The position numbers and the translations under genes were made by a program. From NCBI RefSeq assembly GCF_000564855.1, contig NZ_AYXG01000161.1:1-57181 (forward strand): a stretch of DNA of 57,181 nt. The letters run 5' to 3'. The notes beneath the pieces were generated by a model, which was not told where the DNA came from, did not search any database, and was given only the letters and a program-made list of their open reading frames with translations. Shown here one piece after another: positions 1 through 57,181 of this stretch (its first letter is position 1; each line of letters begins with the position of its first letter). Source of the DNA: Actinokineospora spheciospongiae (GTDB taxonomy: Bacteria; Actinomycetota; Actinomycetes; Mycobacteriales; Pseudonocardiaceae).

Positions 1-17
1 GATCGCCATAGGGGCCC

Positions 18-73
18 CGGCCAAACACATCCACCCAGCCGGGCACACCCACCACAACCCCGGGCTCGAAAGC
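18..73 (-). repeat. Intergenic repeat copy, left edge
   Basis: This non-coding stretch lies downstream of the GT4 gene. It contains the core CCACCCAGCCGGGCAC followed by ACCACAACCCCGGGCTCGAA. The same core, in the same order, appears at 54187-54232 (CCACCCAGCCGGGCACCC), and on the opposite strand at the right end of the window (56948-57181). The similarity is read by eye and the element boundaries are approximate. Its function is unknown; a degenerate REP-like or transcription-termination element is possible. Confidence 0.4.
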
Positions 74-119
74 TGAGCACACCCGGGCACCAGCCACGAG
101 ACCGGACTCCCAGCAGTTC

Positions 120-1352
120 CTAGGACACCGCAGACCGTCGATCCACAAGCGACTCGTAAGCCGCAACCACCTGCGGCACCACAGCCCCGGCGAAGTACCG
201 CCGCGCATCCACCCGCCCCGCCGCCCCCATCCTGCCCCGAACCCCGGGGTCAGCGAGCAACGAGTCCAGAGCACCCGCCAACGCCGAGGCATCCCCCGGG
301 GGTACCAGCAGCCCGGTCACCCCATCGGTGACCAGTCCGGGCAAGCCACCCACCCGCGAAGCGACCACCGGCGTACCCACCGCCAGGGCTTCGATCGCCA
401 CCAGCCCCTGTGGCTCGGCCCACCGCGACGGCACCGCCACCACGGCGGCGGCGGCGAACGCGGCCATGATCTGCGGGTGCGGCACCGATCCGTGCACGAT
501 CACCGGCCGACCAGGACTCCCCACCAGCTCCGGTGTGTCGGCCCGGCGGGGTCCGATGACCACCAGCGGCACGGCCGCCGCCATCCGGCGGTGCGCCTCG
601 ACCAGCGGCCCCAACCCCTTGTGCTCGCCCAGCGCGCCCACGAACAGCACGAAGTCCCCGTCGGGCAGGAAGTCCGGCCGTGGACCCACCTGCGCGACCG
701 AGTCCGCCACGAACGACGGCACGACCCGGATTCGCTCGGCGGCCACCCCGGGCAGGCACGCCCGCGCCACCGCGTCGCTGATCGGCAGGAACAGGTCCAC
801 CCCGTCCAGCCGCGTGCGGGAGAGCCCCAGCGTCAGCGCGGTCCCCTTGACCGCGCCGTAGAAGTCCTTCGCGCACCCCAGGCACTTGCGCAGCTCGGGA
901 CCCGAGCAGGCGGTGTCGAGGGAGTCCTTGTATGTCAACGTCTTCTTGGCGCAGGCGATGCCGTAGTCGTGCAGTGACACCACCAGCGACGACGACGGCG
1001 GCAGGCGCAGGGACAGGCACGAGTGCAGCATCCAGCTATGCACGTGCACGACGTCCGGGCGCAGTTCGTCGACCAGTTCCCGCAACCGGCGCACCAGGAC
1101 CGGGTCGGCGACGGTGGGGTGGAACAGGTGGTTGGGGTCTGCGGAGAAGCGGCGCAGGTGCCGGGTCAGGCCGGAGAGCCGGTGGATCGTGACCGGGCCT
1201 TCCGCCTCCAGGTCGGGGGCGTCGGTTCGGCTCAGCGTCGCGACGTGCACCTCGTGGCCGCGGGCGGACAGTTCGTGCGAGAGGAGCTGCACGACCCGTT
1301 CCAGGCCCCCGGTCGCGGGGGCGTAGTTGTCGGTGACCTGGAGGACCCTCAC
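120..1352 (-). CDS. Glycosyltransferase family 4 (GT-B fold)
   Basis: The 410-residue protein is predicted to transfer a sugar from a nucleotide-sugar donor to a glycan or lipid-linked acceptor at the cytoplasmic membrane face. The N-terminus (VLQVTDNYAPATGGLERVV) is the Rossmann-like acceptor domain with the glycine-rich GT4 loop. The C-terminal half has VLFVGALGEHKGLGPLV and the EX7E motif in WAEPQGLVAIEAL. A cysteine cluster near residues 145-165 (ACAKK, ACSG, KCLGC) also occurs in some GT4 enzymes. The start is GTG at 1352, overlapping the stop of the upstream flippase by four bases (GTGA). It is the last gene of the six-gene glycan operon. The sugar and linkage cannot be read from sequence. 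Confidence 0.88.
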   Translation of the reverse strand: MRVLQVTDNYAPATGGLERVVQLLSHELSARGHEVHVATLSRTDAPDLEAEGPVTIHRLSGLTRHLRRFSADPNHLFHPTVADPVLVRRLRELVDELRPDVVHVHSWMLHSCLSLRLPPSSSLVVSLHDYGIACAKKTLTYKDSLDTACSGPELRKCLGCAKDFYGAVKGTALTLGLSRTRLDGVDLFLPISDAVARACLPGVAAERIRVVPSFVADSVAQVGPRPDFLPDGDFVLFVGALGEHKGLGPLVEAHRRMAAAVPLVVIGPRRADTPELVGSPGRPVIVHGSVPHPQIMAAFAAAAVVAVPSRWAEPQGLVAIEALAVGTPVVASRVGGLPGLVTDGVTGLLVPPGDASALAGALDSLLADPGVRGRMGAAGRVDARRYFAGAVVPQVVAAYESLVDRRSAVS

Positions 1353-2764
1353 GGCGTGGTGATCCGGCGCCAGGACACGACGACCCACAGCGCGCCGACG
1401 GTCTGCGCGCCGAGCCACGACCAGCCGACCGCGGCGATCCCCAGGCTCGGCAGCAGGAACCAGGACGCCACCAGGCTGGCCAGCAGCATCGACAGGTTGA
1501 GCCAGAGGGCGGCGCGCAGCCGGGTGGTGGCCCGCAGGACGGCGACGGCGACGTTGGTCAGGGCGTCCGGGATCGCCGAGAGCGTCAGCAGGACCAGCAG
1601 CAGGCGCCCCTGCCCGGGGTACTCCGGGCCGAACAGCGACAGCAGCAGGCCGCCGCCGAGCAGGTACACCAGGATCGGGGCGACCAGCAGCGCGCCGATG
1701 ATCCGCAGTCCGCGCCGGGCGGCGCCCGCGACCGCGGCGGGGTCCTCGGCGGCGGCGGCGAACAGCGAGGTGGACACGGCCGGGCTGACCATGAAGAACA
1801 CCGCGCCGAGCATCCAGGTGGCGTAGAAGTAGGCGTTGGCCTCCGGCGAGACCCTGGCCACCACGATGATCGGCAGCAGGTAGGTGCCCATCATGGCGGC
1901 GACGGTGATCAGGTGCTGGCCCAGCAGCGACGCGCGCATCTCGCGCAGCGCCAAGCCGAACCCGGGCAGGGCGGGGCGCAACGACCGGCCGTGCGCGCTG
2001 CGGCGGAAGCCGACCACGGCCAGCAGCAGCGACAACCCGGCCGCGGCGGTCCACGCGGTGAGGATCTGGTCGCCGGTCCCGGGCAGCAGCCACGGCAGCA
2101 CGACCAGCGGGACGCGCAGGGCGGTGAACAGGGCGTTGCGGGCGAGCATCATGGTCCCGCTGCGCTCGGCCACCGCGGCGTAGTCGTAGACCGTGCCGAC
2201 GGCGAAGAACACCGTGCCCAGGCAGAACAGCACCCCGCCGACGGGTCCGCGCAGCGCGGGCAGGGTGTTGAGCGCGTACCCGAGCAGCGCCACGACGAAC
2301 ACCCCGCCGAGCAGGCCGCCCACGGCCGCGACGGTCACGCCCACGGTCAGCCGGGAGCGCCACTGCGCGGTGGAGGTGCTGCGCGGCAGCCACTCCACCA
2401 TCGCGGCGGCGGCGCCGACCGCGGCGAACAGCGCGGCGGCCTGCAGGGCGCTGGTGGCGGCGGCACCGGCACCGCTGACCGCCGGGGTGGAGGTGCGGGC
2501 CACCACGAGCCAGAACACGTACCCGAACACGGAGGTGACCACGGTGGTGGCCATGATCGCGATCGAGTTGCGCAGCATGGCGTCGGTGGCGAGCCGCTCC
2601 CGCAAGGAGACCGGCGCCGCCTCGACCGGCCCGCCCGGGTCGGCCGCGACCCCGGCACCCCCCGCGAACCCGGGGTTCTGGGCGGCCCCGGTGGTCTCGG
2701 TGGCCCCGCCGTTGTCGGTCGTCCCGGTGTTCCCCGGGGTCTCGCTGGTCTCCGGCACCGTCAC
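1349..2764 (-). CDS. Polysaccharide flippase (Wzx/MATE-like membrane protein)
   Basis: This is a 471-residue polytopic membrane protein with about 12 hydrophobic segments from residue 70 onward, after a Thr/Gly/Pro-rich cytoplasmic N-terminus of about 50 residues. Length, topology and charged loops fit the MOP superfamily of lipid-linked oligosaccharide flippases. It probably moves the glycolipid built by the neighbouring glycosyltransferases across the membrane. The GTG start at 2764 overlaps the upstream stop by four bases, and its own stop overlaps the downstream GT4 start, so translation is probably coupled. Superfamily membership rests on hydropathy pattern and context rather than a diagnostic motif. 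Confidence 0.75.
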   Translation of the reverse strand: MTVPETSETPGNTGTTDNGGATETTGAAQNPGFAGGAGVAADPGGPVEAAPVSLRERLATDAMLRNSIAIMATTVVTSVFGYVFWLVVARTSTPAVSGAGAAATSALQAAALFAAVGAAAAMVEWLPRSTSTAQWRSRLTVGVTVAAVGGLLGGVFVVALLGYALNTLPALRGPVGGVLFCLGTVFFAVGTVYDYAAVAERSGTMMLARNALFTALRVPLVVLPWLLPGTGDQILTAWTAAAGLSLLLAVVGFRRSAHGRSLRPALPGFGLALREMRASLLGQHLITVAAMMGTYLLPIIVVARVSPEANAYFYATWMLGAVFFMVSPAVSTSLFAAAAEDPAAVAGAARRGLRIIGALLVAPILVYLLGGGLLLSLFGPEYPGQGRLLLVLLTLSAIPDALTNVAVAVLRATTRLRAALWLNLSMLLASLVASWFLLPSLGIAAVGWSWLGAQTVGALWVVVSWRRITTP

Positions 2765-3540
2765 GAGATGACCTCCAGGCGCAGGACGAGCGTCGCCCAG
2801 GGGTCGCGGCCGACGGAGACCCGCACGTCGTGCAGGCCGGGCGCGGTGGGGGCGGCGAAGCTGACCGACCCGCGCCGCTCGTCGACCGCGCCCGCCGCCG
2901 TGCTCGGGCCGACCGCGCCGCCGGTGACCTCGACCGGCGTGACCGTCTGCCCGGCGACGGCCACCCGGACCTCGGGGGCGCCCCCGGGCAGCGGCGAGCC
3001 GTACCCGGTCAGCGTCCACGGCACCGTCACGGTGCTGCCCGCCACCGCCCGGGGGACCGCCGTGCTCAGCGAGAGCTGCGCGTACGACTCGACCACCGGG
3101 GGCCGCATGGCGGCGGCACCGGCGACGGCACCGCCCAGCACCAGGACGGCGACCAGCGGCCCGACAGTCCGGCGCGGGCCGGTGGGCCAGGTCGGCGGAC
3201 CGGCCGCGACGTGCGCGGCGCCCACCAGCAGCAGCGCCACGGCCCCGGTCCCGATCGCGATGCCCGGGGTGTCGACCGGGATGCCGAAGACCGCCAGCAG
3301 CAGCACCACGGCCAGCGGCACGAGCAGCGCCACCAGCACCGGCAGCGTGAACCGGAGGTCGTCGTCGGCAGTGTCATTCCCGGGAGTGCGGGTGCCCAGC
3401 ACGAGCCGGGCGGCGCTCCAGCCCGCGACGAGGACCAGCACCGGGAACAGGACCAGGGTGCGCAGCACCACCGGCACGGGCAGCAGCGACAGGACCACCG
3501 CGGCGACGACCGAGGAGGCCAGGATCAACGTCCGGTTCAC
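2761..3540 (-). CDS. Membrane protein with C-terminal beta domain (DUF1616-like)
   Basis: The 259-residue protein has several hydrophobic helices in the first 150 residues, starting directly at the N-terminus (ILASSVVAAVVLSLLP). About 105 residues follow that look like an extracytoplasmic Ig-like beta domain (VTVPWTLTGYGSPLP, then LHDVRVSVGRDPWATLVLRLEV). The helix arrangement resembles DUF1616 proteins, which often sit in glycan clusters, but no catalytic motif is visible. It overlaps both neighbours by four bases with a GTG start at 3540. A role in assembling or exporting the locus glycan is inferred from the operon. Confidence 0.55.
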   Translation of the reverse strand: MNRTLILASSVVAAVVLSLLPVPVVLRTLVLFPVLVLVAGWSAARLVLGTRTPGNDTADDDLRFTLPVLVALLVPLAVVLLLAVFGIPVDTPGIAIGTGAVALLLVGAAHVAAGPPTWPTGPRRTVGPLVAVLVLGGAVAGAAAMRPPVVESYAQLSLSTAVPRAVAGSTVTVPWTLTGYGSPLPGGAPEVRVAVAGQTVTPVEVTGGAVGPSTAAGAVDERRGSVSFAAPTAPGLHDVRVSVGRDPWATLVLRLEVIS

Positions 3541-5435
3541 GACCCGCCCCCCATCGGCGCGTTCATCAGGAAGAAGTCCAGGTGGTAGACCCGCAGGTGC
3601 TCGGTGGTGATCACCCGGGTGGCCCAGGGCACCCGGTCGAGGCGGGCCAGGTTCTCCTTGGGGGTCGCCTGGCCGATCAGCGGGTCGGTGGGGCCGTAGT
3701 TGTCGCCGATGAAGGACGGTTCCTCGGCCATGCGCGTGTCGACGACCAGGTAGTCGTAGCCCGCGGCGCGCATCTCGGCGGCGAGCTGCGTGGTCGGCCC
3801 GTCCGGGGTCTGGGTGAGCTGCCAGGCCGGGAAGCCGACCGAGGGCGCGGCCACGTCCAGGCCGCCGTAGGCGACCAGTTGCAGCGCGGTGTACCGGTCG
3901 GTGATGACCCGGACCCGGCCCGCCCGCGCGGACAGCTCCTCCCCCACCGTGCGCGCCTCGGCGCTGGCGGAGTTGGTGTCTGTGCCCCAGCGGAACGGCC
4001 CGGGGAAGCGGTACGGGTCGTTGAGGCCCGCGCCGACATTGCCCACGAGCACGACGACGAACAGCGCCATCAACACCCACCCGCGCCCCCACCACCGCAC
4101 CGGTCGGCGTTCCCGCCAGCGCAGGACCATGAAGGCGGCGATGAGCGCGATGCCCAGGTAGCTGAACGCCCACGACCGCCGGGCGCCCTCGGCGCCGGAG
4201 GGCGCCAGCAGGAACAGCACCGACGGGAAGTACACGAGCCCGAACGCCATCAGCGCCAGCGTGTCCGCGCGCCAGTCCTTGAGGACCTTGCGCAGCGCCA
4301 GCAGCGCGGCCAGGCACACCAGCCCGACGATGACCGGCGACAGCGCGGTGAGCCCGCGCTCCCAGAGCGGTTGCGGCGACGGGGCCAGCACGACCCGCCC
4401 GGTGTCCTCCTGGGACGCCATGCCGCTGAGCTGCTCCACCGACCCGCCGAAGTACGGCGACAGGTAGGTCAGCGTGGGCGTTGCGACGAACAGGACCCAG
4501 GCGACGGCCACCAGCACGGTGCCGCCGAAGAGGACCAGCCACACCCCGGTGCCCTCGGCGGTCTTGGACCGCCACCGCCGGAACGCCACGATCGCCGCCA
4601 CCCCGCCCAGCAGCAGCACCAGGAACAGGGTGGTCAGGTGGTGGGTGGCCACGCAGCCGCCCACGCACAGCAGGGCCAGCGCCAGCGCGGCGGTCCGCCG
4701 CCGTCCGCTCGACCGGGCGGCGATGCTGCCCAGGGCGAGAATCCACATGAAGAACGCGACCGCGATGCCCTCGTAGGCGTACTGGGTGTCGAAGTACATC
4801 TCCGACGGGTTCAGCGCGTAGACCACGGCGGCGAGCGCACCGGCCGCGGCGGACCTGAGGTGCACGCGCGCCAGCACGACGACGGCGAACAGGACCAGCA
4901 TGTGCGCGGTGAACAGCACGAGCTGCCCGGAGGACCACACCGACAGCCCGGTGAGCCGCTGCACGGCGGCGGTCAGCCCGGAGGTGCCCGGGTAGTACTG
5001 CACGATCGGGATGATCGAGTTGGGCTGGAACAGGGTGCCGGTCGAGAGCACGTCCACGGCTTCGCGCCAGTGCGCGTACTCGTCGTGGTAGGCGGGGGCG
5101 CCCGGGTTGCGCAGGAACTTCGGCACGTAGGTGAGCACGCCGAGCAGGGCGACGCCCCAACCGGCGGCCACCCGGTCGCCGGTGGCGATCCGCGCGGTGA
5201 CCGGGACGGCGGCCAGCAGCATCCCGAGCCAGAACACGCCGTAGCGGATGTTCGGGTTCCCGCCCTCGGCGGCGAGCCGGTAGGACAGCCCCACGACGAG
5301 GATGCCCACCGCGGCGGCGCCGACCACGGCGGGCCACGACGTCCAGCGGGCCGGGGGGCGGGTGTCCTGTGTGGACGCCGCAGTGCCCGGGGTGTCCGCG
5401 GGGGCCTGCGTCGGCGGGTGGGTCGAGGTGGTCAC
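3537..5435 (-). CDS. GT-C-type integral membrane glycosyltransferase-like protein
   Basis: This 632-residue protein has a disordered Thr/Pro-rich N-terminus of about 35 residues, about 11-13 transmembrane helices, and a soluble extracytoplasmic C-terminal domain of about 190 residues. The first long external loop holds YHDEYAHWREA. An Asp-Glu pair there is characteristic of polyprenyl-phosphate-sugar-dependent GT-C enzymes, where it serves as the catalytic acid site. It probably adds a sugar from a polyprenyl carrier on the outer membrane face, or polymerises the glycan. The GTG start at 5435 overlaps the upstream GT by four bases. No sequence feature assigns the sugar. Confidence 0.62.
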   Translation of the reverse strand: MTTSTHPPTQAPADTPGTAASTQDTRPPARWTSWPAVVGAAAVGILVVGLSYRLAAEGGNPNIRYGVFWLGMLLAAVPVTARIATGDRVAAGWGVALLGVLTYVPKFLRNPGAPAYHDEYAHWREAVDVLSTGTLFQPNSIIPIVQYYPGTSGLTAAVQRLTGLSVWSSGQLVLFTAHMLVLFAVVVLARVHLRSAAAGALAAVVYALNPSEMYFDTQYAYEGIAVAFFMWILALGSIAARSSGRRRTAALALALLCVGGCVATHHLTTLFLVLLLGGVAAIVAFRRWRSKTAEGTGVWLVLFGGTVLVAVAWVLFVATPTLTYLSPYFGGSVEQLSGMASQEDTGRVVLAPSPQPLWERGLTALSPVIVGLVCLAALLALRKVLKDWRADTLALMAFGLVYFPSVLFLLAPSGAEGARRSWAFSYLGIALIAAFMVLRWRERRPVRWWGRGWVLMALFVVVLVGNVGAGLNDPYRFPGPFRWGTDTNSASAEARTVGEELSARAGRVRVITDRYTALQLVAYGGLDVAAPSVGFPAWQLTQTPDGPTTQLAAEMRAAGYDYLVVDTRMAEEPSFIGDNYGPTDPLIGQATPKENLARLDRVPWATRVITTEHLRVYHLDFFLMNAPMGGGS

Positions 5436-6604
5436 ACCGCCGCCGGGGTGGTCCGGGCCGCGGCGGTGAGCGCGGTGGTGAGCCGGTCGACCGCGGCGGT
5501 GGTCGCGGCCCACGAGTGCGGGTCGGCGAAGCGCTCCGCGCGCCGGTCCGGCAGGTCCAGCAGGGCGGCGCGCAGCGCGGTCACGTCGTCGGGGGGCAGC
5601 AGGACCGCGCCGGGGTAGTCGGCGACCGCCTCGACCAGGCCGCCGACGGCGTAGAGCAGCACGTGGATGCCGCCGCTCATGGCGATCTGCAGCGGGCCGC
5701 TGGCCGAGCCGCGCCGGTAGGGCAGCACGAGGGCGTCGGCGTCGGCGAAGAACCGGCCCGCCTCCTCGTCGCTGACGTAGCGGTTGACGAAGGTGATCCG
5801 GTCGGCGTGCGGGCTCGCGGCGATCAGCTCGGCGGGCTTGGTCCAGCCCTCCCAGGTCTCCCCGACCACGGTCAGGGTGAACCGGGCGGCGTCCTCGGCG
5901 GACAGGGCGTTGAACGCCGACACCAGGTCCTCGACGCCCTTGTAAGGGCGGATCAGCCCGAAGAACAGCAGCCGGGTCACGTCGGCGTCGGCGTCGGTGG
6001 CGGGGGCCGGGGGCAGGTGGTCGTACGGGCCGTGCGGGGCGATCTCGACGGTGAGGTGGTCCAGCGCCGCGCCGTAGGTGCCGCGCAGCAGCTCCAGGTC
6101 GTGCCGGTTGTGCACCAGCGCGCCGGAGGCCTTGGCCAGCAGCCGCGGCATCACCCGGCGGCAGTAGCCCGCCACCAGCGGCACCGACGCCTCGCCGGTG
6201 TCCTGGGTCTCGTGGAACTCCAGCACGACCGGCACCCCGGCCTGCCGGGCGGCCCTGGCCAGCACCAGGTAGGTGTGCAGCGTCGCCGCGGTCCACCACT
6301 GGAGCACCAGCACATCCGGGCGCTCGCGCTTGAGCCGCCGCACGACGGCGCCCAGCTCCGCGCCCCAGTACCAGTCGACCTCACCGGCGACGCGGACCCG
6401 CTCGTCGTAGCTGAGGCTGGTCAGGTCGTCCCCGGTGCGCTTGCCGCCGGGGTAGAGCCGGGCCGGGATCAGCTTGCGCAGCAGCACGACCGACACGTCG
6501 TGTTCCTCGGCGAGCGCGTTGGCCAGCCGGCAGGTGTAGACCGACAGGCCGCTGAGGAACTCGAAACCCGGCCCGACCAGCCACACCCTGCGCCGCTCTC
6601 CCAC
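5432..6604 (-). CDS. Glycosyltransferase family 4-like
   Basis: The 390-residue GT-B protein begins VWLVGPGFEFLSGLSVYTCRLANAL, the acceptor-binding domain. Its C-terminal donor domain contains LLFFGLIRPYKGVEDLV and LVLPYRRGSASGPLQIAMSGG. The usual EX7E pair is replaced by the SASGPLQIA loop, which is common in GT4 enzymes of mannosyl/rhamnosyl type. The start is GTG at 6604, with AAAGG and GGAG upstream. It lies 30 bases after the GT2 gene and overlaps the next gene by four bases. It is one of the core transferases of the glycan operon. Confidence 0.8.
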   Translation of the reverse strand: MGERRRVWLVGPGFEFLSGLSVYTCRLANALAEEHDVSVVLLRKLIPARLYPGGKRTGDDLTSLSYDERVRVAGEVDWYWGAELGAVVRRLKRERPDVLVLQWWTAATLHTYLVLARAARQAGVPVVLEFHETQDTGEASVPLVAGYCRRVMPRLLAKASGALVHNRHDLELLRGTYGAALDHLTVEIAPHGPYDHLPPAPATDADADVTRLLFFGLIRPYKGVEDLVSAFNALSAEDAARFTLTVVGETWEGWTKPAELIAASPHADRITFVNRYVSDEEAGRFFADADALVLPYRRGSASGPLQIAMSGGIHVLLYAVGGLVEAVADYPGAVLLPPDDVTALRAALLDLPDRRAERFADPHSWAATTAAVDRLTTALTAAARTTPAAV

Positions 6605-6634
6605 TTCTCCGTTGCCTTTCGGTGCTGCGCCCGC

Positions 6635-7456
6635 TCAGATGGCGAGCGGGGTCTCTTCGCTGGTGGCCGTGACCGCCCGCGGCGCGTCCAGGTCGACCGC
6701 GTGCGGGACGACCGGCGCGGGGACGTGCGGGGTGTTGGTGGCGGTGGCGTAGGACAGCCCCTGCGGGTGCCGCTCGGTGCGGACCTTGGCCAGGATGGAC
6801 AGGCAGCGCACCCCGTCCTTCCAGTTGATCTTCTTGCCGTCGGCCACCGAGCGGCCGACGTAGCTGACCGGCACCTCGAACGGGCGCACGCCGCCGCGGA
6901 TCAGCCGGGCGGTCAGCTCGGTGTCGAGGCCGAAGCCGTCCTCGGTGAGGTCGAGCGCGCGGAAGTCGGCGACCGGCAGCAGCTTGAGGCAGGTGTGCAT
7001 GTCGGTCAGGCAGGAGTCGTACATCAGGTTCGCCGCGAGGGTGAGCGCCCGGCCGCCGACGGCGAACCGGAACGACTGGTAGCGGGTGTTGAGGCCGAAG
7101 ACCCGAGCGCCGAAGACGTGGTCGGCGCGACCGCGCAGGACCGGTTCCAGCATCGCCGGGATGTCCCCGGGCGAGTACTCCAGGTCCGCGTCGAGGATGA
7201 TCATGTGGGTGCCCTCGGCCTCGCGCACGCCGGAGCGCACGGCGGCGCCCTTGCCGAGGTTGCGCGGGTGCTCGACGAGCCGCAGGCCCCGGGGGGTCAG
7301 TTCGCGCAGGATCTCCGGCGTGTCGTCGGAGCTGCCGTCGTCGACGACGATCAGCTCCACCGGGCAGGGGTAATCGACCGACAACACGCGCTCGATGGCC
7401 GATCTGATAGTGGCGCTCTCGTTGTAGACCGGCATGACGATGGAGAGGCGCACCAT
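6635..7456 (-). CDS. Glycosyltransferase family 2 (polyprenyl-phosphate sugar synthase-like)
   Basis: The 273-residue GT-A protein begins VRLSIVMPVYNESATI. It contains LIVVDDGSSDDTPEIL and the metal-binding DxD in IILDADLEYSPGD, then the acceptor region DGFGLDTELTARL. This pattern matches dolichyl/polyprenyl-phosphate mannosyl- or glucosyltransferases, which would supply the carrier-linked sugar to the GT-C protein encoded three genes downstream. ATG at 7456 was preferred over the in-frame start at 7543 because it has GGGAG at 5-8 bases and starts exactly at the family N-terminus. It is the first gene of the minus-strand operon; its promoter must lie in 7457-7840. Confidence 0.85.
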   Translation of the reverse strand: MVRLSIVMPVYNESATIRSAIERVLSVDYPCPVELIVVDDGSSDDTPEILRELTPRGLRLVEHPRNLGKGAAVRSGVREAEGTHMIILDADLEYSPGDIPAMLEPVLRGRADHVFGARVFGLNTRYQSFRFAVGGRALTLAANLMYDSCLTDMHTCLKLLPVADFRALDLTEDGFGLDTELTARLIRGGVRPFEVPVSYVGRSVADGKKINWKDGVRCLSILAKVRTERHPQGLSYATATNTPHVPAPVVPHAVDLDAPRAVTATSEETPLAI

Positions 7457-7967
7457 CAGTTCTCCCAAGTCTTCTGACAGGTGGGGACGAGCTACGGACA
7501 GGATTTCGCAATCATCTTGTCCGCTGTTACTCAAATGGGCCAAACGTGCGCGGTTTCACTCTTTTGGCCTCACCACGCGTCACCACCCGAAGGTGTAACA
7601 CAGCGTAACTTGAGGGACATCTAACTACACACCGTTCACCAACTCCCCGCTGAGAACAGTTTCTGTGCCCGAGTGACACAACCTGTCCGGGTAACTGTTG
7701 CCAAGTAACATCACCCAGTGCACCCGACCTGACAACGCCACGAAGAGCGCTGATCCACTGTCCACACAGCACTGGACAAATCATGAACAACTTTCCGGAG
7801 TGCGGTCGAGGGCATTTGTAGTACCCTTCGCCCGGAGAACATGAATCGCGCCTGGCTCCCGCGCGTTCGCAAGTACGAGATGTCGGGTTTCCGCCTGCTT
7901 CACCTTGCGCCCCCGCGGTCCCCCGCTTTGTCGTGAACTCCACCCCCGGTCGGAAGGAACGCGCTCC
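7457..7967. promoter_or_regulatory. Divergent promoter region of the glycan locus
   Basis: This 511-base intergenic region is visibly less GC-rich than its surroundings and separates the two divergent halves of the locus. It contains GTAAC direct repeats at 7595 and 7605 (10-base spacing) and at 7691 and 7705. A possible -10, TAGTAC, lies at 7819-7824, followed by a small ORF with its own ribosome binding site (7841-7936). Repeated GTAAC half-sites suggest an OmpR-type response regulator of the MtrA kind. The factor and the transcription starts are inferred. Confidence 0.4.
7841..7936 (+). CDS. Possible 31-residue leader peptide
   Basis: An ATG at 7841 is preceded by GGAG at a 4-base spacing and opens a 31-codon frame ending TGA at 7934-7936, 31 bases before the SGNH hydrolase start. 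The predicted peptide is basic and Leu/Arg-rich (MNRAWLPRVRKYEM at the start) and has no cysteines. If TAGTAC at 7819-7824 is the -10, the transcript would begin about 10 bases before the ATG. That makes a translated leader plausible. No homology is recognised and it could be spurious. Confidence 0.3.
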   Translation: MNRAWLPRVRKYEMSGFRLLHLAPPRSPALS

Positions 7968-8870
7968 GTGTCGGTTCGCCTGTTCGCGGCGGCATCCGCC
8001 GCCCTGTTCGCGCTGTCGGGGTGCGCGGCGACCTCGACCGCCGCCGCCCCCGGCGAGCGCTACTACGTCTCCGTCGGCGACTCCTACGCCGCGGGCTACA
8101 AGCCGACCGGCGCCGACGGCGGCGGCACCTCCACCGACGGGTTCGCCTACCGGGTCGCGGAGCAGACCGTCGCGCACGGCCTGCCGATGCGGCTGGCCAA
8201 CTTCGGCTGCTCCGGCGTCAGCACCGCGCAGTTGCGCACCGAGCCCGGCTGCGCGCCCACCGCGCTCGCCCCCGGCGCCCCGGACTACGGCGGCCTGTCG
8301 CAGGCGCGGGCGGCGGTGGAGTTCGTGTCCGAGAACCGCGGGCGCGTGGGCCTGGTCACCGTCGTGGTCGGCGGCAACGACGTGCGCCCCTGCCTGCCGA
8401 TCGGCGCGGCCCCCCGGCCGGACGCCATCGACTGCGTCACCGCCTCGGTCGAGCGGCTGCGGACCGACCTGGCCGCGGTGCTCGCCGAACTGCGCGCCGC
8501 GGCCGGACCGGACGTGCCGATCGTCGGGGTGAGCTACCCCGACATGCTGCTCGGCTACTGGGTGACCGCGGGCGCCCCGGGCCGGGACGTCGCCGCGGCC
8601 TCCGTCGGGGTCTTCCGCGACCTGGTGAACCCGGTGCTGCGGGCGGAGTACGCGAAGGTCGGCGCCGAGTTCGTGGACGTGACCGAGGCCGCCCAGGGCT
8701 ACGTGCCGCTCACCCAGACCACCTCGGTCCCCGGTTACGGCACCGTCCCCACCGCCGTCGCCGCCGCCTGCCTCTACACCTACTTCTGCCAGTACGGCGA
8801 CGTGCACCCCACCGCCGACGGGCACCGGCTCATCGCGGAGCACGTCGTGCGCGCGGCCCACATCGCATGA
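7968..8870 (+). CDS. SGNH/GDSL-family hydrolase lipoprotein
   Basis: The 300-residue protein has a lipoprotein signal ending in LFALSGC, so Cys19 is probably acylated and the enzyme faces outward. Block I is SVGDSYAAGY (nucleophile Ser). Block II is NFGCSGVST (Gly), block III VVGGNDV (Asn), and block V DVHPTADGH (Asp and His). All catalytic blocks are present, so an active esterase or lipase/deacylase is expected. Its position next to an acyltransferase and glycosyltransferases suggests it acts on acyl groups of the surface glycan or glycolipid. The GTG start at 7968 has GGAAGGA upstream, and its stop overlaps the next ATG (ATGA). Confidence 0.85.
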   Translation: MSVRLFAAASAALFALSGCAATSTAAAPGERYYVSVGDSYAAGYKPTGADGGGTSTDGFAYRVAEQTVAHGLPMRLANFGCSGVSTAQLRTEPGCAPTALAPGAPDYGGLSQARAAVEFVSENRGRVGLVTVVVGGNDVRPCLPIGAAPRPDAIDCVTASVERLRTDLAAVLAELRAAAGPDVPIVGVSYPDMLLGYWVTAGAPGRDVAAASVGVFRDLVNPVLRAEYAKVGAEFVDVTEAAQGYVPLTQTTSVPGYGTVPTAVAAACLYTYFCQYGDVHPTADGHRLIAEHVVRAAHIA

Positions 8871-9958
8871 CCGCGCCGCTGCGGGTCACCCTGGTCACCC
8901 CCGGCTTCCCGCCCGAGCGCGGCGGGGTCGAGGCGCACACCGGGCACCTGGCGCGCGAGCTGAGCGCGCGCGGGGTCGACGTGCGGGTGCTCACCGCGCG
9001 CCGCGGCGTGCCGCGGCCGGTGCTGGAGCGCCCCGGCGGCGTGCCGGTGCGGGTGTTCCCGGCCTGGCGCACCACGGTCATGTCGATCTCGCCGCGGCTG
9101 CTGCTGGCCGGGTTGCGCGCCGGTCGGGGCAGCGACGTCGTGCACGTGCACAGCTACCACGCCGCCTGCGGGTTCGCCGCGCTCGGCGGGTTCGCCCGCC
9201 CCGTGGTGTTCACCCCGCACTACCACGGCGGCGGGCACAGCAGGCAGGCCTCGGCGCTGCACGTGGTCTACCGGTTCGTCGGTCGGCTGCTGTTCCGGGC
9301 GGCGCGGGCGGTGGTGTGCGTGTCCCGGGCCGAACGCGACCAGCTCGTGGGCGACTTCCCGGGAGCCGCGGACCGCGCGCACGTGGTGCCCAACGGCGTC
9401 GACGTGGCGGCGATCCGGGCGGCGGAACCGTTCCCGGACCAGCCGCGCACGGTTCTGAGCCTGGGCAGGCTGGAGCCCTACAAGCGGGTCGCGGCGCTGC
9501 TGCGCGCCCTGCCGCTGCTGCCGCCGGACGTCCAGGTCGTGGTCGTGGGCACCGGTTCGCAGTCCGACGAGCTGCGCGGGCTGGCCGCCGACCTCGGCGT
9601 CGCCGGGCGGGTGCGGTTCACCGGCGGCGTCGACGACCACCAGGTGCACCGCTGGCTGCGCACCGCCGCGGTGCTGGTGTCGCTGTCGGAGCACGAGGCG
9701 TTCGGCATGGCCCCGGTGGAGGCCGCCGCGGCGGGCGCCGGGGTCGTGCTCAGCGACATCCCCGCCCACCGCGAGATCGCCGCCGAGCACCTGGGCGGGG
9801 CGGCGCGGCTGGTCGGACCCGAGCCCGCCGCGGTCGCCGCGGCGGTCACCCAGGCGCTCGCCGAGACCCGGCGGGACGAGGCCGACGTGCCGGACTGGGG
9901 GCGGATCGCCGAGGAGACCCTGGCGATCTACCGGTCCGCGCTCCGTGGAGAGGACTGA
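8867..9958 (+). CDS. Glycosyltransferase family 4
   Basis: The 363-residue GT-B glycosyltransferase starts VTLVTPGFPPERGGVEAHTG, the GT4 N-terminal glycine loop. It contains VVPNGVD at the domain junction, VLSLGRLEPYKRVAALL in the donor domain, and the EX7E motif in SEHEAFGMAPVEAAAAG. It overlaps the SGNH hydrolase stop by four bases and is followed two bases later by the acyltransferase, so the three form one operon. It probably adds a sugar to the same glycan as the divergent genes. The specific donor is unknown. Confidence 0.87.
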   Translation: MTAPLRVTLVTPGFPPERGGVEAHTGHLARELSARGVDVRVLTARRGVPRPVLERPGGVPVRVFPAWRTTVMSISPRLLLAGLRAGRGSDVVHVHSYHAACGFAALGGFARPVVFTPHYHGGGHSRQASALHVVYRFVGRLLFRAARAVVCVSRAERDQLVGDFPGAADRAHVVPNGVDVAAIRAAEPFPDQPRTVLSLGRLEPYKRVAALLRALPLLPPDVQVVVVGTGSQSDELRGLAADLGVAGRVRFTGGVDDHQVHRWLRTAAVLVSLSEHEAFGMAPVEAAAAGAGVVLSDIPAHREIAAEHLGGAARLVGPEPAAVAAAVTQALAETRRDEADVPDWGRIAEETLAIYRSALRGED

Positions 9959-9960
9959 CC

Positions 9961-11190
9961 ATGACCGACAGACCGCGCCCGCGCCGCGTCGGCCCGCTCG
10001 ACCGCCCCTGGCTGCACCAGCGCTCGGTCCTGCTGGTCACCCCGGTGGCCACCGACGTCGAGGCCATCCGGGCGGCGCTGCTGCGCTTCACGCACCTGCA
10101 CCCGGACTCGCCCATCTCCTCCCGCCTGGACGAGGCCACCGGCCGCTGGCTGCCGGTGCGCGCGGGCGACCGCGCCGAGCACGTGGCCCGGATGGTGGTG
10201 ACCGCCCCCGACCCGGACCCCGAGGACCTCACCGGGTACATCAAGGCCCACCTGGCGCCGCCGCGCGACCTCCCGGTCCGCCTGGTGGTCAGCCCGACCG
10301 CGGTGCTCGGCGACATCAGCCACGCCGTCGGCGACGCGTCCACCTTCACCCGGCTGCTGATGGCGGCCACCCGCGGCACCGGCCTGGACGAGCTGGCCGC
10401 CCGCACCCCCACCCGCACCGTGCTGCACGCGCTGCGCGCCGGGCTGCGCACCCACCGCCGGGACTGGGTCGACTACGTGCGCCACCGCACCGCTCCCCCG
10501 GTCGCCGCGGCCACCACGGCCCCCGAGCGCACCCGCCCCGACTTCACCGGGGCGGTCATCCCGAACCCGGCGCTGCGCGAGATCACCCGCTGGCGCAACA
10601 CCCACGCCAAGGGCATCTCCATCACCAGCGTCCTCACCAGCATGACCCACCGCGCGCTGGTCTCCCACGGCGTCCCGCTCAACGGGGACGGGCTGTGGGC
10701 GCTGATCGACGTCCGCGGGATGCTCGGCCCCTCGGACGACCCGCGGTGGGGCAACCTGTCCAAGAGCCTCTACCTGCGCACCGACCTGGGCGACCCGGCC
10801 GCCGTGGAGGCCGCGATGAAGCAGGCGCGCGACACCGGCCGCGCCCTGCCCGCGCTCGCCCTCGGCTCGCTCATCGGCGCGGTCTCGGCCACCCCGAAAC
10901 CCGCGCCCGCCCTGGCCCCGCGCCCGGACAGGGTCACCCTGACGTTCAACTCCATGCCCACCCTGCCCGGCCTGGCGGACATGCCGTGGCTGGACACGGG
11001 GACCAAGCGCTTCTTCGGCTTCAGCCCCTCCTACGGCCCGGACGGCATCACGGTCTTCGCCATCCGCACCCGCGACCACATGGAGCTGACCGCCAGCCAC
11101 GACGAGAACGTGGTCAGCACCGAGACCGTGGACAAGGCACTGGCCGCCCTCGCCGCGCCCACGGCCCTGCTGGTCGACATGGCGGGCTGA
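9961..11190 (+). CDS. Condensation-domain-fold acyltransferase (PapA/WS-DGAT-like)
   Basis: This 409-residue protein has the two-lobed organisation of condensation-domain acyltransferases. VVSPTAVLGDISHAVGDAS carries an H-x3-D arrangement (His121, Asp125) where these enzymes have HHxxxDG. The second lobe contains VTLTFNSMPTLPGL, resembling the conserved floor-loop region of PapA and WS/DGAT proteins. It may acylate the glycan or glycolipid made by its neighbours, as PapA proteins do for mycobacterial trehalose lipids. The first His of the HH pair is Ser here, which is tolerated in many relatives. ATG at 9961 follows GGAGAGG. A strong terminator follows directly. Confidence 0.65.
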   Translation: MTDRPRPRRVGPLDRPWLHQRSVLLVTPVATDVEAIRAALLRFTHLHPDSPISSRLDEATGRWLPVRAGDRAEHVARMVVTAPDPDPEDLTGYIKAHLAPPRDLPVRLVVSPTAVLGDISHAVGDASTFTRLLMAATRGTGLDELAARTPTRTVLHALRAGLRTHRRDWVDYVRHRTAPPVAAATTAPERTRPDFTGAVIPNPALREITRWRNTHAKGISITSVLTSMTHRALVSHGVPLNGDGLWALIDVRGMLGPSDDPRWGNLSKSLYLRTDLGDPAAVEAAMKQARDTGRALPALALGSLIGAVSATPKPAPALAPRPDRVTLTFNSMPTLPGLADMPWLDTGTKRFFGFSPSYGPDGITVFAIRTRDHMELTASHDENVVSTETVDKALAALAAPTALLVDMAG

Positions 11191-11194
11191 ACCG

Positions 11195-11232
11195 CCGGTC
11201 GGGGGGAGCGGTACGCCGCTCCCCCCGACCGG
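11195..11232. terminator. Bidirectional terminator, 17-bp perfect stem
   Basis: The arms CCGGTCGGGGGGAGCGG (11195-11211) and CCGCTCCCCCCGACCGG (11216-11232) are perfectly complementary, with a TACG loop. The hairpin sits between two convergent stops (11190 and 11234), so it probably serves both the acyltransferase operon and the Trypco1 gene. No T-run follows, as is usual in actinomycetes. Confidence 0.85.
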
Positions 11233-11233
11233 G

Positions 11234-11596
11234 TCAGGCCTCCTCGACCGACTCCTCCTCCAGCGGGGCGGGGTCCTTGCGCCACTTGAGCTTCACCTCG
11301 AACTGGCCCTGCACCCCGGTCCGCGCGATCACCGCCCCGACCTCGGCGTCGAGCTTGATGCCGAACTTCAGCTCGATCTCCTCCGGGGGCCGGGTCATGG
11401 TGGTGAACTGGGCCAGCGCCGCCACCGCGGCGTCGCGCACCTCGGCGAGGGCGCCGTCGAAGCCGGTCTTGGCCTCCAGCAGCACCCGGGGCAGCCTGCC
11501 CGCCCGCTCCACCCCCGCCCGCCCGTCCACCTCGACGAGCACGGCCCCGCCGCCCGCCAGCGGGAACCTCGCCAGTTCCGGGTTCGACTCCGTCAT
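11234..11596 (-). CDS. Trypco1 (CU044_2847-type) domain protein
   Basis: The 120-residue cytoplasmic protein starts at ATG 11596, with GGAGTGG upstream. An N-terminal beta strand region (VLVEVDGR) and a helical middle precede the diagnostic end PPEEIELKFGIKLDAEVGAV and FEVKLKW. That signature identifies trypsin-co-occurring domain 1. Such proteins are usually encoded beside trypsin-like proteases or death-domain-like effector genes in predicted conflict systems. No protease lies nearby here. A divergent XRE regulator starts 233 bases away. Its function is unknown, and a missing or remote partner is likely. Confidence 0.72.
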   Translation of the reverse strand: MTESNPELARFPLAGGGAVLVEVDGRAGVERAGRLPRVLLEAKTGFDGALAEVRDAAVAALAQFTTMTRPPEEIELKFGIKLDAEVGAVIARTGVQGQFEVKLKWRKDPAPLEEESVEEA

Positions 11597-11829
11597 ACCG
11601 CCACTCCTCGTCCCTCGCCGGTGCCGCGCCGGGGGCGTTGTCGCCGCGCCCCCGGACCGGCCGAGCACCCGAGCACGATAGACGACCAGGTCGAGGCGCG
11701 ATCGGGGTTCGGCGCCCGGTCCACCCCGCCGGAAGGCCGTTCGGCCCACCGCGGTACCGCTGATCGCGGACGACTTCCGGGTCTCTCGACCGGTGCGGCG
11801 GCCCTGGCCGGGCCGCTAGCGTCCGGATC

Positions 11830-12171
11830 ATGGTCCGACACCCCCTGACGTCCGAGGAGCGCGAACGCGGCAGGCGACTCGGCTCGCTGCTGCGGGCCGC
11901 GCGGGGAAACCTGACCCTGGCGGCGATCGCGGAGCGGGCCGGGCTGCCGAGCGAGACGCTGCGCAAGATCGAGGCCGGGCGGATCGCCGGGCCGTCGTTC
12001 TTCACCGTGGCCGCGATCGCCGCGGCGCTGGGCCTGTCGCTGGACCGGGTCGTCGCGCTGTGCGCGCTGCCCGGTGCCGAGCCGCTGCCGCAGCCCGCGG
12101 CGGTGGCGTGGGCCTGGCCGGGCGACCCGCCGAGCCCGGCCACCGCCGGGTCGGTGCGGCGCCCCGCCTGA
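11830..12171 (+). CDS. XRE-family helix-turn-helix regulator
   Basis: The 113-residue protein carries a Cro/C1-type HTH at about residues 18-75: RRLGSLLRAARGNLTLAAIA, ERAGLPSETLRKIEAGR, then FFTVAAIAAALGLSLDRVV. A Pro/Ala-rich tail without a recognised sensor domain follows, so it is a small DNA-binding regulator. It is divergent from the Trypco1 gene and may control it. There is no clear ribosome binding site close to the ATG, so the message may be nearly leaderless. The FAD oxidoreductase starts 99 bases downstream on the same strand. Confidence 0.75.
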   Translation: MVRHPLTSEERERGRRLGSLLRAARGNLTLAAIAERAGLPSETLRKIEAGRIAGPSFFTVAAIAAALGLSLDRVVALCALPGAEPLPQPAAVAWAWPGDPPSPATAGSVRRPA

Positions 12172-12270
12172 ACCCGGCCCGACAAACCGAGGAGTATTCG
12201 AGCTGCGACGATCGGGTGAGCTTCGTGGCCCAGGTCACTGCCGTTCCGGTTCGGGTGCCACCCTCGCGGC

Positions 12271-13869
12271 ATGGCAGCACAGCGCGCGGTGGTGATCGGC
12301 GGCGGCTTCGGCGGCCTGTGCGCGGCCCGGGTGCTCAGCGGGCACTTCGCCGAGGTCGTCGTGCTGGAGCAGGACCCGGTGACCGCGGAATCCGCGCACC
12401 GGCGCGGTATCCCGCAGGCCCACCACCCGCACGCCCTGCTGGCCAGGGGGTCGGCCGTCCTCGAACACCTCTTCCCCGGCCTCGGCGACGAACTCGCCGC
12501 GCGCGGCGCCACCCGGGCGGACTTCGGCGAGAGCGCCCGCTACCGCCTCCCCACCGGCTGGGCCCCGCGCGGTCGGATCGGCCTGCCGATCCAGACCGCC
12601 ACCCGGGTCACCCTGGAGCGCTGCCTGCGCCGCCGGGTCCTCGACGACCCGCGCGTCACCACCCGACCCGGCTTCACCGTGGACGGCCTGTGCTGGGACG
12701 CCGAGGGCACCCGCGTCACCGGGGTCACCGGGTCCGCCCTCCCGGACGCGCACGAGGAGATCGGCGCCGACCTGGTCGTGGACGCGAGCGGCCGCCTGAC
12801 GAAGCTGCCCACCTGGTTGCGCGCGGCGGGGTTCGGCAGGCCGGAGGAGGTGTCGGTGACCGGTGAGGGCGTCTACACCACCCGCCTGTTCCGCGCACCG
12901 TCCACAGCGGACTGGACGACGGTGGCCGAGTTCCCGCGCGCCCCGGACCGCCGCCGCGGCGGTGTTCTCGTCACCACCGAGGACGGGCACCGCCTGCTCA
13001 CCCTGATGGGCGCCGACGGCCAGGCGGCCCCGACCGACCCGGCCGGGTTCCTCGACTACGCGCGCACCCTGAGCAGCCCGGAGTTCGCCGAGACGATCAC
13101 CGGCGGCGAACCCCTCGGCCGCGCGCACCGCATGGCCCACCTCGACAGCCGCTGGGTTCACTACCACCGGATGCCCCGCTGGCCCGGGGGCCTGCTCTGC
13201 CTGGGCGACGCGGTGTGCACGCTCAACCCCGTCCACGCCCAGGGCATGACCGTGACCGCCGTGCAGGCGCAGATCCTCGGCGGCCTCCTCGACCGGGGCG
13301 CGGCGGACCTGCCGCGGGTGTTCCAGAAGCGGGTCGCCCGCGCCCTGGCGCTGCCCTGGGCCATGGCCACCGCCGCCGACCTCACCTGGGACCCGCACCC
13401 CACCCCGGCCCGCGCCCGCCTCGCCCGGTGGTACCTCGCCCGCCTGGACCACGTCATCCCCGGCGACCCGGACGTGTTCCGCCGCTTCTTCCTCGCCGCG
13501 CACCTGGTGCGCGGCCCGGCGGTGCTGCTCGCCCCGAGCGTGCTGTGGAAGGTGCTACGCCCGCCCCGCCGAGGCGACCAGGGCGGTGCAGTGGTCGACC
13601 AACCGGGCGCGGGGGACGGTCAGCGTGCCGTCGAGGAAGGCGATGAACAGGGTGGTGAGCGCCCCGACCACGCCGAGGGCGATCATCTGCCGCTCGGCGG
13701 GGTCGGCGGCGGTGAGGTGGTCGTGGACCAGCGCCACGAACGCGGGGGCGAGTTCCTGCCCGCGCGACCCGAGGGTGGCCTCGGTCAGCGGCCCGAGCAG
13801 CAGCACCCGCCCCACCGCGGGGTCACCCACGATGAGGTCGACGAACGCGGCCACGGCGGCCCGCGGTAG
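12271..13869 (+). CDS. FAD-dependent oxidoreductase/epoxidase-like, with antisense read-through tail
   Basis: This flavoprotein begins AAQRAVVIGGGFGGLCAARVL, the Rossmann GxGxxG FAD motif. It has the second FAD motif GGLLCLGDAVCTLNPVHAQGM and the substrate-domain strand RHRMAHLDSRW-like segment between them. It resembles squalene-monooxygenase-like or LasC-type actinomycete flavoenzymes of about 430-470 residues. The family-like sequence ends near 13560 (LAPSVLWKVLRPPR). The frame then stays open for about 100 more codons, to TAG at 13867, inside the opposite-strand TetR gene. That tail (GDQGGAVVDQPGAGDGQ) looks like antisense sequence. The original stop has probably been lost, or the tail is dispensable. 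The substrate is unknown. Confidence 0.75.
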   Translation: MAAQRAVVIGGGFGGLCAARVLSGHFAEVVVLEQDPVTAESAHRRGIPQAHHPHALLARGSAVLEHLFPGLGDELAARGATRADFGESARYRLPTGWAPRGRIGLPIQTATRVTLERCLRRRVLDDPRVTTRPGFTVDGLCWDAEGTRVTGVTGSALPDAHEEIGADLVVDASGRLTKLPTWLRAAGFGRPEEVSVTGEGVYTTRLFRAPSTADWTTVAEFPRAPDRRRGGVLVTTEDGHRLLTLMGADGQAAPTDPAGFLDYARTLSSPEFAETITGGEPLGRAHRMAHLDSRWVHYHRMPRWPGGLLCLGDAVCTLNPVHAQGMTVTAVQAQILGGLLDRGAADLPRVFQKRVARALALPWAMATAADLTWDPHPTPARARLARWYLARLDHVIPGDPDVFRRFFLAAHLVRGPAVLLAPSVLWKVLRPPRRGDQGGAVVDQPGAGDGQRAVEEGDEQGGERPDHAEGDHLPLGGVGGGEVVVDQRHERGGEFLPARPEGGLGQRPEQQHPPHRGVTHDEVDERGHGGPR

Positions 13870-14124
13870 GTCCTCCCGGTCGGCGCCCCCGGTGGCCGTC
13901 ACCAGGGCGTCGTGCGCGCGGGCGCCGACGTCGTCGTAGACGGCGCGGACGAACTCGTCGCGGTCGGGGAAGCTCTCGTAGAAGTAGCGCTCGGTCAGCC
14001 CGGTGGCCCGGCAGACCGCCCGGACGGACACCCCGGGGCGGCCGGGGTCACCCAGCAGCGCCACCCCGGCGGCGAGCAGGGCGGCGCGGCGGGCGGCGCG
14101 GCGGTCGGCGAGTGAGGAGGCCAT
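13555..14124 (-). CDS. TetR-family transcriptional regulator
   Basis: The 189-residue protein has an N-terminal TetR HTH (RAALLAAGVALLGDPG, then VSVRAVCRATGLTERYFYESF) and an all-helical ligand-binding region with no recognised ligand signature. It is probably a dimeric repressor. The ATG at 14124 has no strong ribosome binding site. Its 3' 315 bases overlap, on the opposite strand, the extended end of the FAD oxidoreductase frame. The convergent arrangement suggests, but does not prove, that it controls that gene. It is also a candidate for the palindromes at 15485-15530. Confidence 0.85.
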   Translation of the reverse strand: MASSLADRRAARRAALLAAGVALLGDPGRPGVSVRAVCRATGLTERYFYESFPDRDEFVRAVYDDVGARAHDALVTATGGADREDLPRAAVAAFVDLIVGDPAVGRVLLLGPLTEATLGSRGQELAPAFVALVHDHLTAADPAERQMIALGVVGALTTLFIAFLDGTLTVPRARLVDHCTALVASAGRA

Positions 14125-14338
14125 TGCGGACCATTCTCACCCCTGACCACCCGGTCGTGGCGGACGGGCGCGGGGCGGTCGGGTCGGGGCGGCGCGGGGC
14201 GGGTCGGAAGGTGCCGATCGAGGGGTGCTGGGCACCCGATGGGGTGGTCGCGCCGGTACCGGACCGGAAAGTGCAGCAGGCTCGTCCACGTGGGGCGCCC
14301 GGCAAGGCGGCGCCACGGCCCCAACCGGGAGGAACACC

Positions 14339-14776
14339 ATGGGGAAACGTCTTGTGCGGACCGCGGCGGCCCTCGCCGGGACCATCGCGCTCATCGTGTC
14401 GCTGGCGGGCACGGCCACCGCCGCCACCCCCGGCGACGGGGTGTGCGACGAAGGCGAGTTCTGCCTGTACTGGGGCCAGGACCAGTCCGGCGCGCTCGCC
14501 GACTTCACCGCCACGGTCGCCGACTACGGCGACACCGCCCCGGACTGCCAGACCTTCACCGGACCGGGCCCGGGCCTGGGCGCCTGCGTCAAGAACAACG
14601 CCACGTCGGCGTGGAACCGCTCCACCACCCACACGGTCACCGTCCACTTCGACGCCGACAACCAGGGCGCGGCCGACACCGTCGCCTCCGGGCAGAAGGT
14701 CGACCTGGCCAAGACCTGGCTGGAAAACGCCTCCCACGAGTTCACGGCGAATCCGGCCCCACAACCCACCAGGTGA
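14339..14776 (+). CDS. Secreted peptidase inhibitor family I36 protein
   Basis: The 145-residue precursor has a Sec signal peptide (KRLVRTAAALAGTIALIVSL, cleavage near ATA-ATP). The mature part begins GVCDEGEFCLYWGQDQSG and goes on with DYGDTAPDCQTF and CVKNNATSAWN. This beta/gamma-crystallin-like pattern with paired cysteines matches the I36 family, typified by the Streptomyces metalloprotease inhibitor SMPI. It probably protects the cell from, or regulates, extracellular metalloproteases. ATG at 14339 was chosen because GGGAGGA sits at the right distance and the signal peptide starts there. It appears monocistronic. Confidence 0.82.
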   Translation: MGKRLVRTAAALAGTIALIVSLAGTATAATPGDGVCDEGEFCLYWGQDQSGALADFTATVADYGDTAPDCQTFTGPGPGLGACVKNNATSAWNRSTTHTVTVHFDADNQGAADTVASGQKVDLAKTWLENASHEFTANPAPQPTR

Positions 14777-14916
14777 CCGCCCCGCATCCTGCCCCGACCA
14801 CCCTCGATCAGCCGTTCGCCGCGCTGAACTGGGGTTCCCATCGCCGAGCCACCACGACACCATCCGACCCAGGTCACCCGAGAAGTCCGGGGAGTGCCCG
14901 CGAAGATGATCGAGAC

Positions 14917-15388
14917 TCACTCGTCCACCCTGCCCCGCCAGTAGTCCAGGTTGCGGCGGGTGGCGAGGGTGTCGGGGTGGAGAGCCGACGGGACCGAGGA
15001 GGTCCCAACGGTTGCCTGCGATGTCGCGGAAGACGACAACCCGGCCGTAGGGCTCGGTTCGGGGTTGGGTGAGGAACTCGACACCTGCGGTGCGCATGCG
15101 TCGGTAGCTCGCGTCGAAGTCGTCGACGCGGAGGAAGAACCCGACCCGACCGGCGTGCTGCTCGCCGATCGCGGCGATCTGGTGTTCGCCGTCGGCGCGG
15201 GCGAGGAGGATGCCGGTCTCCGCGCCCGGCGGGCGGACGACCACCCGGCGCTTGGGACGACCGTCGTCGGTGCGGGCAGACGAGTCCTCGGCCAACTCGA
15301 ATCCCAGTGCCTCGGTGAAGAAGTCGATCGCGTCGTCGTAGTCCTCGACGAGGATCGCGGTGAGTTGCAGGAACGCCATGGACGCCAT
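14917..15388 (-). pseudogene. VOC (glyoxalase/bleomycin-resistance) family gene with a probable frameshift
   Basis: From ATG 15388 the frame encodes a VOC domain: FLQLTAILVEDYDDAIDFFT, EALGFELAEDS, GILLARADGEHQIAAIG, GFFLRVDDFDASYRRMR, and the metal-site-containing end PYGRVVVFRDIAGNRWDLLG. That frame has no nearby stop. The other frame supplies a natural ending (TLATRRNLDYWRGRVDE then TGA at 14917). Removing one base from the GGGG run at 14974-14977 joins them into SPPDTLATRRNLDYW. A one-base insertion or sequencing error is therefore likely. If intact, it would be a metal-dependent lyase, dioxygenase or resistance protein of about 156 residues. Confidence 0.68.
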
Positions 15389-15483
15389 GGTGGCCCAGCG
15401 CCTCGCCTGCCTCGGAACCCCGGGGTGGGGGTCCACAGGTCCGAACACCGACAGGTCGGGCCGAACGGGATCGCCGCCTCGCG

Positions 15484-15530
15484 TTGACAACGGGCGTTGT
15501 CGGCTTCTAGCCTGACAACACCCGTTGTCA
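15484..15530 (+). promoter_or_regulatory. Promoter with two palindromic operators upstream of the MpaB gene
   Basis: TTGACA (15484-15489) and TAGCCT (15508-15513) form a promoter-like pair with 18-base spacing. Two 18-base dyads overlap it: TGACAACGGGCGTTGTCG at 15485-15502 (one arm mismatch) and TGACAACACCCGTTGTCA at 15513-15530 (perfect 7-base arms). Centre spacing is 28 bases. This looks like a TetR- or GntR-type double operator that shuts off the oxygenase gene, and possibly the divergent VOC gene. Confidence 0.65.
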
Positions 15531-15571
15531 GCTCGGCGGCGGGGTGGTCGATTCCTGCCGGAGGGAACGTC

Positions 15572-16495
15572 ATGGCGAAGGGGCTCGGACCGGGGTCGGT
15601 CACCTGGGAGTACTTCGGCGACTGGCGGGGGATGCTCCAGGGCCTCTGGGCCGGGTCGATGCAGAACATGCACCCCAAGCTCGGCGCCGCCGTGGAGGAG
15701 CACTCGGAGTTCTTCGAGGAGCGGTGGGAGCGGTTGTTCCGCTCGCTCTACCCCATCGGCGGTGTGGTGTTCGACGGGGAGCGGGCCGAGGAGACCGGGC
15801 GGGAGGTGCGGGACTACCACCGCGACATCAGGGGCGTCGACGCCCGGGGCAGGCGGTACCACGCGCTCGACCCGGATGTCTTCTACTGGGCGCACGCGAC
15901 GTTCTTCTACGGCACCCTGCTCACCGCGCAACACTTCTGCGGCGGGATCGGTGAGCGGGAGAAGCGGGAGCTGTTCGAGGAGCACAAGACCTGGTACGCC
16001 CGGTACGGCGTCAGCACGCGCCCGGTGCCGGACACCTGGGAGGACTTCCAGCGCTACTGGGACCACATGTGCCGCGAGGTGCTGGAGGACAACAGGGCCA
16101 CGCGGGACGTGCTGGACCTGACCACGATGCCCGCGCCGCCGTTCGCGCCGTGGTTGCCGGACTGGCTGTGGCGGCCGACCCGCGCGGTGGTGGCGCGCGG
16201 GTTCGTGTGGGTGACCGTGGGCATGTACGACCAGCCGGTGCGGGACCTGCTGGGCTACCGGTGGTCCACGTGGGACGAACGGGCGCACCGGGTGTTCGGC
16301 GCGGCGGTCGGGCTGGCGTTCCGGCTGGTGCCGCCCCGGCTGCGCAAGCACCCCCGGGCCAGGGACGGCCTGGACCGCGCGTCCGGCAGGCTGCCCGCCT
16401 CGACACCGCTGGTGCACACCCCGGAGCGGTACCTGCCGCGCGACCGCACCGATCCCCGCCACTACTGCCCGGTGCACGCCGAGCGCCGGGGCTGA
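15572..16495 (+). CDS. MpaB/latex-clearing-protein family oxygenase (DUF2236)
   Basis: This 307-residue protein belongs to the oxygenase MpaB family by its conserved core YHALDPDVFYWAHATFFYGT, the following TWYARYGVSTRPVPDTWEDF, and the YDQPVRDLLGYRWSTWDERAH C-terminal region. Characterised relatives are haem-b enzymes (the rubber oxygenase Lcp) or act on mycophenolic acid intermediates. Histidines in the WAHATF segment are candidate haem ligands. There is no signal peptide, so it is probably cytoplasmic. The ATG at 15572 has GGAGGGAAC upstream. The natural substrate is unknown. Regulation is probably through the double operator directly upstream. Confidence 0.78.
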   Translation: MAKGLGPGSVTWEYFGDWRGMLQGLWAGSMQNMHPKLGAAVEEHSEFFEERWERLFRSLYPIGGVVFDGERAEETGREVRDYHRDIRGVDARGRRYHALDPDVFYWAHATFFYGTLLTAQHFCGGIGEREKRELFEEHKTWYARYGVSTRPVPDTWEDFQRYWDHMCREVLEDNRATRDVLDLTTMPAPPFAPWLPDWLWRPTRAVVARGFVWVTVGMYDQPVRDLLGYRWSTWDERAHRVFGAAVGLAFRLVPPRLRKHPRARDGLDRASGRLPASTPLVHTPERYLPRDRTDPRHYCPVHAERRG

Positions 16496-16530
16496 AACGC
16501 CCGAAAACCCCGACTGGACCGAAAGGCCCC

Positions 16531-16607
16531 TTGACGGACGGGGGTCGCGGTCGCATCATTGCCCGACATACCGAACGCTCGGTATGGTCGGTCCCAGATA
16601 GTGGGAC
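16531..16607 (+). promoter_or_regulatory. Promoter and TetR-type operator of the ABC importer operon
   Basis: TTGACG at 16531-16536 and CATCAT at 16554-16559 are a plausible -35/-10 pair with 17-base spacing. Just downstream lies a perfect dyad, CATACCGA-ACGC-TCGGTATG (16567-16586), a position suited to repression. A second dyad, GTCCCA-GATAG-TGGGAC (16591-16607), follows immediately. The first has the form usual for actinobacterial TetR repressors, and the operon ends with a TetR gene (21341-21907). Confidence 0.65.
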
Positions 16608-16646
16608 ATTCCGTGAGGACAGAGGCGTCCGAAGGAGTTGGCCCCG

Positions 16647-17414
16647 ATGCAGAGCGATCCCGCGCTCACCGTGTCCGCAACCACCGTCCGCTTCGGCGGG
16701 CTGACCGCGCTCGACGACGTCTCCCTGGCCGTGCGCCCCGGCACCGTGCACGGCGTCATCGGCCCCAACGGGGCGGGCAAGACGACGTTGTTCAACGTCA
16801 TCTGCGGCTTCGTGCGGCCGGTGCGCGGGGAGGTGCTGTGGCGCGGGGAGTCCCTGCGCCACCACCGGACCCACGACCTGGCCCGGCTCGGGATCACCCG
16901 GACCGTGCAGGGGCTGGGGCTGTTCGCGGGCGCGACCGTGCTGGACAACGTGCTCGTCGGCGCGCACCGGCACCGCGGGTCCTCGGCCCTGGGCACCCTG
17001 CTGGGCCTGCGCGGAGCGGTGCGGGACGAGCGGCGGCTGACCGAGCGCGCCCTGGGCGTGCTGGACGAACTCGACATCGCCCGGTGGCGCGACGCGCTGC
17101 CCGGGGCGCTGCCCTACGGCGTGCGCAAGCGGGTGGCGCTGGCCAGGGCACTGGTCGCCGAACCGGAGCTGCTGCTGCTCGACGAACCCGCCTCCGGTCT
17201 GTCCGAAGTGGAGGTGGAGGAGCTGGTGGTGCTGCTGCGCGGGCTCACCGACCGCACGGCGGTGCTGCTGGTCGAACACCACGTGGACATGGTGATGCGG
17301 GTGTGCGACCACATCACCGTCCTCGACTTCGGCCGGGTGATCGCCGACGGGCCACCGGAACAGGTGCGCGCCGACGAGCGGGTCACCGAGGCCTACCTCG
17401 GAACGGCGGGCTGA
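16647..17414 (+). CDS. ABC transporter ATP-binding protein, LivG-type
   Basis: The 255-residue cytoplasmic ATPase of a branched-chain-amino-acid-type importer has Walker A GPNGAGKTT, Walker B LLLLDEPASGL, and an H-loop in LLVEHHVDMVM. The ABC signature reads LPYGVRKRVALARAL instead of the usual LSxGQ; LivG proteins commonly have LSYGxQR there. ATG at 16647 is placed 9 bases after AAGGAG; a TTG at 16638 is less likely. It is the first gene of a five-gene transport operon with its regulator. The cargo may be branched-chain amino acids, but amides, urea or aromatic acids are also carried by this family. Confidence 0.88.
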   Translation: MQSDPALTVSATTVRFGGLTALDDVSLAVRPGTVHGVIGPNGAGKTTLFNVICGFVRPVRGEVLWRGESLRHHRTHDLARLGITRTVQGLGLFAGATVLDNVLVGAHRHRGSSALGTLLGLRGAVRDERRLTERALGVLDELDIARWRDALPGALPYGVRKRVALARALVAEPELLLLDEPASGLSEVEVEELVVLLRGLTDRTAVLLVEHHVDMVMRVCDHITVLDFGRVIADGPPEQVRADERVTEAYLGTAG

Positions 17415-17416
17415 CC

Positions 17417-18109
17417 GTGCTGCGAGTACAGGACCTGGCCACCGCGTACGGACCGGTGCGCGCCCTCGACGGGGTGGACCTCGCCGCCGAGGCGGGCGTG
17501 ATCACCGCCGTGCTGGGGGCGAACGGGGCGGGCAAGACGACGCTGCTGCGCACCGTCAGCGGCCTGGCCGCGCCGAACGCCGGCACGGTCACCTTCGACG
17601 GCGAGGACATCACCGGCTGGGCGCCCGACCGGATCGTGCGCCGCGGGCTGGCGCACGTGCCGGAGAACGGCGGCGTGATCACCGAGCTGACGGTGGCGGA
17701 CAACCTCCGGCTCGGCGGCCTGTGGCGGGCGCGGGCCGACCGCGAGCGCACCCGCCGGGAGGTGCTGGAGCTGTTCCCGCCGCTGGCCGAGCGGCTCGAC
17801 CGGCAGGCGGGCACGCTCTCCGGCGGGGAGCGGCAGATGCTGGCGATCGGCCGGGCGCTGATGAGCGGGCCGCGGGCGGTGATCCTCGACGAGCCGTCCC
17901 TCGGGCTGGCGCCGATGGTCACCGCGCGCATCCTGCGCGTGCTGCGCGAACTGGCGCTGACCGTGCTGCTGGTGGAGCAGAACGCCCGCGGCGCCCTGTC
18001 GGTGGCCACCCACGGCTACGTGCTGTCCCTGGGCCGGGTCGTCGCCGACGCCCCCGCCGCGGACCTGCTCGACAACGACCGACTCCGACACGCCTACCTG
18101 GGGTTCTGA
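17417..18109 (+). CDS. ABC transporter ATP-binding protein, LivF-type
   Basis: The 230-residue second ATPase of the importer begins LRVQDLATAYGPVRALDGV. It has Walker A GANGAGKTT, signature LSGGERQMLAIGRAL, Walker B AVILDEPSLGLAP and the switch segment VLLVEQNARGAL, all LivF hallmarks. It would pair with the LivG-type protein as a heterodimer under the two permeases. The GTG start at 17417 lies two bases after the preceding stop. The stop overlaps the next ATG by one base. Confidence 0.9.
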   Translation: MLRVQDLATAYGPVRALDGVDLAAEAGVITAVLGANGAGKTTLLRTVSGLAAPNAGTVTFDGEDITGWAPDRIVRRGLAHVPENGGVITELTVADNLRLGGLWRARADRERTRREVLELFPPLAERLDRQAGTLSGGERQMLAIGRALMSGPRAVILDEPSLGLAPMVTARILRVLRELALTVLLVEQNARGALSVATHGYVLSLGRVVADAPAADLLDNDRLRHAYLGF

Positions 18110-18960
18110 TGCCCGACTTCCTCACGCTCACCCTGGGCGGGCTCACCAACGGCGCCATCTACGCCGCGCTGGGGCTCGCACTGGTCATCATCTACCGGGC
18201 GACCCGGGTGGTGAACTTCGCGCAACCCGCCCTGGCGCTGCTGTGCGCCTACCTCGCCTACAGCGTCAACCGCGCGACCGGCGGCTACTGGCTCGGGCTG
18301 CTGGTGGCGCTCGTGGCGGGCGGCGTCCTCGGCGCGCTCACCGAGCGGGTGCTGATGCGACCGCTGCGCCGGTCCGGGGAGCTGGCCCCGGTGATCGCCA
18401 CCCTGGGCCTGCTGATGCTGTTGCAGGCAGTCAGCGGGATGATCTGGTCGGCGGAGCCGAAGTCGTTCCCGTACGCCTTCGACTTCCGCGGCGCCTTCTC
18501 CCCCGCCGCCGTGTTCGTGGTGGTGGTCGTGCTGGTGACCGCCGGGGCGGTGCTGGCCCTGTTCGGGGCGACGACGCTGGGCCTGCGGATGCGGGCCGCG
18601 GCGTTCAAACCCGAGGTGGCGAGCCTGGTCGGGGTGAAGGTGGGCCTGATGCTGACCATCGGGTGGACGCTGGCCGCGGTGGTGGGCGCGCTCGCCGGGG
18701 TGCTCGCGGCGCCGCCGTTCCTGTCGCCCACGGTGCTCGACGCGGTGTTCGTCTACGCGCTGACCGCGGCCGTGCTGGGCGGGTTGGAGAACCCGGTGGG
18801 CACGATCATCGGCGGGTTCGGCCTGGGCGTGGTGCTGTCGTACGTGTCCGGGTACGTCGGGCCGGAACTGGTGACCCTGGCGTCGCTGGCGATCCTGGTG
18901 CTGGTGCTGACCTTCCGCCCGCACGGCCTGTTCGGGCGCGGCGTGGCCAGGAGGGTGTGA
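18109..18960 (+). CDS. Branched-chain-type ABC permease, LivH-type
   Basis: The 283-residue inner-membrane permease has about eight helices. Family markers are LGGLTNGAIYAALGLALVII near the N-terminus and the cytoplasmic coupling region RMRAAAFKPEVASLVGVKV. The C-terminal segment VYALTAAVLGGLENPVGTII is typical of LivH. It forms the translocation pore with the LivM-type protein. It starts within the previous stop codon (TGATG), which suggests coupled translation. Confidence 0.9.
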   Translation: MPDFLTLTLGGLTNGAIYAALGLALVIIYRATRVVNFAQPALALLCAYLAYSVNRATGGYWLGLLVALVAGGVLGALTERVLMRPLRRSGELAPVIATLGLLMLLQAVSGMIWSAEPKSFPYAFDFRGAFSPAAVFVVVVVLVTAGAVLALFGATTLGLRMRAAAFKPEVASLVGVKVGLMLTIGWTLAAVVGALAGVLAAPPFLSPTVLDAVFVYALTAAVLGGLENPVGTIIGGFGLGVVLSYVSGYVGPELVTLASLAILVLVLTFRPHGLFGRGVARRV

Positions 18961-20036
18961 TGGTGTCCCAGGAGGAGATCCAGGCAGCGGAGAGCCGAGC
19001 CGGGGGAATCCGGTCCGGGCGAGCGCCGAGGCGGGCGGCGCTGCCGCCGCTGGTGCGCCACCTGCTCTGGGCGCTGCTCGCCTTCGCCGTGGTGGTCGCG
19101 GTGTCCTCGGTGGTCGACCCGTTCACCAACGTCCGGGTCGCAACCGTCGGGTACCTGCTGCTGGCCGCCGCCGGGCTGACCGTCCTGACCGGGCTCACCG
19201 GGCAGGTGTCGCTGGGCCACGGCGCGTTCCTGTTCGTCGGCGCGTACACCGTGGCGCTGCTGGTCACCCACGTGCCGAGCCTGCCGTTCTGGGCCGACCT
19301 GCTCATCGCCGCCGCCGTCAGCGGGGTCGCCGGGGTGCTCACCGGGGCCGCCGCGGCCCGGCTGCACGGCCCGTACCTGGCCGGGGCCACGCTGGCGCTG
19401 GCGGTCGGCCTGCCCGCGATCACCCAGCGCTTCCCGGACTTCCTGGGCGGCAGCAACGGGTTGGGCTTCACCGTCAACAGCATGCCCGCGGGCCTGGACG
19501 TGCCCACCACCCGCTGGCAGGCGTGGGTGGTGTGGGCGACCGTCCTGCTGGGAATGGTCGTGCTGGCCAACATCACCTCCGGCCGGGTCGGCCGGGAGAT
19601 GCGCGCGGTCCGCGACGACGAGGTGTCCGCGGCGCTGGCCGGCATCCGGGTCGGGCGGACGAAGGTGCTGGCGTTCCTGGTCAGCGCCGTCTGCGGTGGG
19701 CTCGCGGGCGGGTTGCAGGCGTTCCTGCTGGGCACCGCCGCCCCCGGCTCGTTCACCCCCGCCCTGTCGCTGACGCTGCTCGCCGCGGTCGTGCTCGGCG
19801 GCGTCGGCAGCCTCTGGGGCGCGCTGTGGGGCGCGCTGGCCCTGGTCGCCCTCCAGGCGGGCGCGGAAGAACTCGCCCACGGCCTGTCCCTGCGCACCGA
19901 CGTCGCCAACTTCCTGCCGCTGGCGATCTTCGGTGTCGTGCTCATCGTGGTGGTGCTGGTCCTCCCCCAGGGAATCCACGGCCTGCTCAGGAAGATCCCG
20001 CTCCGGCGTCGGAAGGACAGCCATGTTGAAGGCTAG
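18960..20036 (+). CDS. Branched-chain-type ABC permease, LivM-type
   Basis: The 358-residue permease has an unusually charged cytoplasmic extension of about 30 residues before the first helix. It then shows LivM markers: LTVLTGLTGQVSLGHGAFLF, MRAVRDDEVSAALAGIRVGR (EAA-like coupling loop) and LTLLAAVVLGGVGSLWGALW. The ATG at 18960 shares a base with the preceding TGA and has AGGAGG upstream. The end overlaps the binding-protein gene by 14 bases. It completes the pore of this importer. Confidence 0.9.
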   Translation: MVSQEEIQAAESRAGGIRSGRAPRRAALPPLVRHLLWALLAFAVVVAVSSVVDPFTNVRVATVGYLLLAAAGLTVLTGLTGQVSLGHGAFLFVGAYTVALLVTHVPSLPFWADLLIAAAVSGVAGVLTGAAAARLHGPYLAGATLALAVGLPAITQRFPDFLGGSNGLGFTVNSMPAGLDVPTTRWQAWVVWATVLLGMVVLANITSGRVGREMRAVRDDEVSAALAGIRVGRTKVLAFLVSAVCGGLAGGLQAFLLGTAAPGSFTPALSLTLLAAVVLGGVGSLWGALWGALALVALQAGAEELAHGLSLRTDVANFLPLAIFGVVLIVVVLVLPQGIHGLLRKIPLRRRKDSHVEG

Positions 20037-21336
20037 GATCATCGGGCTCTCGGCCCTGTTGCTGCTCAGTGCCTGCGGGGGCGCGGGCGAGACCGACCCC
20101 GGTGGCGGCGGCGCCGCGAGCGGGGTGAAGAACGAGACCGCCGGGATCACCGACACCTCCATCGTGATCGGCACCCACCAACCGCTCACCGGCCCGGCCG
20201 CCTCCGGCTACGCCTCCATCTCGGCGGGCTCCAGGGCCGTCTACTCCTACGTCAACGACGCGGGCGGCATCAACGGCCGCAAGATCGACTACCGGGTGGA
20301 GGACGACGGCTACAACCCGACGAAGACCGTCGAGGTCGTCAAGAAGCTCGTGCTCCAGGACCAGGTGTTCGCCGTGGTCGGCGGCCTCGGCACGCCGACG
20401 CACTCCAAGGTGCTCGACTTCCTCACCGCCGAGGGCGTGCCGGACGTCCTGGTGTCCTCCGGGGCGCTGGCGTGGGACGACCCGGCCGCGCGGCCGATGA
20501 CCTACGGCTTCCAGGTGGACTACACCCGCGAGTCGAAGATCCTGGGCAAGTACGTCAAGAAGAACCTGGCGGGCAAGAAGGTCGGCGTGCTCTACCAGAA
20601 CGACGACGTGGGCCGCGACGCGCAGGCCGGGCTGGACCAGTTCGTCAAGGACGCCGTGGTGTCCCGCCAGCCCTACGACTCGGCCAACACCGACGTGCTC
20701 CCGCAGTTGACCGCGCTCAAGGGCGCGGGCGCCGAGGTCGTGGTGTGCGAGTGCGTGCCCGCGTTCACCGCCCTGGCCGTCCTCACCTCCGCCCGGCTGG
20801 GCTACAAGCCGCAGTTCGTGGTGAACAGCATCGGCGCCGACACGCGCACGCTCAGCGGCCTGCTGTCGGCGTTCAGCAAGCAGGCCGGGGCGGAGGTGTC
20901 GCCGTCCGCCCTGCTCACCGGCATGATCGGCGCGGGCTACCTGCCCGGTGTGGACACCGACGACCCGTGGATCACCCTGTTCAAGGAGATCCACCAGCGC
21001 TACATCCCGGACGTGCCGCTCACCAACACGCTGGTCTCCGGCATGGCGCAGGCGTACACGTTCGCCCAGGCGGTCAAGCTGGCGGGCCGCGACCTGACCC
21101 GCTCGAAGCTGCTGGAGGCCATGTCGTCGGGCTCGCTGTCCGGGCCGGGGATGACCCCGTTCGCGTTCTCGAAGGACTCCCACGCCGGTTACACCGGGGC
21201 GTTCGTGTTCACCGTCTCCCCGGACCTGACCCCGAAGGTCGTCCAGGAGCCGATGGTCACCGACCGCGGCACCGGCCCGATCACCGCCGCGCCGACCGCC
21301 CGCCGCACCCCGGCCGAAGTGGCTCTGGTTGGCTGA
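20023..21336 (+). CDS. ABC substrate-binding lipoprotein, branched-chain (type 1 periplasmic-binding) family
   Basis: The 437-residue protein has a lipoprotein signal with lipobox LLSAC (Cys18), so it is anchored outside the membrane. The mature domain matches the Leu/Ile/Val-binding fold: IVIGTHQPLTGPAASGYASI, INGRKIDYRVEDDGYNPTKT, VVGGLGTPTHSKVLDFL and VGVLYQNDDVGRDAQAG. It delivers cargo to the LivH/LivM-type permeases. GGAAGGA precedes ATG 20023 inside the end of the upstream gene. Residue choices in the pocket were not analysed, so the ligand is open. Confidence 0.9.
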   Translation: MLKARIIGLSALLLLSACGGAGETDPGGGGAASGVKNETAGITDTSIVIGTHQPLTGPAASGYASISAGSRAVYSYVNDAGGINGRKIDYRVEDDGYNPTKTVEVVKKLVLQDQVFAVVGGLGTPTHSKVLDFLTAEGVPDVLVSSGALAWDDPAARPMTYGFQVDYTRESKILGKYVKKNLAGKKVGVLYQNDDVGRDAQAGLDQFVKDAVVSRQPYDSANTDVLPQLTALKGAGAEVVVCECVPAFTALAVLTSARLGYKPQFVVNSIGADTRTLSGLLSAFSKQAGAEVSPSALLTGMIGAGYLPGVDTDDPWITLFKEIHQRYIPDVPLTNTLVSGMAQAYTFAQAVKLAGRDLTRSKLLEAMSSGSLSGPGMTPFAFSKDSHAGYTGAFVFTVSPDLTPKVVQEPMVTDRGTGPITAAPTARRTPAEVALVG

Positions 21337-21340
21337 CGCG

Positions 21341-21907
21341 GTGCCTGTACGTGACCGAGTTGTGCGCGCGGCCATCACCCTGTTCGCGCGCAAGGGCTTC
21401 GACGCCACCCCCGTCCGCGAGATCGCCGACGCGGCGGGGGTGACGACGGGAGCCCTCTACCACTACTTCGCCACCAAGGAAGACCTGCTCGTCGAGGTCT
21501 ACCGGCAGATGCAGGGCGGGCAGCGGCTGCGCATGGAGGCCATCGCCGACTCCGACCTGCCGCTGCGGGAGAAGCTGCACGCCATCATCAGCGACGTGGT
21601 GGAGTCGACGATCGCGGACCTGGACGAGGCGGTGGTCTTCTTCCAGTCCTTCCACCTGCTGTCCCCCCGGGTGCGCGAGATGGTCCGCGGTGAGCGCCGC
21701 GGCTACCACGACCGGGTCAAGGCCCTGATCGAAGAGGGGCAGCGGGAGGGGACGTTCCGGTCCGACGTCCCGGCGACACTGGCGGTCAGCTACCACTTCG
21801 GCGCGGTCCACCGGCTCGGCCTGTGGTATCACCCGGACGGTCCGCTCAGCGCGGAAGAGGTGGCGCGCCACTTCGCGGACCTCACCCTGAGCAGCCTGAC
21901 CCCCTGA
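21341..21907 (+). CDS. TetR-family repressor of the transport operon
   Basis: The 188-residue regulator has an HTH at RVVRAAITLFARKGFDATPV, REIADAAGVTTGALYHYFATKEDLL, and a C-terminal helical domain (VEEGQREGTF-like, then VSYHFGAVHRLGLWYH). I chose GTG 21341 because family N-termini usually begin just before RDRVV. A TTG at 21329 that overlaps the upstream stop is the alternative, and neither has a good ribosome binding site. Being last in the operon, it is well placed to autoregulate through the palindrome at 16567-16586. Confidence 0.85.
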   Translation: MPVRDRVVRAAITLFARKGFDATPVREIADAAGVTTGALYHYFATKEDLLVEVYRQMQGGQRLRMEAIADSDLPLREKLHAIISDVVESTIADLDEAVVFFQSFHLLSPRVREMVRGERRGYHDRVKALIEEGQREGTFRSDVPATLAVSYHFGAVHRLGLWYHPDGPLSAEEVARHFADLTLSSLTP

Positions 21908-21928
21908 GGAGCCCGCGCGGGCGGGAAG

Positions 21929-21948
21929 GGTTGCCCCCGAGGGCAGGA
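21929..21948 (+). promoter_or_regulatory. Candidate operator resembling the eCIS palindrome
   Basis: GGTTGCCC-CCGA-GGGCAGGA matches the perfect palindrome between the eCIS sheath and cap genes (47272-47293) at 16 of 20 positions, with the same four-base spacer. It lies 51 bases upstream of the transglycosylase start. Coincidence is possible in such GC-rich sequence. Confidence 0.3.
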
Positions 21949-21956
21949 AAGCGTTG

Positions 21957-21980
21957 GCGGGCCCCGGGAACGGGGCCCGC
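21957..21980 (+). terminator. Hairpin terminator after the TetR gene
   Basis: GCGGGCCCCG (21957-21966) and CGGGGCCCGC (21971-21980) form a perfect 10-base stem around GGAA. It follows the TetR stop by 49 bases and ends 18 bases before the transglycosylase ATG. It could therefore also be a 5' leader hairpin for that gene. Confidence 0.6.
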
Positions 21981-21998
21981 GGTGCTCTACTCGGGGGC

Positions 21999-23246
21999 AT
22001 GACCCGAACGACCCCACCCACCCGAGGGCAGCGCGCGGTGCCGCGCACGGCCGCCGTGATCGCGGCGCTGCTCACCACGTCGGCGATCGGGGCGGCCGGG
22101 TCGCCCGGTGCGCGGGCGCGGCAGGGGGCGCACGGCGACCCGGCCCCGGTCCGGCCGCGCGTCGTGGAGGGTGTGCCCGCCCCGGTCCCCGGGGCGGACG
22201 GCGGCACCCCGCCGACCGCGGCACCCCCGGTCGTGCCGGTGGTCGAGCGTACCTCGCCCGGCGGCGGGACCGTCGTGGACCGGCCCGCGTCGGTCTCGGG
22301 CATCCCGGCCCCCGTGCTGGCCGCCTACCGGCGGGCCGCGCTCGCGCTGGCCGGTTCGCAGCCGGGGTGCGGGGTGCCGGTGCCCCTGCTGGCCGCCATC
22401 GGGAAGGTGGAATCCGGCCACGCCCGCGGCGGCCGGGTCGACGCGGGCGGCACCACCGTCCAGGCGATCCTGGGACCGCGGCTCGACGGCGCCCCCGGCG
22501 TCGCCGCCATCGGCGACACCGACCTGGGCAGGCTGGACGGCGACGCGCGCTGGGACCGGGCGGTCGGCCCGATGCAGTTCATCCCCGGCACCTGGGCCAG
22601 GTGGTCCACCGACGGCAACGGGGACGGGGTCGCCAGCCCGCACAACGTCCACGACGCGGCCACCGCCGCGGCCCGCTACCTGTGCGCGGGCGGCCGGGAC
22701 CTGCGCACCGAGGCGGGCCTGGACTCGGCGGTGCTCAGCTACAACCACTCCACGGCCTACCTTCGCCTGGTCCGGTCGTGGATGGCCGCCTACGCGGGCG
22801 GTGTCACCGCCGTGGCACCGACGGCCCCGGGAGGAACCCCGGCGACCGAGGGCGGCGGCGGTGCGGTCGCCCTGCCCGCCGCACCGCAGGCGGTCCCCGC
22901 TCCCCCGCACCAGCCCGGCACCACACCACCCACCACACCGCCCACCACCGGCCCGACACCGCCCCCGCCCGGCACACCGGCACCGACACCCCCCGGAACC
23001 TCCCAGCCCGGAACGCCCCGCCCGCAACCGCCCGCCCCGGTGCCACCCCCGCCGCCGCCGGTGCCGCCGGTGCCCGAGTTGCCCCAGGTGGTCGGTGGTG
23101 TGGTGCAGGGCGCGGTCGGCACCGTGGGGCAGGTGCTGGTGGACCCGGTGACCGGCCTGACGTGCGTGCTCGTCCCGGTGACCGGCCTGCTCGGCGGCCT
23201 CCTCGGCCTGCCCTCCCCCACACCCACCTGCACCCCCGCCCCGTGA
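21999..23246 (+). CDS. Secreted lytic transglycosylase with Pro-rich tail
   Basis: The 415-residue exported protein has an N-terminal signal region (VPRTAAVIAALLTTSAIGAA) and a linker rich in Pro/Ala/Val. The SLT-type lysozyme-like domain spans about residues 105-265. LLAAIGKVESGHARGG carries the catalytic Glu (near residue 138), and VGPMQFIPGTWARWSTDG and LSYNHSTAYLRLV are the conserved substrate-cleft segments. A proline-rich stretch of about 80 residues and a hydrophobic Gly/Val-rich end (GGVVQGAVGTVGQVL) follow, possibly for cell-wall or membrane retention. It cleaves peptidoglycan to 1,6-anhydro products. Two cysteines near the C-terminus could form a disulphide. Confidence 0.85.
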   Translation: MTRTTPPTRGQRAVPRTAAVIAALLTTSAIGAAGSPGARARQGAHGDPAPVRPRVVEGVPAPVPGADGGTPPTAAPPVVPVVERTSPGGGTVVDRPASVSGIPAPVLAAYRRAALALAGSQPGCGVPVPLLAAIGKVESGHARGGRVDAGGTTVQAILGPRLDGAPGVAAIGDTDLGRLDGDARWDRAVGPMQFIPGTWARWSTDGNGDGVASPHNVHDAATAAARYLCAGGRDLRTEAGLDSAVLSYNHSTAYLRLVRSWMAAYAGGVTAVAPTAPGGTPATEGGGGAVALPAAPQAVPAPPHQPGTTPPTTPPTTGPTPPPPGTPAPTPPGTSQPGTPRPQPPAPVPPPPPPVPPVPELPQVVGGVVQGAVGTVGQVLVDPVTGLTCVLVPVTGLLGGLLGLPSPTPTCTPAP

Positions 23247-23260
23247 CCGCGTGGCGGTCA
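23244..23260. terminator. Short hairpin between convergent genes
   Basis: TGACCGC-GTG-GCGGTCA is a perfect 7-base stem that overlaps the transglycosylase stop codon (TGA at 23244-23246). It lies 26 bases from the stop of the convergent PucR-type gene, so it is a plausible but short shared terminator. Confidence 0.4.
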
Positions 23261-23285
23261 TCGCCCCGGCACCGCCGTGGCGGGC

Positions 23286-24890
23286 TCAGGAAGCGGCGAC
23301 GTCCTCGCCCGCCCGGTGCGGCGTCCCGGTCCGCACCAGCCGGGTGGCCAGGTGCAGCGCCAGCCGCTCGTCCGGGTCGGTGAAGTCCACGGTGAGCAGG
23401 GTCCGGATGCGGTCGAGCCGTTGCAGCACGGTGTTGCGGTGCACCCCGAGCACCGCGGCGGTCGCGGTGGCGGAGGACTTGTTGTCCAGGTAGCAGGACA
23501 GGGTGTGCAGGAGCTGCCCCGAGGCGTCCGCGGCGAGCGGGCCGAGCAACTGGTGCGCGAGGTCCTGCTGGACACCCGTGGTGTACCTGTTGGACAGCAG
23601 GCGCTTCACGTCGTTCGCGCCGATGTGCTCCACCGCGCCCGCGACGTCGCGGGCACCGGCGAGCACGCTCGCCCGCCGGGCCTCGCGCAGCGAGTCGCGC
23701 AGCCCGGCGGTGCCCTCCGCCGCGGACCCGACGCCCGCGCACAGCCGCAGGTCGGGGCAGTCGTGCTCGGCGGCGAGCAGGGCGCGGCGGACCGCGTCGA
23801 TCAGGTCGACCTGCGCCTGCGGGCCGGGTGCGACGGGGGAGGTGGTCCACAGTGACCACCCGTCGGCGTACGGGACGGGTTCGGCGCGGACGCCCCGGGT
23901 GGCCAGGTGCTCGCGCAGCCGGTCGCGGACGACCGCGGTCGGGGTCTGCCCGGCGCGGAAGCGCACGTGCACGCCGCTGTGCCAGCCGCCGAGCCGCCAG
24001 CCCGCCGCGGTGGCCTGCTCCAGCACCGGCAGCCTCGGCGCGCCCGCCTCCTCCAGCAGCCGGGTCAGCAGCGCCTCCAGCCGCCTGCCCCGGCGCTCCA
24101 GGTCGACCGCGGCGGTGGCGAAGTGCGCGACGAACGCCCACGCGGCCACACCGAGGGCCTGGGTGACCACGCGCACGTGCGCCGCGGGCGACACCGGGAC
24201 CTCGGCCGCCAACCACAGGTTCGCCGGTCCGCCCGGGGTGGGGTGGACCGGGTGCAGGAGCAGCAGCGCGTCCGGCCCGGCCGAGCACACCCGGGACAGC
24301 GGGCGGGCCGCGGCGAGCCGGGCGGTGGTGGGCGCGGTGAGCGGCAGCAGCGCCGGGCGCAGGTCCCCGGCCACCACCCGGCCCGTCGGGTCGACCAGGC
24401 CGACCGGGTGGCGCAGCGCCGTCCCCAGCAGCCGGACCATCTCCGCCGGGTCCGGTGGGGCCGCGCGCAGCCGGTGCGCGACGAGGCCGACGAGCCCGCT
24501 GTCGGCGGATTCCGGGGCGCGCACGTAGCGGTCCATGGCGGGCACCAGCCGGTTGGGTTCGGCGTCCTCGACCAGGACCAGCGCCACCCCGGACCGCTCG
24601 GCCAGCGACCGGGTGGCCTGGGGCAGCGGCTGCGGTGGCCGTTGCAACAGCAGACCGGTGGCCCCCCGTTCGGCGGCGAGCCGGATCGCCAGGTCGGTGT
24701 CGACGTCCTCGGCGCGCAGTTGGGTGCGGCCGAACACGACGAGGGAGGCGGGGGTCACCTCGGCCACCGCGGCCGCGGCCGGTGCCGCGGTGACCGAGTC
24801 GACGGGCGTCTCGAGCGAGCGCTCGGAGGCGAAGACGGTCTGGTCGCTGAAGAATCCGACGGACAGCAGGCGACTGAGCGCAACGGACAT
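23286..24890 (-). CDS. PucR/CdaR-family transcriptional regulator
   Basis: The 534-residue protein has three parts. The N-terminal PucR-like ligand region has LSRLLSVGFFSDQTVFASER and later LAIRLAAERGATGLLLQRPP. The middle GGDEF-like CdaR region surrounds LRLCAGVGSAAEGTAGLRDSL. The C-terminal HTH_30 domain is LLHTLSCYLDNKSSATATAA followed by VLGVHRNTVLQRLDRIRTLL. Proteins of this type regulate catabolism of purines, amino acids or sugar acids. ATG 24890 has GGAG at nine bases and is preferred to the in-frame start at 24935. No obvious target operon is adjacent, so it may act elsewhere. Confidence 0.85.
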   Translation of the reverse strand: MSVALSRLLSVGFFSDQTVFASERSLETPVDSVTAAPAAAAVAEVTPASLVVFGRTQLRAEDVDTDLAIRLAAERGATGLLLQRPPQPLPQATRSLAERSGVALVLVEDAEPNRLVPAMDRYVRAPESADSGLVGLVAHRLRAAPPDPAEMVRLLGTALRHPVGLVDPTGRVVAGDLRPALLPLTAPTTARLAAARPLSRVCSAGPDALLLLHPVHPTPGGPANLWLAAEVPVSPAAHVRVVTQALGVAAWAFVAHFATAAVDLERRGRRLEALLTRLLEEAGAPRLPVLEQATAAGWRLGGWHSGVHVRFRAGQTPTAVVRDRLREHLATRGVRAEPVPYADGWSLWTTSPVAPGPQAQVDLIDAVRRALLAAEHDCPDLRLCAGVGSAAEGTAGLRDSLREARRASVLAGARDVAGAVEHIGANDVKRLLSNRYTTGVQQDLAHQLLGPLAADASGQLLHTLSCYLDNKSSATATAAVLGVHRNTVLQRLDRIRTLLTVDFTDPDERLALHLATRLVRTGTPHRAGEDVAAS

Positions 24891-25311
24891 TGACTGGGTC
24901 TCCTCAGTTCCGCACGACGCGGGCGGCGCACCCACCGGCGCGTCACCTTTTCACCGACCGCGCGCCCGGTTGGGACGCGATCCCCCGACCCCGTTCGGAG
25001 TCCGCGGGCGACGCTGCCGGGCGGTCTCCGTCTTCTGTTCACCAGGACAACGACGATCACCGGTCCGGTGGTACGGTCCGTTCAGGCGTCACCCGATCGG
25101 ACGATTCACCAAAGAGGGCAAGCATTTCGGCCCGGCACGCCTTCCACTGTGGTCGCGACGGCGCGAGGCCCGCTCGGATTCGTCCTGTTCGCGCTGGTCG
25201 ATCCGGATGCGGGCTCCCCGGGTGGCGTCCGGTACCGCCCGGACCACGTTGTGATCAACTCCACTGTCGGTGACAGCCCCCGTCGGGGGGTCGGTGGTGC
25301 GGACCCCCGGC
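24891..25311. other. 421-base intergenic region upstream of the PucR-type gene
   Basis: No convincing gene is present on either strand; the open frames have atypical composition. It should contain the promoter of the PucR-type gene (near 24891-25050). It also has a short GC hairpin, CCCC-CGTCG-GGGG (about 25278-25290), that could terminate the LuxR transcript arriving from the right. Confidence 0.5.
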
Positions 25312-25935
25312 TCAGATCATCCCCTCGCGCAGGGCGAAGGCGACCGCGTGCGCGCGGTTGCGCAACTGGAAGCGGTTCACCACGTCGTGCAGCGTGTTCT
25401 TGATGGTCCGCTCCGAATAGGACAGTTCGTGGGCGATCTCGCGCACCTCCATGCCCTGGGCGATCAGCCGCAACACCGACGCCTCCCGGTCCGACAGCCC
25501 GGTCAACCGCAGGCCCCTGGGCGCGAGCACCTGGTTCTGCAACCGGTTGACCTGGTCGAGCAGCCTGCCCAGCAGCTTGGGCGAGAGCACCCCGCCCATG
25601 CCCGCAGCGTGCCCGATCGCGGCCACCAGCCGCTCCGGGGTGGCCTCCGCGCGCGGGACGATGCCGCAGGCGCCCGCCTCGATCGCGGCCAACAGCGCGC
25701 TGTCGTCGATCAGCGCGAGCACCATCACCACCTGGCGCACCCCCTGGCCGCGCAGCTCCCGCACCAGGGCCAGCGCGGCGTCGTCCACGACGTCGCTGAC
25801 CACCACGCTGACCACCCCGGGCTCCTGGGCCGGGTGGGCGACGAGGAGCAGTTCCGGCCGCGACCGCAGTTGCGAGTCCACCCCGGTCCGCAGGATCGGG
25901 TCGATGGCGGTGACGTGGACAGGGATGCGGTTCAT
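25312..25935 (-). CDS. LuxR-type response regulator of the eCIS island, degenerate receiver
   Basis: The 207-residue protein has a receiver-like N-terminus (VHVTAIDPILRTGVDSQLR) and a C-terminal LuxR HTH (LTGLSDREASVLRLIAQG, then IAHELSYSERTIKNTLHDVV). The receiver keeps the early Asp, but the phospho-acceptor strand reads VVSVVVSDVVDD. The usual KPxxx lysine region reads GIVPRAEA, so phosphorylation control is doubtful. LuxR-type regulators of this size occur beside Streptomyces contractile-injection clusters, which matches the context here. Four heptamer repeats just upstream suggest activation by a SARP/BTAD protein such as the one encoded at 27527. Confidence 0.82.
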   Translation of the reverse strand: MNRIPVHVTAIDPILRTGVDSQLRSRPELLLVAHPAQEPGVVSVVVSDVVDDAALALVRELRGQGVRQVVMVLALIDDSALLAAIEAGACGIVPRAEATPERLVAAIGHAAGMGGVLSPKLLGRLLDQVNRLQNQVLAPRGLRLTGLSDREASVLRLIAQGMEVREIAHELSYSERTIKNTLHDVVNRFQLRNRAHAVAFALREGMI

Positions 25936-25976
25936 CTCGTCGCCCCTCTGGTCGGTGCTGCGCTGTGCCGACCACC

Positions 25977-26029
25977 ACTGTGCGCGGCGGGCTCAACACC
26001 GGCTCAACACAGCGCAACGGCCGCTCAAC
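25977..26029 (-). promoter_or_regulatory. SARP-type binding site: four heptamer repeats upstream of the LuxR gene
   Basis: On the minus strand, GTTGAGC (26029-26023), GTTGCGC (26018-26012), GTTGAGC (26008-26002) and GTTGAGC (25997-25991) recur at 11, 10 and 11 bases. The last repeat is 8 bases before CACAGT (25982-25977), a weak -10, which lies about 40 bases before the ATG. Heptamer repeats about 11 bases apart, with the last one 8 bases from the -10, are the established arrangement for Streptomyces antibiotic regulatory proteins. Binding by the nearby BTAD regulator is inferred. Confidence 0.65.
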
Positions 26030-26051
26030 GCGGCCGTCGGACCCGGTGCGG

Positions 26052-27332
26052 CTACCGCACCAGCGCGGCGGTGAACACCCCCTGCGGTGTGCACGGGTCG
26101 CGCGCGTTGCCGCAGGACACGGCCAGCACGAGCGATTCGCCGGGGGCCACCAGCGGCGGGTCGTCCGGGCGGAATAGCAACCCGTCGCCGCCGTCGCGGT
26201 CGACCGCGGCCAGGTCGACGGTGCCCACCACGGTGCGGTCGTGCCGGATCTGGACCTGCCCGACGTCCGCAGCCGGGTTGCGCAGCAGCACCGAGGTCAC
26301 CCGGTGGCGCGGACCGTCGGGGACCACGTAGGAGAAAAGCTGCGGGCCGCCGCCGACACCGGGGTAGGCCTGCGCGGCGATGGTGAACGTCGTGGTCACC
26401 GGGGCGGGGGCGGAGGTCGTCCGGCCGGTCGTGGCCGCCGACCCGGCACCGCCGACCCGGGCGGGCGGCGCGGGGGCGGTGGGCGTGGGAACCGGGGCGG
26501 ACGACGTCGGGGCGGTGCTGCTCGGGGTGGGCGTCGTGCTCGGCGGCGCCGGGGTGGACGACGGAACGGGCGCGTGCCCCACCAGCGACAGCGGTCGCTG
26601 GCGCAGGATGGTGGTGATCAGGATGACCAGGAGCAGCATCAGCGCCAGCAGGACCGCGAACAGCCGGACGAACCGGCGCGGCAGCAGCGCCGCCTGGTCG
26701 AGGGCGGCCTCCACCTCGATCGGCGCCCCGTCCGGGCCCAGGACGCGGATGGTGAACGGCAGCAGCCGGTTCTCCCCGCGCCAGAAGTACCTCTTCGGCT
26801 TGGCCACCACCCGGACGAAGGTGGCGGTGCCGGGTTCGACCAGGGGCGCGCGCGGCTTGACCTTGAAGGTGAGCCTGCTGTCGGCGTCGGTGGCGCTCAC
26901 CTCGACGCCGTGGCTGTGGTTGCCCAGGTTGTCCACCGCGAGGGTGTGCTTGCCGGTGCGCCTGCTGGTGGAGGTCACCGGCACCACCGCGGCCTCGACC
27001 TCGGTGAACTGATCGAGGGTGAGCAGCCCCTCCTGCACCACCGACCCGGCCGGGTCCTCCCGCGAGGCGACCACCAGCGCGAAGGCGTGCTCCCCGGCGA
27101 GCACCCCCGGCGAGCGCGGCGGGGTGAAGGTCAGCTCGACGCCGACCTCCTGCTGCGGCATCAGGTTGACCCTGGCGGGCTTGACCTCGGTCCAGTCGAC
27201 GACGTCGCCGCGCACGGTGAAGGCGAACTGGTCGACCACCGCGGAGTTGTTGCGGATGAGCACGTGGCACCGCGCGGCCCCGCCGGGGGCCACGGTGACC
27301 TGGGTGGTGCGGAGCACCGCGCTGACGGCCAT
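26052..27332 (-). CDS. eCIS-associated membrane protein ('hydrolytic protein' of Streptomyces CIS loci)
   Basis: The 426-residue protein has two beta-rich Ig-like repeats in residues 1-205 (AVLRTTQVTVAPGGAARCHV and LTFKVKPRAPLVEPGTATFV). One transmembrane helix follows (FVRLFAVLLALMLLLVILIT, about 215-240), then a Ser/Thr/Pro linker, and a C-terminal beta domain of about 115 residues with two cysteines (SCGNARDPC). Positive charge before the helix predicts the N-terminus inside and the C-terminus outside. Despite the common annotation, no hydrolase motif is seen. Its homologues sit in Streptomyces CIS clusters. It may tether the particle to the membrane; this is inference. ATG at 27332. Confidence 0.65.
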   Translation of the reverse strand: MAVSAVLRTTQVTVAPGGAARCHVLIRNNSAVVDQFAFTVRGDVVDWTEVKPARVNLMPQQEVGVELTFTPPRSPGVLAGEHAFALVVASREDPAGSVVQEGLLTLDQFTEVEAAVVPVTSTSRRTGKHTLAVDNLGNHSHGVEVSATDADSRLTFKVKPRAPLVEPGTATFVRVVAKPKRYFWRGENRLLPFTIRVLGPDGAPIEVEAALDQAALLPRRFVRLFAVLLALMLLLVILITTILRQRPLSLVGHAPVPSSTPAPPSTTPTPSSTAPTSSAPVPTPTAPAPPARVGGAGSAATTGRTTSAPAPVTTTFTIAAQAYPGVGGGPQLFSYVVPDGPRHRVTSVLLRNPAADVGQVQIRHDRTVVGTVDLAAVDRDGGDGLLFRPDDPPLVAPGESLVLAVSCGNARDPCTPQGVFTAALVR

Positions 27333-27400
27333 GCGGCAATCGTGGCGGGCGCGGCCGGGGCCGCGCAGCGGCGCGGGAACCGTCCGCGCGGGCGGTGAAC

Positions 27401-27471
27401 GGTGGCCGCACGGGCAACCGGCTGCGCCGAATGGCGGCACGGGCCTGTGCGGGTTGCCCTGTCGGGCACCA
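27401..27471. promoter_or_regulatory. Degenerate copies of the eCIS palindrome in the divergent promoter
   Basis: GGTTGCCC-TGTC-GGGCACCA (27452-27471) keeps the left arm and the four-base spacer of the palindrome at 47272-47293, with 6 of 8 right-arm matches. GGGCAACC at 27412-27419 is an exact right arm with a weak left partner. They lie between the membrane-protein gene and the BTAD gene and may bind the island's LuxR-type regulator. Confidence 0.4.
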
Positions 27472-27526
27472 CCCGGTGGGCGCTTTGCCCGCTGACACCC
27501 GCCGCGGCGGCGTCCACACTTCCCGC

Positions 27527-30274
27527 GTGTCCGCACAGCAGAGCACCCCAGCGCGTGTCCCGCCCCGGCCCACCGAGGCGGGGACGCTGCGCCGGGAGCG
27601 CCTGCTCACCCGGCTGGCCGCGGTGGCCGACGCCCGGTTGCGGGTGCTCCTCGGCCCGGCCGGGTCGGGCAAGTCGGTGCTGCTGCGCCAACTCGCCGCC
27701 ACCGCGCCCGAGCCGCTGCCGGTGCGCGCCGCGGCCGGGGACGGCGGTCTGCTGGCGGGCCTGGGTTCGGCGCTGGGCTGCGCGCCCGAGGTGGACGCGG
27801 TGCTGACCGCGTTCGACCGGCTCGGGCGCGAGGTGACCGTGCTGGTCGACGACGCGCACCCGGGCACCGCCGCGCTGACCCGGCTGGTGCGCGAGGCGCC
27901 CGCCTGCGTGCGGTTCGTGGTGGCCACGCGGGACGAGCGGGCGGTGTGGGCGACGGACGTGCCCGGCGCCGTGCACTGGTTCGGCTACGCCGACCTGCGG
28001 TTGCGCACCTGGGACGTGGAGGAGCTGTTCTCCTCGGTCTACGGCGTCGCGCTGGGCCCGGAGGAGGCGGCGGCGCTGTGCGCGCGGATCGAGGGGCTGC
28101 CGGTGGCGGCCAGGCTGCTGCACGTCGACACCGTGCTGTCGGGGGCGCGGGAGCGGGCGGCGGCGTTCGCCGAGCCGCTGGCGGGGTCGCGGCAGCTCGC
28201 GGGCTGGCTGAGCAGGGAGGTGCTCGGGCCGCTGCCGCCGGAGGTCCAGGAGTTCATGGTGGGCGTCAGCCCGCTCGGCGTGCTCGACGGCCCGCTGTGC
28301 GACGCCCTGCTGGACCGGCGCGACAGCGGCGCGGTGCTCGCCGATCTGGCCGCCGGGCAGGCGCTGACCCTGCCGGTGCCCGGGGGCGTGCGGGCCTACC
28401 GGTTCCACACCCTGCTCCAGCAGCACCTGGAGGGCGAACTGGTCGAGCGCCGGGGCAGGCACCTGGCCCGGCAGGACCACCACAGCGCCGCGGGCCACCT
28501 GGTCACCGCGGGCCACTGGGCCGAGGCCCACCGCGGCTACGCCCGCGCCGAGGACTGGGTGGCCGCGGCGGAGGTGCGGCACCGGGCCAGGGCCGGGGTC
28601 GGCGGCCTGCGCGCGGCGGCCTCGGTGCCGCACACCCTGCTCGACGACGACCCGTGGGTGGCGCTGGCCGAGGCGCGGCGCCTGCGCGGGGAGGGCAGGC
28701 TCGCCGAGTCCTACGACCGCTACCTGCACGCCGAGGACCGGCTGTCCGACCCCGGGCTGCGCTGGCAGTGCTCGCTGGAGCGCTCCGGGGTGGCCAGGTG
28801 GATTCCCGGCGGGGAGGGTGAGCGCGACGGGGACCCACTGGTGGACGACGTGTCCGGGCACGTGGCGGCGGCGGTGCGCGGCAGACCGGTGCAGCTTCTG
28901 GCCAGGGCGGTGCCCGCGACGAGCCCGGAGTGGGACCTGAGCCGGGCGGTGGCGGCGATGCTCGACGGCAGGCCGCGGCTGGCCGCGGAACTGGCCGAAC
29001 CGCTGGGCACCGGCCGCGGGTTCGTCGCGCTGGCCGCCCGGCTGCTGGTGGCGGTGCTGGCGGCCTCGACCGCGGGCCGGGTCACCCCCACCGAGTTCGC
29101 CGCGCTGAGCACCGACGCCCAGGGCGCCGGGTGGCTCTGGCTGGCCAGGGTGGCCAGGGCGGGCGCGGCCCTGCTCGACCCGGACGCGTGCGCCGACGCC
29201 GCCGCGGTCCTCGACGAGTGCCGCGAGGTCGGCGACGAGTGGGGCGCCCTGCTGACCGGCTACGTGCTGGCGGTGGGCCTGGTCCGCGCCGGGCACGACG
29301 AGGCGGTGGACGTCCTCACCGCCACCGCGGCCAGGGCCGCCCGGCTGGGGGCGCGGGTGCCGGAGACGTGGCTGCGGGTGCTGCTGGCCGACGAACTGGG
29401 CCGCCGGGGCGACCCGGCCGCGGCCGCGGAGCGGGAGCGGACCGAGGCGCTGGTCGCCGCGACGGCGGTGCAGCGGGCCGCGCGGCAGGGCGCCGCCGCC
29501 GCGCGGGCGATGCGCACCCCGGCCGCCCCGGCGGGCCCCGCGCTCGCGGTCGTCCCCGAGCCGGTCGCGCCGGTGCCGCCGGTCGCGGTGCGCTGCCTGG
29601 GTTCCTACTCGCTGGTCGTCGCGGGCACCCCGGTCGACCTCGACGTGCTGCGCGCGCAGGCCCGCCGGGTGCTGCGGGTGCTGTCGATGCACTACGGGCA
29701 ACCGCTGCACGAGGAGCGGCTGGTGGCGGCGCTGTGGCCGGACGCGCCGCTCAAGCAGGCCAAGCACCGGCTCCAGGTGGCGATCTCCAGCCTGCGCGCC
29801 CTGCTGCGCGGGTACGCGGTGGACGGGTTCGGCGTCCTGCGCCACGGCAGCACCTACCTGCTGGCGCTGCCCCCGGGCAGCGCGGTGGACGTGGCCGACT
29901 TCGCCGGGGCGGTGCGCGACTGGCGCGAGAGCAGGCGCACCCGCGACCTGCCTGCGATGGTCGAGCGCGGCCACCGGGTGCTCGACCTCTACCGCGGCGA
30001 ACTGCTCAGCGAGGAGGGCGCGACGGAGTGGGTGCTGGCCAAGCGGGAGAGCCTGCGCGGCGAGGCCGCCGGGGTCGCCGTCGCGCTGGCCGGGCTGGAG
30101 ATGCGGCGCGGTGACCTGACCGCCGCGATCGAGGTGTGCGAGCGGGCGCTGCGCATCGACGAACTGGACCACCGGCTGTGGTCGCTGCTGGCCGAGGCCC
30201 GCAGCCGCGCCGGGAACGTCGCGGCGGCCCGGCGCGGCCAGCAGGCGTACCGCACCCTGCTCGCGGAGGGCTGA
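27527..30274 (+). CDS. AAA/BTAD (SARP-like) transcriptional regulator
   Basis: This 915-residue regulator has an N-terminal STAND-type NTPase with Walker A GPAGSGKS (about residues 43-50) and Walker B TVLVDDAH (about 103-110). A LuxR-LAL/MalT-like helical middle of about 500 residues follows. From about residue 686 a winged-helix plus BTAD pair is seen: VRCLGSYSLVVAGTPVDLDV, LVAALWPDAPLKQAKHRLQV, YRGELLSEEGATEWVLAKRE and AIEVCERALRIDELDHRLWS. Having the DNA-binding domain at the C-terminal side is characteristic of large BTAD regulators in Streptomyces CIS loci. The GTG start at 27527 lacks a ribosome binding site and is uncertain. It is convergent with the structural operon, separated by a terminator, and is a likely master regulator. 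Confidence 0.82.
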   Translation: MSAQQSTPARVPPRPTEAGTLRRERLLTRLAAVADARLRVLLGPAGSGKSVLLRQLAATAPEPLPVRAAAGDGGLLAGLGSALGCAPEVDAVLTAFDRLGREVTVLVDDAHPGTAALTRLVREAPACVRFVVATRDERAVWATDVPGAVHWFGYADLRLRTWDVEELFSSVYGVALGPEEAAALCARIEGLPVAARLLHVDTVLSGARERAAAFAEPLAGSRQLAGWLSREVLGPLPPEVQEFMVGVSPLGVLDGPLCDALLDRRDSGAVLADLAAGQALTLPVPGGVRAYRFHTLLQQHLEGELVERRGRHLARQDHHSAAGHLVTAGHWAEAHRGYARAEDWVAAAEVRHRARAGVGGLRAAASVPHTLLDDDPWVALAEARRLRGEGRLAESYDRYLHAEDRLSDPGLRWQCSLERSGVARWIPGGEGERDGDPLVDDVSGHVAAAVRGRPVQLLARAVPATSPEWDLSRAVAAMLDGRPRLAAELAEPLGTGRGFVALAARLLVAVLAASTAGRVTPTEFAALSTDAQGAGWLWLARVARAGAALLDPDACADAAAVLDECREVGDEWGALLTGYVLAVGLVRAGHDEAVDVLTATAARAARLGARVPETWLRVLLADELGRRGDPAAAAERERTEALVAATAVQRAARQGAAAARAMRTPAAPAGPALAVVPEPVAPVPPVAVRCLGSYSLVVAGTPVDLDVLRAQARRVLRVLSMHYGQPLHEERLVAALWPDAPLKQAKHRLQVAISSLRALLRGYAVDGFGVLRHGSTYLLALPPGSAVDVADFAGAVRDWRESRRTRDLPAMVERGHRVLDLYRGELLSEEGATEWVLAKRESLRGEAAGVAVALAGLEMRRGDLTAAIEVCERALRIDELDHRLWSLLAEARSRAGNVAAARRGQQAYRTLLAEG

Positions 30275-30276
30275 CG

Positions 30277-30313
30277 GGTGCCCCCCGGCCGGTGCGGCCG
30301 ACCGGGGGGCACC
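30277..30313. terminator. Bidirectional terminator between BTAD gene and eCIS operon
   Basis: GGTGCCCCCCGG (30277-30288) pairs perfectly with CCGGGGGGCACC (30302-30313). Inner CGG/CCG pairing extends the stem past one mismatch to a TGCGG loop. The two flanking stops converge on it, so it probably ends both the regulator transcript and the 17-kb structural transcript. Confidence 0.85.
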
Positions 30314-30316
30314 GGA

Positions 30317-32599
30317 TCACTTGAGGGCGAAGAACTCCAGTTCGCTGATCGCCACCGTCTGCCGCTTGGTGCCGCTGTAGGTGTCGACCACCTCGACGGT
30401 CACCGAGGACACCAGGGTGGTGTTCTTGAGGTCGATCGTCTGCCCCCGGGAACTGTCCTGCGGCAACACGTTCTCGCTCTTGCCGGTGTTGTAGGTCAGC
30501 CGCAGGATCGACGGCCGACCGTCCTCGGTGAACGACTCGAGCGCTCCCGAGTGGAGGATGATGCTGCGCAGCAGGTAGCTCTCCCCGAACGTGAAGACCA
30601 CCTTGGGCCGGGCACCGCCGAGCTGCGCGGCCCAGAAGGTGTTGTCGTAGGTGTCCACGAGCATCCCGGGCGGGTGGTCGGGGATGGCCGTCGGCGAGGA
30701 CACGGTGGTGGGCCGGATCGGGTCCAGGGTGGGCGCGACCTTGCGGTACAGGGCGCGCACGTTGTCGACGACGGTGGCCCGGAACGGCGGGTACACCGCG
30801 TAGACGAGCCCCAGCACCACCGCGACGACCACCAGCACCGTGCGCAGCCTGCGCAGCGACAGCGTCGCCAACCAGTTGCGGTGCTGGCGGGTGCCCTTGG
30901 CGCCCGGGCGGGTGCCCGCGGGGTGCCGCTTGGGCTTGCGCCGGAACAGCCTGCGCCACCAGGCGAGCCGCACCACCCCGGCGTCGGCCAGCGACTCCCC
31001 GCAGCGGCTGCAGAAGTTGCGGGTGGGGGCGTTGCCCTCACCGCAGACCGCGCACACCAGGTCGTCGGGTTCGAGCCTGCGGGTCGGCTTGGTGCGCACG
31101 ATCGCCCGGGTCTTCTTGACCGCGGGCGCGGGCGCCAACTCGGGCGGCTCCTCCGGCCGCGCCTCGGCCACCCCGATGACCGACAGCGCCAACGCGGCCA
31201 CCAACTCCGGGTCGGCCGCGGGCCGCGCGGGTCCCGACTCAGCCGCGGACGGCTTCGCCCCGGGGGGCGGCACCTTCGCCGCAGGCGGCATCTTCGCCAC
31301 AGGCGGCGGGGGCGGCGTACCCGCACCGCCCCCGCCGGGCGGCTTGGCCCCCGGGGGTGCAGGCGGCGCACCCGCAGCACCCGCAGCACCCGCCCCGGGC
31401 GGCGCAGGCGATTTCGCCCCCGGGGGCGGCGGTGCGGCACCCGGCAGAGGCGGGGCCGTGGCCCCGGAGGGCGGCGGCTTGGCCCCGGGCGGCAGGGGCG
31501 GAGCACCCGCTGCGCCACCACCGGCCGCACCACCACCAGCCGCGCCACCACCGCTGGCGGCACCACCGGCCGCCGCACTGCCACCGGCCGCACCACCAGG
31601 CGGCGCGGGCGGTCTCGCCCCCGGAGGCAGGGGCGGCGATGCAGCACCCGGCGGAGGTGGAAACTTGGCCCCGGGCGGCGAGAGCGGAGCGCCCGCCGCA
31701 CCACCACCGGCCGCCGCGCTGCCGCCAGCCGCGCCACCACCACCAGCCGCCGCACTGCCACCGGCCGCACCACCACCGGCTGCCGCGCCACCACCGGCGG
31801 CGGCACCACTGGCCGCCGCGCTACCACCGGCCGCACCACCGAGCGGCGCGGGCGGCTTCGCCCCCGGGGGCGGGGGCGGCGGCGATGTGGCGCCCGGCGG
31901 GGGTGGGGGCTTCGCCCCGGGGGGCGGCGGCTTGGCCCCGGGCGGCAGGGGCGGAGCACCCGCCGCACCACCACCGGCTGCCGCACTACCACCAGCCGCA
32001 CCACCGGCTGCCGCGCTACCACCGCTGGCGGCGCCACCAGCCACACCACCAGCCGCCGTGCTGCCGCCGGGCGGCACGGGCGGTTTCGCCCCCGGGGGCG
32101 GGGGCGGCGGTGCGGCACCCGGCGGAGGCGGCGGCTTGGCCCCGGGCGGCGCCGGTGCCTTCGCACCGGGCGGCGGGGGTGGCGGCGCCTTCGCTCCTGG
32201 CGGCGGAGGCGGCGGCTTGGCGCCGGGAGGTGGGGGCGGCGGCGGCTTCGCGCCCGGTGGGGGCGGAGGCGGCGGGGGCGCACCCGCTGGCGGCGGGGGT
32301 GGCGGGGGTGGCGGCGGTTCGGCCTCCGAGGTCCAGGTGGCCAGGGCCGCGGCGGCGGGCGCGGGTTCGCGCCTCTCCACGTAGACCCGCTCGGGCAGCC
32401 AGGACGCGACCTTGTCGCGCACCCGCTGCCACAGCGTCAGCTTCTCCGGCTGCGGCGGCGGGGGCGGTTCCTCCACCACCACTACCACCTCCGGCGGCGG
32501 GGCGACCTTCTCGCCGTTCCACTCCAGGAACTTGCCGCAGTCGCCGCAGAACGCGGCGGCCTCGTCGTTGTGGTTGCCGCACATCGTGCAGACGATCAC
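30317..32599 (-). CDS. Zinc-ribbon / polyproline / transmembrane protein, last gene of the eCIS operon
   Basis: The 760-residue protein has an N-terminal zinc ribbon (Cys4, Cys7, Cys18, Cys21). About 360 residues of Pro/Gly/Ala low complexity follow, with GAKPPPPP-type repeats (about 85-450). A second ribbon lies near 514-530 (CAVCGEGNAPTRNFCSRCG). Then come a basic patch, one transmembrane helix near 586-606 (VLVVVAVVLGLVYAVYPPF), and an outer domain of about 150 residues resembling a discoidin/galactose-binding jelly roll (YDNTFWAAQLGG, SELEFFALK). Charge predicts the N-terminus inside. Zinc-ribbon proteins are found at the end of Streptomyces CIS operons. A membrane anchor or docking role is inferred. 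The GTG start overlaps the upstream stop by four bases. Confidence 0.72.
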   Translation of the reverse strand: MIVCTMCGNHNDEAAAFCGDCGKFLEWNGEKVAPPPEVVVVVEEPPPPPQPEKLTLWQRVRDKVASWLPERVYVERREPAPAAAALATWTSEAEPPPPPPPPPPAGAPPPPPPPPGAKPPPPPPPGAKPPPPPPGAKAPPPPPPGAKAPAPPGAKPPPPPGAAPPPPPPGAKPPVPPGGSTAAGGVAGGAASGGSAAAGGAAGGSAAAGGGAAGAPPLPPGAKPPPPGAKPPPPPGATSPPPPPPGAKPPAPLGGAAGGSAAASGAAAGGGAAAGGGAAGGSAAAGGGGAAGGSAAAGGGAAGAPLSPPGAKFPPPPGAASPPLPPGARPPAPPGGAAGGSAAAGGAASGGGAAGGGAAGGGAAGAPPLPPGAKPPPSGATAPPLPGAAPPPPGAKSPAPPGAGAAGAAGAPPAPPGAKPPGGGGAGTPPPPPVAKMPPAAKVPPPGAKPSAAESGPARPAADPELVAALALSVIGVAEARPEEPPELAPAPAVKKTRAIVRTKPTRRLEPDDLVCAVCGEGNAPTRNFCSRCGESLADAGVVRLAWWRRLFRRKPKRHPAGTRPGAKGTRQHRNWLATLSLRRLRTVLVVVAVVLGLVYAVYPPFRATVVDNVRALYRKVAPTLDPIRPTTVSSPTAIPDHPPGMLVDTYDNTFWAAQLGGARPKVVFTFGESYLLRSIILHSGALESFTEDGRPSILRLTYNTGKSENVLPQDSSRGQTIDLKNTTLVSSVTVEVVDTYSGTKRQTVAISELEFFALK

Positions 32600-33159
32600 G
32601 GCAGCACCTCCAGCGAGTGCGCGATGTGGACCGGTTTGGCCGCGCGGATCACCGCGGCCACGGCGGCCTCGGACAGCGAGTCGGGCACCCGGGGGCGGAC
32701 GGTGACCCGGACCCAGTGCTCCACGTCGGTCGGCGGGTCGGGCCGGGGGCGCACCGAGGACGACGTGCCGCCGCTCTCGGTGATCTCCACCTCCCCGTCC
32801 ACCACGACCTCCAGGTGCCTGCGCAGCCCGGCCATGGTGCCGCGCATCCGGAACAGGTCCACCGCCTCGGCGACCACCGCGCGCTGCGCCGACAGCGGCC
32901 AGCTCTCGTCCAGCAGCACGCCGAACCAGCTCGACAGCCAGCGGACGAACCCCTCGGGGGCCAGCAGCGGGTCGACGTAGCCGTGCACGCAGTCGATGGT
33001 GTTGATGATCGGGGCGAGCACGTCGTCGAAGGCCGCGGTGAAGCGCGCCGCGAACCGGTCCTCGGCGAACACCGCGGGCAGGTGGTCGATCAGCGGGTAC
33101 GGCGAGGGCAGCGGGGCGGGGGAACCGGGCACCACGGCCCGGCCGGTGGGGGTGCTCAC
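32596..33159 (-). CDS. eCIS baseplate/tail protein (tail-P2-I-like)
   Basis: The 187-residue protein has the phage tail protein I pattern: YPLIDHLPAVFAEDRFAARF, TAAFDDVLAPIINTIDCVHGYVDPLLAPE, FVRWLSSWFGVLLDESW and RLFRMRGTM-like AVDLFRMRGTMAGLRRHLE. A beta-rich end follows with HWVRVTVRPR. It probably forms part of the baseplate wedge with the J-type protein encoded just upstream, whose stop it overlaps (GTGA at 33159). It may replace the Afp12-type component; that equivalence is inferred. Confidence 0.75.
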   Translation of the reverse strand: MSTPTGRAVVPGSPAPLPSPYPLIDHLPAVFAEDRFAARFTAAFDDVLAPIINTIDCVHGYVDPLLAPEGFVRWLSSWFGVLLDESWPLSAQRAVVAEAVDLFRMRGTMAGLRRHLEVVVDGEVEITESGGTSSSVRPRPDPPTDVEHWVRVTVRPRVPDSLSEAAVAAVIRAAKPVHIAHSLEVLP

Positions 33160-35108
33160 GACCGCTCCACCCGGACCTGGTGGTCGTAGGAGAAGGCGAG
33201 CCCGCCCGCGCCCACCGGCAGCCGGGTCACCTCGGCGCCGCGCTCCCCGGTCACCGGGTTCGCGCCGTAGAGCCGCACGTCCTCCACCACGTCCACCCCG
33301 CGCACCGATTGCAGCAGCGCGAACACCTCGCCGTGCGAGACCCGCCTGCCGAACGCCCAGCCGGTGCCGTCCTCGCCGCCGGTCAGCGGGTTGATGAAGG
33401 AGTACAGCGCGGTCAGCGCCCTGGTGCGGACCTCGTCCGGGTCGAGCCGGGTGCGCGCCACCAGCCGGGCCACGACCGTGACGCCGCGGTAGCGGGGCGG
33501 TTCCACCAGGACCCGGGTGCCGACCAGCCGCACGTCGTCGAGCCTGCGGGCGATGCGCTCCAGGGTGTCGGCGGCGGGCACCAGGTCGGCGAAGAGCAAC
33601 TGGCCGTCGCGGTGCGCGGCGGCGGGCACCACGAGCACCTTCACCGCGCCGTGCGCCACGTCGTCCTCGCCCGCGGTGAGGCAGTGGATGCGGGCGACCT
33701 CCGGGGCGGCCTCGCGGGAGATGGCCTCGTAGTCCTCGGCGGTGACCGCGCGGCTGCGGGTGCGCAGCATGATCGGCCCGCGGGTCTTGGCCTCCTCCAG
33801 GGTCTCCCCGTCGACGCCACCGGAGGCCGGGTGCAGGTTGGTCACCCCGGCCACGAACGGGATGGAGCCCTTGAGGGTGTCCACGGCGTGGCGGGCGACG
33901 TTGCCGCGCAGGCCGCCGCCGCTGTAGTAGCGGCGCGCCCGGACCCGCGCGCCCGGCGGCGGGACCGCGCCGTACTGGTGCAGCCCGCGGTCGGGCAACC
34001 GCACGGCCGGGCCGAACTCGACCTCGCCCGCGACCCCGTCGAGCACGAAGTGCCGGTCGTGCGGGCCGCTGGTGGCGAAGCCGTCGACCTGCGTCCACTC
34101 CTGCCACCCGGTCTCCCCCGCCACCTCGATCACCGCGGCGTGCGCCCCGGCCAGGACCGGGGCGTGGTTGAGCCGGAACCGCTGCCCCGGCACGCCCTCG
34201 GACTCGCCGAGTTCCTCGAACTCCACGATCCGCCCGTGCACCGCCGCGGCGGTGGCGCCGACGGTGCCCGCGGCCAGCGACCGGACCACCGGCGAGGAGC
34301 TGTAGGACGGTTGTCCCGGCAGCGGTTCGACCACCCGCACCCGCAGCCAGCCCGCCCGCTGGTCCTCGATGACGCTGGCCTCGTGCCCGCGCGGCAGGTG
34401 CACCACGATCCGGCCGGACCGGTTGAGCCCGCCGGTCTCGTCGGTGGTCACGTCGCACCCGGTCCACCCGGTGCCCGTCCACGCCTCCCACACCAGCGGC
34501 GGGTGCAGCGGGTTGACGCCGACACCGGTGGTCTCACCGCGGAAGTCCAGCCGCATGGCGCAGGCGGGCGCGGGGTCGCGCAGGCCGATCAGCAGCGCGT
34601 CGTCGAGCTGCGGCGGTTCGCCGAACGCGGCGAACTCCTGGCCGATCTCGTGGGCGGTGGTCTGGTTCTCGCTGGCCACCCCGCTCCCGGAGACCCGGCG
34701 CACCGCGGCGATCGAGGTGGGCAGCACCGGCAGGTCGGTGATCGTGGAGAACACCACCGACTCCTCGCTCTCGGTGCGGGTGGTGGACACGGCCGTGCCC
34801 GCCCGGATCACCAGCGGGGACCTGGCCGGGGTGGACAGCCAGAACGTGACCGGCACCTCGGCCGGGGTGGGCGGCAGCATCCGCAGCCCCAGCAGTTCCA
34901 GGAACTTCACGTACAGCCGGTCGGGCACCCGGTCGAGCCGGTAGCAGAGCTGCTCGGTCATGAAGGCGAACGCCTCGATCAGCGTGACGCCGGGGTCGGA
35001 GACGTTGTGGTCCGTCCACTCAGGACAGCGCCGCATCACGTACCGCTTGGCGTCGTCGACCAGGTCCTGGAACCGCCGGTCGTCCAGGCTGGGGGCGGGA
35101 AGCACCAT
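33156..35108 (-). CDS. eCIS baseplate wedge protein (gp6/baseplate J-like)
   Basis: The 650-residue protein begins LDDRRFQDLVDDAKRYVMRR with WTDHNVSDPGVTLIEAFAFM, the conserved start of 'putative baseplate assembly' proteins. The C-terminal half has the baseplate-J core: GGLRGNVARHAVDTLKGSIP, NLHPASGGVDGETLEEAKTR and AVTAEDYEAISREAAPEVAR. It corresponds to Afp11/T4 gp6, which forms the ring that holds the sheath on the baseplate. ATG 35108 shares a base with the gp25 stop (TGATG). Structural role and placement are well supported by family and order. Confidence 0.9.
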   Translation of the reverse strand: MVLPAPSLDDRRFQDLVDDAKRYVMRRCPEWTDHNVSDPGVTLIEAFAFMTEQLCYRLDRVPDRLYVKFLELLGLRMLPPTPAEVPVTFWLSTPARSPLVIRAGTAVSTTRTESEESVVFSTITDLPVLPTSIAAVRRVSGSGVASENQTTAHEIGQEFAAFGEPPQLDDALLIGLRDPAPACAMRLDFRGETTGVGVNPLHPPLVWEAWTGTGWTGCDVTTDETGGLNRSGRIVVHLPRGHEASVIEDQRAGWLRVRVVEPLPGQPSYSSSPVVRSLAAGTVGATAAAVHGRIVEFEELGESEGVPGQRFRLNHAPVLAGAHAAVIEVAGETGWQEWTQVDGFATSGPHDRHFVLDGVAGEVEFGPAVRLPDRGLHQYGAVPPPGARVRARRYYSGGGLRGNVARHAVDTLKGSIPFVAGVTNLHPASGGVDGETLEEAKTRGPIMLRTRSRAVTAEDYEAISREAAPEVARIHCLTAGEDDVAHGAVKVLVVPAAAHRDGQLLFADLVPAADTLERIARRLDDVRLVGTRVLVEPPRYRGVTVVARLVARTRLDPDEVRTRALTALYSFINPLTGGEDGTGWAFGRRVSHGEVFALLQSVRGVDVVEDVRLYGANPVTGERGAEVTRLPVGAGGLAFSYDHQVRVERS

Positions 35109-35515
35109 CAGTAGTCCCCCTCGTCGGGAATGGTGTAGAAGGGGTGGACCAGGTTGCGCGGATCGTTCTCACCCTTGACCAGGTAGGTGATGTCGATGTT
35201 GAGCAGGTTCTCCTGGTGCTCGTCCGGGTGGACGAAGACGTCGCGCACGGTGACCCGCGGCTCCCACATGGCCAGCGAGTCGTGCACCTCGCGCTGGATC
35301 TGGGCGAACACCACCGGGGTGGCGCCCTCGAAGACGAAGTCGCGCAGCTTGGCGCCGAAGGCCGGGCGGAACGGCCGCTCCCCCGGGTAGGTCGAAAGCA
35401 CCAGCGTCATGGCCTGTTCGACCTTGCGGACGCCGCCGACGGTGGCGATGGTGCCGTTGCTGGTGACGTCGAAGGGGAACGCCCAGCCGCGGCCGATGAA
35501 CTCGTCTTCTGTCAC
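35108..35515 (-). CDS. gp25-like baseplate protein
   Basis: The 135-residue protein has the GPW/gp25 fold signature: GRGWAFPFDVTSNGTIATVG, VEQAMTLVLSTYPGERPFRP, FGAKLRDFVFEGATP and the end EPRVTVRDVFVHPDEHQENL. It is the Afp9/TssE equivalent that initiates sheath polymerisation at the baseplate. The conserved EPR motif, needed for sheath engagement in relatives, is intact. The GTG start at 35515 has GGAG seven bases upstream. It lies between the VgrG-type spike and the J-type protein, the usual eCIS order. Confidence 0.92.
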   Translation of the reverse strand: MTEDEFIGRGWAFPFDVTSNGTIATVGGVRKVEQAMTLVLSTYPGERPFRPAFGAKLRDFVFEGATPVVFAQIQREVHDSLAMWEPRVTVRDVFVHPDEHQENLLNIDITYLVKGENDPRNLVHPFYTIPDEGDY

Positions 35516-35524
35516 CGGGGGCTC

Positions 35525-37852
35525 CTAGATCGGGATGGGGACACCGTTGACCAGCGGCAGGCCGACGATGTTGACCGTCGGCGCGTTGAGCGTGATCGCG
35601 GTGGAGGACTTGATGACCAGGTTGGCGCCGCCGTCGATGAGCATGGTCCCGGTGGGTCCGGCGCCGATGTTGACGAAACCGTTCGCGGTGCTGATGTTGA
35701 TGTTGGTCAGCGGTGTGGTGGTCACCCCGGGCACCGGGGCGGCGGTGATGTTGACCCCGCCGTTGACCTGGTCGACGGTCACCCCGATCTCCCCGTTCTG
35801 CGAACCCACCCGCACCGCGGAGCCGAGCGCGCCCGCCCCGGGTGGGACGATCGGGCCCGCGCCGCCGCCGGTGCCGCCGCCCGCGTCCAGGTCCACCCCC
35901 ACCGCCTGCCCGGCCTCGGCCGCCGACGGCGCGTCGAGCGGGGCCGGGACGTCGTAGAACAGCAGGGCGTTGCCGGTGCTGGAGACGAACCCGCGGTGGT
36001 GGATCTCGGTGATCATGCCCGGGGTCAGCGCCGACCCGGCGATGGACTCGGTGGCCTCGTTGGCGATCTCCCCCGCGACCTGGTTGCCGATCGCCCCGCC
36101 CACCGCGCCGCCCAGCGGCCCGGCCATGGGCCCGGCCAGGGCGGCGCCCGCCGCCTGCCCGGCCATGCCCGCCACGGCGCTGCCCAGGCCGAGCAGCCCG
36201 CCCGCGAAGATCGGCCCACCCGAGGCGATGCTCCACTCGGTCAGGTTGTTCATCATCGCGCCGAGCACGTAGGGCCTGCGGGCGTCGCCGAACTCGAAGG
36301 CCACCAGCACCTCGTCGCCGATCTCCGGCATGAACATCGCGCCGCTGCGCTGCCCGGAGCAGAACTGCACGTTCGGCGCCCAGTCGGTCTCGAAGTCCGG
36401 GGACAGCCACGGCAGGGTCACCTTCACCCTGCCCTTGCCCAGCGGGTCGCCGCAGTTGCTGACCACCCCGCACACCACCCCGTCGAGCACCGGGTTGCCC
36501 GAGGAGCGCTTGGCGCCCTTGGAGGTCAGGCCGAGCATGGTGCGGTCCTGCCTGCCGTGCGCGGAGAACACCACCCGGTAGCCGAACTCGGAGTCGTCGA
36601 AGACGTGCCGGGCGCGGGAGACGTGCCAGGTGCCCGCGAAGACCGACGGCACACCGGACACCGAGACCTTCCCGCCCGGCTGGATGCCCGCGTTGCCCTT
36701 GGCCTCGCCCTCCGCCTCGGCGAAGGTGCTGCCGACGTCGCTGCCGAGCGCACCGGCGACCATCGGGCCGGAGGTGGCCATGGTGGTGCCGTCGGCGAAC
36801 GGGCGGTCGACCACCACGTGCGCGGTGTTGCTCGGCGGCGGGCCGAGGAAGCCCACCGGGGAGCCGACCAGCCCGCCGGTCGCCTGGGCCACCTCGTCGC
36901 CCGCGGCGTCGAGGGCGCCGTCGACGCCGTTGACCGCGCCGGTCAGGCTGAACGAGGTCAGCGAGTCGGCGGCGGACTCCAGCGAACCGGTGACCGCGCC
37001 GAACGCGCCCCCGGTGAACTGCCTGCCCAGGGCGTTGGGCGACGGGTCCGCCCCGACCGGGGTGGAGGTCGCCTGGGCCAGGGTCTGGCGCAGCATCGGG
37101 TCCCACACCCGGACCTCGACGTCCGGGGTCAGGTTGCCCGCGGTGACCCGCGGCCGGAAGCTGATCAGGTTGTCCGGGAACGCCACCTCGACCGTCGACC
37201 CGATGCCCGCCAGACCGGCCAGCACGCTGCGGCCGAACCCGGCCAGGCCACGGCCCGCCGAGGAGAGGCTGTCGCCCGCCGGGCGGAAGTGGAACAGCCC
37301 GCCCGCCACCCCCATCTCGAACCCGATCTCGGTGGCCCTGGCGCGCAGGAAGTCCCAGTCGGTCTGGTTGACCTGCGCCAGGTAGGCGTGCGTGGTGCTG
37401 GTCGCCACCACCTGCCCCACGCCCAGGCCCGCCTCCGAGGCCACCCGGCGGGCCACGTCGGCGTCGGTGACGTTGAGGAAGCTGCGGCTGCGCTTGGCCC
37501 GCTGGAGCCGGTGCGCCCCGGTGTAGCCGCGCACGACCGTGCGGGCGGTCAGGCCCTGCAACAGGCCCTCGATCGCGGTCACCTCCCCGACGATCAGCGG
37601 CACGCTCGTGCCCAGGGCGCCGGGGCCGCTCACCGTCACCTCCGACCCGATGGACAGCCCCGCCAGCGGCAGCGTGGAGCCGTCGAGGTCCAGGAACGTG
37701 AGCTCGAACATGCCGGGCAGGGCGACGTCGTTGTCCACCACCACCCGCAGCAGCCGCGAGTTGACGACCGGGCTGAGCGGCACACCGCCCACCGCCACCC
37801 CGGCCCGGCCGGTGGCCTCGCTGTCGGCGATGCGCTCGACCGGCTGGCTCAC
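35525..37852 (-). CDS. VgrG-like spike protein (Afp8-type) with Gly/Ala-rich insertion
   Basis: The 775-residue spike has an N-terminal gp27-like hub region (VVVDNDVALPGMFELTFLDL and the phage late control D-type segment RSFLNVTDADVARRVASEAG). A gp5-type OB fold is at about 470-540 (CGDPLGKGRVKVTLPWLSP, then FMPEIGDEVLVAFEFGDARR). The C-terminal part holds beta-helix-like strands (LIDGGANLVIKSSTAITLNA). A stretch at about 545-608 is almost only Gly, Ala and small hydrophobics (GSAVAGMAGQAAGAALAG), unlike normal VgrG. It forms the central spike that carries cargo. No separate PAAR tip gene is present. The GTG start overlaps the LysM stop by four bases. Confidence 0.88.
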   Translation of the reverse strand: MSQPVERIADSEATGRAGVAVGGVPLSPVVNSRLLRVVVDNDVALPGMFELTFLDLDGSTLPLAGLSIGSEVTVSGPGALGTSVPLIVGEVTAIEGLLQGLTARTVVRGYTGAHRLQRAKRSRSFLNVTDADVARRVASEAGLGVGQVVATSTTHAYLAQVNQTDWDFLRARATEIGFEMGVAGGLFHFRPAGDSLSSAGRGLAGFGRSVLAGLAGIGSTVEVAFPDNLISFRPRVTAGNLTPDVEVRVWDPMLRQTLAQATSTPVGADPSPNALGRQFTGGAFGAVTGSLESAADSLTSFSLTGAVNGVDGALDAAGDEVAQATGGLVGSPVGFLGPPPSNTAHVVVDRPFADGTTMATSGPMVAGALGSDVGSTFAEAEGEAKGNAGIQPGGKVSVSGVPSVFAGTWHVSRARHVFDDSEFGYRVVFSAHGRQDRTMLGLTSKGAKRSSGNPVLDGVVCGVVSNCGDPLGKGRVKVTLPWLSPDFETDWAPNVQFCSGQRSGAMFMPEIGDEVLVAFEFGDARRPYVLGAMMNNLTEWSIASGGPIFAGGLLGLGSAVAGMAGQAAGAALAGPMAGPLGGAVGGAIGNQVAGEIANEATESIAGSALTPGMITEIHHRGFVSSTGNALLFYDVPAPLDAPSAAEAGQAVGVDLDAGGGTGGGAGPIVPPGAGALGSAVRVGSQNGEIGVTVDQVNGGVNITAAPVPGVTTTPLTNINISTANGFVNIGAGPTGTMLIDGGANLVIKSSTAITLNAPTVNIVGLPLVNGVPIPI

Positions 37853-38721
37853 GACCGCTCCCCGGGTGCGGGCAGCCGCAGCGCGCGGCCGGGTTTGACG
37901 CGCAGCGGGTCGTCGAGGTCGTTGGCCTCGGCCACCGCGCGCCACGCCTGCGGGGAGCCGTAGGCGCGGGTGGCGATCTGCACCACGCCCTCCCCCTGGG
38001 TCACCACGTGCCTGGTGCGGCCGGGGAGGCCGCCGGAGGTGGGGTTGGTGCCCGGCAGGTACTCGGTGAACTTGACCAGGGTCAGGCCGACCTTGGCCCA
38101 CACCGGCACCCCGCTCCCGTCGAAGCGCTGGTACTCGATCTCGAACTTCTCCAGGTTGACCATCATGCCGCCGCCCGCGGGACCGCCGACGCCCCACATG
38201 AACTGCAACACCGGCAGTCTGAAGTAGACCGGTGGGCTGGGGGCGACCGAGGACGGGTCCGGGTCCTTGGTCAGCGGCGAGGAGTCGCCGCCGGGGGTGG
38301 TGCTGTTGGGCTTGAGGCTCATCCGCTCGGTCAGGGTGTTCCTGGCCAGGTCGAAGGCGGCGTTGACCAGGCTGGCGTCGGCCCCGGTCATCGGGACCGG
38401 GGTGGCCCAGGCGGTGAGCATGTCGATCGCCGCCTGGGTGACCAGGGCGCCGGTCAGGTGGGCTTCCTTGAGCTTGAGCCGGATGTTGCCGGTGGCCTTG
38501 ATCGCGTCCTTGAACGAGCTGGTGATCACACCGCGCTCGCTCTCGCCCTTGTTGGTCTTCTCCAGCGAGACCGACTTCGGGTTCAGCGTGAACACCAGCG
38601 GCATCCCGCCCTCCGCGGGCACCAGCATCGCCTTGGCGTTGCCGGTGAGCGCGAGGCCGAGGTTGAGGGCCTGGCTGAGCTTGTTGCCACCGCTCAGCGG
38701 CATGACCTTGGGGATGAACAT
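37849..38721 (-). CDS. LysM-domain hub/tube-baseplate adaptor (Afp7-type)
   Basis: The 290-residue protein has an N-terminal part that binds tube or hub (AMLVPAEGGMPLVFTLNPKS, VNLEKFEIEYQRFDGSGVPV) and a C-terminal LysM-like domain (HVVTQGEGVVQIATRAYGSP, WRAVAEANDLDDPLRVKPGR). It matches Afp7/T4 gp53-like proteins that link the spike to the tube. In this setting the LysM is structural rather than a wall anchor. ATG 38721 lies one base after the preceding stop; family proteins start the same way. Confidence 0.88.
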   Translation of the reverse strand: MFIPKVMPLSGGNKLSQALNLGLALTGNAKAMLVPAEGGMPLVFTLNPKSVSLEKTNKGESERGVITSSFKDAIKATGNIRLKLKEAHLTGALVTQAAIDMLTAWATPVPMTGADASLVNAAFDLARNTLTERMSLKPNSTTPGGDSSPLTKDPDPSSVAPSPPVYFRLPVLQFMWGVGGPAGGGMMVNLEKFEIEYQRFDGSGVPVWAKVGLTLVKFTEYLPGTNPTSGGLPGRTRHVVTQGEGVVQIATRAYGSPQAWRAVAEANDLDDPLRVKPGRALRLPAPGERS

Positions 38722-38722
38722 G

Positions 38723-39193
38723 TCACAGGAACCCTTCGTGATCCAGCTCCAGCCGCTCGATGGCGACCGCGCTGTCCTTGGCGACGAGGGAGGGGCCGTA
38801 CCAGCCGGAGGGGTAGACGTTGCGCAGCTCCCAGGACGACACCTCCTCCCAGGCGGAGTCGAGCAGGGTGATCCGCGCGGTGCTGCCACCGAGGACCGCG
38901 TTGAGGACGTCGGGCATGAACCCCGGCTGCTTCCAGGCGCTGAGCTTGTCGGCCAGCCACTCGCGCAGCACCTGCGAGGACGCCTTCTCCATCGCCCGCT
39001 CCAGCTTGACGGTCGGGTACTCGACGTCGGCGAAGAGGATCTTCTGGTACCCGAACTCCCCGTTGTCGTAGAACTTGTGGATCTTGCACTTGAGGTCCAG
39101 GCCCTTGCACGAGGTCCAGTTCCCCAGGTTCACCCCGTCGATGACGACGTTGAACCGCATCGCCATCCCGAGCGCGAGATTGGTCCCGCTCAC
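38723..39193 (-). CDS. Tail tube protein paralogue (Afp5-like, baseplate-proximal)
   Basis: The 156-residue gp19-fold protein has the signature LALGMAMRFNVVIDGVNLGN, WTSCKGLDLKCKIHKFYDNG and the C-terminal IERLELDHEGFL. It is one of three tube paralogues in the operon. Its position next to the LysM and VgrG genes matches Afp5, which starts the tube at the hub. The GTG start at 39193 follows GGGGAGGGGAG. Assignment as initiator rather than bulk tube is by gene order. Confidence 0.85.
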   Translation of the reverse strand: MSGTNLALGMAMRFNVVIDGVNLGNWTSCKGLDLKCKIHKFYDNGEFGYQKILFADVEYPTVKLERAMEKASSQVLREWLADKLSAWKQPGFMPDVLNAVLGGSTARITLLDSAWEEVSSWELRNVYPSGWYGPSLVAKDSAVAIERLELDHEGFL

Positions 39194-39218
39194 CGTTCTC
39201 CCCTCCCCGGCACGCCGC

Positions 39219-39674
39219 TCACGCGCCGTTCTGCTGCGCGGAGAGCAGGAACCCGGAGTAGACGATCTCCAGCGTCTCCACGGCCACCTTCCCCGCGGTC
39301 GCGTCGAACTCGCTGATCTGCCAGGCGATCGGGAACATCTCCCGCAGCGTCCACACGATCACCGAGTCACCCGCCGAGGTCAGCATCTCGACGGCCCCCT
39401 CCTCCGGGGTGCCGCCACCGGCCTGCACCTCGCCCAGCCAGGCCTGCACCGCCTTGGTGCCGGTGGTGTCGGCGGCCCGGCTGAGCTTGAGCGTGGCGAA
39501 CTTGGGCACCCCGGCGAACTTGAAGTACTGGTCGGAGTGCCCAACCCGGTACTCGGCCAGGTCCCACTTGACCGACAGACCGGCCACCTTGGACCAGGCA
39601 CCGAGGTCCCGCGACCCCGCGGACACCACGAACCGGTGCGCCATCCCGTGCGCCAGGGTGGGTGGATTCACCAT
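39219..39674 (-). CDS. Tail tube protein paralogue
   Basis: The 151-residue gp19-fold protein begins VNPPTLAHGMAHRFVVSAGS and has LGAWSKVAGLSVKWDLAEYR, FAGVPKFATLKLSRAADTTG, and the end VETLEIVYSGFLLSAQ. It has the same architecture as its neighbour at 38723 but is clearly diverged. It may be a second initiator ring or an alternative tube subunit. The ATG at 39674 has GAGGAGC upstream. It lies 10 bases after the DUF4157 gene stop. Confidence 0.84.
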   Translation of the reverse strand: MVNPPTLAHGMAHRFVVSAGSRDLGAWSKVAGLSVKWDLAEYRVGHSDQYFKFAGVPKFATLKLSRAADTTGTKAVQAWLGEVQAGGGTPEEGAVEMLTSAGDSVIVWTLREMFPIAWQISEFDATAGKVAVETLEIVYSGFLLSAQQNGA

Positions 39675-39684
39675 CTGCTGCTCC

Positions 39685-42600
39685 TCAGCCGAAGTCCAGT
39701 AGCGTGCCGGTCCGCTCGCGCTCGACCAGGACGTCGAAGCGCAACCGCCCGATCAGCGTGGTGTAGAGCCGATCGGCCAACTCCTCGAAGTGGTCCTGGT
39801 CGTCGAGGTCCATCCACCGCAGCGGCGGGTCCTCGACCAGGTGGTCGTCGATGTCGTCGAGGGACAACCCGGGGTCGGACCCGTCGCTGTCGTCGCCGTC
39901 CCCTGGCGGGCTGGAGCCCACCCGGGGCGGGCCGTCGTCTGTGGTGGAACCCGCGTCGTCCCGGAAGAACTGGTCCAGGGACCACTGCTGGTCACCCCCG
40001 GGGAGTTCGGTGGCCGACGGGATGGCGCGGATGTCCTCGGGGGTGATCCCGGACGGCAGGGCCTGCGGGCCCACACCCAGGTCGGTCGCACCCTTCGCCG
40101 CGACGGCGGCGCGGAGCCGGGCCAGGAACTCCCGCTTGCGCTCCTCGTCCTCCTCGGACCCGTCCTCGTCGGAACTCCCGGGCCGCGACACCTGCGGCAG
40201 GTGCCCGTGCACCAGGGGCGGAGCCGCCTGCACCCCACCGGCCACCCAGTGCTCCACGGCCACGGCCTCGTCCTCCAACTGCCTGCCCACGACGGTGTCC
40301 GGCCCCGGCAGCGCCGCCCCGAACCGCCGCTGCTGGGCGACGTGGGTCAGCTCGTGGGCCAGCAGCGGGGCGGCGGCACCGGCGAGGTCACCGGCCGATT
40401 CCGGCACGTGCGCCACACCGTCCCTGGCAAACCCGCGCGCCCCCATCCGGTACGCCACCCGGGACACGTCGTCCCCGCGCCGCACGGCCACGTCGGCCAG
40501 GTCGACCGCCAGCACCCGCCGCAGCGGTGCCACCAGGACGGCGGGGACGAAGCTCTCCACGGCGGACTGGACGATGGTGCTCACGGCCGCCACCCCCGGA
40601 GCCCGCTGGACGTCGGCGTACACCGCCCCGGTCGGGTGGACCACCTCGGCGGGATGGCGTGCGTCGGCGGGGTGGGCTCGGGTTTCGAGGTACCGCAGGG
40701 GCGGGGCGGCGGGAACCACAATGCCTTCGGGACCGCTGGGTGGGGTGTGCGGGCCGGGAACCAGGGGCGCTTGGTCGGTGTGCGCGTATGCCGCACCGGT
40801 CAGCGGTGCCGGGGCGGTGGAGCCGGGAGCCGAGGGGTCCATCGAGACCGGGCCGGACAATACGGCGGAGTCCGGCGGCGTTTGGTCCACTCCGGCAGGT
40901 GCGCCCGTGCTGACGTCCGGCGCCGGGGTGGCCTGCGGGGGCGACTCGGCGGGGTTCGTCAGTGCGGTTTCTGTTTCGATGGGGGAAACCACGAAAGCAG
41001 TGGGGCCCGGCGGCGGAGTCGCCGAGGGGGTTGCGTCGACCACCGCAACGGCAGGGGTGTCGGTGCTCGGCGGCAGGGGTGCCGGGCGGGGCGCGTCGAT
41101 CAACGGAGCGGGTTCCGGCACGGGGGTCGCCGCCGGGCTCGCGGTGGCGAGCGGGGTCGCGGGAGCCGAGGGGACTGATGAGACCGGGCCGGTGAGGGGG
41201 ACGGACGAGGCGCTGAACGACCCCGGCGTGGCGGCGGATTCCCCAGACCGGGCTGCGGGCTCAGGCGTCCGGGTGACGGGGTCGGCCGGGCGGGGGCGCG
41301 GGTGGCCGAGGTGGGGGTTCCGCGACGGCCGGGTGGCGGGAGCGGTTCCGGCCGGGAGGCCGCTGGCTCCTGGGGCCTGAGGGACGGACTCGGCCCGGAG
41401 CGCGCCGACCGACGGGTTCCCTTCCGGCGACCTGGTGGGCTGCGGGCCGTCCGGCGGGAGACCGCCGGACGGCGGAGTCACGGGCACAGCCGTGCGGCCG
41501 GTTCCGGCGAACAGCGAACCCGGTTCGGCGGCAGAACCCCACTCAGTGGCGGAACCAGGTGCGGCGGACCCCAGTTCGGCGGTGGAACCCGGCGTGGTGG
41601 AGGCCGGTTCGGCAGTCGAACCGGGTGTGACGGACCCCAGTCCGGTGGTCGAACCCGGTATGGCGGAACCCAGGTCGGCGGCCAACCCCGGCGTGGTGGA
41701 GCTGTTCCCGCTCGGCGGGGCAGCGGCTTCGGCAGCCATGGCGGCGGGGTGGAAACCACCGGTCACCGGGGCTACCGCACCATGCTCACCAGCCGCCGTA
41801 CTCTCGGTGGCCGCACCTCGGACCCGGCGGATGACAGGCAGGGCGTCTTTGGCCTGCGGAGGGTCCTCGTCCTGTGGGGAGGCGGGCGCCGCGTCGCGGG
41901 TAGCCGGTGCCGAACCCGGGGTCAATGGGATGCTGCCAGGCTGCGGGGCGGTGGCATTGGCCGGTGCGTTGAGGGGGACCGCGCCCGTGGCAAGCGGATC
42001 ACCGGGGACGGGGCTCCCGATCAGTCCACCGTCGGACGCAGCACTCCCGGAGAGGGGGTCGGCGGGCCTGGTCGGCGGGGTGTCCCACGCCGTGGCTTCG
42101 TCGCGCCGGAGCACGGGCAGCGGGGTTCCGGGTGTGGTCGGTGCGGGGGCTTCGACGGGAACGACGCGTGCGGGAGCGCCGTCCCGCGAGTCGGCAGGCA
42201 CGGCGGTTCCGGTGAGTGGGGTCGCTGGGACGCCCGTATCCCCTCGCCTGTCTGCTCGCTGGGTGGAGGGCGGGTCGTTGCGAGCCGGTGTCATGGGCGG
42301 GGTGGCGGGCGCATCCGGCGAAGTGGGCGTGCTGGGCCCGGTCTCCGGGGTGATGTGCGGCCCGGGGCATCCGGGCAGTGCGCTCGCATCCCGGTGGACA
42401 ACCGGCAACGCGGCTTCCCCAGTCGCGGTGGCGGGTGTCCGGGACGCCACCGGGAACACTGTCCCGAGCGGTGCCGCGTCCGTGCGCTGAGGGGCGGTGC
42501 CGATCAGCGGGGAGGCCGCGCCGCCCCCGGTTTTCACTGATGGGTCGGCTAACGGGAGGGAAACCTCGAGAGATCCCTCGGTGTTGGCCGCGCGAGGGTC

Positions 42601-44571
42601 GACCGGATCGACCTCCGGCAACGGAGTGGCAGGTGCGGGAGACTCGGACAGCGCAGCGGGATCGGATGGCGCTGGGGGGCCCGGCGGTGTCTGGGACTCG
42701 GGCAGTGGGATGCCGGTCGGGGGCTGTTCGTCGTGCTCGGTGGCAGCGTGGTCGGGTTCGACCGGCCGGTTCGCAGCGTGGGTCCACTGCGGTTCGGCGG
42801 TGGCGTCGTCCCACTCGGCCGTGGTGCCTGCGGCGGCTGAGGGCGGGCGCGTGGCGTGGATGAGCGGGGATTCCGGCGCGGGACCAGGAAACGCATTGTC
42901 CACTTCGGATATCAGGTTCAGTTCCCCGGCGAGGTGCGCGGGTGTGCCCGACGGCGCGTGCAAGCTCCCGGCCACGGCGGGGAACGAGGTGGGCGGGGTC
43001 GATCCCGACTCGGTGCCGGAGGTCGACGCGGCGGAGGCAGCCTGCTCCCGCTCGACACCGAAAACCAACCCAGCGGCAGCCACCTGCCCCGACTCAACAC
43101 CGGAAACCAACGCAGCGGTGGCAGCCTGCCCCAGCTCAGAGCCGGAAGCCGCCCCGGCGGCAGCCACCTGCCCCAACTCAACACCGGAAACCAACGCAGC
43201 GGTGGCCACCTGCCCCGACTCAACACCGGAAGCCGACCCGGCGGTGGCAGCCTGCCCCAACCCGGCACCGGAAACCATCCCAGCGGCAGCCACCTGCCCC
43301 GACTCAACACCGGAAGCCAACGCAGCGGTGGCAGCCTGCCCCGGCTCGGGGCTGGAAGCTGACCCGGTGGTGGCAGCCTGCTCCGGTGCGGTTCTGGCGG
43401 GCTCGTCCGGCGGCTGCGCCTCGGTGGGTTCTGCGGCGGCGGGGGGCGGGGTCGCCGTGGTCGGGGTGCGGCCCAGGCCGAGTCTGCGGCTCTCGGCCAG
43501 CGACGCGCGCCTGCCGGGCGGGCGCACCACCGGTGCCTGCGCGGCGGTCGGTCGCGCCTCCACCGAGGTCGGGAGTTCCGGGCGCGGGGTCTCCGGGCGC
43601 GGTGGTTCGGCCACCGGCGGGGGCGGCAGCCGGACCGGCGCGGGCGAGCGCTCCCCTTCCGCCTCCAGGTACAGCTCCGCCAGCACCCGGTCCTTCTCCT
43701 GGTAGGCCTTGTGCATGAACGCCGACGGCCGCACCGGCTTCTGCGGCACCACCGGCTCCGACACCCACCGGTCGTCGGCCACCGTGAGCGGCACCGGGGC
43801 CGCTCCCGCCCGCACTCGCACCGGCAGCGCCCGGGGCCGCGCCGCGACCACCACCGGCGGCGCGTACTCCCCCGCCGCGTCCACGGGTTCGGCGACGGGA
43901 ACCGGCGTCACGATCCCGGCCACCCGGCCGGGCAGCCCGGCGGACCGCTCGACCGCGGGTGCCACCGCGAACCCCGACAGCACCCCGAACGCCTCGGTGA
44001 CCACCGTCAGCGGCGGGTCGACCGGCACCGTGCCGGGCATCGCGGGCAGCGACCGCCACGCCGCCCGCCGCCGCCCCGGCACCTGTTCCGCCACCCGGGG
44101 CGCCGCGACTCGTTCCGCTGCCTGCTCCGCCGCGACCCGAGCGGCACCCGCACCACCGTCGCCCCCGACGAGGGGCGACGGCGCTGCTCCCGCCGCAGAC
44201 CGCGCACCCGGCAACGGCGGCCGCGAGTCCACACCGGACCCACTGGCGGGCGCTGTGGCCCCGGTGACGGTGATCGGCTCGGCGGCGGTGATCGGCTCGA
44301 CGGCAGTGATCGGCTCGACGGCAGTGATCGGCTCAGTGGCGGTGATCGGCTCGACGGCGGTCGAGTCGGTGGCGGTGATCGGCTCAGTGGCGGTGGCCAG
44401 CTCTGCGGCGGTCAAGTCGCCGGCGGTGATCGGCTCAGTGGCGGTGGTCAGTTCCGCGGCGGTCGGGTCGGTGGCGGCGGTCGGGTCAGCAGGGCTCGGG
44501 GCAGCCGTCGGGGCGGTGGTCGCGCCGGGGGCGGTGGTGCGGCGGGGGCGGCGCAGGGGCCACAGTGGCAT
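39685..44571 (-). CDS. Giant DUF4157 (eCIS core) protein with repeat-rich N-terminus
   Basis: This 1628-residue protein has five visible regions. Residues about 25-105 hold six-residue EPITA-type repeats. A Pro/Arg-rich part lies near 200-340, with MHKAYQEKDRVLAELYLEAE. Eight or nine 14-residue SGVESGQVAAAGMV-type repeats lie near 390-515. A long Pro/Ser/Thr/Ala stretch extends to about 1330. The DUF4157 domain has LLAHELTHVAQQRRFG at about 1403-1418, an HExxH-like metallopeptidase motif. The last 190 residues are very acidic and end in LYTTLIGRLRFDVLVERERT. DUF4157 is a hallmark of eCIS loci and often marks cargo or a tube-associated protein. No other effector or tape measure is seen, so it may play either role. 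ATG 44571 has GGGAGGA upstream. Confidence 0.8.
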   Translation of the reverse strand: MPLWPLRRPRRTTAPGATTAPTAAPSPADPTAATDPTAAELTTATEPITAGDLTAAELATATEPITATDSTAVEPITATEPITAVEPITAVEPITAAEPITVTGATAPASGSGVDSRPPLPGARSAAGAAPSPLVGGDGGAGAARVAAEQAAERVAAPRVAEQVPGRRRAAWRSLPAMPGTVPVDPPLTVVTEAFGVLSGFAVAPAVERSAGLPGRVAGIVTPVPVAEPVDAAGEYAPPVVVAARPRALPVRVRAGAAPVPLTVADDRWVSEPVVPQKPVRPSAFMHKAYQEKDRVLAELYLEAEGERSPAPVRLPPPPVAEPPRPETPRPELPTSVEARPTAAQAPVVRPPGRRASLAESRRLGLGRTPTTATPPPAAAEPTEAQPPDEPARTAPEQAATTGSASSPEPGQAATAALASGVESGQVAAAGMVSGAGLGQAATAGSASGVESGQVATAALVSGVELGQVAAAGAASGSELGQAATAALVSGVESGQVAAAGLVFGVEREQAASAASTSGTESGSTPPTSFPAVAGSLHAPSGTPAHLAGELNLISEVDNAFPGPAPESPLIHATRPPSAAAGTTAEWDDATAEPQWTHAANRPVEPDHAATEHDEQPPTGIPLPESQTPPGPPAPSDPAALSESPAPATPLPEVDPVDPRAANTEGSLEVSLPLADPSVKTGGGAASPLIGTAPQRTDAAPLGTVFPVASRTPATATGEAALPVVHRDASALPGCPGPHITPETGPSTPTSPDAPATPPMTPARNDPPSTQRADRRGDTGVPATPLTGTAVPADSRDGAPARVVPVEAPAPTTPGTPLPVLRRDEATAWDTPPTRPADPLSGSAASDGGLIGSPVPGDPLATGAVPLNAPANATAPQPGSIPLTPGSAPATRDAAPASPQDEDPPQAKDALPVIRRVRGAATESTAAGEHGAVAPVTGGFHPAAMAAEAAAPPSGNSSTTPGLAADLGSAIPGSTTGLGSVTPGSTAEPASTTPGSTAELGSAAPGSATEWGSAAEPGSLFAGTGRTAVPVTPPSGGLPPDGPQPTRSPEGNPSVGALRAESVPQAPGASGLPAGTAPATRPSRNPHLGHPRPRPADPVTRTPEPAARSGESAATPGSFSASSVPLTGPVSSVPSAPATPLATASPAATPVPEPAPLIDAPRPAPLPPSTDTPAVAVVDATPSATPPPGPTAFVVSPIETETALTNPAESPPQATPAPDVSTGAPAGVDQTPPDSAVLSGPVSMDPSAPGSTAPAPLTGAAYAHTDQAPLVPGPHTPPSGPEGIVVPAAPPLRYLETRAHPADARHPAEVVHPTGAVYADVQRAPGVAAVSTIVQSAVESFVPAVLVAPLRRVLAVDLADVAVRRGDDVSRVAYRMGARGFARDGVAHVPESAGDLAGAAAPLLAHELTHVAQQRRFGAALPGPDTVVGRQLEDEAVAVEHWVAGGVQAAPPLVHGHLPQVSRPGSSDEDGSEEDEERKREFLARLRAAVAAKGATDLGVGPQALPSGITPEDIRAIPSATELPGGDQQWSLDQFFRDDAGSTTDDGPPRVGSSPPGDGDDSDGSDPGLSLDDIDDHLVEDPPLRWMDLDDQDHFEELADRLYTTLIGRLRFDVLVERERTGTLLDFG

Positions 44572-44586
44572 GGGTCGGTCCTCCCG

Positions 44587-44757
44587 TCAGTACTCGTCCT
44601 GGTCAGCGCCGTCGATGCGGGCGTTGATGTTGCCGATTTCCTGGATGACCCTGGCCCGGGTGCGGTGGTCGAGTTCCAGGATCGAGTCGAACGACCAGTG
44701 CAGGTAGTAGGCGATGTAGACGATCTCCTCCCACAGCCGGTCGGGTGGGGCGCTCAC
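44587..44757 (-). CDS. Small DUF6760-like eCIS protein
   Basis: The 56-residue protein reads SAPPDRLWEEIVYIAYYLHW, then SFDSILELDHRTRARVIQEI, then a hydrophilic end. It resembles DUF6760 proteins of actinobacterial eCIS operons (short, one amphipathic helix starting LWEEIVYIAYY). The GTG start at 44757 overlaps the upstream stop by four bases. The stop is 15 bases before the DUF4157 ATG. The following residues LDHRTRARVIQEI resemble tail-assembly helper proteins, such as products translated after a TAC gene in phages. Its exact role is unknown. Confidence 0.7.
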   Translation of the reverse strand: MSAPPDRLWEEIVYIAYYLHWSFDSILELDHRTRARVIQEIGNINARIDGADQDEY

Positions 44758-45152
44758 CCGGTGACCTCACCGGCCACGTCCACCAGGAAGCGGTGGGCGC
44801 ACTCGGGGCAGGCGACCTCGGCCTCGGTGTGGCCCTGTTGGTTGACCCGGCGGTAGAGGTCCTGCAGGAACGCCAGGTCCGAGGCGAACAGGTGCTCCAC
44901 CACGAACCGGTCGACCACCGGGAGGGTGCCCAGCCTGCCCACCGTGCGCATCAGCAGGTAGATCGACAGGTACGCCGGGTTCTGCCGCACCAGGGGTTCG
45001 GCGTGGGCGGTCAGTTCGTCCTTGGCGGTGGCCAGCCGCAGCACGCCGTCGCGGTGGACGGTGCCGTGTTCGTCGGCGAAGCCGCGGGGCAGGACGAACG
45101 GGTACTCGGTGCGCAGGCCGGGCCCCGCGGCTTCGGCGGTGGCGGTCATCAT
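44754..45152 (-). CDS. Tail-assembly-chaperone-like eCIS protein
   Basis: The 132-residue protein has YPFVLPRGFADEHGTVHRDG, VLRLATAKDELTAHAEPLVR, LFASDLAFLQDLYRRVNQQG and a single CPEC motif near the C-terminus. Proteins of this length with the same 'LPRGF/DE/LFASDL' pattern lie between tube and DUF6760 genes in actinobacterial eCIS loci. They are usually annotated as phage tail assembly proteins. It may bind unassembled tube or core protein. It shares a base with the upstream stop (TGATG); a second ATG follows directly. Confidence 0.65.
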   Translation of the reverse strand: MMTATAEAAGPGLRTEYPFVLPRGFADEHGTVHRDGVLRLATAKDELTAHAEPLVRQNPAYLSIYLLMRTVGRLGTLPVVDRFVVEHLFASDLAFLQDLYRRVNQQGHTEAEVACPECAHRFLVDVAGEVTG

Positions 45153-45619
45153 CAGCCCTTCGTGAGGTCGATCTGCTCGCAGGTGAGGGTGACGGTGGCG
45201 ATGACGGCCTCGCTGCCGCCCGCTTTGAGGCCGCCGATCTCCAGCTTGGACGGCCAGGCGTTGAGGAGCTGGTAGGTCTGCTTGGGCACGTTGGCCATGT
45301 CGAGCAGGATCAGCGAGCAGGTGCGGCGGGCGGTGGACTGCCCGGCGAGGACTTCCTGGTGCCAGGTCCACAGCGCGTAGTCCTGGTCGACACCGCGCTT
45401 GAGGACGACGGTGGCGGGCTTGGTCTTGCCGAACTGCTTGGACATCGACACGCCGACCTTGCCGCTGGCCAGGTACTCGGTGACCTCGACCTCGGAGGTG
45501 ATGCCGGACATCTCGGAGAAGGTGATCTCGGAACCGCCGTCGAACTGGACGACGAAGCGGGCGGCGCTGACCAGCGTGGAGGTGTTGCTGCTGGCCATGG
45601 ACACGCGGGGCATGGTCAT
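45152..45619 (-). CDS. Main tail tube protein (Afp1-like)
   Basis: The 155-residue gp19-fold protein has VSAARFVVQFDGGSEITFSE, MSGITSEVEVTEYLASGKVG, TKPATVVLKRGVDQDYALW and the terminal strand IATVTLTCEQIDLTKG. Its place directly after the sheath gene is that of the bulk inner-tube subunit (Afp1/Hcp-like). AAGGAG precedes ATG 45619. The stop overlaps the next start, keeping stoichiometric coupling to the assembly-type protein. Confidence 0.9.
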   Translation of the reverse strand: MTMPRVSMASSNTSTLVSAARFVVQFDGGSEITFSEMSGITSEVEVTEYLASGKVGVSMSKQFGKTKPATVVLKRGVDQDYALWTWHQEVLAGQSTARRTCSLILLDMANVPKQTYQLLNAWPSKLEIGGLKAGGSEAVIATVTLTCEQIDLTKG

Positions 45620-45651
45620 GGGTCACTCCTTGAGGAACGGGGGTGGACAGG

Positions 45652-47175
45652 TCACTCTTCGAGCGCGGCGCCCTGCGGCATCTGCGAGATGCGGAACACC
45701 ACGAACTCCGCGGGCTTGACCGGCGCGACGCCGATCTCGATGAACAGGTTGCCCGCGTCGCGGCTCTCCGGGGGGTTGTTCTCCTCGTCGCACTTGACGT
45801 AGTAGGCCTCGGAGGCGGATCGGCCGACCAGGGCGCCGCTGCGCCAGATGCGCTGGAGGAACGCGCCGACGACCCGGCGCACGGATTCCCACAGGTAGGC
45901 GTCGTTTGGTTCGAACACGACCCAGTTGGTCCCGTTGAGGATGGACTCCTCGATGAAGTTGAACAGCCGCCGCACGTTGACGTAGCGCCACTCCGGGTCG
46001 CTGGAGAGGGTGCGGGCGCCCCAGACGCGGATGCCCTGGCCGGGGAAGGCGCGCATGCAGTTGATGCCGAGCGGGTTGAGCTGCTCCTGCTCGGCGCGGC
46101 TGATGACCGTGTGCAGGGAGACCACGCCGCGCAGCACCTCGTTGGCGGGGGCCTTGTGCACGCCGCGGGTCTCGTCGCTGCGGGCCCAGACCCCGGCGAC
46201 GTGGCCGCTGGGCGGCACGGAGATCCGGTTGCCGCTGCTCTGGTCCATGACCTGCACCCACGGCCAGTAGAGGGCGCCGTACTTGGTGTCGTACCCGGCG
46301 AACTCGGTGCGCCACTCCTTGACCTGCTGGGAGTTGAGCCCGGGCGGCGGGTCCAGGACGGCCACCCGGTCCGACATCAGCTCGCAGTGCGCGACCATGG
46401 CCAACTGCACCGCCTTGACGCCTTCGGCGTCGATCAGGCCGTGCTGGTAGGCCGACATCAGGTCCGGGGCGAGGACCATGGTGATCTCGTCGATGGCCTC
46501 GAACCCGCCCAGGCCGGTGCGGTCGATCGGGTCGCCGACGTAGGAGGCGGCGCTGACCTTGGCGGGCGGCGGCGAGCTGGGCACCAGCGCGACGGCGGCG
46601 TCCTTCTTCGGCAGCGCGACCGCGGTGGACTTGCTGTCGTCCAGGGCGATCAGCTTGGACTGCTTGGCCACGACGGTGGCCACGTGGTGCGGGCCGCGCT
46701 TGGCGGTGACGTTGTCGAAGGACTCCACCACCTTGCCCGCGCGCAGCACGTCGAGCTTGAAGGTGTCCTCGCCGGGCTGGCCGGCCTCGCCGACCGACAC
46801 GCTCAGGTCGTCGCCCTTGGTCAGCGCCCGCACGGTGAACGCGGGCTGGTCGTCGCCCGACGCGGCGGGCACGACCGCGTGGTTGGCCGCGGGCTGCTCG
46901 CTGTCCACGGCGGGCTGGGGCAGCCGGATCACGTACGCGGCGCCGCCGCCGTTGAGGAAGTAGCCGTAGATGGACTGCGGCAGGTAGGCGCCCTCGACGA
47001 AACCGCCGAAGGTGCGGGTGAAGTGGGTCCAGTTGGTGACCAGGGTGGGCTCGGAGACGGGGCCCTTCTCGGCGAAGCCGACGAATCCCGCGACCGCCGT
47101 GCCGACGCCCTCGATGGGTTTGGAGCCGGACGACACCTCTTCGACGTACACACCTGGAGCCAGATAGTTGGGCAT
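45652..47175 (-). CDS. Contractile tail sheath protein
   Basis: The 507-residue protein begins NYLAPGVYVEEVSSGSKPIE and GVGTAVAGFVGFAEKGPVSE, the sheath N-terminal signature. It ends with the conserved tail-sheath C-terminal domain: WRYVNVRRLFNFIEESILNG, WVVFEPNDAYLWESVRRVVG, FLQRIWRSGALVGRSASEAY and FIEIGVAPVKPAEFVVFRIS. One sheath type is encoded here, rather than the two or three found in Afp/PVC systems. Subunits surround the tube and contract for injection. GGGGAG precedes ATG 47175. It is the first gene of the structural operon, and a palindromic operator lies 97 bases upstream. Confidence 0.95.
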   Translation of the reverse strand: MPNYLAPGVYVEEVSSGSKPIEGVGTAVAGFVGFAEKGPVSEPTLVTNWTHFTRTFGGFVEGAYLPQSIYGYFLNGGGAAYVIRLPQPAVDSEQPAANHAVVPAASGDDQPAFTVRALTKGDDLSVSVGEAGQPGEDTFKLDVLRAGKVVESFDNVTAKRGPHHVATVVAKQSKLIALDDSKSTAVALPKKDAAVALVPSSPPPAKVSAASYVGDPIDRTGLGGFEAIDEITMVLAPDLMSAYQHGLIDAEGVKAVQLAMVAHCELMSDRVAVLDPPPGLNSQQVKEWRTEFAGYDTKYGALYWPWVQVMDQSSGNRISVPPSGHVAGVWARSDETRGVHKAPANEVLRGVVSLHTVISRAEQEQLNPLGINCMRAFPGQGIRVWGARTLSSDPEWRYVNVRRLFNFIEESILNGTNWVVFEPNDAYLWESVRRVVGAFLQRIWRSGALVGRSASEAYYVKCDEENNPPESRDAGNLFIEIGVAPVKPAEFVVFRISQMPQGAALEE

Positions 47176-47271
47176 CGACTCTCCCCGTTGTCAACCGGAT
47201 CGGACGACGACCAGGCTGGCACCGCGCGGCCCCCGTCCGGCCCGTCGCGCGCGCAACGGCACGGCCACCCG

Positions 47272-47293
47272 CGGTTGCCCTCGAGGGCAACCG
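47272..47293. promoter_or_regulatory. Perfect 22-base palindrome between sheath and cap genes
   Basis: CGGTTGCCCTC (47272-47282) is followed directly by its reverse complement GAGGGCAACCG (47283-47293). It is central in the 185-base divergent region, 97 bases from the sheath start and 68 from the cap start. That is a good location for a shared operator. Related half-sites occur at 27401-27471 and 21929-21948. LuxR-type dimers bind palindromes of this size. Confidence 0.65.
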
Positions 47294-47360
47294 GCGGTGG
47301 CCGCGGGGCGGGCCGCCGCACGGCTGCCCGGGGGACCCGCGGCGCCGGAGACTGCTCAGC

Positions 47361-48029
47361 GTGCTGGCAGACATGGCTTCCTCGATCCGGGCGTGGCTCG
47401 ACTCCGAGCTGGCGCCCGGCACGGAGATCGGCTTCGACCCGCCCGGACTGCTCGCGGGCATCCAGCGCAGACCCCGGCGCGCGGGCATCCTCAACGTCTT
47501 CCTGTTCGGGGTGGCGGAGGACCTCGACGGGGTGCCCGCGGCGCGGGTGCGCGTGCGCAACGCCGACGGCCGGGTCACCGGCACGGTCGCCCCGCTGCGC
47601 AGCTACCACCTGTCGTACCTGGTCACGGCCTGGGCGGCGGACACGGTCGAGGAGAACGAGCTGCTCGGCGCGGTCATCGGCGCGCACGCCGAGCAGGACG
47701 CGCTGGGCGTGGACCACCTGCGCGGGTCGCTGCACGCCCTGACCACGGCGCTGCCGCTGCGGCTGGGCTGGTCGCCGGTGGCGCGGGGGCCGGACCTGTG
47801 GGGTGCGCTGGGGGTGCCGATGCGCACCGCGCTGGAGCTGACCGTGACCGCCCCGGCGCTGCCGTCGCGGTTGCGCCAGGCGGCGCCGCCGGTGCGGACG
47901 ATCGAGCTGGACGTGCACGACACCACCCGCTCCGATGCCGGGGCGAGCCCGTCCCAGGCGCCGCGGCGGCGCTGGGAGCGCACCACCATCACCGAGCACC
48001 GATCGCCGACGAACCCGCCCGCCCCCTGA
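47361..48029 (+). CDS. DUF4255 / Pvc16-type tail terminator (cap) protein
   Basis: The 222-residue protein has the Pvc16 N-terminal domain pattern: MASSIRAWLDSELAPGTEIG, FDPPGLLAGIQRRPRRAGIL, NVFLFGVAEDLDGV, and YHLSYLVTAWAADTVEENEL followed by LLGAVIGAH. Afp16/Pvc16 caps the distal end of tube and sheath and fixes particle length. A basic, Pro-rich C-terminal tail follows the core. The start is GTG 47361, with an ATG at 47373 as the alternative. It is divergent from the sheath gene and 24 bases upstream of the LAxTG surface-protein gene, so the two are probably co-transcribed. Confidence 0.88.
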   Translation: MLADMASSIRAWLDSELAPGTEIGFDPPGLLAGIQRRPRRAGILNVFLFGVAEDLDGVPAARVRVRNADGRVTGTVAPLRSYHLSYLVTAWAADTVEENELLGAVIGAHAEQDALGVDHLRGSLHALTTALPLRLGWSPVARGPDLWGALGVPMRTALELTVTAPALPSRLRQAAPPVRTIELDVHDTTRSDAGASPSQAPRRRWERTTITEHRSPTNPPAP

Positions 48030-48053
48030 TCCGCTGGCCCTGAGGGAGTCCCC

Positions 48054-51000
48054 GTGTACCGCATCTGGGCCGCCATCGGCCTGCTGCTGCTCGTCTTCGC
48101 CGTCGTGCCCGGTTCCGAGGTGGCCGCGCCCGGCGGGGTGGCGCCGTCGACGGACGTGGCGCAGCCGGGTCTGCTGCCCGCGCCGCCGGGCCCGACCGTG
48201 GCGCCCGGGTACCGGGACGCGGTGTACGGGGACTTCCTCCAGGCGGGCAACAGCGTGCTGCGCTGCCCGGTGGGCGAGGAGGTGTCCGGGGACCACTCCC
48301 CCGCCGAGTGCGCCGCGGCCACGGCGGCCGCCGGGCCGTCCGACAGCGCGCTGCTGGACAACAGCGGCAACAACAACGGGTACTACATGCACCTGGCCGA
48401 CGACGACGGCCGCCCGGACTCGTTCACCTCCAGCCGGGCGGAGATCACCATCCCGGCCGGGGCGACCGTGCGGCACGCGCAGCTCAACTGGGGCGGGCAC
48501 ACCGGCACGTTCATCGGCTTCTCCGGGGTCAACTGCGTGCGCCCGCTGCTGTTGCAGGGCGAGCCGCCGCCGCCCCCGGCCGCCGCGTCCCCGGCGCAGC
48601 AGCAGGTGCGGATCGCGGTGGCGGGCGGCACCCCGGTGCCGGTGCGGCGCGACCCCGCCCACTTCCGCACCACCGACGGGCTGACCGAGCCCAGCCAGCT
48701 CTACAGCGACTGGGCCGACGTCACGCGGGCGTTCGCGGGCGCACCCACCGGGACGCCGATCCCGCTGTCGGTCAGCAACGTCTGGGCGCCCACCGGCCCC
48801 GGCTGCTCCGGCGGCTGGTCGGTCGTCGTGGTGTTCGGCTACGACGAGCCCCGGGCCCCCTACACCCAGCCCAGGGTGATCGACCTCTACACCGACGACC
48901 TGCCCAAGAGCGGCGCCCTGCTGCCCGGTCTGATCGAGCCCCTGGTGCCCGGCTTCCCCACGCTGGTCGACGGCCTGCTGCCCGGTCTGGTCCCCGGCCT
49001 GACCGGCACGAGCGTCGTCCTCCCCGGGGTCGCCCGCAACCGCTCCACCGCCGACGTGGCCATCGGCCTCACCGCCTACGACGGCGACTGGCGCCAGGGC
49101 GGGGAGACGTTCACAGTGGACGGCGCCGCCGCGGTCGAACCCTGCGGCGGGCGCAAGACCGAGGACTTCTTCCGCTCCTGCGCGGTCGGGGCCGTCGACC
49201 CGGTCGACCCGGCGAAGCGGCCGGTGAACAACCTCAGCGTCGACGCCAAGACGATCCGCCCCACCCTCGCCGACAACGACTCCGGCGAGGTCGAGATCGG
49301 CGTGGCGGGCATCGGCGACTTCGTGATGGTGCACAACGTCGTGCTGGCCGAGACCGTGGCCCCGTCGATCTCGGTGGTCAACACCGGCCCGACCGAGCCG
49401 GTCACCCAGGGCGAGCTGGCCACCTTCACCGTGGACGTCCGCAACGACGGCGCCCTCCCGCTCACCGGGGTCACCCTCACCGACACCAGCGATCCGGCGT
49501 CCGAGGAGATCCGCTGCACCCCGACCGCCCTGCCGCCGCTGGCGCCCGGGGCGACGACCCGGGTCACCTGCCTGCAACCGGCGGGCGCGGGCCCGCGGTT
49601 CACCAACACCGCCACGGCCACCGGCACCTACCTGGTCGGCCCCGGCGGCGAGCGGCGCACGGTGAGCGCGTCGGCGAGCGCCGAGGTCCAGGTCGAGCTG
49701 CCCGACTACGCCGTCACCCGCGTCCCGGACCGGCTGGTGGTGCGCGAGGGCGACCCGGTGGTGTTCGCGGTGACCCTGACGAACAACACCACCGCCCCGC
49801 TGACCGGCATCGCCTACGCCGACGGCGCGGCCCCGGACTGCGCGGGCCCGACGGGCACCACCCTGGCGGCGGGCACCTCGACCAGGTTCACCTGCACCGC
49901 GACCGCGCCCGCCGAGAGCTTCGAGAGCGCGGGCAGGCTGACCGGCCTGGACGCCACCGGCGCCACGGTGACCATCACCAGCCAGCAGGTCCTGGTGACC
50001 GTCATCGCCCCGGCGGCGACCATCGTGACCGCGGTCGACGAGGACACCGTCTACCGGGGCGACTCCGTCGAGCTGACCTTCACCGTGACCAACACCGGCG
50101 ACGAGGCCGACGAGGCCCTGAGCGACCTGCGGGTGGCCGTCGCCGACCTGCCTGACTGCGCCCCCGACCCGATCCCGTCGCTGGCCCCCGGCGCCACCGC
50201 CGAGACCACCTGCACCACCACCCCGAGCGAGTCCCTGGAGGTGGTCGCCGCGCTCACCGCGGTGGACGTGGGCGGGGCCGGGGTGACCGCCACCGCCGAA
50301 CCGGTCGCCGTCACCGTCCTGGACCCGCTGATCACCCTGACCCAGCAGGTCGACCGCACCCCGGTGCGGGTGACCGAGGGGGTCACCCTGACCTTCGCGG
50401 TGACGAGCACCGCCACCGCGGCCGAGGGCCCGGTGACCGACGTGCGGATCACCAGCCCGACCCTGCCCCCCGACTGCCTGCCCGAGCCGATCCCGACCCT
50501 GGCCCCCGGTGAGACCGCGACCAGGACCTGCACCGCGGTCCCGGACCGCAGCTTCGACAACCAGGCGCTGGCCTCAGCGGTGGACGGCGGGAACCGGCTG
50601 ATGCGCACCCAGGCGACCCCGCTGCGGGTCACGGTGATCAACCCGGCGCTGACCATCAGCACCACGGCCGACCGCGAGCAGGCCAAGCACGGCGAGGACG
50701 TCGACTTCACCGTCACCGTCCGCAACATCGGCGACGTGCCCGTGGTGGTCGAGGTCGACAACGACCGCGCACCCGACTGCGACTTCACCCTGACCGGCGA
50801 GGGCCTGCGCGCCGGGGCGGCCAACGGCATCCGCTGCACGACGACCACCCCGACCGACGACGCCACGACGGAACTGAAGAACACCGCCACCTACACCGCG
50901 AGCCCCACCCCCGCCGTCGGCGACACCGGCGAACCCCTGACCGGCGCCGACGACGCCACGATCACCCTGCTGGCGGGTGACGCGCCCCCACCGCCCACCC

Positions 51001-51275
51001 CCGGCCCCGACCCGGTGGGCGGCGACGGGATCAGCGGCGGCACGGCGGGCGGCCCGACCCCGGGGACCGCCGGGGGCGGCTCGACGGGCGGCTCCACCTC
51101 GGACGCGGCGGGGCGTAAGTCCGACGGCGGCTTGGCCAGTACCGGTGCGGACATCGCCCTGCCCCTGGGCATCGGCGTGGCCCTGCTCCTGGTCGGCGGT
51201 GGTGTCCTGGCCGCCACGTCGCGCAGGCGCGAGGACGGCACCTCGCCGCTGTCGCGCTGGTGGCCCGGCGGCTGA
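48054..51275 (+). CDS. Large LAxTG-anchored surface protein with DUF11-type repeats
   Basis: The 1073-residue exported protein has a signal segment (YRIWAAIGLLLLVFAVVPGS). A globular N-terminal part of about 420 residues contains four or more cysteines (NSVLRCPVGEEVSGD, SFTSSRAEITIPAGATVRHA). Five or six Ig-like DUF11-family repeats follow, each with a Cys pair (TFTVDVRNDGALPLTGVTLT and later VTVRNIGDVPVVVEVDNDRA). It ends with a Gly/Pro/Ser linker, the sortase motif LASTG (about 1027-1031), a hydrophobic helix and RRR. It should be sorted to the wall by a class E sortase. GGGAG precedes GTG 48054. Linkage to the cap gene makes it a candidate adhesin or eCIS-related surface factor. Confidence 0.8.
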   Translation: MYRIWAAIGLLLLVFAVVPGSEVAAPGGVAPSTDVAQPGLLPAPPGPTVAPGYRDAVYGDFLQAGNSVLRCPVGEEVSGDHSPAECAAATAAAGPSDSALLDNSGNNNGYYMHLADDDGRPDSFTSSRAEITIPAGATVRHAQLNWGGHTGTFIGFSGVNCVRPLLLQGEPPPPPAAASPAQQQVRIAVAGGTPVPVRRDPAHFRTTDGLTEPSQLYSDWADVTRAFAGAPTGTPIPLSVSNVWAPTGPGCSGGWSVVVVFGYDEPRAPYTQPRVIDLYTDDLPKSGALLPGLIEPLVPGFPTLVDGLLPGLVPGLTGTSVVLPGVARNRSTADVAIGLTAYDGDWRQGGETFTVDGAAAVEPCGGRKTEDFFRSCAVGAVDPVDPAKRPVNNLSVDAKTIRPTLADNDSGEVEIGVAGIGDFVMVHNVVLAETVAPSISVVNTGPTEPVTQGELATFTVDVRNDGALPLTGVTLTDTSDPASEEIRCTPTALPPLAPGATTRVTCLQPAGAGPRFTNTATATGTYLVGPGGERRTVSASASAEVQVELPDYAVTRVPDRLVVREGDPVVFAVTLTNNTTAPLTGIAYADGAAPDCAGPTGTTLAAGTSTRFTCTATAPAESFESAGRLTGLDATGATVTITSQQVLVTVIAPAATIVTAVDEDTVYRGDSVELTFTVTNTGDEADEALSDLRVAVADLPDCAPDPIPSLAPGATAETTCTTTPSESLEVVAALTAVDVGGAGVTATAEPVAVTVLDPLITLTQQVDRTPVRVTEGVTLTFAVTSTATAAEGPVTDVRITSPTLPPDCLPEPIPTLAPGETATRTCTAVPDRSFDNQALASAVDGGNRLMRTQATPLRVTVINPALTISTTADREQAKHGEDVDFTVTVRNIGDVPVVVEVDNDRAPDCDFTLTGEGLRAGAANGIRCTTTTPTDDATTELKNTATYTASPTPAVGDTGEPLTGADDATITLLAGDAPPPPTPGPDPVGGDGISGGTAGGPTPGTAGGGSTGGSTSDAAGRKSDGGLASTGADIALPLGIGVALLLVGGGVLAATSRRREDGTSPLSRWWPGG

Positions 51276-51284
51276 CGGCCCGTC

Positions 51285-51310
51285 CGGCCGGGGCCACACG
51301 GCCCCGGCCG
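51285..51310. terminator. Bidirectional hairpin terminator
   Basis: CGGCCGGGGCC (51285-51295) and GGCCCCGGCCG (51300-51310) form a perfect 11-base stem around ACAC. It lies between the convergent stops of the LAxTG protein gene (51275) and the YcnI-like gene (51316). Confidence 0.85.
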
Positions 51311-51315
51311 AACGC

Positions 51316-52026
51316 TCAAGCGGACTTGCGCCTGCGGGCCAGCAGGTTGCCGATCGACAGGCCGAGCGCGAGCGCCCCCACGACCAGCGCGGAGACCGCC
51401 AGCCACGGTGTCCCGGCCGTGGTCTGCTGAGCGGCCGGAGCGGCGTGCGCGTCGTGCTCCGCGCCACCGTCGGTCAGGGTGAGCACGGGGGCCGGGGAGT
51501 TGGGCTCATCGCCATTGGGCAGGGGCGGGTCGGCCCAGTCGACGACCTTGCCGTCGTCGTAGGTCTGGGTGACCGGGAGCAGGATCTTGTCGGTGTTCTG
51601 CGGCAGCTCGCCGAGCAGGACCTCGAAGAGGGTGAAGGTCGACGGTTCCAGCCGGGTGCCGGGGGTGGCGGTCCAGGTCACCGTGTGCACGGTCTTGGTG
51701 ACCTCGTACCCGTCGATGTCCAACGGCTTGTCCAGGTCCTCCTCCCCGATGGCCGTGGTCCAGCCGGGCTTGGCCGCGGGCATGGCGAAGGTGACCGGGG
51801 TGTCCAGCGGCAGGGTCAGCCGAACCGAGACCGTCCCCGCCGTCGGGGACTCGTTCGGCACCTGGAAGGTGAGCCGGGACACCCCCTCCTTGCTGACCGC
51901 CGTGGGCGACACGGTGACGTGGGCCGAGGCGGGCACGGCCGGGGCGACCGCGAACAGCGCCGTGGCCGCCGCCAGGACACCGGCCCGCGCCGCACCGCGA
52001 GAGGGGAGAACAGCCAACGTGGGCAC
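51316..52026 (-). CDS. YcnI-like (DUF1775) copper-associated membrane protein
   Basis: The 236-residue protein has a signal peptide ending PAVPASA, leaving a mature N-terminus HVTVSPTAVSKEGVSRLTFQ. The N-terminal His is the copper ligand in characterised YcnI. VPNESPTAGTVSVRLTLPLD, AAKPGWTTAIG and FTLFEVLLGELPQNTDKILL are family-typical. A C-terminal helix (WLAVSALVVGALALGLSIGN) and RRRK anchor it to the membrane. Family members act in copper homeostasis or copper delivery to oxidases. GTG 52026 is chosen by AAGGAAC upstream and by the signal peptide. No copper partner genes are adjacent. Confidence 0.87.
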   Translation of the reverse strand: MPTLAVLPSRGAARAGVLAAATALFAVAPAVPASAHVTVSPTAVSKEGVSRLTFQVPNESPTAGTVSVRLTLPLDTPVTFAMPAAKPGWTTAIGEEDLDKPLDIDGYEVTKTVHTVTWTATPGTRLEPSTFTLFEVLLGELPQNTDKILLPVTQTYDDGKVVDWADPPLPNGDEPNSPAPVLTLTDGGAEHDAHAAPAAQQTTAGTPWLAVSALVVGALALGLSIGNLLARRRKSA

Positions 52027-52379
52027 CCGTTCCTTCCTGGTCCACTGTGGACGTGGACGGTGGTCGACGCCCACACCCTCCCGCACCGGGCGCGGCCCGT
52101 CCAGGCGATGCCCGGATGTCGGGAAGATACCGCTCTTTCTTGTCAAGACCTGCGGACCCTCGCACCCCGAGTGCGCAGGTGAGGATGGCCACCGACCACC
52201 TGACCCGAAGAAGTCCCGCACCTCCCCGACCGCCGATGACGACGGTCGCCCGCGCAGCGGGCGGGGTGTTCCGGCATCGGCGGGGAGCAACCGGCCGGGG
52301 TCCGCTCGGGAATCGTCAGCGCGGCTCTCGTTCGATCACCACCCGGAGCCGCACGGGTCCGTTCGGCGGTGGACGCGCA
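52027..52379. other. 353-base intergenic region with a hydrolase-end remnant
   Basis: No gene is supported here. At 52203-52236 the sequence matches 52388-52421, the 3' end of the neighbouring hydrolase gene, at 28 of 34 positions. Read on the minus strand it encodes AVGEVRDFF where the hydrolase has VVEEMRDFF. The YcnI promoter must lie near 52030-52180; TTGACA occurs on the minus strand near 52140, but without a well-spaced -10. Confidence 0.5.
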
Positions 52380-53219
52380 CTACCCGAGCCGGAAGAAGTC
52401 TCGCATCTCCTCGACCACCGACACCCGCCGCGTCGTGCGGCCGAGGAAGAGGGGGGCCTTCACCGGGCCCGGGATCACGTGACCGCCGCCGTGCACGGTG
52501 AACAGGGTGACCGGCTCGTGGCCGGGTTGGCGGTGGTCCAGCCGCTCGACACCGGTCCGGTCCGCGCCCACCTCCGCCACCAGCGTGGTCGTGGGCTCGG
52601 CGGTGATGCCGTTGCGCTCGGCGAAGTAGGCGGCGGTCTCCCGCGCCGACCGCCCGAGACCGCGCGACTCGGAGCCCCACAGGCTGTTCACGCCGCCCGC
52701 GTACGGCACCAACCGGTCCTCGGTGCCGTGGAACAGCAGCACCGGCACCGGCACGACCGGGCTGTCCATCGGCAGCAGGTTCTCCGGCGCGGGCTGGGTC
52801 GCGGCGATGGTGGTCGCGCCCGCGAGGCGGGAGCCGAGCTGGTGGACCAGGCGGATGACCATGGACCCACCGTTGGAGTAGCCCACCACGTGCACCCGCG
52901 TGGCCCCGACGTGGTCGATGACCGCCTCGGTGAAGCCCACGTCGTCCACGTCGTCGCGGCGGGCGGGGAAGTCGACGCCGAGCCGGGCGTCGTTGAAGTG
53001 GCCCTGGTGCCCGTCGGGGTAGGCCACGGTCACCCCGTCGGCGGCGAAGGCGTCGAACACCCCGCCGGAGAACTCGCGGAACCGCTCGCCGCTCTGGTCG
53101 GAACCGTGGAAGGCGATCAGCAGACCGCCACCGGCCACCGCCGGGCGGACCACGGTGAGCGAGCGATCCCGCCCCCCGACCCGCAGCACCACCCGCTCAA
53201 CCGACCACTGTGGACTCAT
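52380..53219 (-). CDS. Alpha/beta hydrolase (polyhydroxybutyrate-depolymerase/LpqC-like)
   Basis: The 279-residue alpha/beta-hydrolase has the oxyanion region LLIAFHGSDQSGERF and the nucleophile elbow VVGYSNGGSM (GxSxG). The acid region is VLLFHGTEDRLVPYAGGVNS and the catalytic His is in FTVHGGGHVIPGP. This order fits LpqC and esterase-type PHB depolymerases. There is no signal peptide, so it is probably cytoplasmic. GAGGAGGGG precedes ATG 53219. It is divergent from a LysR regulator with a 51-base gap, so that regulator probably controls it. The substrate is unknown. Confidence 0.82.
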   Translation of the reverse strand: MSPQWSVERVVLRVGGRDRSLTVVRPAVAGGGLLIAFHGSDQSGERFREFSGGVFDAFAADGVTVAYPDGHQGHFNDARLGVDFPARRDDVDDVGFTEAVIDHVGATRVHVVGYSNGGSMVIRLVHQLGSRLAGATTIAATQPAPENLLPMDSPVVPVPVLLFHGTEDRLVPYAGGVNSLWGSESRGLGRSARETAAYFAERNGITAEPTTTLVAEVGADRTGVERLDHRQPGHEPVTLFTVHGGGHVIPGPVKAPLFLGRTTRRVSVVEEMRDFFRLG

Positions 53220-53270
53220 CGACCCCTCCTCGACTTCCCGACGAGCATAGCGGGTGGCAGGATCGCCCCC

Positions 53271-54185
53271 GTGGACCTCAAGCAGCTTGAGTACTTCGTG
53301 GCGGTCGCCGAGGAACTGAACTTCACCCGGGCCGCCGAGCGCCTGTACGCGGTGCAGTCCACTGTGTCCTCGGGCATCCGCTCCCTGGAGACCGAGTTGA
53401 AGGCGACCCTGTTCGACCGCTCCACCCGGCAGGTCTCGCTGACGGCGGCGGGCCGGGCGTTCCTGCCCGAGGCGCGCGCCGCCCTCGCCGCACTGCAACG
53501 GGCCAGGGAATCGGTGCGGGAGGCCGAGGGCGGGCTGCGCGGCAGCGTGCGGATCGGCACCCTCACCCGCATCCCGGTCGTCGACCTGCCCGCCCTCTTC
53601 CGCGCCTTCCGCGCCCGCTACCCCCTGGTCGACCTGCACGTCACCGCCTCCCCCACCGGCTCGACCGGCCTGGCCGACGACGTCCGCCAGGGCAGGTTGG
53701 ACATCGCCGTGCTGGGCCTCCCCCGAACCGACCTGGTCGGCCTGTCGGCGCGCGAACTGGCGAGCAGACCCTACGTGGCCCTCCTGCCCACCGACCACCC
53801 CCTGGCCACCGCGTCGGCGATCGGCCTGGCGGAACTGGCGGGCGAGGCGTTCATCGACACGCTCCCCGGCTTCGGCAACCGCCTGGCGGTCGACCGCGCC
53901 TACGCCACCCTGGGCACCCCCCGCCGGGTGGCGATCGAGGTCGCCGACCTGACCACGGTGCCCGACTACGTCCGCGCCGACCTCGGCGTGGCCGTCGTCC
54001 CAGACGTTGCCCTGCCCCGCTCCCCCGGCCTGACCGTCCTCCCCCTCCGCAACAGCGACCTGACCTGGCAGTTCTCCGTCGCCACAGCCGCCGCGACCAC
54101 CCCCAGCCGCGCCACCCGCGCCCTCTTGGAGCTCTTCACCCCACCCACCAACAGACCAGCCCCACCCACGACACCGCTGACCTGA
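53271..54185 (+). CDS. LysR-family transcriptional regulator
   Basis: The 304-residue regulator starts VDLKQLEYFVAVAEELNFTR, AAERLYAVQSTVSSGIRSLE, the LysR winged HTH. The effector-binding domain from about residue 90 includes GSVRIGTLTRIPVVDLPALF and LDIAVLGLPRTDLVGLSARE, and a Pro/Thr-rich tail follows. The GTG at 53271 aligns with the family start. Divergence from the alpha/beta hydrolase with a shared 51-base promoter region is the classical LysR arrangement. Confidence 0.88.
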   Translation: MDLKQLEYFVAVAEELNFTRAAERLYAVQSTVSSGIRSLETELKATLFDRSTRQVSLTAAGRAFLPEARAALAALQRARESVREAEGGLRGSVRIGTLTRIPVVDLPALFRAFRARYPLVDLHVTASPTGSTGLADDVRQGRLDIAVLGLPRTDLVGLSARELASRPYVALLPTDHPLATASAIGLAELAGEAFIDTLPGFGNRLAVDRAYATLGTPRRVAIEVADLTTVPDYVRADLGVAVVPDVALPRSPGLTVLPLRNSDLTWQFSVATAAATTPSRATRALLELFTPPTNRPAPPTTPLT

Positions 54186-54186
54186 C

Positions 54187-54232
54187 GGCCAACCACCCAG
54201 CCGGGCACCCCCACCCGAAAGACCGGGCTTCG
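54187..54232 (-). repeat. Intergenic repeat copy between LysR and MFS genes
   Basis: CGGCCAACCACCCAGCCGGG, then CACCCCCACCCGAAAGACCG, resembles the element at 18-73 in order and core. It fills most of the 58-base gap between two convergent genes, consistent with a terminator-like role. Confidence 0.4.
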
Positions 54233-54243
54233 CAGGACACGGC

Positions 54244-55449
54244 TCAGGAACGACGCCCGGCACGAGCCGCCCACACCACCAACCCCGACATCGGCACAGC
54301 GAACACCACCAACGCCACCGCCGCGGGCAACCACACCAACACCAACCCCACACCCAACACCGGCAGCGCGATCCCCACATAAGCCGCCAGGAACAGCGCC
54401 GCCAACACCTCAGCCTTCGCCCCCGGCGCCGCGAGCCCGCTCACGGTCTCAACCGAGGACCGGAACAGCAACCCCGACCCGGCCCCACCCAGCACCCCAC
54501 CGACCCAGAACAGCAACTCCACCCCCAGCAGCGCCGACACCGGCGTCAGCACCAGCCCCGCCAGCATCGCCGCGACCCCCCACCGCGACCGCACCGCAGC
54601 GTCCAGCCCGGCCAACCCCACCTGCGCGACCGCCCCGGCCCCGAGCACGGCGAACGCCACCAACCCCCCGACGACCCGCGACGGCTCGTCGAACACCCCC
54701 GCCATCAGCGTCGGTGCCAGCGAGGTGAACAGCCCCAGCACCGCGAACGCCACGAACACCCCGGCCGCCGCCGAGAGGAACGCCGCCCGCGACCGCGCGG
54801 GCACCGACACCCGCTGCGGCCGGTAGGCGGGCGGCCGCGCGGGCCGGTCCACGGTCTCCGGGATGAGCGGCAGCAGCGGCAATGACAGCGCGAACAGCAC
54901 CACGAACGGCACGAACGCCCCGGTCAGCGGCGCGTCGAGGACCTCGGCGAGCACCCCGCCGACGACCGGTCCGAGCGCCAGCCCGCCCATGGTCACCGCC
55001 GTGGCCGCCAGCGCCGCCCGGGACGGGTGCTCGGCCGGGCGGGCGACGGCGCGCAGTTCGCCCATGTGCGCGGTGACGGTGGCGGTGAGCACCCCGATGC
55101 CCGCCCCGCAGAGCAGCCGGGCCACGATCAGCCCCGGCACCTCCGGCCACACCAGGAAGACCACCGCGGACACCAGTTCGGTGACCGTCCCGGCCAGCAC
55201 CACCCGCCGCCTGCCGACCCAGTCGCTGATGTGGCCCGCGAAGTACAGCCCCGCCATGACCCCGACGGCGTACGCGGCGAAGACCACGGTGATGACCGGG
55301 GCGGCGAAGTGGTCGCGCAACTGGTAGAGCCCGTAGAGGGGGGTGGGCAGCGTGGAGAACACCAGCGCGATGGCGAACACGACCGCGACCAGGTGGAACC
55401 CGACGGCGTGGCGGCGGCGGTCGGTCTGCGGCAGGGCTGTCCGGGGCAT
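54244..55449 (-). CDS. MFS transporter (drug/proton antiporter type)
   Basis: The 401-residue protein has 12 predicted helices. The loop 2-3 motif is GLYFAGHISDWVGRRRVVLA, close to the MFS consensus DRxGRR. LALGPVVGGVLAEVLDAPLT follows in helix 5, resembling the antiporter motif C of drug exporters. ATG 55449 has a weak GGGGGC upstream. It is convergent with LysR and divergent from the flavin oxidoreductase gene, with a palindrome in the shared upstream region. An efflux role is inferred; the substrate is unknown. Confidence 0.82.
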   Translation of the reverse strand: MPRTALPQTDRRRHAVGFHLVAVVFAIALVFSTLPTPLYGLYQLRDHFAAPVITVVFAAYAVGVMAGLYFAGHISDWVGRRRVVLAGTVTELVSAVVFLVWPEVPGLIVARLLCGAGIGVLTATVTAHMGELRAVARPAEHPSRAALAATAVTMGGLALGPVVGGVLAEVLDAPLTGAFVPFVVLFALSLPLLPLIPETVDRPARPPAYRPQRVSVPARSRAAFLSAAAGVFVAFAVLGLFTSLAPTLMAGVFDEPSRVVGGLVAFAVLGAGAVAQVGLAGLDAAVRSRWGVAAMLAGLVLTPVSALLGVELLFWVGGVLGGAGSGLLFRSSVETVSGLAAPGAKAEVLAALFLAAYVGIALPVLGVGLVLVWLPAAVALVVFAVPMSGLVVWAARAGRRS

Positions 55450-55773
55450 GCCCCCACGGTGCCCGCGCCCGGGCGGGGAGTCCAACGAGGAGTTTCGATC
55501 AGTCCCATCGACCGGACCGTTCGACGCCGCGACCGCCTGCCACACACCCGGTGGCCCGGAAAGTCGCGGCCCGGGTGCGATGACGGCCGGATCGCACTCG
55601 CGATGCCATCGTCGAGTACCGACGAAATCGGTGAGACCTCGCGCGGAATGGGTGAACGGCCTGGTCCGCGGGCCGGGTGGTGCGGCACCGCTGCGGGACA
55701 CGTCCCGCATTCCCACCTGAGCTGTCAGAATGCTCACGGAACGCCTCGCCCGACGGCGATTACAGTGCGAATC
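55450..55773. promoter_or_regulatory. Divergent MFS/OYE promoter region with palindrome
   Basis: This 324-base gap has no supported gene. A perfect palindrome-like dyad, GCGGGAC-AC-GTCCCGC, lies at 55693-55708, 66 bases before the oxidoreductase ATG. TACAGT at 55761-55766 is a good -10 hexamer ending seven bases before that ATG, which suggests a leaderless message. Confidence 0.5.
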
Positions 55774-56940
55774 ATGAGCGAACCCCTGCGGAGCACGACA
55801 TCGTCGAGTGCGGACGGATCTCGCGATCCGGTGGTCGGCAAGGAACTGGACACCCCGTTCTCCCTCGGCTCGCTGCGCACCGCCAACCGGTTCGCCATGG
55901 CGCCGATGACCCGCAGGCACTCCCCCGGCGGCGTCCCGGGCACCGACGTGGCCGAGTACTACGCGCGCCGGGCGGCGGGTGGGGTGGGCCTCATCATCAC
56001 CGAGGGCACCTACATCCCCGACCCGGCCACCGGCCCCGACCCGGACGTGCCGCACCTGTACGGCGAGGAGAGCCTGACCGGGTGGGCGCACGTGGTGCGG
56101 CGCGTGCACGCCGAAGGCGGCCGGATCATCCCGCAACTGTGGCACCTGGGCTCGCAGCGCGGCGCCGAACCGGCGTACCACCCCGATGCAGAAACGGTCA
56201 GCGCCTCCGGCATCGCCACCAACGGCGACCAGGTCGGCCGCGCGATGACCACGGCGGACCTGGACACGGCCCTGCGCGCCTACGCCGAAGCGGCCCGCAA
56301 CGCCAAGTCCGTCGGCTTCGACGGCCTGGAACTGCACGGCGCCCACGGCTACCTGCTCGACGGCTTCCTCTGGGACCGCACCAACCACCGCACCGACGCC
56401 CACGGCGGCTCCCGCGCCGCCCGCGCCCGCTTCCCCGCCGAGGTGGTCGCCGCCGTGCGCGCCGAGGTCGGCCCCGACTTCCCCATCGTCTTCCGCTACT
56501 CGCAGTGGAAGGACAGCGACTTCGACGCCCGCATCGCCGGGTCACCGGCCGAACTGGAGGAAGTCCTCACGCCGCTGGTCGCCGCGGGCGTGGACGCATT
56601 GCACCCGTCGACCCGGCGGCACTACCTGCCCGCCTTCCCGGACCTGCCGGGGCGGGACGGGGAACTCGGGCTCGCGGGGTGGACCAAGAAGGTCACCGGG
56701 CTGCCGGTGATCACGGTCGGCTCGGTGGGGCTGGACACGGCGTTCCTGAGCAAGGGGGACGGTGCGGCGTCCTTCGCCGGGGTGGAGCGGTTGGTGGAGC
56801 AGTTCGAGGCCGGGGAGTTCGACCTGGTGGCTGTGGGGCGGGCGTTGCTGGCAGACCCGGAGTGGGTGGTCAAGCTGCTGGGTGGGCGGAGTGACGAGAT
56901 CGTGGCTTACACGCATGAGCATCGAAAGGTGCTGCGCTGA
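55774..56940 (+). CDS. Old Yellow Enzyme-family NADH:flavin oxidoreductase
   Basis: The 388-residue FMN-dependent TIM-barrel protein has LGSLRTANRFAMAPMTRRHS at the start, and GGVGLIITEGTYIPDPAT. The catalytic-pocket segment is ELHGAHGYLLDGFLWDRTNH, in which His-x2-His/Asn-type residues bind the substrate carbonyl. FRYSQWKDSDFDARI and the phosphate-binding VITVGSVGLDTAF follow, with VAVGRALLADPEWVVKLLGG near the end. It reduces activated C=C bonds of enones or nitro compounds using NAD(P)H. ATG 55774 has no ribosome binding site, but a -10 sits seven bases upstream. Confidence 0.9.
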   Translation: MSEPLRSTTSSSADGSRDPVVGKELDTPFSLGSLRTANRFAMAPMTRRHSPGGVPGTDVAEYYARRAAGGVGLIITEGTYIPDPATGPDPDVPHLYGEESLTGWAHVVRRVHAEGGRIIPQLWHLGSQRGAEPAYHPDAETVSASGIATNGDQVGRAMTTADLDTALRAYAEAARNAKSVGFDGLELHGAHGYLLDGFLWDRTNHRTDAHGGSRAARARFPAEVVAAVRAEVGPDFPIVFRYSQWKDSDFDARIAGSPAELEEVLTPLVAAGVDALHPSTRRHYLPAFPDLPGRDGELGLAGWTKKVTGLPVITVGSVGLDTAFLSKGDGAASFAGVERLVEQFEAGEFDLVAVGRALLADPEWVVKLLGGRSDEIVAYTHEHRKVLR

Positions 56941-56947
56941 GCGGTGG

Positions 56948-57181
56948 TTCGAGCCCGGGGGTTTGTTGATGCTCGGGTGGGGTCCGCTTCGGGATCGCTC
57001 CGTGCTTCGGCTCAAGAGCCGGGGTTTGGTGGTGCTCGGGTGGTCCGCTGCGCCGTGTGCTTCGGATCAAGGGCCGGGGTTTGGTGGTGGTGTCCGGGGG
57101 GTCCGCTGCGCCGGGGCTGCGCCGTGTGCTTCGGCTCAAGGGCCGGGATTTTGTCGCTGGTGCCCGGGTGGGTGGATCTGC
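56948..57181 (+). repeat. Tandem degenerate repeats, right edge
   Basis: GTGCTTCGGCTCAAGAGCCG, then GGGTTTGGTGGTGCTCGGGT, recurs about three times with 54-70-base spacing (near 57002, 57056 and 57124), and more loosely at 56949. The array ends with GTGCCCGGGTGGGTGGATC. The reverse complement of that end matches the repeat at the left edge. No protein is encoded. The array may continue beyond the window. Confidence 0.5.

Follow-up and report, generated by a model that had tools for sequence, protein, structure and literature searches.

Contractile injection systems (CISs) of Streptomyces coelicolor and its kin have been reported to be without a tape measure, according to the cited parts of two descriptions (PMC10066040; PMC10286715). 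In the cited part of a third, the tape measure is called absent, yet all analysed CIS-Sc particles were identical, each 268 nm long and with 60 layers in its tube (PMC12237407). The question of what could stand in for a tape measure is raised by a locus of Actinokineospora spheciospongiae, which we examined within a 57,181-nucleotide stretch of DNA (contig NZ_AYXG01000161.1), referred to here as the window. Among the CIS genes of the window lies a long gene with a DUF4157 domain encoded in it; the gene and its product are referred to here as X. The initial annotation had viewed the product as possible cargo or as a length ruler.

The locus and the anatomy of X

We identified the gene order sheath-tube-chaperone-DUF6760-X-gp19-hub-spike (Table 1). 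The gene set of type IId systems was present in the window, with both Pvc16 and a CisA-like gene, the latter named from its gene position and domain description and not from a sequence comparison with SCO4242. Read from its genes, the locus is a type IId CIS. Another locus (L134) has a sheath that shares 56% identity with the window-led sheath query and matched the PDB sheath (8bky/9gtp) over the full length.

Table 1 Features of the CIS locus in the window and of X (residues are those of X)
Feature	Position	Strand	Remarks
CisA-like membrane protein	30317..32599	minus	zinc ribbons, low-complexity region, glycan-binding C-terminal domain
Baseplate J / Afp11-like protein	33156..35108	minus	
gp25 baseplate wedge	35108..35515	minus	
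VgrG-like spike	35525..38197	minus	
Afp7-like hub protein, LysM-like end	37849..38889 (start not settled)	minus	weak, sub-cut-off Pfam CIS_tube match (8.7e-4); PHROGs baseplate/endolysin
Second gp19-family protein	38723..39193	minus	
gp19-family protein, tube initiator candidate	39219..39674	minus	directly downstream of X
X gene with DUF4157 in cis	39685..44571	minus	1628 aa from ATG
Conserved C-terminal helix motif	39688..39804	minus	residues 1590-1628
DUF4157 / eCIS_core domain	40324..40536	minus	residues 1346-1416; HELTH at 1406-1410
11-residue TPGST-type array	41530..41664	minus	about residues 970-1014
14-residue SGVESGQ-type array	43018..43359	minus	about residues 405-518
Short motif RRASLAESRRLGLG	43471..43512	minus	residues 354-367
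Conserved N-terminal box	43894..44058	minus	about residues 172-226; W..LP.....T....PLT ... GRV.GI; read by eye
EPITA array	44284..44436	minus	residues 46-96, six copies
Basic, aromatic N-terminal leader	44524..44571	minus	residues 1-16; usual family form M-R-W-P-F-R-R-R
DUF6760 protein, 56 aa	44587..44757	minus	directly upstream of X; Pfam 1.5e-9
Tail assembly chaperone-like protein, 132 aa	44757..45152	minus	phrog_508, E=1.5e-7
Inner tube protein (gp19)	45152..45619	minus	
Sheath protein	45652..47175	minus	
Pvc16_N tail terminator	47361..48029	plus	

In the CisA-like protein, two zinc ribbons flank a Pro/Gly-rich stretch, and the glycan-binding C-terminal domain is of the NADase type. Adjoining the terminator gene, as also in several close relatives, a gene at 48054-51275 (plus strand) encodes a 1073-aa protein with DUF11, DUF7507 and CARDB repeats, in which a weak match to a LAVTG-type sortase signal was seen (26.1 bits, with a cut-off of 27).

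The order of sheath, tube, chaperone and X is that of FI-FII-E/E'-T in phage P2, where the gene in the place equivalent to X carries the annotation putative tail length determinator. Tape measures of phages and CISs (P2 gpT, lambda gpH and Afp14) are, like X, long ORFs in the slot after tube and tail assembly chaperone, and share with it a predicted anchoring of the chain at the hub and a proposed role in length setting. They differ in that X is Pro-rich and non-helical, has no sequence match to them, and would span about 0.19 rather than 0.15 nm per residue. No similarity to tape-measure families was found for window X in Pfam, PHROGs or NCBIfam, nor for the X of L100 and L134. The tape measure, listed as missing in the initial annotation, is thus missing only by sequence match, since the X gene fills its slot.

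The X ORF showed a coding-like GC pattern across codon positions, and the annotated 1628-residue DUF4157 protein proved to be real, with a profile match to Pfam eCIS_core (E=5.7e-9, 36.5 bits, cut-off 22) in which HExxH is present. It was the one DUF4157 match found in the source genome. The linker of 1330 residues before the domain has almost no helix-capable stretches; its Pro content is 17%, and a simple propensity rule classed 2% of its residues as helix-capable, compared with 65% for lambda gpH. Nothing follows DUF4157 but an acidic linker and then a short helix at the C-terminus, which relatives without DUF4157 also keep, and the suggestion of a processed toxin or protease end is accordingly not supported. 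A toxin domain after DUF4157 was rejected, as neither a toxin nor another C-terminal enzymatic domain was found beyond DUF4157 in Pfam and NCBIfam, and a C-terminal substrate-switch or flagellar-hook domain of the YscP/FliK type was absent among the two Pfam matches of window X. When whole window X was compared with the PDB, every match was at chance level (E >1), and no solved structure resembling the C-terminal helix was found there (best E=0.16, unrelated proteins).

The three repeat types that had been noticed in X are genuine: at lags of 6, 14 and 11, each array scored above every one of 2000 shuffles of the stretch concerned, and tandem arrays were also detected in the DNA. The EPITA copies begin at residues 46, 63, 74, 80, 86 and 92 (spacing 6, 11 or 17), the 14-residue SG-E-GQ units lie between residues 419 and 517, and the PGST units, of 11 residues each, occupy residues 971-1004. 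For the last array, given earlier as of 11-12 residues, the period is 11 and not 12, because self-identity was 43% at lag 11 and only 9%, at the level of shuffles (average 12%), at lag 12. The three repeat types are private to the source species. In its nearest relative (G011) none of them was found, and X is nearly equal in length (59 residues longer); repeats as ruler units were therefore ruled out, which weakens the proposed tie between repeat number and length. A further tandem repeat, of 55 bp in two copies with 87% matches, was found at the end of the window (57002-57113).

X in related genomes

When residues 1258-1628 of X were used as the query, 9 of the 16 genomes searched in the genus gave a match, as did 40 of 297 genomes drawn from the family, with the source genome included. 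We compared 21 loci selected by the presence of DUF4157 (20 fetched and the window, read as stop-to-stop ORFs), in which the position of X was identical throughout and HEL[TV]H was intact in every protein. An aromatic residue was found within the first 8 in all 21, while residues 6-21 were positive in 17. The relatives share, with variations, a start that is basic and aromatic (M-R-W-P-F-R-R-R), together with a W..LPPL box and often an RRLGLG motif, and their C-terminal helix ends in ...RLR.ELL.(D/E)RER.G.L.D.

A second survey was built on the sheath and was independent of X. It comprised 80 named loci, which were the best 80 of 585 confirmed ones (sheath alignment, 16 rows), and 40 Streptomyces loci picked by hand among the 192 sheath-positive of 392 genomes. 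X was whole, as one long slot ORF with the C-terminal motif, in 99 of these 120 loci, and was cut off at the contig end in 18. In one (L128), neither X nor the downstream CIS genes were found. The remaining two (L164 and L180) had X split into two or more ORFs, though the hub genes come after; a break in the frame puts the motif there on an ORF of its own. The model of this motif, which was trained on the tails of the slot ORFs themselves, gave 102 matches among 23,532 ORFs, 98 of them chosen slot ORFs and four in L164 and L180, where one was on the opposite strand. The N-terminal box was matched by a simple pattern in 62 of the 120 proteins and recognised by eye in many others printed. A chaperone homologue was present in 119 of the 120 loci, according to a model built on these loci, and the exception was cut off right after the sheath. 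By the rule used, 93 of the 99 loci that bear X have it between sheath and X; in the other six its stop-to-stop ORF starts within the sheath and also ends before X.

X was also present in 12 of 15 loci examined from Chloroflexota and Deinococcota, behind the tube initiator and not before it, with a C-terminal end that was often recognised by eye. The other three were a fusion (L262) and two loci that end too early (L273 and L276). In L267, L268 and L270 (Chloroflexota), the C-terminal model matched a separate ORF of 58-75 aa and not X; this ORF, which resembles the C-terminal helix of X, sits near DUF6760. In L262 (D. grandis pDEGR-1; locus positions 11001-16451), the X ORF and the beginning of the tube gene form a fusion, and the locus looks degenerate because sheath fragments lie upstream and the genes between the tube start and X are missing. 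In Haloferax larsenii the chaperone was present and X was not found within a stretch of 25.7 kb. Across these genomes, X has conserved ends, an N-terminal box and a C-terminal helix, which are joined by a long Pro-rich linker, and DUF4157 lies inside it in some lineages only.

To count DUF4157 in cis and in trans, we used those named loci, 52 in all, in which the slot was complete and 6 kb or more lay upstream. The domain was inside X in 10, one of them also with a separate copy. Of the 42 X without it, 24 had a separate DUF4157 gene nearby, while for 18 none was found in the stretch examined. In the linkers of the 99 X, [VIL]QR motifs occurred 843 times, against a mean of 27 in shuffles. Their density was 0-2.5 per 1000 aa in the 13 X with DUF4157 and 3.3-31 in the 86 without it, a complete split. 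With 128 loci, the motif was low in 36 of 38 with the domain and high in 89 of 90 without it, with three exceptions. The split is a lead rather than a result, because it amounts to just four changes on the sheath tree, and it was not significant once kinship was counted. [VIL]QR is a possible docking or cleavage site. The motif recurs every 67 residues (median) in the DUF4157-less X of L065-L183, and it is also seen within separate DUF4157 proteins.

Length of X and of the particles

Besides the 268 nm given above, lengths of about 230 nm and an average of 295 nm (the latter in PMC10020575) have been reported for S. coelicolor, and the rise of the CIS-Sc tube is 38.5 A (PMC10066040). Particles of R. 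castenholzii measure 217 +/- 16 nm, or 251 +/- 26 nm in mat cells, and those of D. aquatilis 365 +/- 39 nm (PMC12998442). In our comparison, X from congeners stands in for that of the three imaged species, and baseplate and cap are taken as 37 nm (268 minus 231). The PDB sheath of CIS-Sc groups with Streptomyces group 2 (groups were assigned by hand), in which X has 1005-1392 aa (n=25, median 1208; 18 of 20 fetched loci, two broken ones being dropped, and 7 named loci). Counted from the first ATG, X of Roseiflexus has 872, 909 and 974 aa; X of Deinococcus has about 1490 (D. taeanensis), 1754 (D. actinosclerus), 1831 (D. psychrotolerans) and 1957 aa (D. aquaticus), the D. grandis ORF having been dropped as a fusion of tube and X.

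With these congener proxies, the tube would measure 0.166-0.230 nm per X residue in Streptomyces, 0.185-0.206 in Roseiflexus and 0.168-0.220 in Deinococcus. For the type III ruler YscP the value is 0.19 nm per residue. A fully extended chain has 0.37 nm per residue (PMC6972891). An alpha-helix of 1208 residues would reach 181 nm, less than the 231-nm tube. That X length tracks particle length over three genera, at about 0.19 nm per residue in proxy species, is suggestive only, since this rank order arises by chance in 1 of 6 cases.

Within Streptomyces, 35 random pairs were drawn in each of two groups. The median identity of X was 52% and 41%, against 90% for the sheath, while the length of X in the same pairs differed by a median of 4.8% and 8.4% (maxima 15.6% and 29.4%). 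In the same 10 genomes of group 1, the coefficient of variation (CV) of linker length was 0.058 for X and 0.274 for CisA (Levene p=0.014), whereas in group 2, where 4 of 10 genomes yielded a CisA, its CV was 0.05, no looser than that of X. Window X and that of G011, whose sheaths are 98% identical, aligned with 461 gap columns for the small net difference in length, a comparison which is weak alone because MAFFT gaps in divergent linkers come as compensating pairs. The 21 DUF4157-bearing X of the window's family range from 631 to 1687 aa (CV 0.33), so that, if X is a ruler, the particles must differ almost threefold in length. H. borinquense, a relative of H. larsenii, is described in the cited part of PMC11566945 as without a tape measure and with heterogeneous sheaths, which average 220 +/- 16 nm when contracted.

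Function of X

X is very probably a core component, associated with lumen or hub, in the tape-measure slot. That it sets the tube length is in our view the best single mechanism, with the chances for and against evenly balanced. Window X itself could equally well be, or not be, a baseplate-anchored disordered equivalent of a tape measure with DUF4157 in cis, the length-setting step being inferred. In such a mechanism, the C-terminal helix would dock on the tube initiator or hub, the disordered chain would extend up the lumen as the tube grows round it, and growth would end on arrival at the N-terminal box, with binding of the terminator. Tube length would scale at about 0.19 nm per X residue, beyond the 0.15 nm that an alpha-helix can reach, and the tube of the source organism is predicted at about 270-370 nm, or 70-97 rings. 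DUF4157 in cis may also take the role of cargo adaptor that the separate Sle2 holds in S. lividans.

The ruler idea of the initial annotation thus survives in part. Gene slot, wide presence, the constant length in Streptomyces and the rough proportionality of X and particle over three genera suggest a ruler, short of proof. In its favour are also the identical CIS-Sc particles, the heterogeneous sheaths of a relative of H. larsenii, where X was not found, and the deletion of sle1/sle2, after which no structural defect was apparent (PMC13277306, in the cited part). Against it stand the congener origin of the length data, the spread of the lengths published for S. coelicolor, the family spread in length, the CisA control of group 2, the Pro-rich, non-helical nature of X with no tape-measure family match, the small separate ORFs of the three Chloroflexota loci, and, in Haloferax, a chaperone without X and the contracted mean of H. 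borinquense. The type III rulers YscP/InvJ and FliK are secreted and partly flexible and their length scales with the tube, as proposed for X. They belong to another machine, whereas the X system has no export apparatus and X has no hook or substrate-switch Pfam domain. Somewhat more tentatively, type IId CISs might have swapped a helical tape measure for a disordered, type III-like ruler with the C-terminal helix as hub anchor and the N-terminal box as readout, into which DUF4157 was built in the lineage of the window, so that length control and cargo docking would reside in one molecule.

By gene order, X of S. coelicolor would be SCO4249, a tag that stands for PhoP in the one paper found to use it. 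The nine proteins modelled in the CIS-Sc structure do not include X in the cited part of PMC12237407, and the cited mass spectrometry text of PMC10020575 names SCO4242, SCO4256 and SCO4251 and not the X gene. Our literature search returned no earlier report on SCO4250 or on disordered length control in Streptomyces CISs, and among papers on CISs and tail assembly chaperones none was on type IId by title and the start of the abstract; in both cases others may exist. A widely present candidate for the slot makes the absence of a tape measure in the S. coelicolor CIS directly testable. If a disordered chain does measure a contractile tube, tape measuring needs no helical coiled coil, and particle size across the type IId class would follow linker length.

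The main rival is that X is a scaffold for loading, or cargo adaptor, anchored at the hub by its C-terminal helix and gathering effectors on its flexible linker, here by way of DUF4157 in cis and in other loci by VQR-type motifs together with a DUF4157 protein encoded apart. We consider this possible, though doubtful. Sle2, the DUF4157 protein of the type IId CIS of S. lividans, has the tube initiator and the effector Sle1 as interaction partners (PMC13277306), the N-terminus of X fits published features of eCIS loading (PMC11297309), and the excess of [VIL]QR in the linkers and its split by DUF4157 also speak for a scaffold. That split, however, comes down to the few changes on the sheath tree and is broken by 3 of 128 loci, and a scaffold leaves unexplained the gene order of chaperone and tape measure and the tight length in Streptomyces. 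Sle2 itself is small, separate and encoded beside the sheath, whereas in the window the domain is part of X. Sheath and terminator genes are 185 bases apart there, too close for a Sle1/Sle2 pair in between. For window X, ruler and loading scaffold may both hold, because DUF4157 is in cis.

An injected effector, or toxin cargo, is an improbable reading of X, with Tme of S. davawensis as its model. Tme likewise has a slot beside baseplate genes, DUF4157, great length and mostly disordered sequence, and it co-elutes with tip, spike and tube initiator (PMC11126660). X differs from it in carrying DUF4157 at the other, C-terminal end, in having a C-terminal helix in place of a nuclease or other C-terminal domain, and in that no tape-measure homology was found; the six Tme-type loci that were read have DUF4157 on the N-terminal side and a Pro content of 7-10%, and they lack both the VQR motif and the C-terminal helix. 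Less probable still is an unconstrained low-complexity expansion of the linker with no length function. Private repeats, fast drift and the wide length range in the window's family would fit it, but X is widely present with both ends conserved, and its length is tighter than that of the CisA linker in group 1. Least probable of all would be proteolytic activity of the HExxH motif in DUF4157, with cleavage of X or of cargo close to the C-terminal end; the motif is intact in all 21 relatives, whereas growth inhibition by the antibacterial effector Cgo1 was reported to be independent of the metalloprotease motif (as cited in PMC11297309).

The Tme-type Streptomyces proteins had 2103-2349 aa in the six loci read (L305-L310), with C-terminal ends unlike one another, and many Tme-type DUF4157 ORFs of Streptomyces among the matches listed were of about 2000-2480 aa.
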